NCBI GenBank assembly: GCA_003279855.1
Contig: QCGO01000008.1
Coordinates: 1-52,993 of the forward strand
Length of the DNA stretch: 52,993 bases
Direction: 5' to 3'
DNA from: Prochlorococcus sp. AG-388-E21
GTDB lineage: Bacteria > Cyanobacteriota > Cyanobacteriia > PCC-6307 > Cyanobiaceae
In this document: positions 1 to 52,993 of the stretch, piece after piece
Position numbering within the stretch: the stretch's first letter is position 1
Layout: every line of letters begins with the position of its first letter
Program-made: the position numbers and the translations under genes
Notes under the pieces: generated by a model
What the model was told of the DNA's origin: nothing
Seen by the model: only the letters and a program-made list of their open reading frames with translations
Database searches by the model: none

Positions 1-505
1 TACAACCAAGTGATTCACAATTATCTTCTAATATGACTAGTTTGTGTTCATTTGCGATTTCATTAATTAAATCAAAATTACATGGGTTACCTAAAAGATT
101 CACACAAAAAATTGCTTTGGTTCTTGAATTAATTTTTTCTTTAATTTTTGATGGATCAATATTTAGAGTGTTTATATCTATATCGACGAAGACAGTTTTC
201 AGTCCTAGTTGATGTAAGGGGAAATATGTAGTCCCCCATGAAACAGTAGGAACAATAACTTCGTCTCCTATTTCAAACTTTATTGAATCGTTCTTAGTAT
301 AAAAAAGACTTGCGATCATTAATAAATTTGCTGAAGATCCTGAATTAACCATCACGCAATATTTACTACCATTAAGAGATGCAAATTTTTTTTCCATCTC
401 TAAAGTTTTCGAGCCCATTGTTAACCTTTCAGATTTTAAAGTCTCCAAAATAACTTCATATTCCTTTTCGTCCCAAGAAGAACTAGCAAGAGGCCAATTA
501 ATCAT
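1..505 (-). CDS. DegT/DnrJ/EryC1/StrS-family sugar aminotransferase (partial, C-terminus outside window)
   Basis: Reading leftward from the ATG at 503-505, the frame is open to the window edge and gives the first 168 residues. The protein begins MINWPLASSSW. It contains SGSSANLL (the cofactor phosphate-binding loop of the family), a VPTVSWGTT segment and LEDNCES near residue 160, where the family keeps the acidic residue that contacts the PLP ring nitrogen. The Schiff-base lysine lies beyond the edge. Family members transfer an amino group to a keto position on a nucleotide-linked deoxysugar. The neighbouring WecA-like, SDR and CMP-sugar genes fit surface polysaccharide synthesis. The exact sugar cannot be read from the sequence. 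Confidence 0.85.
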   Translation of the reverse strand, partial: MINWPLASSSWDEKEYEVILETLKSERLTMGSKTLEMEKKFASLNGSKYCVMVNSGSSANLLMIASLFYTKNDSIKFEIGDEVIVPTVSWGTTYFPLHQLGLKTVFVDIDINTLNIDPSKIKEKINSRTKAIFCVNLLGNPCNFDLINEIANEHKLVILEDNCESLGC

Positions 506-652
506 TATTACCTGGAAATATTAATTTGTTAATAAAACTAATATTATTGTATTATCTAATAAAGAGAATAAAGTACTTTATAAACATAAATGTTTTTATT
601 ACTATTTATTTGAAGCATCTTAGAGCTTAAAACTTTTACAAAAAATATCATT

Positions 653-1768
653 TTGGATACAAGCATTTTTATTAGAATAATTGCAATTACCTGTTTTTCA
701 GGTTTCATATCAGCTATAACTGTGCCCTTAATAATCAAATATGGTGTGAAGAAAAATTTAGTAGATATTCCAGATGAAAGGAAAAGACATTCAAAGCCAA
801 TTGTAAGAATAGGGGGAACTGCAATAGGTTTATCTATATTTTTATCTCTTTCTTTAGCTTTTTTTCTTAATTGGATTGATCCTACGACCTGGTCTTTCTT
901 AAAAGTCTCTTTGATTGCATCTTTTGTTTTACTTATTCTTGGTTTAGCTGATGATATTTATACACTCTCTCCTTTTTACAGACTAACTTTTCAAGTATTA
1001 ATTTCTATTTTTGTATGGCAACAGGGTATAAGACTTGACCAAATAGATTTATCTTGGATGATTGAAGATTATTATTTCATAATTCCCAAATTTCTAAGTT
1101 TAATAATTACTGCTTTATGGATATGTATGATTATAAACGCCTTTAATTGGTTGGATGGTCTAGATGGACTTGCTGCTGGTACATGTGTAGTTTCATCATT
1201 TGGATTTTTAATGATAATTTTTAATTTTCAATCGACTTCTATTTATTTTTTAATGGCTTCTCTTATTGGAAGTTGTATTGGTTTTTTATTATATAATTTT
1301 TATTCAGCAAAAATTTATATGGGTGACTGCGGTTCTTATTTTATAGGTTTTTTACTATCAATAATTGCAATATACTCCTCATATTCTGACAAATTAACTG
1401 ACGAGACATTTAGATCAGGAAATCCATTTTTACCAATTTTTATATTATTATTGCCTATCGCTGACATGTTTTGTGTAATATTAATTAGAATTTCAAAAGG
1501 CAAATCTCCTTTCCTTGGAGATAGAAACCACTTTCATCATAGACTTCTTAAATTAAAATTCAATCATAAAGATTCAGTATTATTTAGCTATGTAGTCAAT
1601 CAATATTTTGTAGCAATAGCATTATCTATATGTTTAGAAAATTTTAGGATTCCCATTTTGTTAACAAGTCATTTTATAGTTTTAATTTTTGCTATCAAAA
1701 AATGTTCTTTTAAGATTCAGAAAGGAAGAACTTTGAATATCTATTTTGAGGCTAAAAACTTAAAATAA
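653..1768 (+). CDS. WecA/MraY-family undecaprenyl-phosphate sugar-1-phosphate transferase
   Basis: This is a polytopic membrane protein of 371 residues. It has the family landmarks in order: a cytoplasmic loop with DERKRHSKP and GG, the aspartate motif LADD, the NAFNWLDGLDGLA motif, YMGDCGS, and a late loop with GDRNHFHHRLL (the HHH-type motif). Such enzymes attach the first sugar-1-phosphate to undecaprenyl phosphate on the cytoplasmic face and so start O-antigen or other surface-glycan chains. MraY itself is unlikely given the neighbours. The start used is a TTG at 653. No in-frame ATG exists near the N-terminus, so the true start could be another non-ATG codon. It is transcribed divergently from the aminotransferase on its left. 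Confidence 0.85.
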   Translation: MDTSIFIRIIAITCFSGFISAITVPLIIKYGVKKNLVDIPDERKRHSKPIVRIGGTAIGLSIFLSLSLAFFLNWIDPTTWSFLKVSLIASFVLLILGLADDIYTLSPFYRLTFQVLISIFVWQQGIRLDQIDLSWMIEDYYFIIPKFLSLIITALWICMIINAFNWLDGLDGLAAGTCVVSSFGFLMIIFNFQSTSIYFLMASLIGSCIGFLLYNFYSAKIYMGDCGSYFIGFLLSIIAIYSSYSDKLTDETFRSGNPFLPIFILLLPIADMFCVILIRISKGKSPFLGDRNHFHHRLLKLKFNHKDSVLFSYVVNQYFVAIALSICLENFRIPILLTSHFIVLIFAIKKCSFKIQKGRTLNIYFEAKNLK

Positions 1769-1770
1769 AT

Positions 1771-2541
1771 TTATAAAGACCATCCATCATCTAAAATTAA
1801 GTTTTGACCATTAATTGATCTAGCATTGTCTGATATTAAATAGACAATCATTCCACTAATATCTATAGGTTCTAGAAGACCGATATTTGTACAACTTTTT
1901 CTATATTTGTTTACAAAAACTTCAGGTTGACTATCATAAATTCCTCCAGGACTAATACAGTTTACTCTTATATTTTTGTTCTTATAGTATTTAGCTAGCC
2001 ATTTAGTTATAGAAATAATTCCCGCTTTAATAGCAGAATATTCTATTGGAGAATTCATATTTGTATTTTCATAGTGTTCGAATTTAGGGGCACCTATACC
2101 CTGTATTGAAGAGATATGGACAAGTTTGCCTCCTCCCTCTTTTAGAAAGTGATCAATAATTTTTTGAGAAAAAATAATTGCTCCTCCTAGTTGACTTTTA
2201 AAATCTTGGGAAAGTAAGTCTAATTTAATTTCTTCAAAAGATTTACCCCATTGTGTAGACCTAGGATAAGCACAGTGGATTGCTGATGTAATTTTAGAAA
2301 AATGTTTTTTTGATTCAAAAATTAAATTCTCAATGCCTTCAGTTGTAGTTACATCAGATTTAATTAAAAAAATATTTTCTTTTTTTGTATATTTTACAAT
2401 TTTTTCTTTTAATATTATTAAGTCTTGATTTGAAATATCCGAGAGGATTAACTTCCCATTATTTTTCGCTATTTCAATAGCAGTACTTGAACCTATTTTG
2501 CCCGCTGCGCCAGTAATTAAAACAACTTCAGATGATAGCAA
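1771..2541 (-). CDS. Short-chain dehydrogenase/reductase, PtmA-like
   Basis: The 256-residue protein is a classical SDR. The nucleotide-binding motif TGAAGKIG is at residues 10-17, the catalytic serine lies in HISS (about 144), and the catalytic Tyr168 and Lys172 sit in YSAIK. The C-terminal GQNLILDDGWSL is typical of sugar-modifying SDRs near nonulosonic-acid genes (PtmA in flagellin or O-antigen glycosylation loci). It lies 70 bp downstream of a CMP-sugar synthetase gene on the same strand, which supports a role in making or modifying a CMP-activated acidic sugar. The substrate is unknown, and assignment beyond the SDR family is inference. Confidence 0.8.
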   Translation of the reverse strand: MLSSEVVLITGAAGKIGSSTAIEIAKNNGKLILSDISNQDLIILKEKIVKYTKKENIFLIKSDVTTTEGIENLIFESKKHFSKITSAIHCAYPRSTQWGKSFEEIKLDLLSQDFKSQLGGAIIFSQKIIDHFLKEGGGKLVHISSIQGIGAPKFEHYENTNMNSPIEYSAIKAGIISITKWLAKYYKNKNIRVNCISPGGIYDSQPEVFVNKYRKSCTNIGLLEPIDISGMIVYLISDNARSINGQNLILDDGWSL

Positions 2542-2611
2542 AATAAATGATAAGTTAATTATGTAATTATATAGCTTTTACATAAAGTTTAAATATTTAA
2601 TAAATAAATAT

Positions 2612-3313
2612 TTAAAAAGGGGCGCCTATATTTGAAAAAATTGATTGCATTAATTGCAAATCTTCTAATGAATCTATTTCAAAAGATGAAAAATAATCAT
2701 TTATAAATGAACCTGTTCCTTCTCCATAAAATCCAGGATAATTAACAAATTCTGAGATATAAGATAAATAAAAACTACCATCTAAATAAAAAGTTTTTTT
2801 AATATCTTGTCTTCTAAGATCATTGGGCAAATTTGATCTATTTAACGGTACTAATTCACCTGTATCATTTATAAAAAATTGAAATCTATAGGATGTAGAT
2901 ACACACTCTTGAACAGATACGATTTTCTTAAATTTATTTTTATCAAAATATTTCAACAGTTTTTCAAAAGTTCGATGGAGCCTAAAAGGGGAGGTTGGCT
3001 CTAACAAAACAAATAAATCTTTTTTATCTAAATTGCATTTATTTATAACGTCAATAATTACATCAGATGTTTTGGATGAATCAGTGGCCAATGATTTCTC
3101 TCTTAAAAAAGGGACTGATGCTCCACATTTTTCACCAATACCAGCAATTTCCTCACTATCTGTAGATAATATACATTCATTAATAAATTCATTTTCCCTT
3201 GCGAATTGGATGCTCCACTCAAGAAGTGGCTTACCATTCAAATCTAAAATATTTTTATTTTTTAACCCTTTCGATCCTCCTCTTGCAGGAATAATTGCAA
3301 TTATATTTCTCAT
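2612..3313 (-). CDS. CMP-sugar (acylneuraminate-type) cytidylyltransferase
   Basis: This 233-residue NeuA-family protein carries the nucleotide-binding signature ARGGSKGLKNKN near residue 10, followed by STDSEEI, LLEPTSPFR, the RRQD segment and a late acidic motif in FEIDSLEDL. Family enzymes couple CTP to a nonulosonic or ulosonic acid (sialic, legionaminic or KDN type) to give the CMP-sugar used by glycosyltransferases. The stop of the preceding aminotransferase gene is at 3320, only 6 bp away, so the two are probably cotranscribed. No NeuB-type synthase is visible in the window. It may lie left of position 1, or the substrate may be made differently. Confidence 0.85.
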   Translation of the reverse strand: MRNIIAIIPARGGSKGLKNKNILDLNGKPLLEWSIQFARENEFINECILSTDSEEIAGIGEKCGASVPFLREKSLATDSSKTSDVIIDVINKCNLDKKDLFVLLEPTSPFRLHRTFEKLLKYFDKNKFKKIVSVQECVSTSYRFQFFINDTGELVPLNRSNLPNDLRRQDIKKTFYLDGSFYLSYISEFVNYPGFYGEGTGSFINDYFSSFEIDSLEDLQLMQSIFSNIGAPF

Positions 3314-3319
3314 ATATAT

Positions 3320-4636
3320 TTAGTTCAACCTCTTAAATGAAGGTTTACAATAATTACCTTTACAAAATAAAGATGGGCTTCTTTGTGTATTAAAAATATT
3401 TGAAAGAATTTTAAAGGTTTTATCACAAGCTTGATCATATTTTTTTATATGAATATCCTCATGTTTTACTGTAGGGTAAAAAAGAGTTGTTGCTAAGAAA
3501 CCCTCTTTTAGCATTGATTGAGTAAATACTGTTTTAAAGCCATTAGATTCATAACAATTAAAGATGAAAGTCGGTAATGCATCTATCCCATTTACAATTA
3601 TGGGTAAATTATATTTTTTTGAATAATTAGACCAAATCTTTTTTATTTGCGAACCTATTTTTGGTAATATTTTCCAACTTTTGATATCCTTCATTTCCTC
3701 TAATGTAGCTAATGCTGCTGCAGGTCCTACTGCTTCAGTCCAAAATGTACTACTTATAAAAGTATCGCAAGCTGATAGCATTATATCCTCTTTTCCCAAT
3801 ACTGCACTAATAGCATACCCATTCCCCAAAGCCTTGCCTAACATGCACATATCGGGCTCAATTTTAAATTTCAAATGTATACCACCAAAATTTTCTCGAA
3901 AACCAGAAGTGCATTCATCAAATATTAGTAAAATCTTTTTTTCATTACAAATATCTTTAATTAACTCTAAATAACCATTTTTAGGAGGATTTGATCTTAC
4001 AACTTCCATTTTTACTGCAGCTATATCCTTAGAATTCTTTAAAAGTTCTAAATCATCGAAATTATTATATCTTAATGGGATTATTGTATTAGCTAATGAA
4101 TCAGGGACACCTTTTGAACCAAGTCCCTTTAGTAAATGATCTTTTAGATTATCTTTCGAAGATAAATTTGCAGCCAAGTACCAATCATGCCAACCATGAT
4201 AGCCACAGATAGCAATTTTTTCACGTCCCGTGAAACATCTAGCAATTCTTATTGCAACAGCATTTGCTTCTCCACCAGACCTCGCAAATCTAGCCATACT
4301 TGACCATGGGTGAATTGATACTAAATATTCAGCTAAATGAACTTCATTTGGAGTATTTAAAGTACTCATTACACCATTATTTATTGCTTCAATTGCTGCT
4401 TTATCTACATTTTCATTAGCATGACCTAAAGAACAAGCTCCTACACCATTACTGCTAAAGTCCAAATATTTATTCCCGTCTAAATCCCATACATAAGGTC
4501 CTTTTGCTCTTGAATAGTAAGCTGGCCAAAAATCAGGAGAAAATAAATTATTATTCTTTGATAAAAGCATATTTCCACCTGGGATAAAACTATTTGCTTT
4601 ATTCCATAAACTCTCTCCTTTATCAAAATTAATCAT
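3320..4636 (-). CDS. Class III aminotransferase, glutamate-1-semialdehyde aminomutase-like
   Basis: The 438-residue PLP enzyme of fold type I resembles HemL. It has SGGEANAVAIRIAR at 120-133, YHGWHDW near 146, FDEC with the ring-nitrogen Asp240, and the Schiff-base Lys268 in MLGKALGNG. It is unlikely to be the housekeeping HemL, because it lies between a CMP-sugar synthetase and sugar oxidoreductases. HemL-like proteins in surface-glycan loci are thought to aminate or isomerise sugar precursors. It heads a leftward unit with the cytidylyltransferase and probably the SDR. The specific reaction is unknown. Confidence 0.8.
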   Translation of the reverse strand: MINFDKGESLWNKANSFIPGGNMLLSKNNNLFSPDFWPAYYSRAKGPYVWDLDGNKYLDFSSNGVGACSLGHANENVDKAAIEAINNGVMSTLNTPNEVHLAEYLVSIHPWSSMARFARSGGEANAVAIRIARCFTGREKIAICGYHGWHDWYLAANLSSKDNLKDHLLKGLGSKGVPDSLANTIIPLRYNNFDDLELLKNSKDIAAVKMEVVRSNPPKNGYLELIKDICNEKKILLIFDECTSGFRENFGGIHLKFKIEPDMCMLGKALGNGYAISAVLGKEDIMLSACDTFISSTFWTEAVGPAAALATLEEMKDIKSWKILPKIGSQIKKIWSNYSKKYNLPIIVNGIDALPTFIFNCYESNGFKTVFTQSMLKEGFLATTLFYPTVKHEDIHIKKYDQACDKTFKILSNIFNTQRSPSLFCKGNYCKPSFKRLN

Positions 4637-4851
4637 CTTAAATATTAAATCTCATATTTATAAATATACTTGATCTTACTAAATTTTTTAAAAATTTATC
4701 GAGGGATTTTAAAATAATTATCTCAAAAAATTATTATCTCAAAAAAGTTAGGTTCAAATAAAAAACTCATTTAAATAATTTTTTTTATACTGACTTACTA
4801 AGAATTTAAAACATTTTTAAGGTAGGATATTTAAAAAATCTTTTACTTTTA

Positions 4852-5814
4852 ATGCTCAAAGATATAAGGATTGTTTTAATTGGAGCTGGGAACATCGGCT
4901 CAAGATATTTACAAGGTTTAGCTAAGTTAAATTTTAATGCAGAAATTACTGTTCTTGATATTTCAACAAAATCGTTAGAAATTTCAAAAAACATGATAAA
5001 AGATATCAAAAATACTAATTCAATAAGATATAACTTCATTAACTCATTCAACAAAATATCAGGTGACTTTGAAATAGCAATAATATCAACTACCTCAAGA
5101 AATAGATTAGGAGTAATAAAACAATTAAACGAAAAAAGTAAAATAAAATATTGGATCTTAGAAAAAGTTTTAGTGCAATCTCTTAAAGATTTAAGAATTC
5201 TTGATAATATTTTTCTTTCATATAAAAAAGTTTGGGTAAATCATTCGAGGAGACTAATGAATTGGCATAAGAAAATAAGAGATAAAATAGTAAATGAATA
5301 TAATAATGATTTTGAGGTTCAAATTGAGGGATCAGAATGGGGATTAGCTTGTAATGGATTACATTTTATAGACCTTATATCATGGTGGACTAATAGTTCT
5401 ATTGAAGGAATAAACACTTCTGGATTAAAAGACTGGCTTCCTTCTAAGAGAGAAGGCTTTGAAGAAATATATGGTACTTTAAAAATTAATTTTAAAAGAA
5501 GCAAACTTACTCTTATTTGTGAACAAGGCTCTGAATCGCTACCAATAATAAAAATAAAAACTAATAAAGGTTTTATTCAAATTAATGAGAATAAGGGCAC
5601 TGCATTATTTGGTGAAGATTACCCTATCAATGGTAGCTTCGATTATTTATCAAATCTGGTTCCTGAATTGATTAGTAAAATTATCTATGAAGGAAGTTGT
5701 ACTTTACCAAACCTAAAACACTCTATTGATCTACATGAAAAATTTATAGAAAGTCTTGCAAAGCATAGATTTAATAATTTAGATTTAGATTCTCAAATTA
5801 TCCCAATCACATAA
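4852..5814 (+). CDS. Gfo/Idh/MocA-family NAD(P)-dependent oxidoreductase
   Basis: The 320-residue protein starts with a Rossmann fold (VLIGAGNIGSRYL, GxGxxG at 11-16) and continues with the EK-containing segment WILEKVL, where family members place the catalytic lysine. A later GLHFIDLISWW stretch corresponds to the substrate-side histidine region. Members oxidise or reduce sugars, cyclitols or nucleotide sugars. The gene is on the plus strand, opposite to the cytidylyltransferase and aminotransferase, so it has its own promoter in the 215-bp gap upstream. It is probably part of the same sugar pathway. The substrate is not inferable. Confidence 0.75.
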   Translation: MLKDIRIVLIGAGNIGSRYLQGLAKLNFNAEITVLDISTKSLEISKNMIKDIKNTNSIRYNFINSFNKISGDFEIAIISTTSRNRLGVIKQLNEKSKIKYWILEKVLVQSLKDLRILDNIFLSYKKVWVNHSRRLMNWHKKIRDKIVNEYNNDFEVQIEGSEWGLACNGLHFIDLISWWTNSSIEGINTSGLKDWLPSKREGFEEIYGTLKINFKRSKLTLICEQGSESLPIIKIKTNKGFIQINENKGTALFGEDYPINGSFDYLSNLVPELISKIIYEGSCTLPNLKHSIDLHEKFIESLAKHRFNNLDLDSQIIPIT

Positions 5815-6012
5815 TATAAAAGTTCTTTTTTATGAAATTGAGATTATCACCAATAATAAATTTCTCACATTTTGATATTAATCAGGTTTTTGTTGGCTCA
5901 TAGATAATCGAAATATTATTTCCAAGTCTCATTTACTAAGTTTCAACTTTCTGTAATTCTTCAAAAATTAAAAGCCAATATTTGAAATCAAATAAAACTG
6001 ACTTTCTATCTT

Positions 6013-6969
6013 TTACTTTTTAGATAATGCATTTCTCATCCAGTTCATAATATTGAATGATTCATTTAGATCAGGCAAAGATAACTCATCTATTTTCTTA
6101 TTTTTAGATGCGATAATTAATTCTTTACATAATTCTAAAACCCCAGGTTTCTGATATAACATTTCATTTTTTGAAGAGGGTATTTTGTTTTTTATTGGGT
6201 TGTATTTTCTTATAAAGCTATCTTTAGTAGCCTCTACAATTTCGAACTCTTCAGAATGGTAAGCCTCTTCAATAGGGCAACATTCAATTAAAGAATTATC
6301 TTTTAAATAGAATTTAATACTAAATTTTTCAATTGAATCATAATTTATTTGAAAAACAATTTCTTCAACCAATTGAGAATTTGTAAATACGAATGCTGAA
6401 TGATTATTTATTCTTGAGAACTCAGGCTTATTTAAGCCATTACATATAAAAGATACCAAATCAAATATATGAATAGAATTTGTTGCAATATTTTTTGGGA
6501 CGCCATACCAAGATTCATGACAAAATTGTTCCGGGATATCAACTACTATTTTTCTTATTAAAAAATTTTTTGCTTTTAAACATATATCATTTACCCAATA
6601 GTAATATCTTCTATTCATTAATACTCTTATTTTATTCTCAGATACATATTGCGACATTAATTCCATATCTAAAGTAGCAGGCTTCTCTACAGCTATGAGA
6701 CAATTTTTAGATATAAATGGCTCTATTAAGTTCAGATGTGATTCAGGAGCAACACAACTCAATAAAATTTTTGGATTTAAATTGATTGATTCTTCATGGC
6801 TAATTAAATATTCTTCCCCAAATCTATTTCTAGCATTTAAATAATTTTTAGAATTTTTATTTCTAAAAACCATTAAACAATTTTCTTTTAGAAACTTAAA
6901 ATGTGAGAAATATACGCTTGCCATATAACCTGTACCTAATATCAAAATTAAATCCTTATTGCTTTTCAT
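6013..6969 (-). CDS. Gfo/Idh/MocA-family oxidoreductase
   Basis: This 318-residue protein has an N-terminal nucleotide-binding motif GTGYMA (residues 12-17) and the family's EKPA catalytic motif at 95-98. A helix with NSIHIFDLVSF corresponds to the substrate-binding histidine region. It is distinct in sequence from the oxidoreductase at 4852-5814 and convergent with it, separated by 198 bp without a gene. It is the last surface-sugar gene before the tRNA and the integrated element. It probably acts on a nucleotide-linked or activated sugar, by analogy with PtmF-type proteins. The substrate is unknown. Confidence 0.75.
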   Translation of the reverse strand: MKSNKDLILILGTGYMASVYFSHFKFLKENCLMVFRNKNSKNYLNARNRFGEEYLISHEESINLNPKILLSCVAPESHLNLIEPFISKNCLIAVEKPATLDMELMSQYVSENKIRVLMNRRYYYWVNDICLKAKNFLIRKIVVDIPEQFCHESWYGVPKNIATNSIHIFDLVSFICNGLNKPEFSRINNHSAFVFTNSQLVEEIVFQINYDSIEKFSIKFYLKDNSLIECCPIEEAYHSEEFEIVEATKDSFIRKYNPIKNKIPSSKNEMLYQKPGVLELCKELIIASKNKKIDELSLPDLNESFNIMNWMRNALSKK

Positions 6970-7338
6970 TAATTTTAAAAAAACGTTATTGTATTTTATA
7001 TTAGGAAAGGGATATTTTTTTATTAGATTGCAGTTATTTAGTAATTTTAATTGGTTTAAAAAATTTCTAAAAGTTTAATTTTTTCTATATTAATACTCTA
7101 ATAGATAATAACAAAAATTATTTTTTATTTCCTACAGATATAATTTTCAATTCCGAAGTTTTTAAAGTTTACTATCTAAGGTAATTTTGTCTTTTAGATT
7201 TAATAAAATCATATTAAGAAAACTCTAAACTAAATAGCTTAATAAAAAAACAAATCTAGTTTAAATTAAATTTTTAATGAAAAAATAATAAATTTGATTA
7301 TTAAATTTAAAGGATATAATTTCTTATTGAAATTCTAA
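6970..7338. other. Gene-free AT-rich spacer between the sugar cluster and tRNA-Ala
   Basis: No reading frame of convincing length or composition is present on either strand. The stretch is very AT-rich with several poly-T and poly-A runs. It lies downstream of the tRNA (which is on the minus strand) and upstream of the oxidoreductase gene, so it should hold the tRNA terminator and that gene's promoter. I could not define either precisely. Confidence 0.6.
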
Positions 7339-7411
7339 TGGAGCCAAGCGGACTCGAACCGCTGACCCCCTGCATGCCATGCAGGTGCTCTACCAGCTGA
7401 GCTATGGCCCC
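7339..7411 (-). tRNA. tRNA-Ala (anticodon GGC)
   Basis: The reverse complement folds as a complete 73-nt tRNA. The acceptor stem GGGGCCA pairs with TGGCTCC (one G-U), followed by discriminator A. The D arm is TAGCTCAGCTGGTAGAGC, and the anticodon stem CCTGC/GCAGG closes the loop ATGGCAT, giving anticodon GGC. The T arm contains GGTTCGAGTCC. The 3-prime CCA is not encoded. The integrated element lies directly on the 5-prime side, so the nucleotides just upstream of this copy, and hence its promoter, belong to the element. The first 41 nt are repeated at the far end of the element. Confidence 0.97.
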
Positions 7412-7414
7412 AAA
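7371..7414. repeat. Attachment-site copy (tRNA-side end of element)
   Basis: These 44 bp are identical to 20291-20334. Identity begins inside the anticodon stem and ends three bases beyond the tRNA 5-prime end; the bases before (C versus T) and after (C versus G) differ. The segment contains the near-palindromic anticodon arm CCTGCATGGCATGCAGG (minus strand), the kind of inverted core sequence tyrosine recombinases use. The tRNA copy here is complete. Confidence 0.93.
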
Positions 7415-7507
7415 CCTCGAAACGTCAGTCATATCAATCAATCCAAAGATTTCTTTCGTAACGTCCGTAATTCCTATAGTACTTTATAGCGTTTGATTAT
7501 TGAAATC

Positions 7508-7526
7508 TGCACCTTAAAATGCACCT
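7508..7526. repeat. Paired TGCACCT direct repeats near the tRNA-side end
   Basis: TGCACCT occurs at 7508-7514 and 7520-7526, a 12-bp centre spacing, about 94 bp inside the element from the attachment repeat and 20 bp before the recombinase start. The same pair with the same spacing and orientation occurs at 20211-20229 near the other end. It is a candidate arm-type binding site for the recombinase or an accessory protein. The function is inferred. Confidence 0.6.
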
Positions 7527-7546
7527 AGAGATTTACAAGTTGTAGC

Positions 7547-8866
7547 ATGCTTTCTGGGTCTGTTCTAAAGCAATTCCGCACCTACTTAAAAAGTCAGGTT
7601 GGTCATGGCTGGAGTGTAGAAGGAAGAAAAAGCAAAGGAAGGCTTTTAACTAGAGTATCTTTCAGATACTTAACTGGCGAAAGAAGTGTAGTTTTATTGG
7701 AAATTGATTTTGATGCTGATAATCAAGATGACATTGTGAGAACTGTTAAGAAACTTTCAGACCTTATGCGTGAGAGAAATATTGAATTATCACAAGCAAA
7801 AGAATTACTTTGTGGAGGGAAAATTGATGATAATGACAATGCCGGAATTAACTGGAAAGCATTACAAGATGAATTTATTAATCTTGAAAGAGGGGATCGA
7901 AGAAAGACAACTCTTAATGGTTTGAAGTTGAGAATGGAAAGAATACTTGAATGTTTTGAAACAAAACCAAAACCAAGAAATTCAGAACAATTATTCAGAA
8001 AATATGCAGAATTACATTTTGGAGAAAGTATGCCTAAAGGTGGAATGGGAAGGAAAAGAGATATGGGAGACATAAGAGCATTCCTTAATTGGGCAGTTCT
8101 AGAAAAAAAATATTTAGCAATGGAATGGCTACCAATTACATCAAGGCAATGTAGAAAATACATTGGTGTAGTTTCTAAAAATGCAGCTAAAACGAAAGTA
8201 AGACAACCAGTTTCTACAAGAGATATAGAGATGCTTTTAGAAGCTCTTGAGAGAGATGGAGAGCATGAAATGAGAGGGCTAGTTATCTTATATTCTGTCT
8301 TTGGGATAAGGCCTTGTGAGATTGCAAAGCTTGAAATTAAGGATGGGTTTGCTCGAGTAACAACACTAAAACAAAATGAAAAGACAATGTATGAAGAGGC
8401 AGAAGTTAGAACAATCGCACCTTTAAATTTACCTAATCTTCCAAAGGAAGGAGAAAGAATTTTGTCTTTGTATGAGAGTGGAAAATTAAAGTTTCCAAGT
8501 CGTATTGAAAAGGTGATTGCAAAACATAATGATAAAAATATTCCTTTTAATTTTGATGTAGATGGGTATAAACCTATTGGAGAAAAATTTGGAAAATTAT
8601 TATCTGAATTTTGGTTTTGGAAAGAATTAAAAAAGAAAAACCCAAATTATGTAGCCTATTCATTTAGGCATAGTTTTGCTTGGCGAGGATCAATGGAAAC
8701 ATTTCCAGCACTTCCTTTAAGAACAATATGTGCCTATTTAGGACATGATGAATCGACCCATTTGAAATATTACGGGCATTGGACGTCTGATGCTGAAAAC
8801 AAAAAACGTATTGAACAGGCTAATAAAAATATTGTTCAAAACTGCTCACTTGCACACGCCTCATAA
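7547..8866 (+). CDS. Tyrosine recombinase (integrase) of the element
   Basis: The 439-residue protein has an N-terminal region probably used for arm binding, a central SAM-like core-binding region (about 100-205) and a C-terminal catalytic domain. Arg255 lies in FGIRPCEIAKL. Box II is YSFRHSFAWR (Arg374), with Tyr371 where many relatives have His. LGH has His400, and the nucleophile is Tyr409 in KYYGHW, nine residues after that His. It starts with ATG at 7547, 135 bp from the tRNA 5-prime end, and reads away from it. Position and motifs support integration and excision at the tRNA-Ala 5-prime half. The divergent N-terminus is usual in this element class. Confidence 0.9.
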   Translation: MLSGSVLKQFRTYLKSQVGHGWSVEGRKSKGRLLTRVSFRYLTGERSVVLLEIDFDADNQDDIVRTVKKLSDLMRERNIELSQAKELLCGGKIDDNDNAGINWKALQDEFINLERGDRRKTTLNGLKLRMERILECFETKPKPRNSEQLFRKYAELHFGESMPKGGMGRKRDMGDIRAFLNWAVLEKKYLAMEWLPITSRQCRKYIGVVSKNAAKTKVRQPVSTRDIEMLLEALERDGEHEMRGLVILYSVFGIRPCEIAKLEIKDGFARVTTLKQNEKTMYEEAEVRTIAPLNLPNLPKEGERILSLYESGKLKFPSRIEKVIAKHNDKNIPFNFDVDGYKPIGEKFGKLLSEFWFWKELKKKNPNYVAYSFRHSFAWRGSMETFPALPLRTICAYLGHDESTHLKYYGHWTSDAENKKRIEQANKNIVQNCSLAHAS

Positions 8867-8880
8867 TGCGTTAAAACTGT

Positions 8881-9092
8881 CTTAACTAAGGAGTCGGTTG
8901 TGCTTTACGAGTAGTGCTCGTGCCTTAGCCAGAATGACCTGTGGTTGTTCGAAATTGGATTAAACCTCTGAACTTGTAAAAGATTACGTCCGACCCTGTG
9001 GGTCACAAGTTGGTAGCTGTGCTGGTGGGTGTCTCCGAGTAAACGAATTACGTTCCGACTGCCTCTCCCTGTGGGATAAAGAGCTTAAGCAG
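8881..9092 (+). ncRNA. Candidate structured RNA or recombination/replication module (GC-rich, nested hairpins)
   Basis: There is no reading frame here. By hand count 101 of the first 210 bases are G or C (about 48%), far above the surroundings. Three nested hairpins are visible. CTAAGG/CCTTAG (8886-8891, 8923-8928) encloses ACGAG/CTCGT. ACTTGT/ACAAGT (8972-8977, 9005-9010) encloses GACCC-TGT-GGGTC. CTGC/GCAG (9059-9062, 9089-9092) encloses CTC/GAG and TCCC-TGT-GGGA. Two repeated modules contain TTACGT, CCGAC and CCCTGTGGG. AGTCGG at 8892 can pair with CCGACT at 9055. It lies between the recombinase and the HTH gene. It could be a structured RNA, an attachment accessory region or an origin; strand and function are unproven. 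Confidence 0.45.
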
Positions 9093-9117
9093 AAGTCAAA
9101 ATAATTTCTTAATTACA

Positions 9118-9384
9118 ATGAAAATTGAAGATTCAGGCATCTTAGTCAAAACTGGCTCCGCTGCACCTATTTTGGGCGTTAGCGTTCAAACTTTACGCGC
9201 ATATAGAGACCTTCAAGGTGGTTTCTTAATTGAAGGAAAACATTGGTTTTCTGGTGCATTTGATAATAGTCCTATTAGATGGGATATAGATAAATGCAAG
9301 GAAGCCCTAGCTAAAAGAAGAAAAGGTTTTTCAAAGTATCAGGAATTTGCATTAGCTAAAAAAAGTATTGATTCATATTCATGA
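9118..9384 (+). CDS. Small helix-turn-helix protein, excisionase-like
   Basis: The 88-residue protein has a predicted winged-HTH of the MerR/excisionase type: GSAAPILGVSVQTLRAYRD is the recognition-helix region, followed by EGKHWF and RWDIDKCKEAL. It sits between the recombinase with its structured region and the RepA-like gene, where mobile elements usually keep a directionality factor or small regulator. Its stop codon overlaps the start of the next gene in an ATGA arrangement, so translation is probably coupled. The assignment rests on HTH character and context. It could instead be a replication or copy-number regulator. Confidence 0.6.
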   Translation: MKIEDSGILVKTGSAAPILGVSVQTLRAYRDLQGGFLIEGKHWFSGAFDNSPIRWDIDKCKEALAKRRKGFSKYQEFALAKKSIDSYS

Positions 9385-9629
9385 AAAAACCCGCTTATAG
9401 CGGGCCTTATCTAGACGACTCTATTCTAATTAATTATAGAAGCATTGGGATTAAATCTTCCCAGGTTCACCCCAAGTTCAAACAAAAGATAATCGCTCGC
9501 TTAATTGCAAGGATTTGGTATGTCCGATTGCAAAAGACTAGGCAGCATAAGTCTGCTCAGTTTTATAAAAATACCATTCAAAAAATGGAATCTATATATA
9601 AAGAATGGAGGCTAAAAAGTGAAATCTAA
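9381..9629 (+). CDS. Small basic protein of unknown function in the replication module
   Basis: The 82-residue frame overlaps both neighbours: ATGA with the HTH gene, and 11 bp with the RepA-like gene. The protein is basic with no recognised domain. The first codons lie inside a strong hairpin (9390-9404) preceded by six A residues. The N-terminal MKKPAYSGP is simply a translation of that terminator-like sequence, so the real start may be further in. The overlaps at both ends nevertheless support a real, translationally coupled gene. The function is unknown. Confidence 0.55.
   Translation: MKKPAYSGPYLDDSILINYRSIGIKSSQVHPKFKQKIIARLIARIWYVRLQKTRQHKSAQFYKNTIQKMESIYKEWRLKSEI
9384..9404 (-). terminator. 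Terminator-like hairpin reading on the minus strand
   Basis: CCCGCT-TAT-AGCGGG (9390-9404) is a perfect 6-bp stem. On the minus strand it is followed by six T residues (9389-9384), the form of an intrinsic terminator. On the plus strand it lies at the start of the small coding region and could act as an RNA hairpin there. Confidence 0.6.
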
Positions 9630-10617
9630 AAATGATTTTGATAGTACTACCAATAAAGGAATAGGTAAATTAAAACCTATTCCTCTTTCTCAGTTGATGG
9701 CTCAATGGAGACCAAGAGAGTGGATTATTGATTTATTTGGCGCAAAAGGTTCTTGTGTTTTATTAGCTGCTGATAAAGGATCAGGTAAAACTACTTTTAT
9801 TTATCGAATGGCAGAAGCCCTTGAATATCAAAAGATGTTCATGGGTGAATTAAAAACAAAAAAATCAAAAGTTTTTGTATGGCAAGCTGATGAATCAAGA
9901 AATAATGCTTTGGATAAATTCAAATTAATGGACTTACAAAAAGAGAATATAAGTTTTCTTTTTAATGATGATGAAGGTGGGAATGAATTAGATATTGATG
10001 AACTAAGAATTTTAGTAAAGAGTCAAAATATAGATGTTGTTTTTATAGATAGTATTACTGGATTAATAATGGGGAATGGAATATCTATTAAAGATTCAGA
10101 ATTTTGTATTCCTCTATATGCATTAAATAATTTAGCAAGTGAATTAAAAATCCTTATTGTCATAACAGCCCATTTAAGAAAAGAAGAAAGAACAGAAGTG
10201 GATATGAATGATATCCTAGGCGCTGGTACACAATCAGGTGCAGTAAGTGATGTATGGAGTATGTGGACTGACGAAAAAGATGATGAGATTTTTTATTTAA
10301 AATGCTTAGGTAAAAGAAATTGTGAGAAAGGTACTAAATGGAAATTGCAGGGTAATAAAGAAGATTACTCTTTTAAATTAATTGATGCCGATTGTGGTGA
10401 TCTTCTACCAACAAAGAAAAATGAATTAAGTGATAAATTTTTAAAGTTTTTGACTAAAGAAACGCATGAATATACATATAAGGAATTGTCGGCAAAATTT
10501 AAATGTAATTTTGAACATGCAAGAAGGATATGTATAAAACTATTTACTGAAGGAAAAATTGAAAGGACAAAAATCGTTGAAAAGGTTGGGAGACCTTACT
10601 TTAAATATTGGAAATAA
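9619..10617 (+). CDS. RepA-like RecA-fold ATPase (putative hexameric helicase)
   Basis: This 332-residue AAA/RecA-type ATPase resembles plasmid RepA and phage primase-helicase proteins. Walker A is ADKGSGKTT at 51-59. Walker B is in VVFIDSITGLI near 140, followed by a sensor segment VITAHLRKEE. The C-terminal 65 residues look like a winged helix (YKELSAKFKCNFEHARRICIKLF). The start is GTG at 9619, supported by a clear GGAGG at 9607-9611. Such ATPases unwind DNA at an origin, so the element may replicate after excision or use this protein for partitioning. No separate primase or initiator is visible. An inverted repeat follows directly at 10621-10683. Confidence 0.75.
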   Translation: MKSKNDFDSTTNKGIGKLKPIPLSQLMAQWRPREWIIDLFGAKGSCVLLAADKGSGKTTFIYRMAEALEYQKMFMGELKTKKSKVFVWQADESRNNALDKFKLMDLQKENISFLFNDDEGGNELDIDELRILVKSQNIDVVFIDSITGLIMGNGISIKDSEFCIPLYALNNLASELKILIVITAHLRKEERTEVDMNDILGAGTQSGAVSDVWSMWTDEKDDEIFYLKCLGKRNCEKGTKWKLQGNKEDYSFKLIDADCGDLLPTKKNELSDKFLKFLTKETHEYTYKELSAKFKCNFEHARRICIKLFTEGKIERTKIVEKVGRPYFKYWK

Positions 10618-10620
10618 TAT

Positions 10621-10683
10621 TCCTACTTTTGGATGTATAGGCTAAGTACATTTTATACCTAACCTATATCCTCACATGTAGGA
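10621..10683. repeat. 63-bp imperfect inverted repeat downstream of the RepA-like gene
   Basis: The outer arms TCCTAC (10621-10626) and GTAGGA (10678-10683) are perfect complements. The inner arms GGATgTATAGG and CCTATATCC pair with one bulged base around a 21-base centre. It starts 3 bp after the ATPase stop codon and lacks a T-run, so it is not an obvious terminator. It is a candidate operator or origin-associated structure. Function unknown. Confidence 0.5.
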
Positions 10684-10732
10684 AAATATATTGACAGAAA
10701 GTATAGAATAACAAAACTAATAAGTTTTTAAA

Positions 10733-10900
10733 ATGAGTAAATTTTCCGCTCAAGAAATAGAAAGTCAATACAACTTGATAAAAACCCTTTTATCTGATCC
10801 TGCAAAGTATAATGATGCTTTAGATGCAATTAAAAAAGATATTACTTATATGCCACTAGAACTAAAGAAAAAACTTGAAGAAGAAAATATTACTTTATAA
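10733..10900 (+). CDS. Small hypothetical protein, 55 aa
   Basis: The ATG at 10733 opens a 55-residue frame beginning MSKFSAQEIESQYN and ending KKLEEENITL. It is rich in charged residues and predicted to be helical. It was read directly from the sequence. It ends in an 11-bp convergent overlap with the arsenite transporter gene. It follows the inverted repeat behind the RepA-like gene, so it may belong to the element's replication or maintenance module. No family was recognised. Confidence 0.5.
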   Translation: MSKFSAQEIESQYNLIKTLLSDPAKYNDALDAIKKDITYMPLELKKKLEEENITL

Positions 10901-11900
10901 ATAATATTTTGGAAGACTTAGAAATATTTACTAAATAAAGCATCAAAGGAACTTCTACTAGTACCCCAACTATGGTAGCCAAAGCAGCTCCTGAATTAAC
11001 ACCAAAAAGAGTTATCGATACAGCTACTGCGAGTTCAAAAAAGTTTGAAGCGGCTATCATCGAGCCTGGACAGGAAATAGAATACTTTTGCCCAAAAAAC
11101 TTCATTGAAAAAGCAGTTAAATAAAAAATAAAAAGAGTCTGTATTATTAATGGAATTGAAATTAAGATTATATGAATAGGATTTTGTAATATAGATTTTG
11201 ATTGAACAAAGAATAATAAAAAGACTGTAAGAATTAAAAAAAACAACGAATAACTTTTACTTTTATTCAAAATAATTTTTATTCTTTTTTCGCTATAGAT
11301 TTTATCTTTTAAAAATATTGCTAGAAAAAGTGGTACCAAAATAAAGATTATTACAGAACCGAAAACAGTATCTAACGGGATATCTATACTATTAAATCCT
11401 AAAAGAATTTTTGACAATAATGGAAAGGCTAAAATTAATATTAGATCATTAATAGCTACTTGTATTAAAGTAAATAAAGGATCGCCTTTAGCTAGATTAC
11501 TCCAGACAAAAACCATTGCTGTACATGGTGCTATTCCTAATAGAATCATTCCAGAAACATATTCTTTAGCAAGTACAGGATCTATCAACTTACCATATAA
11601 AAAATATAAAAAAGAAGCTGCGATGATTGCCATTGAAACTGGTTTTATTAACCAATTAATAAAAAGGATAATAGAAAATCCTTTAATCTTATATTTCAAA
11701 TTTATTATTGACTTGAAATCTATTGATAACATCATTGGGAAAATCATTCCCCAGATAAGAATTGCTATTGGAAGATTTATTCTTGAGAGTTCTAATCCGC
11801 CTATAAATTGAGATAAATTAGGAAATAAATAACCGGATAAAGATCCAATACACATTGCTAAGAAAACCCAAATACTTAGATATCTATCAGAAAATTGCAT
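10890..11900 (-). CDS. ACR3-family arsenite efflux transporter
   Basis: The 336-residue protein has about ten transmembrane helices. It starts MQFSDRYLSIWVFLAMCIG and matches ACR3 throughout. The conserved helix-4 cysteine is in GIAPCTAMVFVWS, and the C-terminal ASNFFELAVAV and GVLVEVPLML segments carry the essential glutamate. ACR3 exports arsenite from the cytoplasm. There is no arsenate reductase gene beside it, so reduction must rely on a gene elsewhere. It sits within phosphorus-acquisition cargo. This makes sense because phosphate-starved cells with high-affinity uptake also take up arsenate. It is divergent from the OsmC-like gene, and the 99-bp gap carries a Pho-box array oriented toward that gene. 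Confidence 0.9.
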   Translation of the reverse strand: MQFSDRYLSIWVFLAMCIGSLSGYLFPNLSQFIGGLELSRINLPIAILIWGMIFPMMLSIDFKSIINLKYKIKGFSIILFINWLIKPVSMAIIAASFLYFLYGKLIDPVLAKEYVSGMILLGIAPCTAMVFVWSNLAKGDPLFTLIQVAINDLILILAFPLLSKILLGFNSIDIPLDTVFGSVIIFILVPLFLAIFLKDKIYSEKRIKIILNKSKSYSLFFLILTVFLLFFVQSKSILQNPIHIILISIPLIIQTLFIFYLTAFSMKFFGQKYSISCPGSMIAASNFFELAVAVSITLFGVNSGAALATIVGVLVEVPLMLYLVNISKSSKILFIK

Positions 11901-11945
11901 TTAAAATTTTTTAATCAATTATTAAATTTAGCAAAATTTTTTGGC

Positions 11946-11986
11946 CTTAATCTTAACTTAATTTACCCATAATAAGCTCTTAATAA
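11946..11986 (+). promoter_or_regulatory. Pho-box array upstream of the OsmC-like gene
   Basis: Octamers spaced at exactly 11 bp are CTTAATCT (11946), CTTAATTT (11957), CATAATAA (11968) and CTTAATAA (11979). The first two match the cyanobacterial consensus PyTTAAPyPy(T/A) at all eight positions and the fourth at seven. The array points at the gene starting at 12000. It indicates PhoB control under phosphate limitation, by homology to known cyanobacterial Pho boxes. Confidence 0.7.
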
Positions 11987-11999
11987 TAGCTATTTTTAT

Positions 12000-12401
12000 A
12001 TGTCAATTAAGGCGAAATATGTAGGTGAATTTCAGAGTGAAATTATCTTTGAAAATCAATTAAAAATAAAAACAAATTCGAACAGAAATTTACATGATTC
12101 TTGCAAACAGACTAAACCCTCAAATCTTTTGTCTGCATCTTTAGCTTGTTGTATTTCAACAACTCTCGGAATAATTCTAGAAAAGAATAACATTGAATCA
12201 AAAAGTTTTTATGTTGATATTATCTCTAAAAGTGATGTTCAAAATAATAAAATTTCAACCTTGCATTGTAAAATATGCCTTCCACTTATTAAGAAATTAA
12301 AAATAAAGAACTTTATAAAAGAAAAAATTGAATCATCATTCATAAGCAATTCTCTTAAAGAATCTATAAATATAAGCTATGAATATATTTTTAATAGATA
12401 G
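12000..12401 (+). CDS. OsmC-like family protein lacking the second cysteine
   Basis: The 133-residue protein has the OsmC/Ohr fold signature: an N-terminal beta hairpin, then the helix SASLACCISTTLGIIL containing the conserved first cysteine (50 or 51), and a C-terminal KESINISYEYIF strand. OsmC and Ohr use two cysteines to reduce organic peroxides. The second normally sits in a CP-S motif before the last strand, but here the segment reads SSFISNSL with Phe instead. Peroxidase activity is therefore doubtful. Other cysteines (90, 93) are at unusual places. The start is the ATG at 12000, shortly after a Pho-box array. It overlaps the phnZ 3-prime end by 11 bp. Confidence 0.75.
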   Translation: MSIKAKYVGEFQSEIIFENQLKIKTNSNRNLHDSCKQTKPSNLLSASLACCISTTLGIILEKNNIESKSFYVDIISKSDVQNNKISTLHCKICLPLIKKLKIKNFIKEKIESSFISNSLKESINISYEYIFNR

Positions 12402-12996
12402 CTAATCTTTCGGCAACAATCATTTTTTTATAAGTATCTAATTCTTCAACTTCTTTTAGAGAAACCTTTCCTCTATCATCCCATTTTCTTAATCGAACTG
12501 CATCTTTGAAGTATTTATTATTTTCTAGTTCATTAATCTCTTCTTTATTTAAAGCACCACCTTGTACCTGAAAACTATTTTTAGATGCTTTAGATAAACT
12601 TTCATAATAAGAATTATCGATTGAGCATAAATATCTTTTTGCTACAACGTGTAAGCGAATACTTTCTGTAATTTCTTCAGAGAAAAAATCTTTTAAAAAA
12701 TTTGAAGCAATATTTTCATGGTTAAGATCTTTTTTTAAGAAATCATTTTTTGAGTCATTTTCATCGATTAGAAGATGACCTATATCGTGTAATAAAGAAG
12801 CAATTACTATATGCCTTCTGCCATCTTCAATTTGGGCAAGTGATGCTGTTTGGAGACTATGTTGTAATTGAGTGACTGATTCATCATAATTAGTTTTTCC
12901 TTCCTCCTTAATAAAATCAAATAATAAATCTACAAATTCATTGTTATCAGAATTTTGTAATTTGTTTTTGAAGTTTTTAATAGTTTTGTATTTCAT
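12391..12996 (-). CDS. phnZ: HD-domain mixed-valent diiron phosphonate oxygenase PhnZ
   Basis: The 201-residue HD protein has the diiron ligand set of PhnZ: His46, the HD pair His70-Asp71, His93, His116 and Asp173. The preceding NYDESVTQLQH segment carries the Tyr and Glu that in PhnZ form the substrate-induced lid. PhnZ cleaves the C-P bond of a 1-hydroxyphosphonate with oxygen, releasing phosphate plus glycine (from 2-AEP) or formate (from hydroxymethylphosphonate). Its start overlaps the end of phnY by 4 bp (ATGA), so the two are coupled. In Prochlorococcus such pairs act on methylphosphonate, which is the most likely substrate here. The iron ligands are seen; the substrate is inferred. 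Confidence 0.88.
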   Translation of the reverse strand: MKYKTIKNFKNKLQNSDNNEFVDLLFDFIKEEGKTNYDESVTQLQHSLQTASLAQIEDGRRHIVIASLLHDIGHLLIDENDSKNDFLKKDLNHENIASNFLKDFFSEEITESIRLHVVAKRYLCSIDNSYYESLSKASKNSFQVQGGALNKEEINELENNKYFKDAVRLRKWDDRGKVSLKEVEELDTYKKMIVAERLAIY

Positions 12997-13718
12997 TTAA
13001 TTGCTTCTCCTTCAAAGTGACCTATTAAACTTACATATCCATCTTTAAGAGAGTTCTTTTTAAAGTCATAATAATCTTTTCTCAAATCGCCTTCAGTTTT
13101 AGCATTATAAGTAACATAAAGCGCTCTTCTTGGACGACTAGATTTATTTGTTGAACTTCTGTGAGGAACAAAAGAATCGAAAAATACTGCGCCTCCCTTT
13201 TTAAGAGGTATCTTCTCCCAAACAAATTTTTCTGCGGTTAGTGAATCTATACATCCTTTGTCATCAATATTTATTATGCCCTCATTATTTCTACCTCTTG
13301 CAAATTCCAAACATCCATTACTTATATCAGAATCATCTATAGCTAATAGCATTGTTATGTGCTTTTTCCCAAAAGGATAAGCAGGAGCATCTTGATGAGG
13401 TGCATATCCAGCTCCCCCTGGGTATTTATAATTTATTTTTTCTTTGAATAATATTGGTTCATCATCAAATAGCATAGTTAAATAATCTTTTATTGATGAA
13501 CTTAAAAGAAATTCCCTAAAAGATGTATGCGAGCTTACAAAGTTTTCTGTTCTTGAGAGCACTTTACCATTAACTGTTTTTTCATAATGATGGTTAACCT
13601 CTTTAGAGTCGTTAAGTTCACTAATCCATTTTTCAATGGCCTCTAAATCATTTTGATTTATTAGGTTTTCATTAACTATAAATCCGTCATTATCGAATTT
13701 TAATTTTATATTGTTCAA
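12993..13718 (-). CDS. phnY: Fe(II)/2-oxoglutarate phosphonate hydroxylase PhnY (PhyH family)
   Basis: This 241-residue PhyH-type dioxygenase has iron ligands His108 and Asp110 (APHQDAPAY) and His186 (FVPHRSS), with arginines at 197-198 to bind 2-oxoglutarate. PhnY hydroxylates the carbon next to phosphorus so that PhnZ can split the C-P bond. The start is TTG at 13718; no in-frame ATG precedes the upstream stop. A perfect two-octamer Pho box lies 48 bp upstream, the same spacing as in front of ptxA. The substrate may be methylphosphonate (PhnY*) or 2-aminoethylphosphonate. The absence of aminophosphonate genes and the known Prochlorococcus pathway favour methylphosphonate. Confidence 0.85.
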   Translation of the reverse strand: MNNIKLKFDNDGFIVNENLINQNDLEAIEKWISELNDSKEVNHHYEKTVNGKVLSRTENFVSSHTSFREFLLSSSIKDYLTMLFDDEPILFKEKINYKYPGGAGYAPHQDAPAYPFGKKHITMLLAIDDSDISNGCLEFARGRNNEGIINIDDKGCIDSLTAEKFVWEKIPLKKGGAVFFDSFVPHRSSTNKSSRPRRALYVTYNAKTEGDLRKDYYDFKKNSLKDGYVSLIGHFEGEAIK

Positions 13719-13765
13719 AACTGATTCAACCTTAATACAAGTCTTAACAAGATTTTAAACATTTA

Positions 13766-13784
13766 TGATTAAGATAAATTTAAG
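13766..13784 (-). promoter_or_regulatory. Pho box upstream of phnYZ
   Basis: On the minus strand CTTAAATT (13784-13777), three bases, then CTTAATCA (13773-13766). The second octamer fits PyTTAAPyPy(T/A) fully and the first at seven of eight positions, with 11-bp periodicity. The box ends 48 bp before the phnY start. Weaker plus-strand octamers (CTTAACAA at 13743, TTTAAACA at 13754) face the acetyltransferase gene. Confidence 0.65.
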
Positions 13785-13802
13785 AAGAAAAGATAATTAA
13801 GA

Positions 13803-14228
13803 ATGCCAATTTCAATTAGAAAAATATATTCTAATCAAACTGTTGATATAAGGCATGAAGCTATTTGGCCAGATAAAAAAAAAGAATTTTGTATTCTTGA
13901 AGATGATAAAAATGGTACACATTTTGGTTTATATAAACAAGAGGAATTAATATCAATAATTTCACTTTTCATGAGAGAAAATAAAGCAAGAATCAGAAAA
14001 ATGGCCACAAAACCTGCTTATCAAAACAAAGGATTTGGGTCTAAATTAATTTGTCATTCAATTTCTTACTTAGAGTTAAGAAACATAAATTATATTTACT
14101 TATTTTCTAGAAAAAAAGCTCAAATGTTTTATGAAAAATTCGGTTTTTTATCTGAAGGTGATTATTTCAAAAAAGAAAATATCTCTTATATAAAAATGTA
14201 TAAAACTATTAATGATATAAAAAGTTGA
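13803..14228 (+). CDS. GNAT-family N-acetyltransferase
   Basis: The 141-residue protein has the acetyl-CoA-binding motif A: RKMATKPAYQNKGFGSKLI, with the Q/R-x-x-G-x-G/A loop, followed by motif B with AQMFYEKFGFLSEGDYF. It is divergent from phnY and convergent with ptxD, overlapping its 3-prime end by 20 bp, so it is embedded in the phosphorus cargo. It could acetylate an aminophosphonate (as PhnO does) or another amine; nothing in the sequence settles this. The start ATG at 13803 follows the divergent promoter region. Confidence 0.75.
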   Translation: MPISIRKIYSNQTVDIRHEAIWPDKKKEFCILEDDKNGTHFGLYKQEELISIISLFMRENKARIRKMATKPAYQNKGFGSKLICHSISYLELRNINYIYLFSRKKAQMFYEKFGFLSEGDYFKKENISYIKMYKTINDIKS

Positions 14229-15165
14229 TAATATTTTGAGCAGCTTCTAATTCAATAAAAAGTCTAACTTCATCAACTGCTGAGCCAAGATGAGGAGTAA
14301 AAAAAGTCTTATCTTTTAAATTTAATAATTCCTGATTAATTTTTTTTGGTCGATCTTTTATCGATAAATCTTCAAATTCAAAGACATCTGAAGCATATCC
14401 TCCTATGTGCCCAGAATTAATTGCTTGTGCAATTGCACTCTCATCTACTACAGAACCTCTTGAAGTATTAATAAGTAAACAATTTTTTTTTATTTTTAAA
14501 ATGTTTTCAAAGTTAATAAAATGGTAAGTATCGTTTTTTAAAGGTAAAAGAATAACCAAATAATCAGCCTTCTCAAAAAGATCATTTAATTCCAGATATT
14601 TGGTGTTTAGTTGTTGTTCATCTATTGAATCTAATTTTTGTAAATCATGATAAAAAAGTTTTACATTAAAACCTTTAATCTTCCTAGCCACTTCAACCCC
14701 TAATTTACCCATACCTAGAAGACAAACATTTTTTCCTTCAATTCCATTTGAGAAGAATTTTGGTTCCCAACCTTTAAACTTTTCAGACCTAACATATTCA
14801 TCACCTATTAGTAGATTTCTTGATAAACCAATAAGAAGTCCCAATGTTAATTCTGCTGTTGGCGAAGCAAGTAAATCTGGGATCATTGTAAATTTAATAT
14901 TTCTTTTTATGCACTCTTCCAAATCAATATTGTCAAATCCTCTTAGTGCTCCAGAGATGATCTCTAAATTTTTTGAATTATCTAAAAAGTTCTTATTAAT
15001 TCTATCTGGCATGAATACCATCACACCATGTGCATCTTTACATAAGAACTTTAATTTTTCATAAGTTAGAGGTTTATCATTTTGGTTACTAATTACTTCA
15101 AAATTTTTTTCTAATAACTCAATAACTTCAGTATGAACTTTATTGGAAATAACAACCTTCTTCAT
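14209..15165 (-). CDS. ptxD: Phosphite dehydrogenase PtxD
   Basis: The 318-residue D-2-hydroxyacid dehydrogenase family protein is collinear with Pseudomonas stutzeri PtxD over its whole length. It keeps the Rossmann motif GMGKLG (151-156) with Asp174 after strand 2 (NAD preference), catalytic Arg236, Glu265 and His292, and Met52, Trp133, Ser295 and Arg301 of the phosphite site. Two active-site positions differ: PtxD Lys76 is Arg75 here (GALRGFDN), and Tyr139 is Phe138. PtxD oxidises phosphite to phosphate with NAD+. It follows ptxC by 10 bp and ends the ptxABCD operon. The collinearity and retained site residues make another hydroxyacid dehydrogenase unlikely. Confidence 0.92.
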   Translation of the reverse strand: MKKVVISNKVHTEVIELLEKNFEVISNQNDKPLTYEKLKFLCKDAHGVMVFMPDRINKNFLDNSKNLEIISGALRGFDNIDLEECIKRNIKFTMIPDLLASPTAELTLGLLIGLSRNLLIGDEYVRSEKFKGWEPKFFSNGIEGKNVCLLGMGKLGVEVARKIKGFNVKLFYHDLQKLDSIDEQQLNTKYLELNDLFEKADYLVILLPLKNDTYHFINFENILKIKKNCLLINTSRGSVVDESAIAQAINSGHIGGYASDVFEFEDLSIKDRPKKINQELLNLKDKTFFTPHLGSAVDEVRLFIELEAAQNIINFLYH

Positions 15166-15175
15166 TTAATGAGAA

Positions 15176-15973
15176 TTATTCAGATACTGATTTCCTGAGA
15201 TAGTTACTCATGCTATCTAATACAGTTACTACGACTAAAACTACTATTAATAAAGCTGATACTTGAGCATAATCCATTATCCTCAAAGCACTTATGATCT
15301 CTAAACCTATACCACCAGCCCCTACAGCGCCCACAACCATTGAAGCTCTAAAGTTGTATTCCCATCTATAAAAAGTAACATCAGCCATAGCAGGAAAAAC
15401 TTGAGGAAGAATGCTATGCACAATAACTTGTAGATCACTTGCGCCAGAAGCTCTAGCTGCTTCTATAGGTTCCTTGTCACAAAGCTCAATAGCTTCAGCA
15501 TAAAATTTACCTAACATTCCAACAGAATGAAGACCTAATGCCAATGTCCCCGGTAGAGCACCAAAGCCAATCATTGCAACTAGAATAATACCCAAAATTA
15601 ATTCAGGAACAGCTCTTGTAACGTTTAAAATTAGTGTTGCTAAGTTGTAAAATATTGGATTTATCGTTGTATTTCTTGCAGCAAAAAAACATAGAAGTAA
15701 AGATAAAAAAACAGAAATCGAAGTTCCTGCGATACTCATTGCCAAAGAGTCTATTAAAGGTTTAAACCAAGTTCCAGCTCTTGAGAAATCAGGAGGGAAC
15801 ATTTCCGGCAGTAATTTTAAAACTGCCGGAATGCCTGTACTTATCCTTTCAAAATCGAAAAGACCTACAACTGCTAAAGAAGAAAATACAAATATCAAAA
15901 TTATGAGAACCCTGAAAAATTGTTTTTTCCAAGTCCTCCTTTCGACTTCTAAAATTCTTTTAAATTTATCCAT
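15176..15973 (-). CDS. ptxC: Phosphite ABC transporter permease PtxC (PhnE family)
   Basis: The 265-residue inner-membrane permease has about six helices and the PhnE-type EAA loop in IEAARASGASDLQVIVHSILPQ, which docks on the ATPase. A central GALPGTLALGLHSVGMLGKFYAEAIE region is typical of phosphonate permeases. The ATG at 15973 is 37 bp after ptxB. With PtxA and PtxB it forms a complete importer, and the ptxD gene 10 bp downstream identifies phosphite as the substrate. It would also be called phnE from sequence alone. Confidence 0.9.
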   Translation of the reverse strand: MDKFKRILEVERRTWKKQFFRVLIILIFVFSSLAVVGLFDFERISTGIPAVLKLLPEMFPPDFSRAGTWFKPLIDSLAMSIAGTSISVFLSLLLCFFAARNTTINPIFYNLATLILNVTRAVPELILGIILVAMIGFGALPGTLALGLHSVGMLGKFYAEAIELCDKEPIEAARASGASDLQVIVHSILPQVFPAMADVTFYRWEYNFRASMVVGAVGAGGIGLEIISALRIMDYAQVSALLIVVLVVVTVLDSMSNYLRKSVSE

Positions 15974-16009
15974 TTAATAATTTTTTATTTGTATTTTTAA
16001 TGTGATTTT

Positions 16010-16906
<897 letters not shown>

Positions 16907-16920
16907 TTAATGAAGTGGTT

Positions 16921-17706
16921 TTAAACCATTACCACTTCATTTGAGGTAAAATTTGCTTCTTCTGTTATTGGTGAAGATGAATAAATATTTTTTAAAATCT
17001 CGTCTGAAAGTTGATCTGATTTACCATTAAAAACTATTTTCCCATGACTTAAGCCAATAATTCTATCTCCATATTCTTTAGCAAAATCAACTTGGTGAAG
17101 ACTAGTTAATGCGGATATATTATCTTTCTTACAAATATCTTTCAGCATCGATAAAACTTGATGGGAAGTTTTTGGGTCAAGACTAGCTATGGGTTCATCT
17201 GCCAAAATCAACGAAGGATTTTGAGCTAAAGCTCTAGCAATTCCTACTCTTTGTTGTTGTCCTCCGCTTAATTCTTTTACTTTTACAAGCGCTTTGTCTA
17301 AGAGGCTAACTCTATCTATGCAATCGAGAGCAAGTTCTTGATCAAATTTTGGAAGAGGTAAAATGCTTCTAAAAAGTGAATGAAATCCAAGTCGACCAGT
17401 TAAAACATTTTGGAAAACAGTATTTCTCTCAATCAACTGATGTTGTTGAAATATCATCCCAGTTTTTTTTCTTAAATTCTGAAGATCTTTTTTATTTCTT
17501 ATTTTTCCTAAATCAAAAAAATCTAACTCTCCTGAAGTTAATGGATTCAATTGATTGATTGTTCTTAGCAAAGTTGATTTACCTGCCCCAGAAGACCCAA
17601 GAAGGACTACAAATTCACCTTTATAAATATCTAAGTTTATGGATTTTAAAGCTAGGCTCTCTCCATATTTGACATTAATATTTTTTAAGGAGAGCTTATT
17701 ATTCAC
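16921..17706 (-). CDS. ptxA: Phosphite ABC transporter ATP-binding protein PtxA (PhnC family)
   Basis: The 261-residue ABC ATPase has Walker A GSSGAGKST (37-45), a Q-loop in GMIFQQHQL, signature LSGGQQQRVGIARAL, Walker B LILADEPIASLD and an H-loop in LTSLHQ. It powers uptake through PtxC. It is the first gene of ptxABCD. The start is GTG at 17706. Three Pho-box octamers lie 48 bp upstream with a TATTAA -10-like element between, so induction by phosphate starvation is likely. Only the operon context separates it from a general phosphonate transporter PhnC. Confidence 0.9.
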   Translation of the reverse strand: MNNKLSLKNINVKYGESLALKSINLDIYKGEFVVLLGSSGAGKSTLLRTINQLNPLTSGELDFFDLGKIRNKKDLQNLRKKTGMIFQQHQLIERNTVFQNVLTGRLGFHSLFRSILPLPKFDQELALDCIDRVSLLDKALVKVKELSGGQQQRVGIARALAQNPSLILADEPIASLDPKTSHQVLSMLKDICKKDNISALTSLHQVDFAKEYGDRIIGLSHGKIVFNGKSDQLSDEILKNIYSSSPITEEANFTSNEVVMV

Positions 17707-17753
17707 TAAGATTTAATCAATTAAACTTATTTAATACTGATTTGATTATCTTT

Positions 17754-17783
17754 TTTTTAACTTTAAATTAACAAAAGGTTAAG
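17754..17783 (-). promoter_or_regulatory. Pho box upstream of ptxABCD
   Basis: On the minus strand three octamers repeat every 11 bp: CTTAACCT (17783-17776), GTTAATTT (17772-17765) and GTTAAAAA (17761-17754). The first is a full match to the cyanobacterial consensus; the others are partial. The array ends 48 bp before the GTG start. TATTAA (17736-17731) is a plausible -10 element. Confidence 0.75.
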
Positions 17784-17816
17784 CGAAATAAAGGTTGATT
17801 TAAATTGTAAAAACTA

Positions 17817-17906
17817 TTACTTTTTCTTTTTTTTGAAATGAGTCAGATATAAATTTGTAAAATTTGCTATGACTAATAAGATAAGTAAGAAAGTATTTAG
17901 CTCCAT
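17817..17906 (-). CDS. Candidate 29-aa single-span membrane microprotein
   Basis: An ATG at 17906 opens a 29-residue frame: MELNTFLLILLVIANFTNLY, then a short turn and five lysines. One hydrophobic helix followed by a positive tail is the form of a real small inner-membrane protein, a class common in Prochlorococcus. It lies just upstream of the ptxA Pho box. The frame is short and has no clear ribosome-binding site, so it may be chance. The remainder of the 17707-18075 gap holds the ptx promoter and no other gene I can see. Confidence 0.35.
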   Translation of the reverse strand: MELNTFLLILLVIANFTNLYLTHFKKKKK

Positions 17907-18075
17907 ATTTTTGTAAGTTTTATTAAATTGATAGCATTGACACTTACTCTTTTCAATAGGAATGTTTATTTAAGAATGTTAAAAATATTAGAAAAAAGGT
18001 TGGCTAACATTAAAAAAAGAAGGTCGGATTTAAGATATATTTAAAAAATCTTTAAAAGTAGTTTTTAATAAAATT

Positions 18076-18330
18076 TTAAATAGAAATTTTATCTAGAGGT
18101 AAAATATTTTGGGCCTCAATTGAGTCCAAATGAATTTCATTCTCTGTATCTTTATACAATCTTCTTGATTGTGGTGATTTAAGGGCGTTATTGTAATTTT
18201 CAATAAATTCCGAATCATCCAAAATAGATTTATTTTCTCTTTTAAAACTTTCTTTATAAGAATATTTGATATGCCCTATTTCTTGGGCTTGATTTGAGTT
18301 TTTGGGAGAAGTTGAATTTTTTATAATCAT
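18076..18330 (-). CDS. Hypothetical protein, 84 aa
   Basis: The ATG-started 84-residue protein is charged and probably soluble, with no recognised motif. It ends in a run with IHLDSIEAQNILPLDKISI. It lies between the ptx operon and the HNH gene in the distal part of the element. No family was recognised. It is supported only by length and ordinary composition. Confidence 0.4.
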   Translation of the reverse strand: MIIKNSTSPKNSNQAQEIGHIKYSYKESFKRENKSILDDSEFIENYNNALKSPQSRRLYKDTENEIHLDSIEAQNILPLDKISI

Positions 18331-18577
18331 TTATTATTTTTTTATATGATTGTCTTCAATATTCAAGGCGTAAAAATATAGAAGACATATATAACTTAAG
18401 ATTATTGGATTAAGAAGTTATTAAGTAAAAAATAAATTTGTTTAAAAAATTTCTAAATTTTGAAATTAATTATTTTGTGATTGGTTTTTGAAAATAATTT
18501 AGTTTCTTAAAGATAACGTTTTCTTAAATTATTTTTAAATTTCATATGACATAAATATAGATAATTGAATAATCTTA

Positions 18578-18979
18578 ATGCATATTGATGATGCAGTGTT
18601 TTTAGAGGATTTATGCCCTAAGCTCAAATTAAGATTTTGGCGAAAGTCTATTCATACATTTACGAGCAAAAGATGCATATATTGCGGAAAACCTTCAGAA
18701 TCTATTGATCATATATTGCCACGAAGTAAAGGAGGTTTAAACATAACAGAAAATTGTGTTCCAGCTTGTCTTCCATGCAATGGAGACAAATCAGATGAGA
18801 ATGTTTTTGATTGGTATAGAAAGAAAAAATTTTATGATCCTAGAAGAGCTATGGCTATTAGAGCATGGTTAGAGGGAGACTTAATATTATCTATAAGATT
18901 ATTACAATGGGCTAATCAAGAAGTTAAGGAAAATAAAGCAAATTTTGAACAAGAAGAATCAAATCTTGAAGCTGCTTAA
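18578..18979 (+). CDS. HNH endonuclease-like protein
   Basis: This 133-residue HNH (McrA-type) domain protein has zinc knuckles Cys33-x2-Cys36 and Cys64-x2-Cys67, the catalytic pair Asp44-His45 in IDHILPRSKGG, Asn68 and a KSDENVFDW tail. HNH nickases and nucleases occur in many marine cyanobacteria, in mobile elements and in the core genome alike. Here it lies in the distal arm of the integrated element, so it may serve DNA transfer or processing, though a housekeeping-type paralogue captured as cargo is also possible. The catalytic residues are intact. The target is unknown. Confidence 0.8.
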   Translation: MHIDDAVFLEDLCPKLKLRFWRKSIHTFTSKRCIYCGKPSESIDHILPRSKGGLNITENCVPACLPCNGDKSDENVFDWYRKKKFYDPRRAMAIRAWLEGDLILSIRLLQWANQEVKENKANFEQEESNLEAA

Positions 18980-19150
18980 CTATCAAAGATAATTAAGTTA
19001 ATGGAATATATTAAATATAAATAAGGTAAAAAACAGAAAAAACTTTTTTAGGAAAGCTTTGTAGTTTTTGACTAGAATAATCAATTACTTCTGCTATTTC
19101 CGAATCAGAGAGATAAAACAATAAAGGAATGCATTAACTTTGCAAGGAAA

Positions 19151-19351
19151 TTATAAAAAAGGAAAAATCATCATTTGTTTATATTTTGAGAAACCAATAA
19201 CTAAATTTAAACTTGATATCTTGTGAAATTTTTTATGCGTAAAATTACAAAATTCATTTTCATCTGAATAGTTAATTAAATCAGCTGCATTAATATTTGA
19301 ATCAAACCACAGGTCATATTCTATGTAATTTGGCTCTGCAAAATAAGTCAT
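19151..19351 (-). CDS. Hypothetical protein, 66 aa
   Basis: The ATG-started frame of 66 residues begins MTYFAEPNYIEYDLWFDSN and is acidic at first and basic and hydrophobic at the end. No motif was recognised. It lies in the sparsely coding distal part of the element, where short hypothetical genes of Prochlorococcus islands are typical. Whether it is real is uncertain. Confidence 0.35.
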   Translation of the reverse strand: MTYFAEPNYIEYDLWFDSNINAADLINYSDENEFCNFTHKKFHKISSLNLVIGFSKYKQMMIFPFL

Positions 19352-19688
19352 ACCAAATTTATTTCAAAAAGAAAAAGCTTCTCTATTTCATGTGAGGAGA
19401 ATATAGAAGCTAATTTCAGCTTAAAAGATTTAATGAAGTCTTCTTTAAGAATTAAATAAGATACGAATAAGAAAAAATAAAATATTATTTTAATTAAAAA
19501 AAAATGATTAGTTTATTTTTTGCATACTATAAAAAATTGCATCCAAGACCACTGCTTTGCTTTAAAAGAATTGAATGCATTATTAGAGTCACATTTTAAA
19601 GTTATAAGCAATTTATGAATTGTTTAAAAGAAAAAAAAGAAACAAAAAGAAAGTGATTTTTGCAAGTTATATTTTTAATAAAAAGTAA
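19352..19688. other. Gene-poor AT-rich stretch inside the element
   Basis: No convincing gene is visible. Only short frames of about 30 codons without ATG starts occur. The stretch separates the hypothetical gene from the HTH gene near the distal end and shows no clear repeat or hairpin. Confidence 0.5.
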
Positions 19689-20036
19689 TTATCTAATTTG
19701 TGTTTTTGCTTCTAAACCAACTAATTTCATAAGAACTTTTGCATTACTAGCAACTGCAGAATATTGTTTTTCTTGCATTGCTCTAAACATTGCAGTTTCT
19801 AGAGTGCATACTAATTTTGCTGTCATTTCAGGGCGATTTAAGTCCCCTTCCTCAATATCATCTTTCAGCAAAAGATAAGCATTAGAAGTGATCTGCCTAG
19901 CTCTTCTTCTTGAGATTCCATATTTTGCGGCAACAAAGGAAGTAATAGATGAATAGGCTTGTCCTTCAGCAACTAATTCAGCAGCATGTGCAACTCTTAA
20001 TTCGGTTTCTTGTTTAGTTGCTCTCTTTGACATCAC
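19689..20036 (-). CDS. HTH DNA-binding protein at the distal end of the element
   Basis: The 115-residue protein has an N-terminal helix-turn-helix (residues about 20-50: SSITSFVAAKYGISRRRARQIT). The rest is helical and ends with AVASNAKVLMKLVGLEAKTQ. This layout, HTH then a helical segment with a late leucine-rich helix, resembles small terminase subunits and related phage or satellite DNA-binding proteins, but I cannot assign it firmly. It lies about 255 bp from the attachment repeat and is transcribed inward. A role in element regulation or DNA packaging is possible; a plain transcription regulator is the alternative. Confidence 0.55.
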   Translation of the reverse strand: MMSKRATKQETELRVAHAAELVAEGQAYSSITSFVAAKYGISRRRARQITSNAYLLLKDDIEEGDLNRPEMTAKLVCTLETAMFRAMQEKQYSAVASNAKVLMKLVGLEAKTQIR

Positions 20037-20210
20037 CAGATCATATCCCCTATTTATATTATTTAAACATAAAAATTTATTGCTATCATTGCGATTTTGG
20101 ACTTAATAGAAAATTGTAAGTTCTATCTTTTCTTACTAAATATAATTTAAAAGACTATATTTATCAGTTATAACAATCAGTTATTTTGTTTATATTTGTC
20201 TGATAATAAC

Positions 20211-20229
20211 TGCACCTAGCTCTGCACCT
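20211..20229. repeat. Paired TGCACCT direct repeats near the distal end
   Basis: TGCACCT occurs at 20211-20217 and 20223-20229, with the same 12-bp spacing and orientation as the pair at 7508-7526. It lies 62 bp inside the element from the distal attachment repeat. It is a candidate binding site for the recombinase N-terminal domain or its accessory factor. Confidence 0.6.
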
Positions 20230-20290
20230 GAACTCTTAATATTACTGATACAAACCCTGATATAGATTACGATTAATGGCTTTTGAGAGT

Positions 20291-20334
20291 TGCATGCCAT
20301 GCAGGTGCTCTACCAGCTGAGCTATGGCCCCAAA
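20291..20334. repeat. Attachment-site copy (distal end): 5-prime half of tRNA-Ala
   Basis: This is a 44-bp perfect copy of 7371-7414. It comprises the first 41 nt of tRNA-Ala(GGC) on the minus strand plus three upstream bases, with no 3-prime half following. It is the remnant left when the element joined at the anticodon region. The sequence to its right (20335 onward) is therefore the tRNA's former upstream flank. Confidence 0.93.
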
Positions 20335-20523
20335 GGGATGTCAATCTACAAATAAATTATATATAATAAAATTACTACTTTTTGAATCTTAAATTAATTT
20401 TGATAAATATCACAATATAACTGATAACATAATTAATTACAAAATATCAAATATCAAATTATAAAGTTGTTTGAAAACACTTTAGAAATTTTATAAAAAT
20501 TTCCTAGATTAAATTTTGATAAA

Positions 20524-20970
20524 ATGAAAAAAATAAAATTCAAAATAAAAAAAAAAGAGTATTTAAGTTTCCTTCCAAGATTCTCAATACTTGCAGTAAT
20601 TACATATTTTTTAGATATAACAATTTTTAGTTTATTTAGAGCAGAAATAGGGTCGAATTTTGCTGCAATATTATCATTTGTCATTAGTCAGCTATTTTTA
20701 TTTACTTTATTAAAGCTATCATTAAATATAAGAGTTAAAAGTCTTAAACAGGGATTAATTATTCAATTTCTAATTGGTATAGGATCACTAATAATTCATT
20801 TAAGTATAATTAATTTAATTGATTTCATAATATTTAATTTAAATAAAGGTTTCTACTATCAAAATTACATTAAAAGTTTCTACTATGCTGTTTTTATAAA
20901 ATTAATATGTGGTTCTTTTGGTTATATTTGGTCTAGCATTATGATAAATATTTACTTATTTAAAAAATAA
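20524..20970 (+). CDS. GtrA-family membrane protein (lipid-linked sugar flippase-like)
   Basis: The 148-residue protein has four hydrophobic helices and a lysine-rich N-terminus. FLPRFSILAVITYFLDITIFSLF opens the GtrA domain and a final WSSIMINIYLFKK closes it. GtrA proteins flip undecaprenyl-phosphate-linked glucose or similar precursors across the inner membrane. It is convergent with a polytopic membrane protein gene, overlapping it by 19 bp, with DUF2304 and GT2 genes beyond. Together these resemble a gtrABC-like glucosylation set. It is the first gene outside the element. Confidence 0.8.
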   Translation: MKKIKFKIKKKEYLSFLPRFSILAVITYFLDITIFSLFRAEIGSNFAAILSFVISQLFLFTLLKLSLNIRVKSLKQGLIIQFLIGIGSLIIHLSIINLIDFIIFNLNKGFYYQNYIKSFYYAVFIKLICGSFGYIWSSIMINIYLFKK

Positions 20971-22148
20971 TTAAATTTTAAAAACTTTTCTTGAATTCGA
21001 GAAAAATAATTTTCAAATAAGAAAGGAACACACGCAGTAGTAATAATTGAATAAGGCAAAAAATATCTATGGTGAGAAGCATAACTTAATATTGGGATCA
21101 AAGGAATAAGACAAAACAAAAATGACTTAGCTAAATCTTTTCGGAAAACTGTAAAAATGCTTAAAGAACCTAAAGTATTTATTGTAAATAAAATTAAAGA
21201 AGACAATATATTAGTTATAAAGATATTGTTACTGATATATTTATCACCCATCTGATTAACTAGCCAGTTTGAAGTCATACCTATTGATTCTCTAGCACTT
21301 ATAAGATATACAATTTTTGAAACGAAAAGTTTGATTAAGGATAAAAAATAATCAAAAGAAAAATAATTTTGATTGCTTAGCGTAATTGATGCAGCACCCC
21401 AAATAGATTGGTACTTTATAAACATCGATAATTGTCCAAGAATTTGATAAAGATTAATTATTAAAAGTGCAAAAATAACAGAAAGGAATAATACTTTCTT
21501 TATTGATATTAGATTTCTTATCCCATTAATTATTTTTATAGGAAGCTTAGTAAAAAGTAAAAATGGAATTACTATAAATAATTGATTACGAAACAAACAA
21601 ATAAATAAAATCAATAAAAAATTATTTAAAAAGAAAATATTATTTTTTTGATCATTTTTTAATTCAATTAAACTAACTAATAATATTGATATTCCTAAGC
21701 ATCCAATCACATCAGTAGATGGCTTAAATGAAAATAGCAAAATATAGAAATTCAAAATACTAAGAATTAAAGATGCGATCTTAGTTAACTTACTACTCTC
21801 ATATTTGAATATAAAAATATATCTCAAAATAATTGCTTGAGATAATGACATAAGAACTAAAGAAATAAAAGCATATATAAATAATTTACTAGTTAAGTTT
21901 ATTGAAATAGATTTTATAAAAAATGCCAAAAACATAAAGCCTGCGTTTGGAACTATCTCTCCAAAGTTAAACAAATCGAATAACTTAGAGATATCTTCAT
22001 AACGCTCTAGGTCTGGTAAAGAAAAAATAAAGTTTGATCTATTATCAATAAAAGAAATAAAAATATAAAAAAATGGGAGACAAAATAACTTACCCAATAA
22101 TAAAAACTTAAATAAAAAATTATTTTTATTTAAAGCTATCTTTTTCAT
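20952..22148 (-). CDS. Polytopic membrane protein, candidate lipid-linked-sugar glycosyltransferase
   Basis: The 398-residue protein has roughly ten hydrophobic helices and no recognisable catalytic motif. An extracytoplasmic stretch with PDLERYEDISKLF near residue 50 and a later HHRYFLPYSII are compatible with GT-C type or GtrC-like transferases that take sugars from a polyprenyl carrier. It overlaps the DUF2304 gene upstream by 23 bp and sits beside GtrA. The assignment is contextual. An O-antigen polymerase-like role is the alternative. Confidence 0.55.
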   Translation of the reverse strand: MKKIALNKNNFLFKFLLLGKLFCLPFFYIFISFIDNRSNFIFSLPDLERYEDISKLFDLFNFGEIVPNAGFMFLAFFIKSISINLTSKLFIYAFISLVLMSLSQAIILRYIFIFKYESSKLTKIASLILSILNFYILLFSFKPSTDVIGCLGISILLVSLIELKNDQKNNIFFLNNFLLILFICLFRNQLFIVIPFLLFTKLPIKIINGIRNLISIKKVLFLSVIFALLIINLYQILGQLSMFIKYQSIWGAASITLSNQNYFSFDYFLSLIKLFVSKIVYLISARESIGMTSNWLVNQMGDKYISNNIFITNILSSLILFTINTLGSLSIFTVFRKDLAKSFLFCLIPLIPILSYASHHRYFLPYSIITTACVPFLFENYFSRIQEKFLKFNYFLNK

Positions 22149-22503
22149 TTTGATTAAGTTCTTTTATGTTTGCGAAAGATTTATTTATTGAGAGATGTTG
22201 AACTATCTTAGATATTCTTAATTCTAACTCTAATATTTTTCTCACCAAAATAAGATTTACACCGGTAGAAACTATAATAAATAAATATAAAACAGAGTCT
22301 GTTGCTTCCCCAACACTTAACATTTTGGGTAATAAATCCCATACTTTTTCGGAAAAAATAATTGAGAAAAGCAATGCTAGTCCAAAAAAAATAACAAAAA
22401 TCTTTTCTATAGCTTTTATACTACTCGTCCTTGCTACAAGAAAAGAGAGGCCATACATTGATAAAACTATTAAAAGGAAAATAACTTTCCCAAGTGTCGT
22501 CAT
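22126..22503 (-). CDS. DUF2304 membrane protein
   Basis: The 125-residue protein has three hydrophobic helices followed by an amphipathic tail (LVRKILELELRISKIVQHL). This is the pattern of DUF2304 proteins, which are regularly found next to DPM1-type GT2 genes. The start overlaps the GT2 stop by 4 bp. Because the neighbouring GT2 lacks membrane helices of its own, this protein may anchor it. That role is inference. Confidence 0.7.
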   Translation of the reverse strand: MTTLGKVIFLLIVLSMYGLSFLVARTSSIKAIEKIFVIFFGLALLFSIIFSEKVWDLLPKMLSVGEATDSVLYLFIIVSTGVNLILVRKILELELRISKIVQHLSINKSFANIKELNQNEKDSFK

Positions 22504-23180
22504 AATCTTCTAAATAAATTAAAAAATGCAATATTCACTGCATTAACAGGATTTTGAGATCTTTTATTATTATATTCCACCTTGATAGGATACTCTCTTA
22601 ATCTACATTTGGATTTAAATAATTTATAACTTATTTCAGTAGCATGGGCCATATCATGATTTTTAATTGGTAATATATTTTTTTCAGTAATATTTTTACT
22701 TATTACCCTTAACCCATTATGAGCATCTGTAAGTTTTACAGAGTAAAAAAATCTTTCATAAAGAACTGCAAGTCTAAGAATTAACTTTTTAAAAATCGGA
22801 ATATTGTAATAATGCTCCTTTTTTGCAAATCTTGTACCAATAACTGCATCTAAACCTTCTTCCCTAGCAAGATTAACCATATTAAAGGCATCAATTACTT
22901 TATTTTGTCCATCGCCATCAAAAGTAATTGCATATTGATAAAATTTATTTTTCAAAAATAATTCTAAGCCAGTTTCAATAGCTGCTCCTTGCCCAAGGTT
23001 AAATAAATGCTGAACAATCTGAACTTCTAATTTTTCTGCAATTAAGGCAGTATTATCTTCGCTACCGTCATCAATTACCAAAATATTTTTAAAATATTTC
23101 TTTAATTCATTTATAACCCCATTAATATTTTCTTCTTCATTAAATGCTGGAACTATAACTAAAGAATCACTATTGATCAT
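22500..23180 (-). CDS. Family 2 glycosyltransferase, DPM1/GtrB-like
   Basis: This is a 226-residue GT-A fold enzyme. IVPAFNEEENI opens the domain, IDDGS binds the nucleotide, and FDGDGQ is the metal-binding DxD region. HNGLRVISKN and a late EYPIKVEY are typical of polyprenyl-phosphate glucosyl and mannosyl transferases. The C-terminal helices found in GtrB are absent. It would load a sugar onto a polyprenyl phosphate at the cytoplasmic face, to be flipped by GtrA and used by the polytopic protein. The sugar is unknown. Confidence 0.85.
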   Translation of the reverse strand: MINSDSLVIVPAFNEEENINGVINELKKYFKNILVIDDGSEDNTALIAEKLEVQIVQHLFNLGQGAAIETGLELFLKNKFYQYAITFDGDGQNKVIDAFNMVNLAREEGLDAVIGTRFAKKEHYYNIPIFKKLILRLAVLYERFFYSVKLTDAHNGLRVISKNITEKNILPIKNHDMAHATEISYKLFKSKCRLREYPIKVEYNNKRSQNPVNAVNIAFFNLFRRL

Positions 23181-23231
23181 AAAAATATTTTTCTAAGATA
23201 ATAATTATAACTTAAATATTAAATTGAAGAT

Positions 23232-24695
23232 TTATTTTATTTTACTTATTAACTTAATTGCTCTTGCTATGAAATAGTAGGTTGGATTAGCGGTAGGCAT
23301 ATATTCAGAAGAAGAGGCGTCTAATATTTTTATATTTTTTAAATAATCTTCATTTATAAGAAGTGATCCATCATTATCAGTTTTTTTAAATAAAGTGCTC
23401 GCATAATGAAGATCCGCACCTTTTGCGACAATAATAGGTTTGAAAAATAAATTATAAATTTTTCTTTTTCTTAATTCCAAAATTAAAGAAGGCCATATAT
23501 TATTAAAAACATATTCGTGAAAGTTTTTAATAAATTTTCCTTTTATATAGATTTTTCCACTCTTATAAAATATTCTTGACCTAGTAAATCTAGATGACAA
23601 AACTATATTTGAAATATAAATTCTTCTCAAAAACCAACCAGGGGATAATGGAATATTTGAGAATCTATTTATAAATTTGAAAATTAATACTATTATTGGC
23701 CTCAAAAAATTTATTTTTTTTCGGTTTAAAGATTGATAAATAATTTCTTTTATTGAGCCTAATAAGGGAATAAAATTAACATAAACATTATCATTCTTTA
23801 GCTTACACTCTAGGTTGATATTAGCAGTCTCAAAATGATTTACAGGATATGGTAAGAATGGTAGAAAACATAAGGTTGCTAGTAAGGGATGATGTTTAAT
23901 AATATCTTTCTCAATAGGCTTATAATTAAATGATTTCCTAATTAATCTATAAGATCCAATAGCACCACAACAAACAAAAATATAATCATATTTTTCATGA
24001 AATCTATTCTGATTACCATTAGAAAGTTGTATTTCTAATTCCAATAATTTTTTATTTTTATTATCTAATTGGATTTTATTTACCCTCCCATCAATAATTT
24101 TATAATCAATTTTTTTGTCAAAAGAATTACCAAATATAGCTTTTGAGAAATTAAAACCTGGCAAATTATTTAAAAGACATTTATTTTCCCAAATTGCTAA
24201 TTTAGAGGATTTTAATTCAAATCTTTTTGTAGATAATCTATCAAAATAGTCTTTAATATTTTTTTGTTTATGACTTTTTTTTGAGTAAAATTCCTGAACA
24301 TCTAATATTGGAATTATGCTTTTTAAAAATTCTTTCTCAAATTTTCCTAATTTTAATTTTCTTATATCATCATCTAAAGCCGCGCATGCCAAATTAGCTC
24401 CCCAGTACTTAGCTAATCCCATCTCACAAGCAAGCTCTAAAGCAAAAAAGTCATTTGTATCTTTTGAGTAATATAAATCACTTACAGATTTGCATCTAAT
24501 TACATCTTCCCTTTTAAGTTTTGGAGAAATGTTAATATTTTGATTTTGATTTTTTAATTTAAATTTTTTATCTCTCAAATAAGTCTGAGCAGATTCTAAA
24601 GTGGGACTTATACATTCAACATTAAATCCTTTTTGCGAGAGATATTTACTAACAACATAACCAATTATTCCATTTCCTATAACTGCAATTTTCAT
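23232..24695 (-). CDS. GMC-type FAD-dependent oxidoreductase
   Basis: The 487-residue flavoprotein has an N-terminal dinucleotide motif IAVIGNGIIGYVV, a middle CCGAIGSYRLI segment that closes the FAD domain, and a GMC-type C-terminus (GADLHYAST, ILDASSSEYMPTANPTYYFIARAIKLI). The middle is divergent and basic. The substrate is not known; GMC enzymes oxidise alcohols on sugars, sterols and other small molecules. It lies between a GT2 gene and an SGNH gene, all on one strand, which suggests surface-glycan or lipid tailoring. Confidence 0.7.
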   Translation of the reverse strand: MKIAVIGNGIIGYVVSKYLSQKGFNVECISPTLESAQTYLRDKKFKLKNQNQNINISPKLKREDVIRCKSVSDLYYSKDTNDFFALELACEMGLAKYWGANLACAALDDDIRKLKLGKFEKEFLKSIIPILDVQEFYSKKSHKQKNIKDYFDRLSTKRFELKSSKLAIWENKCLLNNLPGFNFSKAIFGNSFDKKIDYKIIDGRVNKIQLDNKNKKLLELEIQLSNGNQNRFHEKYDYIFVCCGAIGSYRLIRKSFNYKPIEKDIIKHHPLLATLCFLPFLPYPVNHFETANINLECKLKNDNVYVNFIPLLGSIKEIIYQSLNRKKINFLRPIIVLIFKFINRFSNIPLSPGWFLRRIYISNIVLSSRFTRSRIFYKSGKIYIKGKFIKNFHEYVFNNIWPSLILELRKRKIYNLFFKPIIVAKGADLHYASTLFKKTDNDGSLLINEDYLKNIKILDASSSEYMPTANPTYYFIARAIKLISKIK

Positions 24696-24775
24696 GATTT
24701 TTTCTCTTAAAGAAATTATTAAATTAAAAAAAAGACTCGTATTATTTTAATTATTTTAAAATTTTTCATTTCATA

Positions 24776-25879
24776 TCAGAATTTAATATTTCGATAAATA
24801 TAGTTACCAATAAGTCTTGATCCGTCTGAATTAGTGTGGACGTAATCATATACATCTGAATCTGAGATAATACTTTCTAAATACATAGGCAGAATTTTTA
24901 TTTTACTTTTTTTTTCAATATTATTATTAACCGAACTTTGTATATTATATAGGTACATTAAATCATTGCAGATACTTTTCTTTGTATTGTATTCTTTATA
25001 CTTTTTTGGATGCCTATCAAAAACAGAAGTCTTTGAAATAAAATTGCAGCCTGGTATTTGTTGCTGAATTATAAATATTTCTGAATTTGGGAAACTTTTT
25101 TCTAATTCATTTATTAGAGAAATAAAAGTTTCCTTGTACCCAGATTCTAAATAAATATTTAGATTAGATTCTCTTAGATCAAATTGCTCGCCTGGATTTA
25201 CAAAGTCTTCTTGACGTCTTAGATGAGTTGTAAGTATTGGAGTATTGTTATCTTTATAAAATTTTATTCTATTAAGAATATTCTTAATCTTAGAAAAATA
25301 AAAAGAGTTTTCAGAAAGTATATCTTTACTAGATTGATTTTTAATGAATGAATTACTATTCATAAATGAAATATCTGAATGCCCAGAGTAGTAAATAACA
25401 AATTTAACTTCTTTATCCTTTAATGCCTTTGAATGCCATGATCTAACAGATAGCAATGTCCCATAAATACTATGACCATCTACTCCTCCATTTACGAAAT
25501 CATATTTTGGAATTAAATTATCTAAAGTATCTTGCCATGTTTCGCCTTCTGATACATATCTTTGATCTGTAGTTGAAGCACCTATTGTTAAAACTATTGG
25601 CTTTTTTGATTTATTCTCCATACTTCTATATCCAAGTTTATCCCGCGAATAAGAAATATTTACCTTTTTATCTGAAGAATAAATTCTCCTGGCATCGAAT
25701 TTCAAATCTACATCCTTTATAAAATTTGGTAAGGTAACATAATTTTCTTTGAAGACATAATTTCTTATCCAATTACCAAAAAACAATTCAGTAACAAAAA
25801 AGAAAAGGGGGGAAAATAAAGATAAATATAAAATGTAACTTAAAAAAAATGAAGATTTTTTTTTCTTACTTTTAAACAT
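24776..25879 (-). CDS. Membrane-anchored SGNH-hydrolase-like protein
   Basis: The 367-residue protein has a lysine-rich N-terminus, one transmembrane helix (about 12-30) and an extracytoplasmic SGNH domain. Block I is TIGASTTD, block II is VNGGVDGHS, block III is SGHSD (histidine where Asn is usual), and block V is DYVHTNSDG with the Asp-x-x-His pair. Such domains add or remove acyl groups on glycans. It is downstream of the carbamoyltransferase and small membrane protein genes on the same strand. Polysaccharide O-acyl modification fits but is not proven. Confidence 0.7.
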   Translation of the reverse strand: MFKSKKKKSSFFLSYILYLSLFSPLFFFVTELFFGNWIRNYVFKENYVTLPNFIKDVDLKFDARRIYSSDKKVNISYSRDKLGYRSMENKSKKPIVLTIGASTTDQRYVSEGETWQDTLDNLIPKYDFVNGGVDGHSIYGTLLSVRSWHSKALKDKEVKFVIYYSGHSDISFMNSNSFIKNQSSKDILSENSFYFSKIKNILNRIKFYKDNNTPILTTHLRRQEDFVNPGEQFDLRESNLNIYLESGYKETFISLINELEKSFPNSEIFIIQQQIPGCNFISKTSVFDRHPKKYKEYNTKKSICNDLMYLYNIQSSVNNNIEKKSKIKILPMYLESIISDSDVYDYVHTNSDGSRLIGNYIYRNIKF

Positions 25880-25906
25880 TTAATTCAAAATAATTAAAAT
25901 TCACTG

Positions 25907-26092
25907 CTAAATAGCTATGTAAGTAAATGGGATTAAAACCTGCACTACACTTACTATTAAAATTAAAATTACTACAAACAAGAATAGAGTTATTAAAGCT
26001 GCTTGCATAGGAGTAGCGTTATCCCATACAGATAAGATTAAATGTTTAAAAAGCTTAAATATGCCCAAAGAATTTACTCTCCAATAATCCAA
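25907..26092 (-). CDS. Small membrane protein, DUF5989-like partner of the carbamoyltransferase
   Basis: The frame encodes about 53-61 residues: a short amphipathic head (LGIFKLFKHLILSVW), one long hydrophobic helix and a tail ending IPFTYIAI. This layout is that of DUF5989 proteins, which commonly follow NodU-type carbamoyltransferase genes. A TTG at 26092 would overlap the carbamoyltransferase by 38 bp. A second TTG at 26068 reduces this to 14 bp and matches the family length better. Its function is unknown. The adjacency suggests it anchors or regulates the carbamoyltransferase. Confidence 0.6.
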   Translation of the reverse strand: MDYWRVNSLGIFKLFKHLILSVWDNATPMQAALITLFLFVVILILIVSVVQVLIPFTYIAI

Positions 26093-27803
26093 AATCTGTA
26101 ATTATGTACCTTAGGGGATGCCTAGCCGAAAGCATTAATACATCTATCAAATCGTAGCATGTAGGATCTCCACTAGCATTGAGTGATGAATTTGCTAAAA
26201 TTTCGATATCAAATTCTTTTAGTTCTCTGAATAGTTTATCTAGAAACGAATTATCTTCAATTATTTGAAGTCTAGCCGTCTCGTCAATATGACTAGTTGG
26301 GAAATTCGAAGAACCACTACCTACTTTGCAAGAGCAAGTAGCACCCATAGATTTATAGCTTTCCATTAGTTCGCCTCTTAAATCATAGTATTTCTTAGCA
26401 GTTTCTAAATTCATGCATGGAGCCGTAGGCCTAAATGGGCTTCTATTTTTAATTACACTATTTAGATAATTAACTGCCTTTGCATTTTTTCCATCACATA
26501 TTAATGAACGATGGCCTAATGCTCTTGGACCAATTTCGATGTTGCCAATTAAAGTTCCAATAACTTCTCCCTTAGAAATTAAATTAGCTGCTATTTTTAA
26601 AGCCTCATTAATATTATTGGTTAGTATTTTAAAATCTTTATCTAAAATTTTTTTTGCTGTCTTGAGCTGATTTTCATAATTGTATTGAGAGGGAAATAAA
26701 TCTGGTTTAGGTAAAAACTTTACAGTTTTAACACTGTTTTTTAGAAAACCATAATATGCAGCGCCTATAGCAGAACCTGCATCACCTGGGCTCGGAGGAA
26801 CTATTAATTTTTCTACAAATGGCAAAGATGCTATTGAATCAAGAGATGCAGAGTTCATTGCTACTCCTCCTGAAAATAAGAAAGTAGTGGTATTAGTAAG
26901 CGAATAAGCATATTCAAATAACATTCTTAGATTATTGATTACTAGAGATTGAGCTCCAGCAGCGATATCAGCATATTTTTGAAAATCCTTATTTTCTGTT
27001 GATAGAGATTCAAATGGGTTTCTAGGCTTTCCAAGTAATGTAATAAGTTTTTCGCTAAAGGAATCATTTGGTGAAATATGGTAACTAAAAAAACTCATAT
27101 CTTGTTCAAATCTTTTAGTCACAATGTCGAAATTTAATAAGCTCGATACTTTTTTTGCTAATTGACTTTTTTTGTTACCAAAAGCTGCGAGACCCATAAC
27201 TTTATACTCTCCTTCATTAACTTGAAAACCTAAAAAATCTGTAATTGCAGAATAAAGTAATCCAAGAGATACAGGATATTTGCACGTCCATATTTCTCTA
27301 ATATCGTAAGGATTATTAACCTGACTAATTGAAGAAGTACTTCTATCTCCAAATCCATCAACAACTACTGAACAAATATTCTTTTGATTATTTGAGTATG
27401 GAAGAGCATTAAGGGTATGAGATAAGTGATGATCTAAATAAATTAATTTTTTTTCAAGACCAGGAAAAATAGAGGCCAAATCTAAAAAACATCCGATCGA
27501 GGACTTTTTAAAGTTTCTTAATTGATGTGAAATTAATGGTGCACTTTTTGGGAAATAAAGTGTAGCTGTTTTTATTGGATGTAAAAAAGAACTAAGTGGT
27601 CTTTCATAAAAAACTACAGCTTTAATTTCACTTATATTTAGTTTATTATTTTCGATTATTTTTCTTATTGATCTTTTAGGGAAAGATTTATCTCCTTTTA
27701 TTCTGCTTAAAGATTCCTCTCTACAGTAATCTATAAGTTTAGCATCATTATTTACTAGTGCTGCAGCCGATTCATGATTATAGCCAGATAAACCTAGATA
27801 CAT
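26055..27803 (-). CDS. NodU/CmcH-family carbamoyltransferase
   Basis: The 582-residue enzyme has an N-terminal Kae1-like domain (SGYNHESAAALV at the start, DHHLSHTLNALPYS with the metal-binding histidines near 125, FSGGVAMNSASL near 315) and a C-terminal YrdC-like domain with GPRALGHRSLICD near 425. Members make carbamoyl-AMP from carbamoyl phosphate and ATP and transfer the carbamoyl group to a hydroxyl on a sugar or natural product. It is 3 bp from the ferritin-like gene upstream and overlaps the small membrane gene downstream. The acceptor is unknown; a surface glycan is likely. Confidence 0.88.
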   Translation of the reverse strand: MYLGLSGYNHESAAALVNNDAKLIDYCREESLSRIKGDKSFPKRSIRKIIENNKLNISEIKAVVFYERPLSSFLHPIKTATLYFPKSAPLISHQLRNFKKSSIGCFLDLASIFPGLEKKLIYLDHHLSHTLNALPYSNNQKNICSVVVDGFGDRSTSSISQVNNPYDIREIWTCKYPVSLGLLYSAITDFLGFQVNEGEYKVMGLAAFGNKKSQLAKKVSSLLNFDIVTKRFEQDMSFFSYHISPNDSFSEKLITLLGKPRNPFESLSTENKDFQKYADIAAGAQSLVINNLRMLFEYAYSLTNTTTFLFSGGVAMNSASLDSIASLPFVEKLIVPPSPGDAGSAIGAAYYGFLKNSVKTVKFLPKPDLFPSQYNYENQLKTAKKILDKDFKILTNNINEALKIAANLISKGEVIGTLIGNIEIGPRALGHRSLICDGKNAKAVNYLNSVIKNRSPFRPTAPCMNLETAKKYYDLRGELMESYKSMGATCSCKVGSGSSNFPTSHIDETARLQIIEDNSFLDKLFRELKEFDIEILANSSLNASGDPTCYDLIDVLMLSARHPLRYIITDFGLLESKFFGHI

Positions 27804-27806
27804 TAA

Positions 27807-28526
27807 TTAAATAATAGATTTTGATTTAATATCCATGAGATTTTTTCCTTCTCTCTGAAATTGATCAAGATCAATTAGATAAATTATTTTACCAGCGATA
27901 AAGGCTAAAGAATAGTATAAAGGTGTTAATATTTTGTCCAAAAATTTTAAATTTTTATCGTAGAACTTTCTACCTTTGTTTTTCACGCTCTCTCTGAACC
28001 TATAAATCATTAACTGCCAAGGTTGTAATTTAGGATAATACTTAAGGAAATGTTGTTCAGCCAATCCATGATGCCTTAACTCATCACTCATTATTTGGCT
28101 GATTTGATCTCTCTCATTTGAATTTTTTTTAAATAATTTTAAAATTCCTTCAAATGAATCTCTAGCGAGAAGTTCATTTGTATAAACATAAGCTATAAAA
28201 TCTTTTAATTTCATAGTTTCTATTAAATAACCTTCTCGAGATAAGTAACCCTTAGCAATCAAAGAATTAGTATTGAATCTATATTTTCTTGAAATTTCTT
28301 CTCCAAATTTTCTCCCGTATTTTCCTAATATTGAATAAAAAGTTTTGCTATGGTTATATTCATCTTTTGAATGTTGAAAATATCCATAGGCAAACGTGTC
28401 TTTTTCTGATAATTTACATGCTGCAAGCATTTCCAAAGCTGATCCATATTCAGCACTCAAAGTTTCATTTAAAATATTTAAATAGCGGTTCTCTTCCTCT
28501 TTATTAAGCTTTAGTGTTTTATTCAT
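27807..28526 (-). CDS. Ferritin-like diiron protein
   Basis: The 239-residue, mostly helical protein has a ferritin-like iron-binding pattern. EYGSALEM gives the first glutamate (about 30), KDEYNHSKTFY is an E-x-x-H pair, NELLARDSF gives a third acidic ligand, and SDELRHHGLAEQHF holds the second E/D-x-x-H. Such proteins can be oxidases or hydroxylases in small-molecule tailoring, or carboxylate-bridged diiron desaturase-like enzymes. It heads the leftward unit with the carbamoyltransferase. The substrate is not inferable. Confidence 0.7.
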   Translation of the reverse strand: MNKTLKLNKEEENRYLNILNETLSAEYGSALEMLAACKLSEKDTFAYGYFQHSKDEYNHSKTFYSILGKYGRKFGEEISRKYRFNTNSLIAKGYLSREGYLIETMKLKDFIAYVYTNELLARDSFEGILKLFKKNSNERDQISQIMSDELRHHGLAEQHFLKYYPKLQPWQLMIYRFRESVKNKGRKFYDKNLKFLDKILTPLYYSLAFIAGKIIYLIDLDQFQREGKNLMDIKSKSII

Positions 28527-28762
28527 AATCTAATAATAACATCAAATAATTTTTGTTAATAATATTAAAAACCTCTATAAGAGAAGTTGTTTCAGCATTA
28601 AAAGAAAAAATTTTTAATTTACTATAACTTTACCAAATAAAAACGATTTGCATAATTCAATGCTTGTTTATAAAAAAATACATAAACTTTATTATTTGGT
28701 TTGACATGATTAACTTCTTTTATATTATTAGAGTTAAATTCAGATAATAAAGTAAATTATAA

Positions 28763-29419
28763 TTGACCAAAACAAATTCATTACATACAGAAGATTTATA
28801 TCTTTGGCTTATTTCACCTAAGGCAGATTTAAAGCCAATTACGAAAAAAGAAATAGATTGGAGCAAGAATTTATCAGAAGCAAGGTCATTTCAATACCGA
28901 CACTCAAGAGGTTATGTTCGTAAAATTTTATCAGGAATTATAAATATACCTCCCTTAGAAATTCCTCTTAACGCTCCTCCAGGTTATCCACCATCTTTAG
29001 CAAAAGGATTTGGATATCTAAGTATTAGTCATTGCCAGGATAATCTTTTAATAGGATGGTGTAAAGAAAATATAGGAGTAGATATAGAAAGAACAGATAG
29101 ATCTATTAACGCAAGAAGTATACTAAATAGATTTTATTCAAAAACTGAAAAAGAGTTTTTGATGAATTTTGATGATAAAGATCTCAAAGATTACATTCTT
29201 CAATATTGGGTGAGAAAAGAAGCAGCTATAAAGTGGCAAAAAGGGTCTATTTTTTATGATCTTCCTAGATGGGCGGTAATTGATAAATATAATAAAATTA
29301 CCAACCAATCTATTAAATGTTCATTATTTTCATTCTTGTTGCATCATAAAAATTGGTATATATCTTTGGCATGCAACAATAATTTTAATAATATAAAACC
29401 TAATATTTATGAGATATAA
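28763..29419 (+). CDS. 4-prime-phosphopantetheinyl transferase (Sfp/HetI type)
   Basis: The 218-residue protein keeps PPTase motifs: LSISHCQDNLLIG (P1), IGVDIERTDRSINA (P2, with the Mg2+-binding Asp-x-Glu) and WVRKEAAIKWQKGS (P3, with the catalytic W-x-x-K-E-A). It transfers the phosphopantetheine arm from CoA to acyl carrier protein. In Prochlorococcus this is likely the sole PPTase and so serves fatty-acid synthesis. The first start codon is TTG at 28763; no nearby ATG exists. It is convergent with lexA. Confidence 0.85.
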   Translation: MTKTNSLHTEDLYLWLISPKADLKPITKKEIDWSKNLSEARSFQYRHSRGYVRKILSGIINIPPLEIPLNAPPGYPPSLAKGFGYLSISHCQDNLLIGWCKENIGVDIERTDRSINARSILNRFYSKTEKEFLMNFDDKDLKDYILQYWVRKEAAIKWQKGSIFYDLPRWAVIDKYNKITNQSIKCSLFSFLLHHKNWYISLACNNNFNNIKPNIYEI

Positions 29420-29434
29420 ATTGATATTTAATAA

Positions 29435-30052
29435 TTAAACTTTCCTCCAAACGGCTAAAAGTTTTCCTTGAAAAATAACATCCCCAAAATTTAATTCAAT
29501 TGGTTCATAAGCTGGATTTGCTGCCTCAAGAAATATTTTTCCTCCTCTCTTAAAAAAATATTTTAAGGTTGTTCCTAAACCTGGGACCATCGCACTTACA
29601 ATTGTTCCATTTCTTAAAGAATTTGAATCTTTAATTGGCTCCATCAAAACCATATCTCCATGTGCAATACAAGCATCTATCATTGAATCACCATTAACGG
29701 TTAAAGCGAAAACATCCTTTTTTTGTAAAACTTCAGATAAATCCAAATTTTCATTAACATCAGAATAAGTTTCAATCAAACCTCCCGCAGCAACAGAACC
29801 CATAATTGGAACTACCCCAGAGATTTCATCAATTATTTGCATAGTTCTAGCTTTGCCTTCTTGCCACGATATATATCCTTTATCTTGTAGATGTTTTAAA
29901 CGACTTTGAATTGGGGCAGGAGATTTAAGACCCATAGCTTGCATCATTTGCCTAATCGAAGGGCTATGTTGAAAGTCCCTCATATAGTTCTTTATCCATG
30001 CATAAAGCTCATTCTGAGCATCTGTAAGCTTATCGCCTTCGGAAGTTGTCAT
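29435..30052 (-). CDS. lexA: LexA repressor
   Basis: The 205-residue protein has an N-terminal winged HTH (about 30-55, SPSIRQMMQAMGLKSPAPIQSRLKHL), the self-cleavage site Ala89-Gly90 in GSVAAGGLIE, and the Ser123 (NGDSM) and Lys164 (TLKYF) protease dyad. The dyad and cleavage site are complete, so RecA-stimulated autocleavage is expected. This contrasts with some cyanobacterial LexA proteins that lost it. Two LexA-type operators overlap its promoter, which indicates autoregulation. It is convergent with the PPTase gene. Confidence 0.93.
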   Translation of the reverse strand: MTTSEGDKLTDAQNELYAWIKNYMRDFQHSPSIRQMMQAMGLKSPAPIQSRLKHLQDKGYISWQEGKARTMQIIDEISGVVPIMGSVAAGGLIETYSDVNENLDLSEVLQKKDVFALTVNGDSMIDACIAHGDMVLMEPIKDSNSLRNGTIVSAMVPGLGTTLKYFFKRGGKIFLEAANPAYEPIELNFGDVIFQGKLLAVWRKV

Positions 30053-30053
30053 A

Positions 30054-30083
30054 AAAACATTTGTACTCTAATACATTTGTACC
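30054..30083 (-). promoter_or_regulatory. Tandem LexA (SOS) operators upstream of lexA
   Basis: On the minus strand AGTACAAATGTTTT (30067-30054) and GGTACAAATGTATT (30083-30070) resemble the cyanobacterial SOS box AGTAC-N3-TGTWCT. Each keeps the GTAC half and an AATGT half. They lie 2 bp before the lexA start codon and 16 bp apart, consistent with autoregulation. Confidence 0.65.
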
Positions 30084-30109
30084 TCTTTGAAAGGGAAATG
30101 GCAATCTTT

Positions 30110-31036
30110 TCAAGAAAGAAGACAAGATAAAAGTGCTTGTTGAACATGCATCCTATTCTCTGCTTGTTCAAAAACTCTACTTTTTTTACATTCAATAACC
30201 TCGTCAGTTATCTCTTTTGATCTATAAGCAGGAAGACAATGAAGGATAATTGCATCTTTATCAGCCTTAGCTACTAATTTAGTATCAATAGTAAATCCTT
30301 CAAAATCTTTGTCTTTCTCTTTTTTTTGATTTTCTTCTCCCATAGATGACCAAACATCTGTGTATAAAACATTTGCTCCTGAAACAGCAGAATTAGGATC
30401 ATTAGTTATTATTAACGCATTCTTATTGTTATTTATTTCTTTAGCTTTATTAATTACGAAGGGATTAGGTTCGTAACCTTTAGGACATGCAATTCTAACT
30501 TCAACACCTAATAGTGCTCCACACAATATTAGAGAATTTGCAACATTATTACCATCACCTATAAATGCGAGAACTATATTTTTAAGATTATGGAATTCCT
30601 CCTTAATTGTTAAAAAATCTGCTAGAGCCTGACATGGATGTTCTAAATCTGTAAGAGCATTGATAATAGGTTTTGTAGACCATTTTGCATATTCTTCTAA
30701 ATCTGAATGATTAAAAGTTCTAATTGCAATCACATCACAATATTTACTTAGAACTCTTGCAGTATCTTTAATTGGTTCACCTCTTCCTATCTGTGAGGTT
30801 GTAGGATTTAGATCAATCGTAGTTCCACCAAGTCTTGACATGGCTACTTGAAAACTAACTCTTGTACGAGTAGATGACTTATCAAAAATCAGACCTAATA
30901 CTTTATTCTTTAATTCAATATTAAAATCTTGATTTTTAAAATTTTCTGCAAGATCTAAAATATGAAAAATTTCTTCAATTGTTATATCCAAGCTTGATAA
31001 AAAATTATTATTAGCAAGCTTTTTAGGTTTAAGCAT
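30110..31036 (-). CDS. argF: Ornithine carbamoyltransferase
   Basis: The 308-residue cytosolic enzyme makes citrulline from ornithine and carbamoyl phosphate in arginine synthesis. Carbamoyl phosphate is bound by STRTRVSF (about 55) and HPCQALADF (about 132). Ornithine is bound by the DVWSSMGEE region and HCLPAYR near the C-terminus. Length and motifs are normal for ArgF, and the HCLP motif excludes aspartate transcarbamoylase. It lies between lexA and ftsH on the same strand. Confidence 0.95.
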   Translation of the reverse strand: MLKPKKLANNNFLSSLDITIEEIFHILDLAENFKNQDFNIELKNKVLGLIFDKSSTRTRVSFQVAMSRLGGTTIDLNPTTSQIGRGEPIKDTARVLSKYCDVIAIRTFNHSDLEEYAKWSTKPIINALTDLEHPCQALADFLTIKEEFHNLKNIVLAFIGDGNNVANSLILCGALLGVEVRIACPKGYEPNPFVINKAKEINNNKNALIITNDPNSAVSGANVLYTDVWSSMGEENQKKEKDKDFEGFTIDTKLVAKADKDAIILHCLPAYRSKEITDEVIECKKSRVFEQAENRMHVQQALLSCLLS

Positions 31037-31065
31037 AAATATTTTATTGTAAGATCTAGGTTCTA

Positions 31066-32928
31066 TTATGCAGGCATTTTAGTTTCTGCAAGAAGACTCT
31101 TGAGATCTTCCCCTTCAATAACTTCTTCTTGAAGAATTTTTTGAGAGATAGATTCGAGTAATGGTAAATTGTTCCTTAGAATGTTTAATGCTGTTTCATG
31201 AGCATCATCAACAAGATCTCTAACCTCTTTATCTATAGCTTGAGCAGTAGCATCACTAACAGATCTTCTTGGGTTATTACCATTACCTAAAAACTGACCA
31301 CCACCTTGTTTGTCATATGCAAGAGGACCAAGGATATCACTCATCCCAAATGTACCTACCATCTGCTCTGCTATGTCAGTTGCTCTTTGTAGATCATTTG
31401 AAGCACCTGTAGTAATTTTTCCAAATACTACCTCTTCTGCAGAACGACCTCCTAACAATGTTGCTATTTGACCTTTCAATTCATCTTTAGAATTAAGAAA
31501 TCTTTCTTCAGTAGGAAGCTGGAGGGTATATCCTAATGCACTCATACCTCTAGGAACAATCGAAATCTTTGCTACTTTTGATCCTCCAGGCATAAGGTGT
31601 CCCACAATTGCATGACCTACTTCATGATAAGCAACAACCTTCTTCTCATCATCTTGTAAAACACGGCTCTTCTTTTCTAAACCAGCCACAACTCTCTCAA
31701 TCGCTTCACTTAAATCCTGTTGTTCAACACTTTTTCTTTTTGCTCTAGCTGCTAATAGAGCAGCCTCATTAACCATATTCGCTAAATCTGCCCCGGCGAA
31801 TCCACTTGTAGCTTGAGCTATAGAATCTAAATCAATAGAATCTGATAATTTAACCTTTTTGGTGTATATCTCTAAAATTGTTTTTCTACCTGACAAATCT
31901 GGTCTGTCTACTAATACTTGTCTATCAAATCTACCTGGTCTTAATAATGCCGCGTCAAGTACTTCTGGCTGGTTTGTTGCGGCTAGAACTATTACAGGTT
32001 TATCTGCTGAAGCAAATCCATCCATTTCTGTAAGTAGCTGGTTTAAAGTTTGTTCTCTTTCATCATTTCCACCAACTACACCCATCGATCCTGAACGACT
32101 CTTACCGATAGCATCTAATTCATCTATAAAAATAATGCAAGGAGCTTTCTTCTTCGCTTGTTCAAATAGATCTCTTACTCTAGCGGCACCTGCTCCTACA
32201 AAAAGTTCAACAAATTCAGAACCTGAAATAATAAAGAAAGGAACTTCAGCTTCTCCTGCAACTGCTTTAGAAAGAAGAGTCTTTCCAGTCCCTGGAGGTC
32301 CAACTAAAAGAACACCTTTAGGAATTCTTGCACCAATATCGGTATATCTTTCTGGTTTCTTTAAAAAGTCAACTATCTCTGTTAATTCATCCTTAGCCTC
32401 ATCAACACCAGCAACATCATCGAAAGTTACCTTTGATTCATCATCAGGGACATAAACTTTAGCCTTACTTTTAGTAAAACTTAATGCACCTTGAGCGCCT
32501 CCTCCACCCATACTCCTTCTAGCAAAGAATTGTAGTACTAAAATAAAAATTAAAGGTGGAACTACCCAGCTAAGGACAGTAGAGAAGAAATTTGGTTTTT
32601 TAGGTGGCGCTGCCGCGAATTCTACTCCTTTATTTTCTAACCTTTGAGGAAGGTCCATATCAAAAATTGGAGTAGTTGCTAATACTGAAGGAGCTCCTTC
32701 TTCTGCTCCATTTAGTTCATATCTAATTTGTTCTTGTGTAATATAAGCTCTCTTAACTTCACCATCATTAACCTGATCTATAAACAAGGAGTAAGGAACT
32801 CTTGGGATTTGCATATTTTGATTAGGAAACAAGCTACTAAATAAAAGTAGTGCTCCAACACCAATCAAAATAATATTCACTATTCCAAATCTTCTATTAG
32901 GTTGATTATCGTCTTGTCTTATTGGCAT
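31066..32928 (-). CDS. ftsH: ATP-dependent zinc metalloprotease FtsH
   Basis: The 620-residue membrane protease has two transmembrane helices (about 15-35 and 110-130) flanking a periplasmic or lumenal domain, then an AAA domain with GPPGTGKT, IIFIDELDAIG and the arginine-finger region LLRPGRFDRQ. A C-terminal zinc protease domain has the HEVGH motif (about 435). It degrades damaged membrane proteins; cyanobacterial FtsH complexes recycle photosystem II D1. Which paralogue of the cyanobacterial set it is cannot be told with certainty. It precedes argF by about 30 bp. Confidence 0.95.
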   Translation of the reverse strand: MPIRQDDNQPNRRFGIVNIILIGVGALLLFSSLFPNQNMQIPRVPYSLFIDQVNDGEVKRAYITQEQIRYELNGAEEGAPSVLATTPIFDMDLPQRLENKGVEFAAAPPKKPNFFSTVLSWVVPPLIFILVLQFFARRSMGGGGAQGALSFTKSKAKVYVPDDESKVTFDDVAGVDEAKDELTEIVDFLKKPERYTDIGARIPKGVLLVGPPGTGKTLLSKAVAGEAEVPFFIISGSEFVELFVGAGAARVRDLFEQAKKKAPCIIFIDELDAIGKSRSGSMGVVGGNDEREQTLNQLLTEMDGFASADKPVIVLAATNQPEVLDAALLRPGRFDRQVLVDRPDLSGRKTILEIYTKKVKLSDSIDLDSIAQATSGFAGADLANMVNEAALLAARAKRKSVEQQDLSEAIERVVAGLEKKSRVLQDDEKKVVAYHEVGHAIVGHLMPGGSKVAKISIVPRGMSALGYTLQLPTEERFLNSKDELKGQIATLLGGRSAEEVVFGKITTGASNDLQRATDIAEQMVGTFGMSDILGPLAYDKQGGGQFLGNGNNPRRSVSDATAQAIDKEVRDLVDDAHETALNILRNNLPLLESISQKILQEEVIEGEDLKSLLAETKMPA

Positions 32929-33038
32929 GATTTATATCGATTGTGGGTTTATTATAAACTAAACGAACGAGTTCCGTACCTGTATAACTTTTTTTGGGTA
33001 AGAACCGAACGGTGTTTTAATCAAAAACCATTAATAAA

Positions 33039-34130
33039 TTAATAAATACTAGTTTTTACAAAAATATCATCATCGATAAAACTAATTTCAGGTTTATTTA
33101 AATTAAAAACTTCATCCATATCTTTAAATTCAAAATCAGAGAAGGGATTCATGCTACTTTCACCTCCCAATATCTTTGGAGCAATAAAAGTCATTAATTC
33201 TTGGATACATCCAGCTTTAATAGCTGATGTTGCCAAATTAGGTCCACATTCCCAAAGCACATTATTACAACCTCTTTTAGCTAGTAAATTTGAAAGCAAT
33301 TGGGGATTATCAGTTGGTAATGCCTCAATCTCCACATCCTTCGGGATTCTCTTAAGAAATTTTTTATTTGCGGTAGAGGAGTCATAAACAACAAGTGTCT
33401 TAGCTAAATCGCAAGCCCACAAATTTGATTTTTCTGGTAAATCTAAAGTTTTTGTAAATACAACTCTTAATGGTTCTGGACTTTTCATCCCTCGTGAAGT
33501 TAGAAGAGGATCATCTTTTCTTAATGTATTACCACCAATAATTATTGCGTCAAAGAAAGCTCGAAAAGAGTGAACTAATGATCTTGAATCTTTATTTGTA
33601 ATCCATTTACTTTTACCATTTTTCAGACCAATTCTTCCATCCATACTCATTGCCCATTTCATAACACCAAAAGCATTACTAGTAATATTTCTATGAATAA
33701 AAGCCTTATTTAGTTCTTGAGATTCTTTCTCACATAATCCTAGATTAACTTTAATCCCAGCATCTTTAAGTAATTTAATACCTTTACCTGAAACTCTTTT
33801 GTCGGGATCTTCAATAGACACAAATACTTTCTTTATTCCAAAAGAAATTATTTTATCAACACATGGAGGGGTTTTACCTTGATGACAACAGGGTTCTAGA
33901 TTTACATATATTGTCCCATCTCTTGCATTTTTTTTTAAATTATTAAAAGCCATTGCTTCTGCATGAGGCATTCCTGATTTTGAATGGAATCCTTCTGAGA
34001 TAAGATTTCCATTTTTGTCTAAGATTACTGCTCCAACCATTGGATTAGGACTTGTTCTACCTTTACCTAGGGAAGCTAAATAAATAGCCCTTTTCATCCA
34101 TTTGATATCACTAATGTGGCTATCAATCAT
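33039..34130 (-). CDS. ribD: Bifunctional riboflavin deaminase/reductase RibD
   Basis: The 363-residue protein joins a deaminase domain (HAEAMAF and PCCHQGKTPPC zinc ligands, residues about 50-85) with a dihydrofolate-reductase-like reductase domain (from about 150: MKWAMSMDGRIGL, IIGGNTLRKDDPLLT, CGPNLA). It carries out the second and third steps of riboflavin synthesis. Length and order are normal. It is followed by a 110-bp spacer to ftsH. Confidence 0.93.
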   Translation of the reverse strand: MIDSHISDIKWMKRAIYLASLGKGRTSPNPMVGAVILDKNGNLISEGFHSKSGMPHAEAMAFNNLKKNARDGTIYVNLEPCCHQGKTPPCVDKIISFGIKKVFVSIEDPDKRVSGKGIKLLKDAGIKVNLGLCEKESQELNKAFIHRNITSNAFGVMKWAMSMDGRIGLKNGKSKWITNKDSRSLVHSFRAFFDAIIIGGNTLRKDDPLLTSRGMKSPEPLRVVFTKTLDLPEKSNLWACDLAKTLVVYDSSTANKKFLKRIPKDVEIEALPTDNPQLLSNLLAKRGCNNVLWECGPNLATSAIKAGCIQELMTFIAPKILGGESSMNPFSDFEFKDMDEVFNLNKPEISFIDDDIFVKTSIY

Positions 34131-34145
34131 CTTTCAAATAAATCA

Positions 34146-34646
34146 TTAACCTAATGATCTCCATTCTTTAACAACAAAAGGAGGAACGGGTAACTCTGAA
34201 AAAACGCCTGACAAAGATAATCTGAGTGGTCTATTTTTATCGATATTATTTATTAATTCATTCAAATCAAATTCCGCAGCAGCTTGTCTTCCATCGTTAG
34301 CTAATTCTACATTTAACAATGTTTTATCATTCAATAACCACTGTTTTCTTCCAGAATCCACTTGTAAATTTGTTGGATGATCAATCCTAAGATTTCCAGG
34401 ATATCCAATTACCCTTAAAATCAATTTATCTTCAAAAAATGGGGACTTATAAGCTACTAGTTGCCATGTTTCAAAATCTAGATCTCTTAGAAACTCACTA
34501 CTAGCATTCATTAGCTCTCCATTAATTTCTGTTTCTGCTATTTCTGCAAAAACCTTAAGTGGATTAAAAACCAAAGAAACTAAGATAACTAAGGGTATTA
34601 AACCTTTGAAAAAAATATTTTTATTTAATTTTGAAATTTTCATCAT
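34146..34646 (-). CDS. DUF3122 cyanobacterial exported protein
   Basis: The 166-residue protein has a hydrophobic signal segment (about 10-35, ending KVFAEI). The rest keeps the DUF3122 pattern: FLRDLDFETWQLVAY, LILRVIGYPG, a middle beta-rich domain, and a C-terminal PPFVVKEWRSLG. The family is restricted to cyanobacteria and its function is unknown. It is probably exported across the thylakoid or inner membrane. It overlaps the small upstream gene by 26 bp and lies 15 bp before ribD. Confidence 0.75.
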   Translation of the reverse strand: MMKISKLNKNIFFKGLIPLVILVSLVFNPLKVFAEIAETEINGELMNASSEFLRDLDFETWQLVAYKSPFFEDKLILRVIGYPGNLRIDHPTNLQVDSGRKQWLLNDKTLLNVELANDGRQAAAEFDLNELINNIDKNRPLRLSLSGVFSELPVPPFVVKEWRSLG

Positions 34647-34923
34647 TTTCAGAATCCATAAGGGCGTCTAGAGTAACTGCTGTTCTCACAAGAGCTTGAT
34701 ACCTTTTAATAATTTTACGATTTTTTTCTATAACTCGGGATAAATTCGCAGTATCTTTATCAGAAAAATTCGTTGTCAAAGATCTAGAGTCTTCCTCAAT
34801 TAACTCAAAATTACTTTCTTTGTTAATTAGAGTTAACAATATTTCGTGTAATCGCTTTCTCCTTTCTGACAAGTAATTTATTATTACTTTATTAATATTA
34901 AGATAAATTAATAAAACATTCAA
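34621..34923 (-). CDS. Conserved hypothetical helical protein
   Basis: The predicted soluble, helical protein of up to 100 residues has SERRKRLHEILLTLI and NLSRVIEKNRKIIKRYQALVRTA segments. No function was recognised. The longest frame begins at TTG 34923, only 28 bp from the divergent cbiET gene. A second TTG at 34869 (start of SERRKR) leaves more promoter room and may be the real start. It overlaps the DUF3122 gene, so the two are likely cotranscribed. Confidence 0.6.
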   Translation of the reverse strand: MNVLLIYLNINKVIINYLSERRKRLHEILLTLINKESNFELIEEDSRSLTTNFSDKDTANLSRVIEKNRKIIKRYQALVRTAVTLDALMDSENDENFKIK

Positions 34924-34951
34924 ATAATTTATATTTTTCTCTTAAAAATCT

Positions 34952-36232
34952 ATGACTCAGATAAAAAGAAAAGTTCATGTAATAGGAATTAATTCTTTCG
35001 AATTTAAAGAGCTACCCTTAAGATTACAAAAATTATTTATAAAAACAGAAAATATTGCAGTTCCAGATCCATACTTTGCAGATATTAAATTATGGGCCAA
35101 AGATAATACAAAAAATAAAAAATTATTTTTCGCTAGCAGAAGTAATAATAAAATGATTAATTGGCTTAAATCTAAAAAAACCGACGTAATTTTATTTTCT
35201 AGGGGTGATCCTCTTTGGTTTGGTATTGGAAGACTACTTCTAGAAAACTTTTCAAAAGAAGAATTAAGTTTCTATCCATCAAATACATGTTTTCAATTAG
35301 CATTTAGCAAACTAAAAATATCTTGGCAAGAAGCTACTTATGTAAGTATTCATGGGAGAGATTCAACTAAATTGATTGAGGCCCTAAAATTAAAACCATC
35401 TAGTTTAGCAATCATTACAGATTCAAATAACAACGGTTTAGAAATAATTCAAAATAATTTATTAGAGCTAAATCTTGAGAATTTCTACGACTTTTGGATT
35501 TGTGAGGAAATAGGTTTTGAAAAGGAAAAGATAAGAAAATTCAACCTTAAAGAAAAATTACCTACTGATATTTCCAATTTAAATATTGCTGTTCTATTAA
35601 AAAGAGAAAAAGATATTCAAGGAAAAGCGATTCCTTTATTTGGATTAAAAGATGATACTTATAAAACTTTTGAAGACAGACCAAATTTATTAACAAAAAG
35701 GGAGGTTCGAATTCAAATTTTGGCTGATTTAGAGTTACCAGAAAATGGCACGATTTGGGATATTGGAGCGGGTTGCGGCTCCATAGGTTTAGAGGCATTA
35801 AAATTAAGGCCTAATTTAAAATTATTTTGTATTGATAAAAGAATTGGCTCAAAAGAGTTAATCTCAGCAAATGCAAGAAGACTAGGAGTTGCCCCTAAAG
35901 ATATTTTTGAAGAAGATATAAATAATTTAATCAACTCTAAAAATATTAATTCTTTAAAAAAGATTAATAGAATAATTATTGGTGGCTGCGATATAAAGAC
36001 TAAGCTTCGAATTATTAATGTATTGTCTAAAGATATGAACTGTGGAGATATTGTTGCTATTCCTTTAATCGATATTCAAACCATTAAAGATCTAAGAGAG
36101 ACCTTAAAAGAAAATAATTTCGAAGTGAATTTAAATCTTATTCAGACTTATAAAAGCTTAAGTATTTCAGAAGGAATCAGAATGGATCCAAATAATCCTG
36201 TGTTTTTGCTTAGAGGAAGAAAACTATTTTAA
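34952..36232 (+). CDS. cobL: Precorrin-6Y C5,15-methyltransferase (CbiE-CbiT fusion)
   Basis: The 426-residue protein fuses a CbiE tetrapyrrole methylase (residues 1-225; FSRGDPLWFGIGRLL carries the SAM loop) to a CbiT Rossmann methyltransferase (IWDIGAGCGSIGLEAL at about 270, IIIGGCD later). It methylates C5 and C15 of the corrin precursor and decarboxylates the acetate side chain. Prochlorococcus makes pseudocobalamin, so the enzyme is part of its core B12 pathway. The ATG at 34952 is well placed. It is divergent from the DUF3122 unit. Confidence 0.93.
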   Translation: MTQIKRKVHVIGINSFEFKELPLRLQKLFIKTENIAVPDPYFADIKLWAKDNTKNKKLFFASRSNNKMINWLKSKKTDVILFSRGDPLWFGIGRLLLENFSKEELSFYPSNTCFQLAFSKLKISWQEATYVSIHGRDSTKLIEALKLKPSSLAIITDSNNNGLEIIQNNLLELNLENFYDFWICEEIGFEKEKIRKFNLKEKLPTDISNLNIAVLLKREKDIQGKAIPLFGLKDDTYKTFEDRPNLLTKREVRIQILADLELPENGTIWDIGAGCGSIGLEALKLRPNLKLFCIDKRIGSKELISANARRLGVAPKDIFEEDINNLINSKNINSLKKINRIIIGGCDIKTKLRIINVLSKDMNCGDIVAIPLIDIQTIKDLRETLKENNFEVNLNLIQTYKSLSISEGIRMDPNNPVFLLRGRKLF

Positions 36233-36239
36233 CTTTCGA

Positions 36240-37148
36240 TTACTTATTAGGTTTACCAACATGGGGCAACCCCCAACCTAATTTATTTCTTAATACCTGA
36301 AAAAACTCATGATCCTCAAGCCTAATAAACTTAACCGAATGTTTACTTTTTCTAATTAGAACCCTATCTTCAGGCCAAACATAACAACCTGCATTTCCAT
36401 CAACCACCATAACTAACCTTTCAGGAGTAGCAGGAAAAACAGTGACTGGTTCCGAATCATTAAAAACCAAAGCCCTTGAAGCTAATGAATGAGGAGCAAT
36501 TGGAGTTAATTGAACTACTGGGCAATCGGGAGTGATGACAGGCCCCCCGGCACTCAAAGAATAAGCTGTTGAGCCAGTTGGAGTAGAAAGGATGACCCCA
36601 TCAGCAGATATATCGACTGGAGCATGTCTACCTATAGAGATTTCGAAATGACACATACTCGTCAATGGTTCTCTGTGAAGGGCCATTTCGTTCAAGCAAA
36701 GAGATTCCCATCTTCTTTGCTCATTTCTCATAACACTAATTATTAAACTCTTTCTTTCTTCTATATCCCAATTACCGATAATAAGTTTATCAATTGCTTC
36801 CTCTAAATTAGAAAGATATGCTTCCGCAAGAAAACCTAAATGCCCAGTGTTTATTGTAAGGATTGGAATTTTTGCAGGAGCTGTCTGTCGTGCGGCAGAG
36901 AGTACTGTTCCATCTCCACCAAGAACAATGGCAAACTCCATAGAGGAATCAAATCCTTCTGGCACACAATTCGAATATCCTAATGGACGCACATGTTGAT
37001 CAGGATTAGCAAAGCCAACCATACCTCCAGAACTACTTACTCTTACAACTTCATAATTGGATTTTTCCAATTTTTTTTGAACAGAAATTGCAGTTTGAAC
37101 AGCTAGTTCTTTACCATCATTGACGATTAGTCCAGCTTTACGTACCAA
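36240..37148 (-). CDS. nadK: NAD kinase
   Basis: The 302-residue enzyme has the [11 protein letters not shown] motif (about 78), the [11 protein letters not shown] segment, and the [15 protein letters not shown] loop that binds NAD and ATP. It phosphorylates NAD to NADP for photosynthesis and biosynthesis. It is convergent with cobL, separated by 7 bp. Many cyanobacteria have two NAD kinases; which of the two this is cannot be decided. Confidence 0.93.
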
Positions 37149-37220
37149 TCGATAAATTTAAAACTAAGATTATTTTAAACTAAATTGATAAAGAAACCTA
37201 ATTTAAAAATATTAATCATA

Positions 37221-38228
37221 TTAAAACTGTTTTAAGAATCTGAGATCATTGGTATAGAACCTTCTTATATCATCAATCTGATGTCTCACCATACAGAATC
37301 TCTCTACACCTAATCCAGCTGCAAATCCAGTCCATTTCTCAGAATCAATTCCTAATTTTTCCAGAACCTTTGGATCTACCATTCCACAACCCATTACTTC
37401 TAACCATTTACCTTTCCATTGAACATCAACTTCCGCAGAAGGTTCAGTAAAAGGAAAATAACTAGCTCTAAATCTTACAGGAATATCACCAAAAAAAGTT
37501 TTTAAAAAAGTAAGTACAGTTCCTCTCAAATGACTAAAATTTATATCTTGATCGATACATAAAACCTCTACTTGATTGAAAACAGGAGAGTGAGTGGCAT
37601 CTACAGCATCTCTCCTATAAACTCTTCCTGGAGCAATAATTCGTACGGGAGGAGGATTATTTTCAAGATATCTAATCTGAACAGGTGAAGTATGAGTTCT
37701 GAGTAGACGATTTTCATCTAAATAAAAAGTATCCTGCATATCTCGAGCTGGATGGTCTTTGGGTATGTTAAGTGACTCAAAATTATAAAAATCACTCTCT
37801 ATCTCAGGGCCATTCTCTACTGAGTATCCTAATCCGCAAAAAATATCTATAATTTCATCTTGAGTTGAAATTAAGGGGTGCTTATTACCAGGAAGGGTTC
37901 CTGTAGAAGGAATCGTAACATCAATTTTTTCATCCTCGATCTGTTTATCAATAGCTTCACTAATAAGTTGATTTTTTCTTTCAGTTATTAAATCTTGCAA
38001 GTTTATCTTTATCAAGTTTGCCTTTTGTCCAATAATTGGTCTATCAACAGAAGATAATTTGCCCATAGTTTTCAATATTATTGATAATTCTCCTTTTTTT
38101 CCTAATAAAGAGACTCTTAATTGGTCCAATTCAGAATCACTATTAGCATTTTTTATATTTTCATTCGCTAAGAGAGAGAGATTATTTAGTTTGCCCTCAA
38201 TTTGGCTTAATGATTCAATTTGACTCAC
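37221..38228 (-). CDS. pheS: Phenylalanyl-tRNA synthetase alpha subunit
   Basis: The 335-residue class II synthetase subunit starts with an N-terminal coiled coil (about 1-90). Motif 2 is in [22 protein letters not shown], with the auxiliary [10 protein letters not shown] segment and motif 3 [22 protein letters not shown]. It charges tRNA-Phe together with PheT, which is not adjacent. Length and motifs are normal. It is divergent from surE. Confidence 0.95.
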
Positions 38229-38295
38229 TGATATAGTAAAAATAGATATAGTTTTATCTTACTTAAATATTGTCCATAATAAAATGTATTGATTA

Positions 38296-39105
38296 ATGGA
38301 ATCATTAAATATTTTAATAAGTAATGACGATGGGGTTTTTGCTGAGGGAATAAGAGCTTTAGCCAAATCCGCATTAAAAAAAGGGCATAAAGTAACAGTA
38401 GTATGTCCGGACCAAGAAAGATCTGCGACTGGTCATGGCCTCACTTTGCAGTCACCTTTGAGAGTTGAAAGAGCAGATGAATTATTTGATAAAGGTATTA
38501 AAGCTTGGGGTTGTTCAGGTACCCCTGCTGATTGCGTAAAACTCGCACTATCAGAATTATTAAATAAAAAACCTGACTTAGTTCTTTCTGGAATAAATCA
38601 TGGTCCAAATTTAGGAACAGACATTTTTTGTTCTGGAACAGTAGCTGCAGCTATGGAAGGTACTTTAGAAAATGTTCCATCAATGGCAATTAGTGTTGCG
38701 AGTTTTAAATGGAAAAATTTTGAATTTGCTAGTGAAATCGCAATGAATATTGCTGAACAAGCAATAAAGGATAGTTGGCCAAAGTCTCTTCTTTTGAACT
38801 TGAACATACCTCCGTGTGAAAGAAATAAAATAAAGGAATTATCTTGGACAAGATTATCAATCCGAAAATATAAAAACCAATTCTCTAAAAGGGAAGATCC
38901 AAGAGGCGATGATTATTATTGGTTAGCAGGTGAGGCTGTTTTAGATCTTAAATCAAAAGGTGATGGCCCCAAGAATTGGCCTAGTGATGTCTCTCAAATA
39001 CAAGAAAATAAAATTTCTCTTACACCTGTAGAACCAGACTTGTTTTGGAGAGGAAGTTTAGACGTGTTGCCAAAAATCAATAATTCATTTATAAATGCTT
39101 CTTAG
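38296..39105 (+). CDS. surE: 5-prime/3-prime nucleotidase SurE
   Basis: The 269-residue metal-dependent phosphatase has ISNDDG (metal-binding Asp pair, residues 8-13), [21 protein letters not shown] and [13 protein letters not shown]. It removes phosphate from nucleoside monophosphates and is linked to stationary-phase survival. The last 21 bp overlap the end of the convergent DUF3611 gene. Family assignment is firm; the physiological substrate in this organism is not known. Confidence 0.92.
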
Positions 39106-39618
39106 CAACCATAAAGAGAAGCAAAGTCCTAAGAAATGAGCGGCGATAACTTGTGTATTACTTAGTACTGATAAAATTTCAAGACCAGTAATAGGAATAT
39201 CAGATGACGCCGTAATAAGTTGACCAGTTGTTTGAGAGGAAGCCTGTATAAAAAGTGCACCCATAAGTGCTTGATATCCAACTAAGCCAAACAAAATTCC
39301 TAACAAATCATTTATTAAGCCTCTTTTTATTAATTTGCTTGTTTGTCCTCTAGAGGGTCTAGCATTACTTGCAATTGCTCTGCCAGTTCTGACTATTAAC
39401 CAACCTTGCCACAAACTAAAAAGTAGTAAAATTAAAGAAATTGTTGTTAGTGACAGACCCGGAGTCAAACTCAGCTGTCCTTCGCTTTTGTTTACAACAT
39501 TTGAAAAAAGCAAAACAGCTGTTACTACAACACCTAAAATGGATTGAATCCAAAAGCGTATCCAGCCAATGCGCCGCATTCCAAATGAAAGCGACTGAAA
39601 ATCAATTTTGTCAGGCAT
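39085..39618 (-). CDS. DUF3611 membrane protein
   Basis: The 177-residue protein has four hydrophobic helices. It starts with [24 protein letters not shown], contains [17 protein letters not shown] on a cytoplasmic loop, and ends with [16 protein letters not shown], matching cyanobacterial and plastid DUF3611 proteins. The function is unknown. It is convergent with surE and divergent from ribF. Confidence 0.8.
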
Positions 39619-39685
39619 TCATTTGATTGAATAACTATGATCTATTCAAATTTGCCATCAAAATCATAAAATTGCACGTTATCTT

Positions 39686-40609
39686 GTGATCTCATTAATA
39701 TCACCATCTGAAGTTAAGCAGCCCACATCAATCGCTATTGGTAGTTTTGATGGTCTACACGCGGGTCATAGAAAATTAATAGAAAGTGTTGTTAAAGAAA
39801 ATGATTACACACCCACAATTGCAAGTTTTTGGCCACATCCAAGAGAAGTATTATACAAGGAAACTCGTCTTAGACTTGATCTACCAGAGGAAAAGCTCCC
39901 TATCCTTGAAGATCTTGGCATAGAACAATTGGTTCTAATTCCCTTTGATAAGAAACTTTCTAAATTAAGTGCTGAGAACTTTATTAAAAATATTTTGATC
40001 AATCAATTACAAGCAAAAAGTATTTCAGTAGGGGCTAATTTTAGATTTGGTTTTAAAAGAAGTGGAGATATTAATACAATTAAACTTGCCACTAAAGATT
40101 TGGATATAAAACTAAAAATCATTTCAATTTTAGAGGATAATGAAGGAAGAATTAGCAGCAGCAGAGTAAGAGATTTATTACAAAAAAGTGATTTAAAGAA
40201 TGCTTTAAAAATACTTAATAGGCCATACAGTTTTAAAGGAAAAGTAGTTGAAGGAAAAGGTATTGGAAAGAGGCTAGGATTTCCTACAGCAAATCTTGAA
40301 ATAGATGGAAGAAAATTTTTACCTGGAGAAGGAGTCTATGCAGCATGGTCTACCATAAATCATTCTTCCAATAAAATTGCCTCTGTTATGAATCTCGGTT
40401 CTCAACCAACTATTGATCCTCTCTTGCCATCTGCTGTTGAAGTTCATTTAATTAATAAAGATATCAACCTATATGGGTTGAATTTATCAGTAGAACCTAT
40501 TGAGAAGCTAAGATCTCAAATCAAGTTTCAAAATATTGAGCAGCTCTCTAATCAAATTACAAAAGACAGAGAAAATGCATTAAAAATCCTTAGTAAGCAT
40601 AATAAATAA
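39686..40609 (+). CDS. ribF: Bifunctional riboflavin kinase/FAD synthetase
   Basis: The 307-residue protein joins an FMN adenylyltransferase domain (IGSFDGLHAGHRKLI near 18; ISSSRVRDLL near 155) with a riboflavin kinase domain (GKGIGKRLGFPTANL near 195; NLGSQPTID). It converts riboflavin to FMN and FAD. The start is GTG at 39686. The thiE gene begins 9 bp after its stop, so the two are probably cotranscribed with thiS. Confidence 0.92.
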   Translation: MISLISPSEVKQPTSIAIGSFDGLHAGHRKLIESVVKENDYTPTIASFWPHPREVLYKETRLRLDLPEEKLPILEDLGIEQLVLIPFDKKLSKLSAENFIKNILINQLQAKSISVGANFRFGFKRSGDINTIKLATKDLDIKLKIISILEDNEGRISSSRVRDLLQKSDLKNALKILNRPYSFKGKVVEGKGIGKRLGFPTANLEIDGRKFLPGEGVYAAWSTINHSSNKIASVMNLGSQPTIDPLLPSAVEVHLINKDINLYGLNLSVEPIEKLRSQIKFQNIEQLSNQITKDRENALKILSKHNK

Positions 40610-40617
40610 ATTTCTAT

Positions 40618-41673
40618 ATGAAAAACCCAAACATAATTCAACCTGAAGATTTACGAATATTTCAAATTATTGACGCTAATTTGGATAGAGCAAGAGAAGG
40701 TCTGAGGGTTTTAGAGGACTGGGCCAGATTTGGCTTGGGTAATGAAGATTTTGTTATAAAAATAAAAAACTTCCGACAAATATTAGGTAAAAATCATTTA
40801 GAAATTTATAAATCATCAAGAAACCATACTGAAGATCAGTGCAAAGGATTATCTCATGTTGAACAAATCAATAGAAATAGTTCCTCTAAAATAATAAGTT
40901 CTAATTCTGCAAGGGTTCAAGAAGCTCTAAGAGTTATTGAAGAATTTTCAAGGGTTTATAATAATAAACTTTCTAAAATAGCTTCTGAGATTAGATATGA
41001 AATTTACACTTTAGAAATTGAACTATTAAATTTCAATACTCGTAAGAGAGCACAATTAATAATTAGTAAAAATAATTTATATTCGATAACAGACCAAAGA
41101 GAAAACTTATTAGAAATAATTGAAAAAATATTGTTAGGAGGGGTAAAAATAATTCAGCATAGATTTAAAGAAGGTAATGATAAAGACCATCTCAAAGAGG
41201 CAATTGAAATAAATAATTTATGTAAGAAATATAATTCTTTATTCATCGTTAATGACCGATTGGATATAGCACTGGCATCAAATGCAGATGGTGTTCATCT
41301 TGGTCAAGACGACCTCGATATAAAAACGGTAAGAAAATTACTTGGTGCCTCAAAAATAATTGGAGTTTCAGCCAATAATTCAACTGATATTAATAAGGCT
41401 GTAAAAGATGAATGCGATTACATTGGAGTCGGACCAGTTTTTCCAACCTTGACAAAGAAGAATAAAGAACCTCTCGGTGTAAAGAAAATTAAGGCCTTAA
41501 CAAAAGATATAAATATTCCTTGTTTTGCCATAGGAGGAATTAATAAATTAAATATCTCTTCTCTAAAAAATCATGGGATTAGTAAGGTTGCAATAGTTTC
41601 TGGGCTGCTAAATTCAGAAGATCCAAAAGAGGAAGCTATTATTATTATAAAAGAATTATCCCATGAAAATTAG
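40618..41673 (+). CDS. thiE: Thiamine-phosphate synthase with N-terminal extension
   Basis: The C-terminal half (about 150-351) is ThiE: IIQHRFKEG, IVNDRLDIALASNADGVHLGQDD, IGVSANNS, DYIGVGPVFPT, and CFAIGGI for the phosphate site. It joins the pyrimidine and thiazole phosphates to give thiamine phosphate. The first 150 residues (IIDANLDRAREGLRVLEDWARF, later ARVQEALRVIEEFSR) form a helical domain with two similar halves, present in cyanobacterial ThiE and of unknown role. It overlaps thiS by 11 bp. Confidence 0.93.
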   Translation: MKNPNIIQPEDLRIFQIIDANLDRAREGLRVLEDWARFGLGNEDFVIKIKNFRQILGKNHLEIYKSSRNHTEDQCKGLSHVEQINRNSSSKIISSNSARVQEALRVIEEFSRVYNNKLSKIASEIRYEIYTLEIELLNFNTRKRAQLIISKNNLYSITDQRENLLEIIEKILLGGVKIIQHRFKEGNDKDHLKEAIEINNLCKKYNSLFIVNDRLDIALASNADGVHLGQDDLDIKTVRKLLGASKIIGVSANNSTDINKAVKDECDYIGVGPVFPTLTKKNKEPLGVKKIKALTKDINIPCFAIGGINKLNISSLKNHGISKVAIVSGLLNSEDPKEEAIIIIKELSHEN

Positions 41674-41872
41674 TGTTAACGGTCAAGAAAAAAAAATAGA
41701 ACTAGAAAATGAAAAGGCTTTACTTTCAAACACTTTAGAATTCCTAGGATATAAGAAAAATACTGTGGTAGTTGAAGTAAATGACTTAATTGTTAACTCA
41801 AAAAAATGGGAGAGTGAAATAATTAAAGAAGGAGATAAGTTGGAAATTGTATCTATTGTTGGAGGCGGATAA
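41663..41872 (+). CDS. thiS: Sulfur carrier protein ThiS
   Basis: The 69-residue ubiquitin-fold protein ends with IVSIVGGG, the diglycine tail that is thiocarboxylated to donate sulfur to the thiazole of thiamine. An early ISVNGQEKKI and VEVNDLIV strand match ThiS. The gene overlaps thiE by 11 bp and is probably translated with it. ThiG is not in the window. Confidence 0.92.
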   Translation: MKISVNGQEKKIELENEKALLSNTLEFLGYKKNTVVVEVNDLIVNSKKWESEIIKEGDKLEIVSIVGGG

Positions 41873-41984
41873 TTTACTAAATAGTAGAAATTCGGAAATC
41901 TTCATATTTTTTTAACTTTAAGCATGAAACAATAACCCAATTTTTAATTTTTTCATTTTATATTCTTATTACTCCAGCCAGAAA

Positions 41985-42152
41985 ATGAAAGAAAATTCTA
42001 ATCAAAATTCAAGATCTTTGAAATGGGAACCGAATGGTGAATTGGCCCAAAAAGATTTATCCGAATTAATCGAAAGATTAAAAAATGTAGAAGGTGATGA
42101 TACTTCTTCAGAATTATCAAGATTAGGTACCAAATCGAACATAATAAATTAA
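41985..42152 (+). CDS. Small hypothetical protein, 55 aa
   Basis: The ATG at 41985 opens a 55-residue hydrophilic frame (MKENSNQNSRSLKWEPNGEL, then a KDLSELIERLKNVEG helix). It was read directly from the sequence. Its placement 112 bp after thiS on the same strand and its normal composition suggest a real small protein of the kind common in Prochlorococcus. No family was recognised. Confidence 0.55.
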   Translation: MKENSNQNSRSLKWEPNGELAQKDLSELIERLKNVEGDDTSSELSRLGTKSNIIN

Positions 42153-42218
42153 TTTTGTTACTTAGAACTTGTTTTTAAAAAAATATATATCAAATTATAA
42201 TTAATGTAAATTAAGTAA

Positions 42219-42350
42219 ATGACCAAAAGATTTCCAGAGTGGGTAAATACGAGTGTTGTTGTGAAAGCTATAAAAATGCGGGAAGAAGGAATACTTTCCA
42301 AACAACTAAATTTATGGATAGAGAATTTATTAGAAATCGAAAAAAAATAA
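42219..42350 (+). CDS. Small hypothetical protein, 43 aa
   Basis: The ATG at 42219 opens a 43-residue frame (MTKRFPEWVNTSVVVKAIKM, ending NLWIENLLEIEKK), a single predicted amphipathic helix protein. It was read directly from the sequence. It lies 66 bp after the 55-aa gene and 7 bp before the larB stop on the other strand. The composition is protein-like; the function is unknown. Confidence 0.5.
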   Translation: MTKRFPEWVNTSVVVKAIKMREEGILSKQLNLWIENLLEIEKK

Positions 42351-42357
42351 TTAACCT

Positions 42358-43014
42358 TTAGCAAATCCTTTTTATAATTCTCAGCGCAGCCATTGCCGCT
42401 CCATAACCATTGTCTATATTCATAACCGAAATCCCAGGAGCGCAACTTGATAACATACTATTTAAAGCAGTTTCTCCATTCTTACTAACTCCATACCCTA
42501 CTGAAACCGGGACAGCTATAATAGGCTGAGGTAATAAGCCTCCAATGACAGTTGCTAGTGCTCCTTCCATTCCCGCACAAACTATAAGAACATCGTATTT
42601 ATTAATTTCCTCTATTTCACTGAATAAACGATGAAGTCCTGCTACTCCAACATCTATAAAAGTATGACAGCTCACTCCATAAATTTCTAAAGATAATTTA
42701 GCTTCAAGTGTTACAGCTAAATCACTAGAGCCTCCTGAGATTATTGCTACTTTTTTATTTGTCGAGAATTTATTGAAATTTTCACCAATTATGAAGCAAT
42801 TTGCTTCTTCAATAAATCTTCCCTCTTTAAAGATTTCTAATAAATGTGCAGCTTTTTCTTTATCAATACGCGTAATAAAAACTACTTCTTTTTTTTCTAA
42901 GACTTCTTTAGAAACTCTCTTTAATTGATCTATACTTTTATCTGCACCCCAAATCGCTTCAATAAGTCCAATTCTTTCTCTTCTCTGGAAATCAAACTTA
43001 ATATCTAAATTCAT
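42358..43014 (-). CDS. larB: LarB-type carboxylase (nickel-pincer cofactor pathway)
   Basis: The 218-residue protein of the AIR-carboxylase-like LarB family has AIISGGSSDLAVTLEAK, FIDVGVAGLHRL, a VCAGMEGALATVIGGL core and a late NIDNGYGAA segment. LarB carboxylates and hydrolyses nicotinic acid adenine dinucleotide as the first step to the nickel-pincer nucleotide. LarC and LarE are not seen here, so its role in this organism is open. Its start overlaps the preceding gene by 4 bp (ATGA). Confidence 0.85.
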   Translation of the reverse strand: MNLDIKFDFQRRERIGLIEAIWGADKSIDQLKRVSKEVLEKKEVVFITRIDKEKAAHLLEIFKEGRFIEEANCFIIGENFNKFSTNKKVAIISGGSSDLAVTLEAKLSLEIYGVSCHTFIDVGVAGLHRLFSEIEEINKYDVLIVCAGMEGALATVIGGLLPQPIIAVPVSVGYGVSKNGETALNSMLSSCAPGISVMNIDNGYGAAMAALRIIKRIC

Positions 43015-43457
43015 CCTTGTTTAACTAACTCTCCTTCATAAATTAGTTCAAAAGGATTAACATTTGTATTCAAAGATGTTTTTACGTTTTCTTCAAATTT
43101 TTCTTGCACCTCATTTACTTCGTTCATTGATATGCTTTTCCATAGTTTTTTATTTTCCCAATTTACCAATATTAAAGCTTCTTCCTTTTCTTTATCCCAG
43201 AATATTTGTCTACCCAAAAAACCATCTTGAATAGATAACCAAGGCTCCCAAACTTCTTTTTCAGCCTGAAGCCATACTTTTTTAAACTCAGAAGGAATCT
43301 TAAGTCTTAATTCTTCTGTGACAGGTCCTCTTTGATAAGTATCCATGGGAAGAGCATTAAGGATTGGAGGATTGATTTGAAAAAGAAAAATGAATAGAAA
43401 AATAATAAAAAAAGAAAGGTTTTTTATTTTATCTTTAACATTAAATTTTTTTTTCAT
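43011..43457 (-). CDS. TIGR03792-family cyanobacterial protein
   Basis: The 148-residue protein has an N-terminal hydrophobic signal or anchor (about 10-35, ending LNALP), followed by an antibiotic-monooxygenase-like fold with [22 protein letters not shown] and [13 protein letters not shown]. This is the TIGR03792 pattern, found only in cyanobacteria with unknown function. It overlaps trmD-ispF and larB by 4 bp on either side, so it lies in one translationally coupled unit. Confidence 0.75.
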
Positions 43458-44677
43458 TCTTTTTTCTCAAGCAAAACTACAGAGTGACAACTTATTCCTT
43501 CCTCTCTACCCTCAGGTCCCAATTTCTCATTTGTGGTAGCCTTTATTCCGATAAAACTACCATTAATTTGTAAGGTATTAGAAATATTATTCTTCATTAG
43601 TTGCACATGGGGTTTAATTTTTGGTCTTTCAGCCACGATAACGCTATCAATATTATTCACTTCCCAACCTTCCTTTCTAATTAATTCAATAACTTTAGAT
43701 AATAAAAATAAACTATCAGCATTTTTCCATTTCTGATCAGATGGTGGGAAATATTTTCCAATATCTCCAAGAGATAGTGCTCCTAATAATGCATCCATTA
43801 TTGAATGACTAAGAACGTCAGCATCACTATGACCATCAAGTCCTAAATTATCAGGATGCTGCATCTTAACTCCTCCAATTATTAAGTCCCGCCCCTCCAC
43901 TAATCTATGAATATCATATCCATTACCTATTCGGAATTTCATTATTTCATTTGAGTCTCTGTTTATTCTCTTACTTTTTGGTAATTTTTTATAGTCATCA
44001 TTCGAAATCAAGTCATTTCTTCTATCCAAGGTCCTTTCTAACATTTTTTGCTTACGCCATAATTTAATCTCTTCATGATTACCACTAACCAGAATATCTG
44101 GTACCCTCATTTCTCTAAAAATTATAGGTCTAGTGTAATGAGGATATTCTAATAAAGAAGAATTATGACTCTCATCTATTAACGATCCTGGATCTCCTAG
44201 GGTTCCTGGTAATAATCTTGTTAAGCCATTTATTATAGATATAGAAGGAATTTCGCCACCTGAAAGTACATAATCACCTATAGAAACCTCTTCATCAGCC
44301 AAGAATCTAACTCTTTCATCAAAACCTTCATATTGCCCACAAATAATTATCAATTGATCCAAAGAAGACCATCTTAAAAGATCCTGCTGCTTCAAGACTT
44401 TACCTTGTGGAGTCATTAATAGAGTTTTACTATTCGGTAATTTGTCTATTGAATCATGAGCCTTGTAGATCGGTTCTGGTTTTAAAACCATCCCTGAACC
44501 TCCCCCGTAAGGCTTATCATCTACTTGCCTATAATTACCTTCTCCGTATTTTCTTAAATCATGCAAGTTGACATTAATCAGATTTTTTTCTAAAGCTCTT
44601 GTTATGACTCCTAAATTATTGATTAATTCAAAAGCTTTGGGAAACAAAGTTATTACGTCAAAATTGAAACTAGTCAT
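43454..44677 (-). CDS. Fused tRNA (guanine-N1)-methyltransferase TrmD and MEcDP synthase IspF
   Basis: One 407-residue frame covers two enzymes. Residues 1 to about 240 are TrmD ([43 protein letters not shown]), which methylates G37 of tRNA. From about residue 248, [14 protein letters not shown] begins IspF, with its zinc ligands in GYDIH and the [18 protein letters not shown] motif. IspF makes the cyclic diphosphate of the MEP isoprenoid pathway. Both halves look complete. A start codon at the junction would allow separate translation of IspF. The gene abuts era and overlaps the next gene by 4 bp. Confidence 0.88.
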
Positions 44678-45589
44678 TTAACAATCCACCTCATAACCTA
44701 GCTCAATTAATTTTGATTCTTTTTTTCTCCAATTTGGAACAACTTTCACAAACAACTCCAAGTGAACTGGACCATTTATTAACTTCTTCATATTAGATCT
44801 TGCGGTCTGACCAATAGTCTTTAACATCAAACCTTTTTTACCAATTAAAATTCCCTTTTGACTTGTACGTTCAACAATAATTGTAGCCAAAATAGCTGTA
44901 AAATTTTTACCATTTTCTCTTTTAATTTCCTTTATTTTTTCTATTTTTACAGCAACACTATGAGGGACTTCTTCTCTTGTATTTATTAATACTTGCTCTC
45001 TTACTAAATCCCCTAATAAATTAACTAAGGGTTGATCGCATAATGTATCTTCCTCATAGAGCATTGGTCCTTTTGGGAGGAAATTTAAAATCATATCAAT
45101 TAATTCAGAGCACCCGTCTCCTTCAGAAGCACTTACAATTTGAAAACTTTTACTATTTCCAAAAACTTTTTTATATTGATCTAAACGCAGACTCTTGAAT
45201 TCCTTATTCACTAAATCCCATTTATTTAATACGACAATAAATTCAGTTTTATTTGCAACCAAAAAATCTTTTATGTATTTATCGCCTCTCCCAGGTTCAA
45301 CACTTGAATCGAGAACTAAAATAACCATATCTACACCATTTATTGCTGATTTGGCATTTTTTACAAGTATTTCACCTAAAAGATGATGAGGTTTGTGAAC
45401 CCCTGGCGTATCTACAAAAATTATTTGTCCAATTTTTGTAGTAAGTATTCCTTTAAATTTATTTCTAGTAGTCTGAGCAACAGGGGAAGTAATTGTTATT
45501 TTCTCTCCAATTAATTTATTTATTAAGGTAGATTTCCCAACATTTGGTCTTCCTAGCAAAGTTACGAAACCAGATTTATAATTATTCAA
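44678..45589 (-). CDS. era: GTPase Era
   Basis: The 303-residue protein has G1 GRPNVGKST (about 12), G3 DTPGVHKPHH, G4 NKWD and a C-terminal KH domain (GILIGKKGLMLKTIG) that binds the 3-prime end of 16S rRNA. It assists maturation of the small ribosomal subunit. The stop codon directly abuts the trmD-ispF start, so the two are coupled. Length and motifs are normal. Confidence 0.95.
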   Translation of the reverse strand: MNNYKSGFVTLLGRPNVGKSTLINKLIGEKITITSPVAQTTRNKFKGILTTKIGQIIFVDTPGVHKPHHLLGEILVKNAKSAINGVDMVILVLDSSVEPGRGDKYIKDFLVANKTEFIVVLNKWDLVNKEFKSLRLDQYKKVFGNSKSFQIVSASEGDGCSELIDMILNFLPKGPMLYEEDTLCDQPLVNLLGDLVREQVLINTREEVPHSVAVKIEKIKEIKRENGKNFTAILATIIVERTSQKGILIGKKGLMLKTIGQTARSNMKKLINGPVHLELFVKVVPNWRKKESKLIELGYEVDC

Positions 45590-45628
45590 AAGACTTTATA
45601 AATATCCATATTAAAATTCTGATCAAAA

Positions 45629-46156
45629 ATGAAAGAAAAAGCCATAAATTTAAAAGAAACTTCTTTTACTCAGGCAATAAATATATCAGCTCAATGGTGT
45701 AAAGAATGGGGAGAAGATCTTTTAAGCGAAGAAGTTTTAGCAGATAGAGTCGCCGAACTAATTAAGACAAAAAATGGATTAAGAGGATTTTTTGCCTATG
45801 CGTTGTCTGATCAAGATTGCTATTTATTAGATAAGCTTCCTTTCTCAGTTGTTTTCAAATTTCAAGAGGGTGGGAATGATGTAGTAGAAATAATAGTTAA
45901 AAATCTCATTATGAGTTCCGCTCAAGTTGTTGCACATGAGAGAGAAAATAATCTTGAATATAAATCTAATTCTGAAAATATATCAGAGAGATGTAAAAGT
46001 ATTTTACGAGTTTTAGACACGAAGTCTGTTACAAAAAATATCAATCAAATAATCAATGATTTAGACAATCTTGGCAATAGCTTCGATAACTCAAAAAAAT
46101 ATGATGATAAGCAAAAGGAATTTATAAAATATCAAATTTTGGATATTGCACAATAA
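45629..46156 (+). CDS. Conserved hypothetical cyanobacterial protein
   Basis: The 175-residue soluble protein begins MKEKAINLKETSFTQAI and contains WCKEWGEDLLSEEVLADRVAELI, then KNGLRGFFAYALSDQDC. The composition is ordinary and the ATG at 45629 is well placed. No known domain was recognised. It is divergent from era and convergent with the BI-1 family gene, from which a hairpin terminator separates it. Confidence 0.7.
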   Translation: MKEKAINLKETSFTQAINISAQWCKEWGEDLLSEEVLADRVAELIKTKNGLRGFFAYALSDQDCYLLDKLPFSVVFKFQEGGNDVVEIIVKNLIMSSAQVVAHERENNLEYKSNSENISERCKSILRVLDTKSVTKNINQIINDLDNLGNSFDNSKKYDDKQKEFIKYQILDIAQ

Positions 46157-46177
46157 AAAAGCGTAGATAAGATCTAC
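46154..46177 (-). terminator. Terminator between convergent genes
   Basis: GTAGAT-AAG-ATCTAC (46163-46177) forms a perfect 6-bp stem. On the minus strand it is followed by GC and a run of six T residues, a typical intrinsic terminator for the BI-1 family gene. The plus-strand copy has a weaker T-run and could also end the hypothetical gene. Confidence 0.7.
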
Positions 46178-46204
46178 ACTTTCGTTTAAATTTAAATCTA
46201 TTTT

Positions 46205-46942
46205 TTAATTTCTTCTTCCACCGCCTTGAAGTGCAATCATCAACCTTAAAATAAATACAAACAGATTTATATAGGTTAAATACATACCTAAGGCTCCGGC
46301 TAAGTATTGATCGTCGCTATATCTTCTTGGCATCGTGTAAAAATCTAGAAAAGACATGGCAACGAATAAAACTGTTCCAAATCCTGCAATCATTAGTTCA
46401 AGACCTGAACCTCCAAAAACACCTGGAGCGAAAAATCCACCAATTAATTGAACAAACATTGCTATCAACAAACCAATCAAGCCAAGTCCAACAACTCCAC
46501 TAAGAGCTTGTCCAACGCTATCGCTCATCCTTTGTCCTGTATAAGAAGCAATTACAAAAGTGATGCCCGTTGCTAATGCGGCTGTACCAACAGATCCAAT
46601 CCCAATTGTTCCAATGGCCAAAGCTACTATTCCACTTAACGTAAATCCTGTTAACAAACTGAATCCAGTTAACAAAGGTAAAGCTTTTGCATTATTCGCA
46701 TTGTTGGCTGCACTTGTCGCAACGAAGAACAAAACCAATTCAGCTATTAAAGCAATAATAGAAAGTGGTTGGAATAGTGAAGGATTTGTTGCTATCAGTG
46801 AGACACCCGCCAATACACCTAAAGAAGTCAAGACCATTCCTCCTCCTACATATGGGAGAGCTTTCTGTACTACATTTGGTCCAACGATTGAACTGGTTTG
46901 AGCATCGCGAATAGCTTGATTAAAATTACTACTTGCTGGCAT
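46205..46942 (-). CDS. Bax inhibitor-1/YccA family membrane protein
   Basis: The 245-residue protein has seven hydrophobic helices, the acidic FLDFYTMPRRYSDDQYLAGALGMYL segment near the C-terminus and a final FVFILRLMIALQGG, as in the BI-1 family. Bacterial members are pH-dependent calcium or proton leak channels or modulators of FtsH. The exact role here is unknown. It ends at a good intrinsic terminator. Confidence 0.82.
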   Translation of the reverse strand: MPASSNFNQAIRDAQTSSIVGPNVVQKALPYVGGGMVLTSLGVLAGVSLIATNPSLFQPLSIIALIAELVLFFVATSAANNANNAKALPLLTGFSLLTGFTLSGIVALAIGTIGIGSVGTAALATGITFVIASYTGQRMSDSVGQALSGVVGLGLIGLLIAMFVQLIGGFFAPGVFGGSGLELMIAGFGTVLFVAMSFLDFYTMPRRYSDDQYLAGALGMYLTYINLFVFILRLMIALQGGGRRN

Positions 46943-47015
46943 TTTTATACCCTTTAATTATTATCATTCTACCTAATTTTTTATATTTCAGTGTACGGAT
47001 CACCCGAGTAATAGT

Positions 47016-47972
47016 TTATTCATAAGCCTCTATAATTTTCTGGACTAATGGATGGCGAACTACATCATCAACAGTTAAATAACAAAACTTTATTCCTTCG
47101 ATATTAGAGAAAATTCTTGATGCTTCCACTAAACCACTTAACTGATCATTTTTTAAATCAATTTGAGTGATATCTCCATTTATAACCATCTTTGACCTTT
47201 CCCCTAACCTAGTTAAAAACATTCTCATTTGAGAGGTGGTAGTATTTTGAGCCTCATCTAAAATAACCAATGAATTATCTAATGTTCTACCTCTCATAAA
47301 TGCTAATGGTGCGACTTCAATAATGCCTTTATCAATTAATGAACTTGTTTTATCAAATCCAAAAATACTATGTAAAGAATCAAATAAAGGGCGTAAGTAT
47401 GGATCCACTTTTTGCTGTAAATCTCCAGGCAAAAAACCTAAATTCTCACCAGCTTCTACAGCTGGTCTAGTTAATACAATTTTTTCAATTTTTTTCTCAT
47501 TCAATAATCTGGCGGCACAAACAGTTGCTAAAAATGTTTTACCTGTTCCTGCTGGACCAATAGCAAAAGTTAAATCAAAGTTCTCTATAGATTCAACGTA
47601 TTCTTTTTGATTTATAGTTCTAGGTCTTAAATATCTACCCTCTTTTGAACGAGCTAGAATCTTTTTCCCAAGTTCAGCATGAGAAGAAGATTCTCCCATA
47701 TTTAAAGAACTTAGAGCAGCCTTAAGATCCACTTCTGGGACCTCTAATCCTTGTTCCCAAATTGGTCTTGTTAGCTCAACTAAAGCAGATGCCCTCTCAA
47801 GTTTAGGTATTACTCCATTCAACTCAAGTTGTAGACCTCTAATAGTTAAGGAGACACCAGTAAGAGATTCAAATTTTTTTAAAAAAGAATTTCCAGGACC
47901 AGATAAAGCCGTGGCAGCATCCGAACTTGGCAAGTCTATAGTGAAGTGACCAGTTTTGGAAACTTCTTTCAT
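47016..47972 (-). CDS. PhoH-like ATPase
   Basis: The 318-residue P-loop protein has an N-terminal KH-like region, then GPAGTGKTFLA (about 137), VEAGENLGFLPGD, a Walker B in VILDEAQNTT and NGDITQIDL. Members of the PhoH2/PhoL group are RNA-linked ATPases. Despite the name, phosphate control is not implied; I saw no Pho box in the gap upstream. It is the last of a leftward set with rpsP and ffh. Confidence 0.88.
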   Translation of the reverse strand: MKEVSKTGHFTIDLPSSDAATALSGPGNSFLKKFESLTGVSLTIRGLQLELNGVIPKLERASALVELTRPIWEQGLEVPEVDLKAALSSLNMGESSSHAELGKKILARSKEGRYLRPRTINQKEYVESIENFDLTFAIGPAGTGKTFLATVCAARLLNEKKIEKIVLTRPAVEAGENLGFLPGDLQQKVDPYLRPLFDSLHSIFGFDKTSSLIDKGIIEVAPLAFMRGRTLDNSLVILDEAQNTTTSQMRMFLTRLGERSKMVINGDITQIDLKNDQLSGLVEASRIFSNIEGIKFCYLTVDDVVRHPLVQKIIEAYE

Positions 47973-48006
47973 CTAATTAATAATTAAAAATAAATTTGAC
48001 AATTTT

Positions 48007-48351
48007 TTAGCTTTCAGCTTCTTTACTATCGCTTTCAGCCTCTTTACTTTTGGCCTTTGCAATCTTTTCTTTTTCCAATTTAGCCTTACCAATAGCTATG
48101 GAAGGTCTAACTTTCTTTTCTAGTAATCCACCTTTTTCTAATAAAGTTCTTACAACATCGGTAGGTTGTGCCCCTTGAGTAAGCCTGATTCTTAAGGCTT
48201 CTGTGTCAAGCCTAGTTTCTTTAGTTCTTGGATTGTAAAAACCTAATTCTTGAAGAGGTCTTCCATCTCTTCTAGAAGTACTATTGCATGCAACGATCCT
48301 GAAACTTGCTTCTTTTTTCTTTCCAAAGCGCTTAAGGCGCAATTTAATCAT
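48007..48351 (-). CDS. rpsP: 30S ribosomal protein S16
   Basis: The protein is 114 residues long against about 80-90 usually. [40 protein letters not shown] is the diagnostic S16 start. A lysine- and glutamate-rich tail ([15 protein letters not shown]) accounts for the extra length, as in other marine picocyanobacteria. It lies between ffh and the PhoH-like gene on the same strand. Confidence 0.96.
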
Positions 48352-48405
48352 TTTAAATTAGTACAGACTACTTAATAATATCATTTGAAGGTAGCTATTA
48401 ATAAA

Positions 48406-49830
48406 CTATAAATCCCCAAAACCTTTTTTCTTTTTATTTGATTTTTGTTTTTTAAATGATTTATTTCCATTTCCTCCTCCCATTCCTGGCATTCCTCCCA
48501 TTCCTGGCATTCCTCCCATTCCTGGCATTCCTCCATTTGACATTTGTTTCATAAAACCTCTCATTCTTTGAAAATCAGCAAGTACTTTATCAACATCTTT
48601 TGCTTGATATCCACTGCCTTGTGCAATCCTCTGTCTTCTTGATGGTTGAGCCGCAAGGACTTCTGGCTTTTGCTTTTCTTCTAAGGTCATAGAAGAGATC
48701 ATTGATTCAATTTTTTTTAATTGTTCTTCCCCATTTTTTATCATTCCATCATCAATTTTATTCATCCCTGGTATTAATTTAATTAAGCCTCCAAGTGATC
48801 CCATTCTTTTCATTAATCTCATTTGCTTAACAAAATCATTAAAGTCAAAAGTTGCCTCTTGAAGTTTCTTCTGCATTACTTCCGCATCAGCAAGCTCAAC
48901 TTCTTTTTGTGCCTTTTCAACAAGTGTTAATACATCTCCCATTCCCAGGATTCTGCTTGCCATTCTCTCAGGATGGAATGGCTGTAATGCTTCTATCTTT
49001 TCACCAGTCCCTATGAATTTTATTGGTTTTCCACTTATTTTTCTTATTGAAAGTGCAGCTCCTCCTCTTGAATCGCCATCTAACTTAGTTAATATTGCCC
49101 CTGATATCCCCACTTTTTCATGAAATGACTTAGTCAAGTCAGCTGCTTCTTGTCCAATCATAGAATCAACAACCAGCAAAACTTCATCAGGCTTTGTAAC
49201 TTCTTTGATTCGAACCATTTCACTCATCATTGATTCATCTATTTGCAATCTTCCTGCGGTATCAACAATTAAGGTATCTACATTATTTGCGTTAGCATAA
49301 ATCAAAGCATCTTTTGCTATTTCTTCAGGCTTATTATCTATATCTTTCGCTGAGAAAACTTCTAAATCATACTGATTCCCAATTGTCTTAAGTTGTTCAA
49401 CGGCTGCAGGACGATAAATATCAGCTGCCACTAATAAAACCTTTTTGTCTTTTTCCTTCAAATAAAGGCCTAACTTACCTGTTGCTGTTGTTTTTCCTGC
49501 ACCTTGTAAACCTGCCATCAAAATAACAGTAGGTGGGGTCTCTTTTTCGTTTAATGGGGAATTTTCATTTCCCATAATATTTATTAATTCTTTGTTAACT
49601 ACTTCTATAAATTTCTGTCCGGGATTAACACCTCTTACGACTTCTTCTCCAATAGCTTTATCTTTTACCTCTGAAACAAATTCTTTCACCACCGATAAAC
49701 TAACATCAGCATCTAATAATGCTTTTTTAACTTGCTTTAAGGAATCATCAATATTATTTTCGCTAATTTTGGCTTCACCTCTTAAACCCTTAACGGCGTC
49801 TTCAAAGCGTGAAGAGAGTTCATCAAACAT
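48406..49830 (-). CDS. ffh: Signal recognition particle GTPase Ffh
   Basis: The 474-residue protein has an N domain, a G domain with GLQGAGKTT (about 108), DTAGR and TKLDGDSRGG, and a methionine-rich M domain that binds SRP RNA and signal peptides (MRLMKRMGSLGGLIKLIPGM). A GGMPGM repeat follows near the C-terminus, then a lysine-rich tail. It targets membrane proteins to the translocon. The SRP RNA gene is not in the window. Confidence 0.96.
   Translation of the reverse strand: MFDELSSRFEDAVKGLRGEAKISENNIDDSLKQVKKALLDADVSLSVVKEFVSEVKDKAIGEEVVRGVNPGQKFIEVVNKELINIMGNENSPLNEKETPPTVILMAGLQGAGKTTATGKLGLYLKEKDKKVLLVAADIYRPAAVEQLKTIGNQYDLEVFSAKDIDNKPEEIAKDALIYANANNVDTLIVDTAGRLQIDESMMSEMVRIKEVTKPDEVLLVVDSMIGQEAADLTKSFHEKVGISGAILTKLDGDSRGGAALSIRKISGKPIKFIGTGEKIEALQPFHPERMASRILGMGDVLTLVEKAQKEVELADAEVMQKKLQEATFDFNDFVKQMRLMKRMGSLGGLIKLIPGMNKIDDGMIKNGEEQLKKIESMISSMTLEEKQKPEVLAAQPSRRQRIAQGSGYQAKDVDKVLADFQRMRGFMKQMSNGGMPGMGGMPGMGGMPGMGGGNGNKSFKKQKSNKKKKGFGDL
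48481..48534. repeat. 18-bp perfect tandem repeat (three units) inside ffh
   Basis: The unit CATTCCTGGCATTCCTCC occurs three times without change (48481-48498, 48499-48516, 48517-48534). It encodes the glycine-methionine repeat GGMPGM in the M-domain tail and is likely to vary in copy number between strains. Confidence 0.95.
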
Positions 49831-49879
49831 TATTTATAATTATTTATTTAAATATTATAGATGATAGTAATAGCTAATC

Positions 49880-51988
49880 CTAAACACCACTTATATAGTC
49901 AACTAATTTCCAGGAGTTATTTGAGAAACCTAAAATATATTTAACTTTCAAAAAAGGAGTAAAAGTTGTTTCATTAATCAATTCTCCATCTGTTTTAAAA
50001 ATTTTTTCTGTATATTTTAAGTCAACTGATACTGATATTCTGGATGCAGTTTGAGTTAAAAGTACAATGTTTTCAATATTAGTGCTTATATTTTTGTAGA
50101 TACTATTTTGAATATCAAGTTGTCTTTCCTTCGTTAATCTATTAATCAAATCATTTTGAACTATCTTTGATAAGTTAATTTCACTTGTTCCTGCTAGAAA
50201 TTTACTTTTATTTACTAGCCATGTATTAATTAAATATTCAATTTGTTCTAAGGAGGGAGAAGCAGTTCTTATTTCTCCTCCTGAAAATGAAATTTTTTCT
50301 GTATTTTCTGGGAGAATAATTTTTGATTTATCGAGAACTTTTTTTTTATCGTCTTGGTTTAGCACTTTATTATAGACATTCTTATTTTCATTTATTGATA
50401 ATGAGCTATCAATTATTTCTTTTTCCTGCGCAGGTTTTTTAAAATTATTTCTTAAAAGTCCCACTCCTATGCCAAAAGCAAATAAAATCAAAAACGCATA
50501 AAGATATGTTAAGTAGGGAGATTTATTAATTATTCTATAATTCTCTAACGCTTCTCCAAATACAAATTTCAATTCGGCAATCTTTTCTATTGCGTACTTA
50601 TAAAACTCTATATATTTGTTTTTAATAATCTCATCTGTATAAATATTTTCTTCAATAACTTCTTGATCAATTTCTTTTACTCCTCCAGGCAAAGGTAATC
50701 GGCCTTCTTCAAAATTATCTGAATTGAAATCAGGATCCTTACTTAAATCTTTTGGAGATTCTTGAACCTTAAAATTCGATTGATTTTGAGACCCAGACTT
50801 AAATACATTTCTATTTGATTTCTTTTCTATTTGCTCAATAAATTCTTGGATTTCTCTATCTTCAAACCAAGAATCTAAATCGACTTCTTTTAAATCAATA
50901 TCCCTATAACCAATCAAAACATCATTTTCTAACCAATTTTTACAAAAAATACATATTGCTTCTAATTTTTCTCCAGGATAATTATTTAACCAATCTCTTA
51001 ACTTCTCATCGGAACTACTTAAAAACCTAGCTGAGGATTGCTCCACATCTGCCAAAAGCAAATCTAGGCAACCTATTAATGGCATTGAGTCAAGTCCTGA
51101 TATATTTAGTTTTTTTAATATTTTTCGAGCTTCGAACAATTTTGCAGGTTTTCTTCTTGCAAAACCAATTGCTGTTAAAGATAAAAAGGCTAAAAATCCC
51201 GCTTCACTGGAACCTCTTTTTTGTAATTCTAAAAACAAATCTATCTGATCCTGTACAGTCAAGAATGGCTTTATTTGTTGAAAAAAAGATTCAAATTCTT
51301 GCTGATTTAGATAATTACTATATTCAGATTTATTTTTTCCTTCTAATCCACCCCTTTTGATTATTAAATTTTCCAGCATAGTTAAACCTTTTTTATGCGA
51401 CTCATATTCATTTAAATCTCTACTTAACAAATCAAGAATTCTATATGGAAGAAGCGACAATAGATCCTCCTCAAGAGTTTTCCGAAATTCCGCTAGCTTA
51501 CCCATTCTTTGAAGAAGCTGTATACCTTCTTGTAAAAAATCTGCAGCATTTGAGTAAGATCTTTGATCTTGCTCTTGAATCGCAGCATCTCTAGATGTCA
51601 AAGCTGCTAACAAGGTAAGATCAGCTTCTCTACTGCTTCCCAAAGCAGGGGTTTGAGGGGGTTGCAATGCTTTTCTTGTTATTTTAAAGGCTTCTTTAGA
51701 AGAGCCAGATTCCCAAAGGAGAATTAATCCTGCGACCTCTCTATTGGAAGATAAATCTAAACCTGATGCTCCATTTAGTAATAAATTTTCGTAATCTCTT
51801 CTACTATCTGGATCTGTAAGCAAATCTGCAGTAAGGCGAAGCAATTCAGATCTTTGAGTTAAAACCTCATATGTGAATCCTTCATCAGGAGTTTTATCCA
51901 AGCGCAATTGGAAAGCTCTTAATATTTCCTCAGATGTTGCTGAGGGGCTTACACCTATTAAACGAAAGTGGTCTAATGGAAGTTCCAA
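49880..51988 (-). CDS. ftn2: Cell division protein Ftn2/ZipN (ARC6 homologue)
   Basis: This 702-residue protein begins with a J-like domain (DHFRLIGVSPSATSEEILRAF) lacking a clear HPD triad, followed by a long helical middle and one transmembrane helix near residue 510 (YLTYLYAFLILFAFGIGVGLL). A periplasmic C-terminal IMS/DUF4101 domain (IEYLINTWLVNKSKFLAG) ends in NNSWKLVDYISG. It anchors FtsZ and recruits other divisome proteins in cyanobacteria. Length and order match the family. Confidence 0.92.
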   Translation of the reverse strand: MELPLDHFRLIGVSPSATSEEILRAFQLRLDKTPDEGFTYEVLTQRSELLRLTADLLTDPDSRRDYENLLLNGASGLDLSSNREVAGLILLWESGSSKEAFKITRKALQPPQTPALGSSREADLTLLAALTSRDAAIQEQDQRSYSNAADFLQEGIQLLQRMGKLAEFRKTLEEDLLSLLPYRILDLLSRDLNEYESHKKGLTMLENLIIKRGGLEGKNKSEYSNYLNQQEFESFFQQIKPFLTVQDQIDLFLELQKRGSSEAGFLAFLSLTAIGFARRKPAKLFEARKILKKLNISGLDSMPLIGCLDLLLADVEQSSARFLSSSDEKLRDWLNNYPGEKLEAICIFCKNWLENDVLIGYRDIDLKEVDLDSWFEDREIQEFIEQIEKKSNRNVFKSGSQNQSNFKVQESPKDLSKDPDFNSDNFEEGRLPLPGGVKEIDQEVIEENIYTDEIIKNKYIEFYKYAIEKIAELKFVFGEALENYRIINKSPYLTYLYAFLILFAFGIGVGLLRNNFKKPAQEKEIIDSSLSINENKNVYNKVLNQDDKKKVLDKSKIILPENTEKISFSGGEIRTASPSLEQIEYLINTWLVNKSKFLAGTSEINLSKIVQNDLINRLTKERQLDIQNSIYKNISTNIENIVLLTQTASRISVSVDLKYTEKIFKTDGELINETTFTPFLKVKYILGFSNNSWKLVDYISGV

Positions 51989-52137
51989 ACAAATATCCTA
52001 TTGAAAATCCTTTAGATGAATTTTATCAATTTATATTTTTTTTTCATAAGGTCTTGGAGAGTTATTAAAAAAAAACATGAAAATCGTCCATTGAAGCTTA
52101 GAATGTTAACAAATCAAAACTTCATTAAGGTATTTTC

Positions 52138-52993
52138 TTGGAAACACACGTAGAGAGAATTTCAAATCTTCAGGACTTTAAAAAAGCGAAGTTAGATCGT
52201 GAAACCGGATTATTTCTCTATGAAGATATGACGCTTGGTAGAAGATTTGAAGATAAATGTGCTGAGATGTACTACAGAGGCAAGATGTTTGGTTTCGTAC
52301 ACCTTTATAACGGCCAAGAAGCAATCAGCACTGGTGTTATAGGTGCAATGAAAAGGAAGCATGACTGGTTTTGTAGTACCTATCGCGATCATGTTCATGC
52401 GCTTAGTGCAGGTGTGCCATCTTTTGAAGTGATGAGTGAATTATTCGGCAAAGCAACAGGATGCAGTAAAGGCAGAGGTGGTTCTATGCATTTGTTCTCA
52501 AAAGAGCATCATTTATTAGGAGGATATGCTTTTATTGGAGAAGGTATTCCAGTTGCTTTGGGATCAGCTTTTTCAAGCAAATACAAAAAAGAAGTTGCAG
52601 GCGACAATCAAAGTGACTCTGTAACAGCTGCTTTCTTTGGAGATGGGACTTGTAATAATGGACAATTCTTTGAATGTTTGAATATGGCCCAATTATGGAA
52701 GTTGCCGATAATTTTTGTAGTTGAAAATAATAAATGGGCTATTGGCATGGCTCATGACAGAGCTACAAGTAACCCAGAAATATGGAGAAAAGCATCAGCT
52801 TTCGGGATGCATGGTGAAGAAGTTGATGGTATGGATGTATTAGCTGTGAGGGGAGCTGCTCAAAGAGCTGTTGAAAGAGCAAGAGCTGGAGAGGGTCCAA
52901 CATTACTGGAATGTTTAACTTACAGATTCAGAGGTCATTCTTTAGCTGATCCAGATGAATTAAGAGCTGAAGAAGAAAAAGAATTCTGGGCCA
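52138..52993 (+). CDS. pdhA: Pyruvate dehydrogenase E1 alpha subunit (partial, cut by window end)
   Basis: The first 285 residues of PdhA are present. After an N-terminal [12 protein letters not shown] come [19 protein letters not shown], the thiamine diphosphate motif [10 protein letters not shown] through VENNKWAIG (G-D-G with about 27 residues to N-N), and [15 protein letters not shown]. It decarboxylates pyruvate with PdhB in the pyruvate dehydrogenase complex. The start is TTG at 52138, supported by a TAAGG upstream (52126-52130). The frame is open to the right edge. Confidence 0.95.

What the first reader, a model, noticed from the sequence alone, without database searches (positions are those of the whole stretch)
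23232..28526. Carbamoyltransferase, DUF5989-like, SGNH, GMC and ferritin-like enzymes in one run: uncharacterised tailoring cluster
Five genes on one strand combine carbamoyl transfer, acyl modification and two oxidative enzymes. They may decorate a surface glycan or make an unknown metabolite. No assembly-line or scaffold gene is present in the window.
Basis: inference. Interest (0 to 1): 0.55.

Follow-up and report, generated by a model that had tools for sequence, protein, structure and literature searches.

The report
Oxygen-linked carbamoyl relay for cell surfaces
Four neighbouring genes in a marine cyanobacterium recur together in unrelated ocean bacteria and look like a new kit that passes a small chemical group across the membrane onto the cell surface, using a tiny protein whose tail resembles the carrier tail of known surface-modifying systems.

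Summary
The five genes are real. Four form a recurring unit: ferritin-like protein, carbamoyltransferase, 53-residue one-helix microprotein, membrane-anchored SGNH-type protein. In 29 loci (Prochlorococcus, SAR11, SAR116, other alphaproteobacteria) ferritin and carbamoyltransferase are adjacent in 29 of 29; the microprotein is found in 28 and an SGNH-type gene in 27, the exceptions being at contig ends. The GMC-like gene recurs in 2 of 25 and is an accessory. The microprotein ends PFTY[IV]A[ILVF] in 28 of 28, close to the FXYXXF "acyl shuttle" tail of DltX and PatA, whose tyrosine carries an acyl group to an SGNH transferase. DUF5989 microproteins beside carbamoyltransferases end in exact FXYXXF in 30 of 30 loci examined. 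Neither MBOAT nor AT3 acyltransferases were found in 7 triad genomes searched. Best reading: an MBOAT-free relay that carbamoylates envelope glycans, with a membrane-associated diiron protein where DUF5989 modules have SxtJ. Gene content and conservation are shown; chemistry, membrane crossing and the diiron role are inferred.

The parts
27807..28526 (-). Ferritin-like (predicted diiron) protein, 239 aa, with a hydrophobic C-terminal segment (about residues 200-218) that suggests membrane association
   Evidence: ORF; AF2 four-helix bundle pLDDT 82.2; PDB matches; E26, E32, E56, H59, E118, E149, H152 invariant in 29 of 29; hydrophobic C-terminal stretch in 24 of 24 aligned, borderline for a membrane helix (19-residue mean 1.49-2.21)
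26055..27803 (-). O-carbamoyltransferase of the NodU/CmcH/TobZ/GdmN type, 582 aa
   Evidence: PF02543 and PF16861; profile matches novobiocin carbamoyltransferase, GdmN and TobZ structures; H125, H126, H129, D341 invariant in 29 of 29
25907..26068 (-). Single-helix microprotein, 53 aa (TTG start inferred from relatives; the longest ORF runs to 26092)
   Evidence: Family present in 28 of 29 loci, 53 aa as the longest ORF in 25 of the 28 (window 61, L028 62, L042 50); sequence of the start region
25910..25927 (-). C-terminal hexapeptide F-T-Y-I-A-I, proposed acyl-shuttle motif (Tyr50 the proposed carrier)
   Evidence: PFTY[IV]A[ILVF] at the C-terminus in 28 of 28 microproteins; FXYXXF motif of DltX/PatA described in PMC12148441
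24776..25879 (-). Membrane-anchored SGNH/GDSL-type protein, 367 aa (proposed transferase)
   Evidence: PF00657 E 7.8e-4; hhalign E 2e-7 to SGNH partners of DUF5989 modules; N-terminal helix 10-42 in the AF2 model, the rest of which is unusable
23232..24695 (-). FAD/GMC-like oxidoreductase; accessory, not part of the conserved unit
   Evidence: Weak Rossmann matches only; homologue near the triad in 2 of 25 loci, the window and L014
22500..23180 (-). GT2, polyprenyl-phosphate-sugar synthase-like; island neighbour
   Evidence: PF00535 E 1.2e-19; NF058614 PpgS 184.5 bits, below its cut-off of 370; cluster members in 4 of 25 loci, the window included
22126..22503 (-). DUF2304 membrane protein; island neighbour
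   Evidence: PF10066 36.5 bits, above cut-off
20952..22148 (-). Multi-helix membrane protein, possibly a GT-C glycosyltransferase; island neighbour
   Evidence: ORF; no Pfam or NCBIfam match; reading by eye only

Best explanation
The conserved unit (ferritin-like protein, carbamoyltransferase, 53-aa microprotein, SGNH protein) is an envelope-modification device that works without an MBOAT enzyme. [quoted passage not shown] (2) With the membrane-associated ferritin-like protein as partner, the group is passed to Tyr50 in the periplasmic C-terminal hexapeptide FTYIAI of the microprotein (inferred from the DltX/PatA acyl shuttle). (3) The membrane-anchored SGNH protein takes it onto its serine and puts it on a hydroxyl of a surface glycan; different SGNH families are swapped in for different acceptors (inferred). 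The diiron site most likely acts on the donor half (it never separates from the carbamoyltransferase in the loci seen, while SGNH partners change), either as an O2-dependent oxidation of the group or its carrier or as the membrane partner that SxtJ is in DUF5989 modules; which of these is open. Shown here: gene content, conservation, adjacency, motif, no MBOAT or AT3 match in seven genomes, predicted fold of the ferritin-like protein. Inferred: all chemistry, topology and acceptor.
For: Ferritin and carbamoyltransferase genes adjacent on one strand, gap -26 to +18 nt, in 29 of 29 loci; microprotein directly downstream in 24, on the opposite strand beyond two SGNH-type genes in 4, not found in 1 at a contig end. 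SGNH-type membrane-anchored gene in 27 of 29; strict criterion 25 of 141 genes within 2.6 kb against 1 of 287 farther away and 0 of 116 in islands of 7 relatives without the triad. Several SGNH-type families that do not find each other by BLAST serve as partner. Microprotein C-terminus PFTY[IV]A[ILVF] in 28 of 28, the most conserved stretch of the protein; of 1550 distinct ORFs of 40 aa or more in the loci then held (loci mostly chosen for these genes), 31 end F.Y..[FILVM], of which 29 are this family or DUF5989 and 2 are other ORFs. DUF5989: 30 of 30 examined loci, the best-scoring of 56 match rows, end PF[IV]YT[ILV]F and lie next to a carbamoyltransferase. MBOAT and AT3 acyltransferases found in 0 of 7 triad genomes; SxtJ in 3 of 14. 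The acyl-Tyr shuttle is experimentally described for PatA/PatB and DltX (PMC12148441, passages).
Against: No biochemistry. The last residue of the motif is Ile/Leu/Val in 27 of 28 (Phe in 1), not the Phe of FXYXXF. No protein with an MBOAT-like tunnel was found, so how the group crosses the membrane is unexplained. Known relatives GdmN and TobZ carbamoylate soluble small molecules without microprotein or SGNH (recalled). The ferritin-like protein shows no similarity to SxtJ. Pfam supports the SGNH partners of the triad poorly (window E 7.8e-4, L007 0.0074, L013-type 0.053, several tested members with no GDSL match at all); the assignment rests on signature residues and profile comparisons, weakest for A10 (E 0.0078). 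The AF2 model of the window's SGNH protein was unusable (pLDDT 39). In 10 of 23 aligned microproteins a Lys sits near the C-terminal end of the helix, which weakens the topology argument. Within Prochlorococcus, ferritin and microprotein divergence correlate only weakly (0.38). Loci are related, so counts are not independent.
Confidence: 0.5

Rival explanations
1. Cytosolic tailoring: the diiron protein hydroxylates a lipid-linked sugar or small metabolite and the carbamoyltransferase carbamoylates the new hydroxyl; the microprotein only anchors the enzymes to the membrane and the SGNH protein is a separate acyl-editing enzyme.
For: Hydroxylate-then-carbamoylate is the plain reading of a diiron protein next to a TobZ/GdmN-type enzyme; the ferritin-like protein has a hydrophobic C-terminal segment that could place it at the membrane; GT2/DUF2304 genes lie next door in the window.
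Against: Does not explain why the microprotein's most conserved stretch is its last seven residues, nor why an SGNH-type protein with a membrane anchor is so strongly enriched beside the pair, nor the similar layout in DUF5989 modules, 9 of 20 of which have an adjacent SGNH-type gene.
Confidence: 0.25
2. The microprotein is a structural or regulatory subunit with a C-terminal docking motif and no covalent carrier role; the SGNH protein is an acetyl- or other acyltransferase or esterase acting independently on the same glycan.
For: Last residue is usually not Phe; no MBOAT partner; a C-terminal aromatic motif could simply dock to the SGNH protein.
Against: Tyr is invariant in 28 of 28 here and 30 of 30 DUF5989 proteins examined, at the position that carries the acyl group in DltX and PatA; no AT3 or MBOAT acyltransferase that could feed an independent SGNH transferase was found in 7 genomes.
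Confidence: 0.17
3. The ferritin-like protein is an iron-storage or redox-sensing protein that merely protects or regulates the pathway, and the transferred group is a plain carbamoyl.
For: Closest solved folds are Dps-like proteins and bacterioferritins.
Against: Strict pairing with this one carbamoyltransferase in 29 of 29 loci and correlated divergence (identity correlation 0.89 over 253 pairs of 23 loci, not corrected for relatedness); the family has an extra hydrophobic C-terminus.
Confidence: 0.2
4. Chance neighbours in a hypervariable island.
For: None of the window's island genes from 18076 to 29419 was found beyond lexA in the 7 relatives compared.
Against: 29 of 29 adjacency across Cyanobacteria and Alphaproteobacteria in differing contexts.
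Confidence: 0.02

Closest known systems
Dlt D-alanylation system (DltA-D plus DltX microprotein)
   Same: One-helix microprotein (about 50 aa, size of DltX recalled) with a C-terminal F-x-Y-x-x-hydrophobic tail, and a membrane-anchored SGNH-type partner (motif and roles from passages of PMC12148441 and PMC11035591).
   Different: No MBOAT (DltB) found in 7 genomes; a carbamoyltransferase and a ferritin-like protein take the donor side; last motif residue mostly aliphatic. DltA and DltC were not searched for beyond the neighbourhood.
PatA/PatB peptidoglycan O-acetylation (MBOAT-SGNH pair)
   Same: Acyl-tyrosine on a C-terminal hexapeptide handed to an SGNH serine is the mechanism proposed here by analogy.
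   Different: PatA carries the motif on the MBOAT itself; here it is on a separate microprotein and no MBOAT was found.
sxtI-sxtJ-sxtK-sxtL carbamoylation gene set of paralytic shellfish toxin clusters, and the wider carbamoyltransferase-SxtJ-DUF5989 modules
   Same: Carbamoyltransferase plus a small protein (sxtK 165 bp) plus a GDSL-lipase homologue (sxtL); [quoted passage not shown] DUF5989 proteins have the same size and tail type. That DUF5989 is the SxtK family is recalled, not from a call.
   Different: The window's genome has no SxtJ but a ferritin-like protein; its microprotein is at most distantly related to DUF5989.
TobZ, GdmN and novobiocin carbamoyltransferases
   Same: Same enzyme family and conserved residues.
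   Different: Those act on antibiotics; no microprotein, SGNH or ferritin-like partner is recalled for them.

Membership tests
NodU/CmcH-type O-carbamoyltransferase | Carbam_trans_N and Carbam_trans_C domains over cut-off | tested here: met
   113.6 and 102.5 bits against cut-offs 24 and 27
NodU/CmcH-type O-carbamoyltransferase | Conserved His/His/Asp metal-site residues of the Kae1-like domain | tested here: met
   H125, H129, D341 invariant in 29 of 29 and aligned to GdmN and novobiocin carbamoyltransferase; the metal role is recalled from TobZ
Ferritin-like diiron superfamily | Four-helix bundle with E/ExxH/E/ExxH ligands | tested here: met
   AF2 model, PDB comparison Z 16.4, only a little above helical background, ligands invariant 29 of 29; no Pfam match
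Ferritin-like diiron superfamily | Bound iron and O2 turnover | not testable with these tools
   Needs protein
Acyl-shuttle (MBOAT-SGNH) envelope acylation systems | C-terminal FXYXXF hexapeptide with invariant Tyr | tested here: inconclusive
   F and Y invariant 28 of 28, but last residue Phe in 1 of 28 and Ile/Leu/Val in 27
Acyl-shuttle (MBOAT-SGNH) envelope acylation systems | An MBOAT protein | tested here: not met
   PF03062 found in 0 of 7 triad genomes searched, control rings in 3 of 14 named genomes; completeness known only for G000
Acyl-shuttle (MBOAT-SGNH) envelope acylation systems | Membrane-anchored SGNH partner | tested here: met
   27 of 29 loci by signature and cluster; window gene PF00657 E 7.8e-4, below cut-off, and hhalign E 2e-7
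Acyl-shuttle (MBOAT-SGNH) envelope acylation systems | Acyl-tyrosine intermediate | not testable with these tools
   Needs mass spectrometry
AT3-SGNH acyltransferase systems | AT3 domain (PF01757) | tested here: not met
   0 of 7 triad genomes, control rings in 10 of 14 named genomes
Carbamoyltransferase-SxtJ-DUF5989 (SxtIJK-type) module | SxtJ (PF19588) | tested here: not met
   No match in the window's genome; found in 3 of 14 triad genomes
Carbamoyltransferase-SxtJ-DUF5989 (SxtIJK-type) module | DUF5989 (PF19451) microprotein | tested here: not met
   No PF19451 match for the window protein or in G000; only a distant profile similarity, E 7.5e-5
GMC oxidoreductase (23232-24695) | GMC_oxred_N/C domains | tested here: inconclusive
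   No GMC profile match, only weak Rossmann hits, no PDB match up to E 1; GMC-like C-terminal motif by eye

The most novel reading that the evidence does not exclude
Bacteria have an MBOAT-free way to move an activated carbamoyl group across the membrane: carbamoyltransferase, a membrane partner (SxtJ in one branch, a diiron ferritin-like protein in the other), a microprotein with a carrier tyrosine, and an SGNH transferase. It would be general (DUF5989 matches in 50 of 289 alphaproteobacterial genomes searched, 49 over cut-off) and would recast 'unknown' SxtK as the carrier and GDSL-type SxtL as the final transferase rather than a decarbamoylase. In the ferritin branch the diiron centre would oxidise the group, giving a new surface modification.
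Probability: 0.33. Interest if true: 0.9.

Novelty: new variant of a known kind. Interest (0 to 1): 0.75.

Why it matters
If right, it gives an uncharacterised small-protein family (DUF5989: no paper in the searched library holds that name) and its relatives a concrete, testable function, extends the tyrosine acyl-shuttle principle beyond MBOAT enzymes and beyond acyl esters to carbamates, and points to an oxygen-dependent surface modification shared by two of the most abundant groups of ocean bacteria, Prochlorococcus and SAR11, where surface glycans are thought to govern phage and grazer encounters (recalled).

Tried and rejected
GMC-like gene as a core member: rejected, homologue in 2 of 25 loci. 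Ferritin C-terminus as an SxtJ homologue: no similarity (hhalign probability 0.05%). Structure of the window's SGNH protein: AF2 from one sequence gave pLDDT 39, not used for a fold search. Sequence search of the ferritin family against the PDB: no ferritin-like match; best row a ribosomal protein at E 0.0029 over 35 positions, taken as noise. Phage origin: 45 pattern matches in viral contigs, none a relative. RNA families in 20000-33000: none over the gathering scores. Promoter scan 79 sites against 68.5 (sd 9.1) in shuffles, terminators 2 against 2.6: no excess. PPTase as part of the unit: no homologue in the other 24 loci compared. AT3 as the missing acyl-moving enzyme: not found in 7 of 7 genomes. 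Physiological role as phage-receptor masking: plausible, untested.

Limits of the counts: the SGNH criterion was written after I had seen the families, so its p-value (3.5e-12) overstates; the same criterion was applied to far genes and control islands. Six of the 27 SGNH loci (L009, L025, L029, L039, L040, L041) did not pass that criterion and were added by cluster membership or inspection; Pfam gives L029 and L041 no GDSL match and L009 6421-7572 only E 0.12. Rows dropped: L005 and L006 (same contigs as L011 and L013) and L034 (same genome as L019) were not counted among the 29 loci. L022/L025 and L015/L016/L018 are close relatives and were kept. Of 56 DUF5989 match rows, only the 30 best, those with loci, were examined for tail and neighbours, so weaker family members may differ; 20 regions were fetched with wider flanks (19 of the 30 plus one further row). 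The figures include the centre genome itself.
Full report
WHAT IS THERE. The window belongs to a genome of the Prochlorococcus kind (the named relatives of the ferritin gene at 52-68% identity are 11 Prochlorococcus single-cell genomes and MAGs; the window's own genome G000 is unnamed). On the minus strand, 28526 to 23232, lie a ferritin-like gene, a carbamoyltransferase, a very small gene, an SGNH-type gene and a GMC-like gene. Domain scans name only the carbamoyltransferase firmly. The small gene is best read as 53 aa from the TTG at 26068, overlapping the end of the carbamoyltransferase gene by 14 nt.

A CONSERVED UNIT. I searched 151 genomes of the family with the ferritin-like protein: 4 have it, the window's own included. 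In the 3 others the carbamoyltransferase and the small protein follow in the same order. A scan of genome contigs with an alignment of four gave 23 loci: 11 Prochlorococcus and 12 alphaproteobacterial (9 labelled as SAR11, one SAR116, two other). A search of 247 genomes of the SAR11 order found 5, the centre genome included; the four new ones are very divergent (23-32% identity to the window's ferritin). Taking distinct loci (window, L007, L008-L030, L039-L042; n = 29), the ferritin and carbamoyltransferase genes are adjacent on one strand in 29 of 29, separated by -26 to +18 nt; the microprotein is directly downstream in 24, on the opposite strand 2.1-2.2 kb away beyond two SGNH-type genes in 4 (L019, L020, L021, L024), and not found in 1 (L023, whose contig ends after the carbamoyltransferase). 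The surroundings otherwise differ widely, with some close relatives sharing them. The unit is rare: besides the centre genome, 3 of 150 in the family, 0 of 288 alphaproteobacteria, 4 of 246 in the SAR11 order; many of these genomes are incomplete.

THE SGNH PARTNER. A gene for an N-terminally membrane-anchored SGNH-type protein is present in 27 of 29 loci: 21 by a strict sequence criterion and 6 more (L009, L025, L029, L039, L040, L041) by cluster membership or inspection. The two without (L012, L023) have the unit at a contig edge. Under the strict criterion 25 of 141 genes within 2.6 kb pass, against 1 of 287 farther out and 0 of 116 in the corresponding islands of seven same-genus genomes without the triad. 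Pfam recognises these partners poorly (window E 7.8e-4; L007 0.0074 and L006/L013 0.053; L010, L020 second gene, L027, L029, L041, L042 no GDSL match). They fall into several families (A9 to A12 and the window's own) that share SGNH signature residues; against SGNH neighbours of DUF5989 modules hhalign gives E 9.8e-5 (A9), 0.0078 (A10, weak), 6.4e-6 (A11), 4.8e-5 (A12) and 2e-7 (window). So a constant donor half is combined with exchangeable SGNH-type proteins.

THE MICROPROTEIN TAIL. In 28 of 28 microproteins the last eight residues are [VIL]PFTY[IV]A[ILVF] and stop there; P, F, T, Y and A of the tail are invariant in the 23 aligned. Among 1550 distinct ORFs of at least 40 aa in the loci then held, which were mostly chosen for these genes, 31 end in F.Y..[FILVM]; 29 are this family or DUF5989 and 2 are other ORFs. 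Passages of PMC12148441 describe this architecture: in DltX a membrane microprotein, and in PatA the MBOAT itself, carry a C-terminal FXYXXF hexapeptide whose tyrosine receives the acyl group and hands it to an SGNH protein. Positive charges are concentrated before the single helix, so the tail should face the periplasm (inference); 10 of 23 members, however, have a Lys near the end of the helix.

DUF5989 GENERALISES IT. DUF5989 proteins occur in 3 of 59 genomes of the window's class and 50 of 289 alphaproteobacteria (49 over cut-off) and are of the same size. In the 30 best-scoring alphaproteobacterial loci all 30 end PF[IV]YT[ILV]F, an exact FXYXXF; all 30 lie next to a carbamoyltransferase and 28 of 30 next to SxtJ. 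In 20 regions with wider flanks, 9 have an adjacent SGNH-type gene (L088, L090, L093, L095, L097, L099, L103, L104, L107): eight match a GDSL model at E 3.9e-19 to 1.7e-4, four of them over a curated cut-off, and L090 only at 0.055. L009 and L030 carry a DUF5989-type microprotein beside further SGNH-type genes near the triad. The two microprotein profiles align along their length (E 7.5e-5, probability 62%; one-helix proteins, so composition may inflate this). The toxin clusters described in PMC2679770 (passages) list carbamoyltransferase sxtI, sxtJ, a 165-bp sxtK and GDSL-like sxtL one after another, with sxtJ and sxtK 'unknown'. I did not fetch those sequences.

NO MBOAT, NO AT3, USUALLY NO SXTJ. 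PF03062 and PF01757 have no match in the window's genome and 6 others with the triad, while the controls ring in 3 and 10 of 14 named genomes; completeness is known only for the window's genome. SxtJ is found in 3 of 14 triad genomes and not in the window's. So the module stands without the known membrane-crossing acyltransferases and mostly without SxtJ.

THE FERRITIN-LIKE PROTEIN. The AlphaFold model from 24 sequences (pLDDT 82.2, pTM 0.70) is a four-helix bundle followed by a long helix. Best matches are Dps-like and bacterioferritin structures (Foldseek best E 9.9e-3, none at 0.001; Z 16.4, rmsd 2.8, 148 residues; helical bundles can reach Z about 14 without kinship). The ligand set is invariant in 29 of 29. 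All 24 aligned proteins have a hydrophobic stretch near the C-terminus (19-residue mean 1.49-2.21), suggesting membrane association; five of them lie below 1.6. Divergence tracks that of the carbamoyltransferase (r 0.89 over 253 pairs; 0.85 within alphaproteobacteria, 0.66 within Prochlorococcus) and of the microprotein (0.81; 0.83; 0.38); relatedness is not removed. Because it never leaves the carbamoyltransferase in these loci while SGNH partners change, I place it on the donor side; what it oxidises, if anything, is unknown.

CONTEXT. FtsH, ArgF and LexA form a conserved edge in 7 of 7 same-genus genomes compared; beyond lexA none of the window's genes from 18076 to 29419 was found in them (tblastn E 1e-5), though two have relatives of the window's more distant sugar-type genes: a variable island. 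Next to the unit lie a polyprenyl-phosphate-sugar synthase-like GT2 and DUF2304, which fits periplasmic glycan modification but is not part of the unit.

VERDICT. The most likely function is a carbamoyl relay onto surface glycans, working like the DltX/PatA acyl shuttle but not a member of that family, since no MBOAT was found. It also fails the definition of the SxtIJK-type module (no SxtJ, no PF19451 match). It is a new variant of a known kind. Searches of the held library for DUF5989 (0 papers), for DltX with SxtK or carbamoyltransferase (9 papers, none on this link as far as the listing shows) and for acyl shuttle, microprotein, SGNH and carbamoyl (26 papers, 20 listed) showed no earlier statement of the idea; most papers of subscription journals are not in that library.

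Noticed in passing
window 28763-29419 (+); L085 2196-2743 (G000:C2): The PPTase beside the triad is not the genus's usual one (34-38% identity to those of relatives). In relative G746 the usual gene sits between a rarA-like and a peroxiredoxin gene; in G000 that spot holds only two short degraded matches, so the island PPTase seems to have displaced an essential core gene.
   Followed up: partly
window 12391-17706: PhnC, PhnD, PhnE transporter genes with a D-2-hydroxyacid dehydrogenase (possibly phosphite dehydrogenase), a PhnY-like methylphosphonate hydroxylase and a PhnZ-like HD oxygenase: a phosphonate/phosphite use cluster.
   Followed up: partly
window 7338-10617: tRNA-Ala followed by a likely integrase (read by eye, no Pfam match) and an AAA_25 ATPase gene: probable mobile island edge.
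   Followed up: no
L009 3526-3684 and 2454-3509; L030 13576-13725: A second, DUF5989-type microprotein beside SGNH-type genes near the ferritin triad, without a second carbamoyltransferase in the fetched stretch: one donor enzyme may serve two shuttles.
   Followed up: partly
L006 1352-5017 (same contig as L013): A gene set of SGNH-type (by eye; no Pfam GDSL match), carbamoyltransferase, SxtJ and DUF5989-type proteins lies a few kb from the ferritin triad.
   Followed up: partly
L113 and L033 (G017:C5): In a same-genus genome a DUF5989 module lies about 21 kb from argF, on the side where the window carries the ferritin triad.
   Followed up: no
window 19689-20036; L009 7826-8208: A 115-aa helix-turn-helix-like protein without family match has relatives just downstream of the module in L009.
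   Followed up: no
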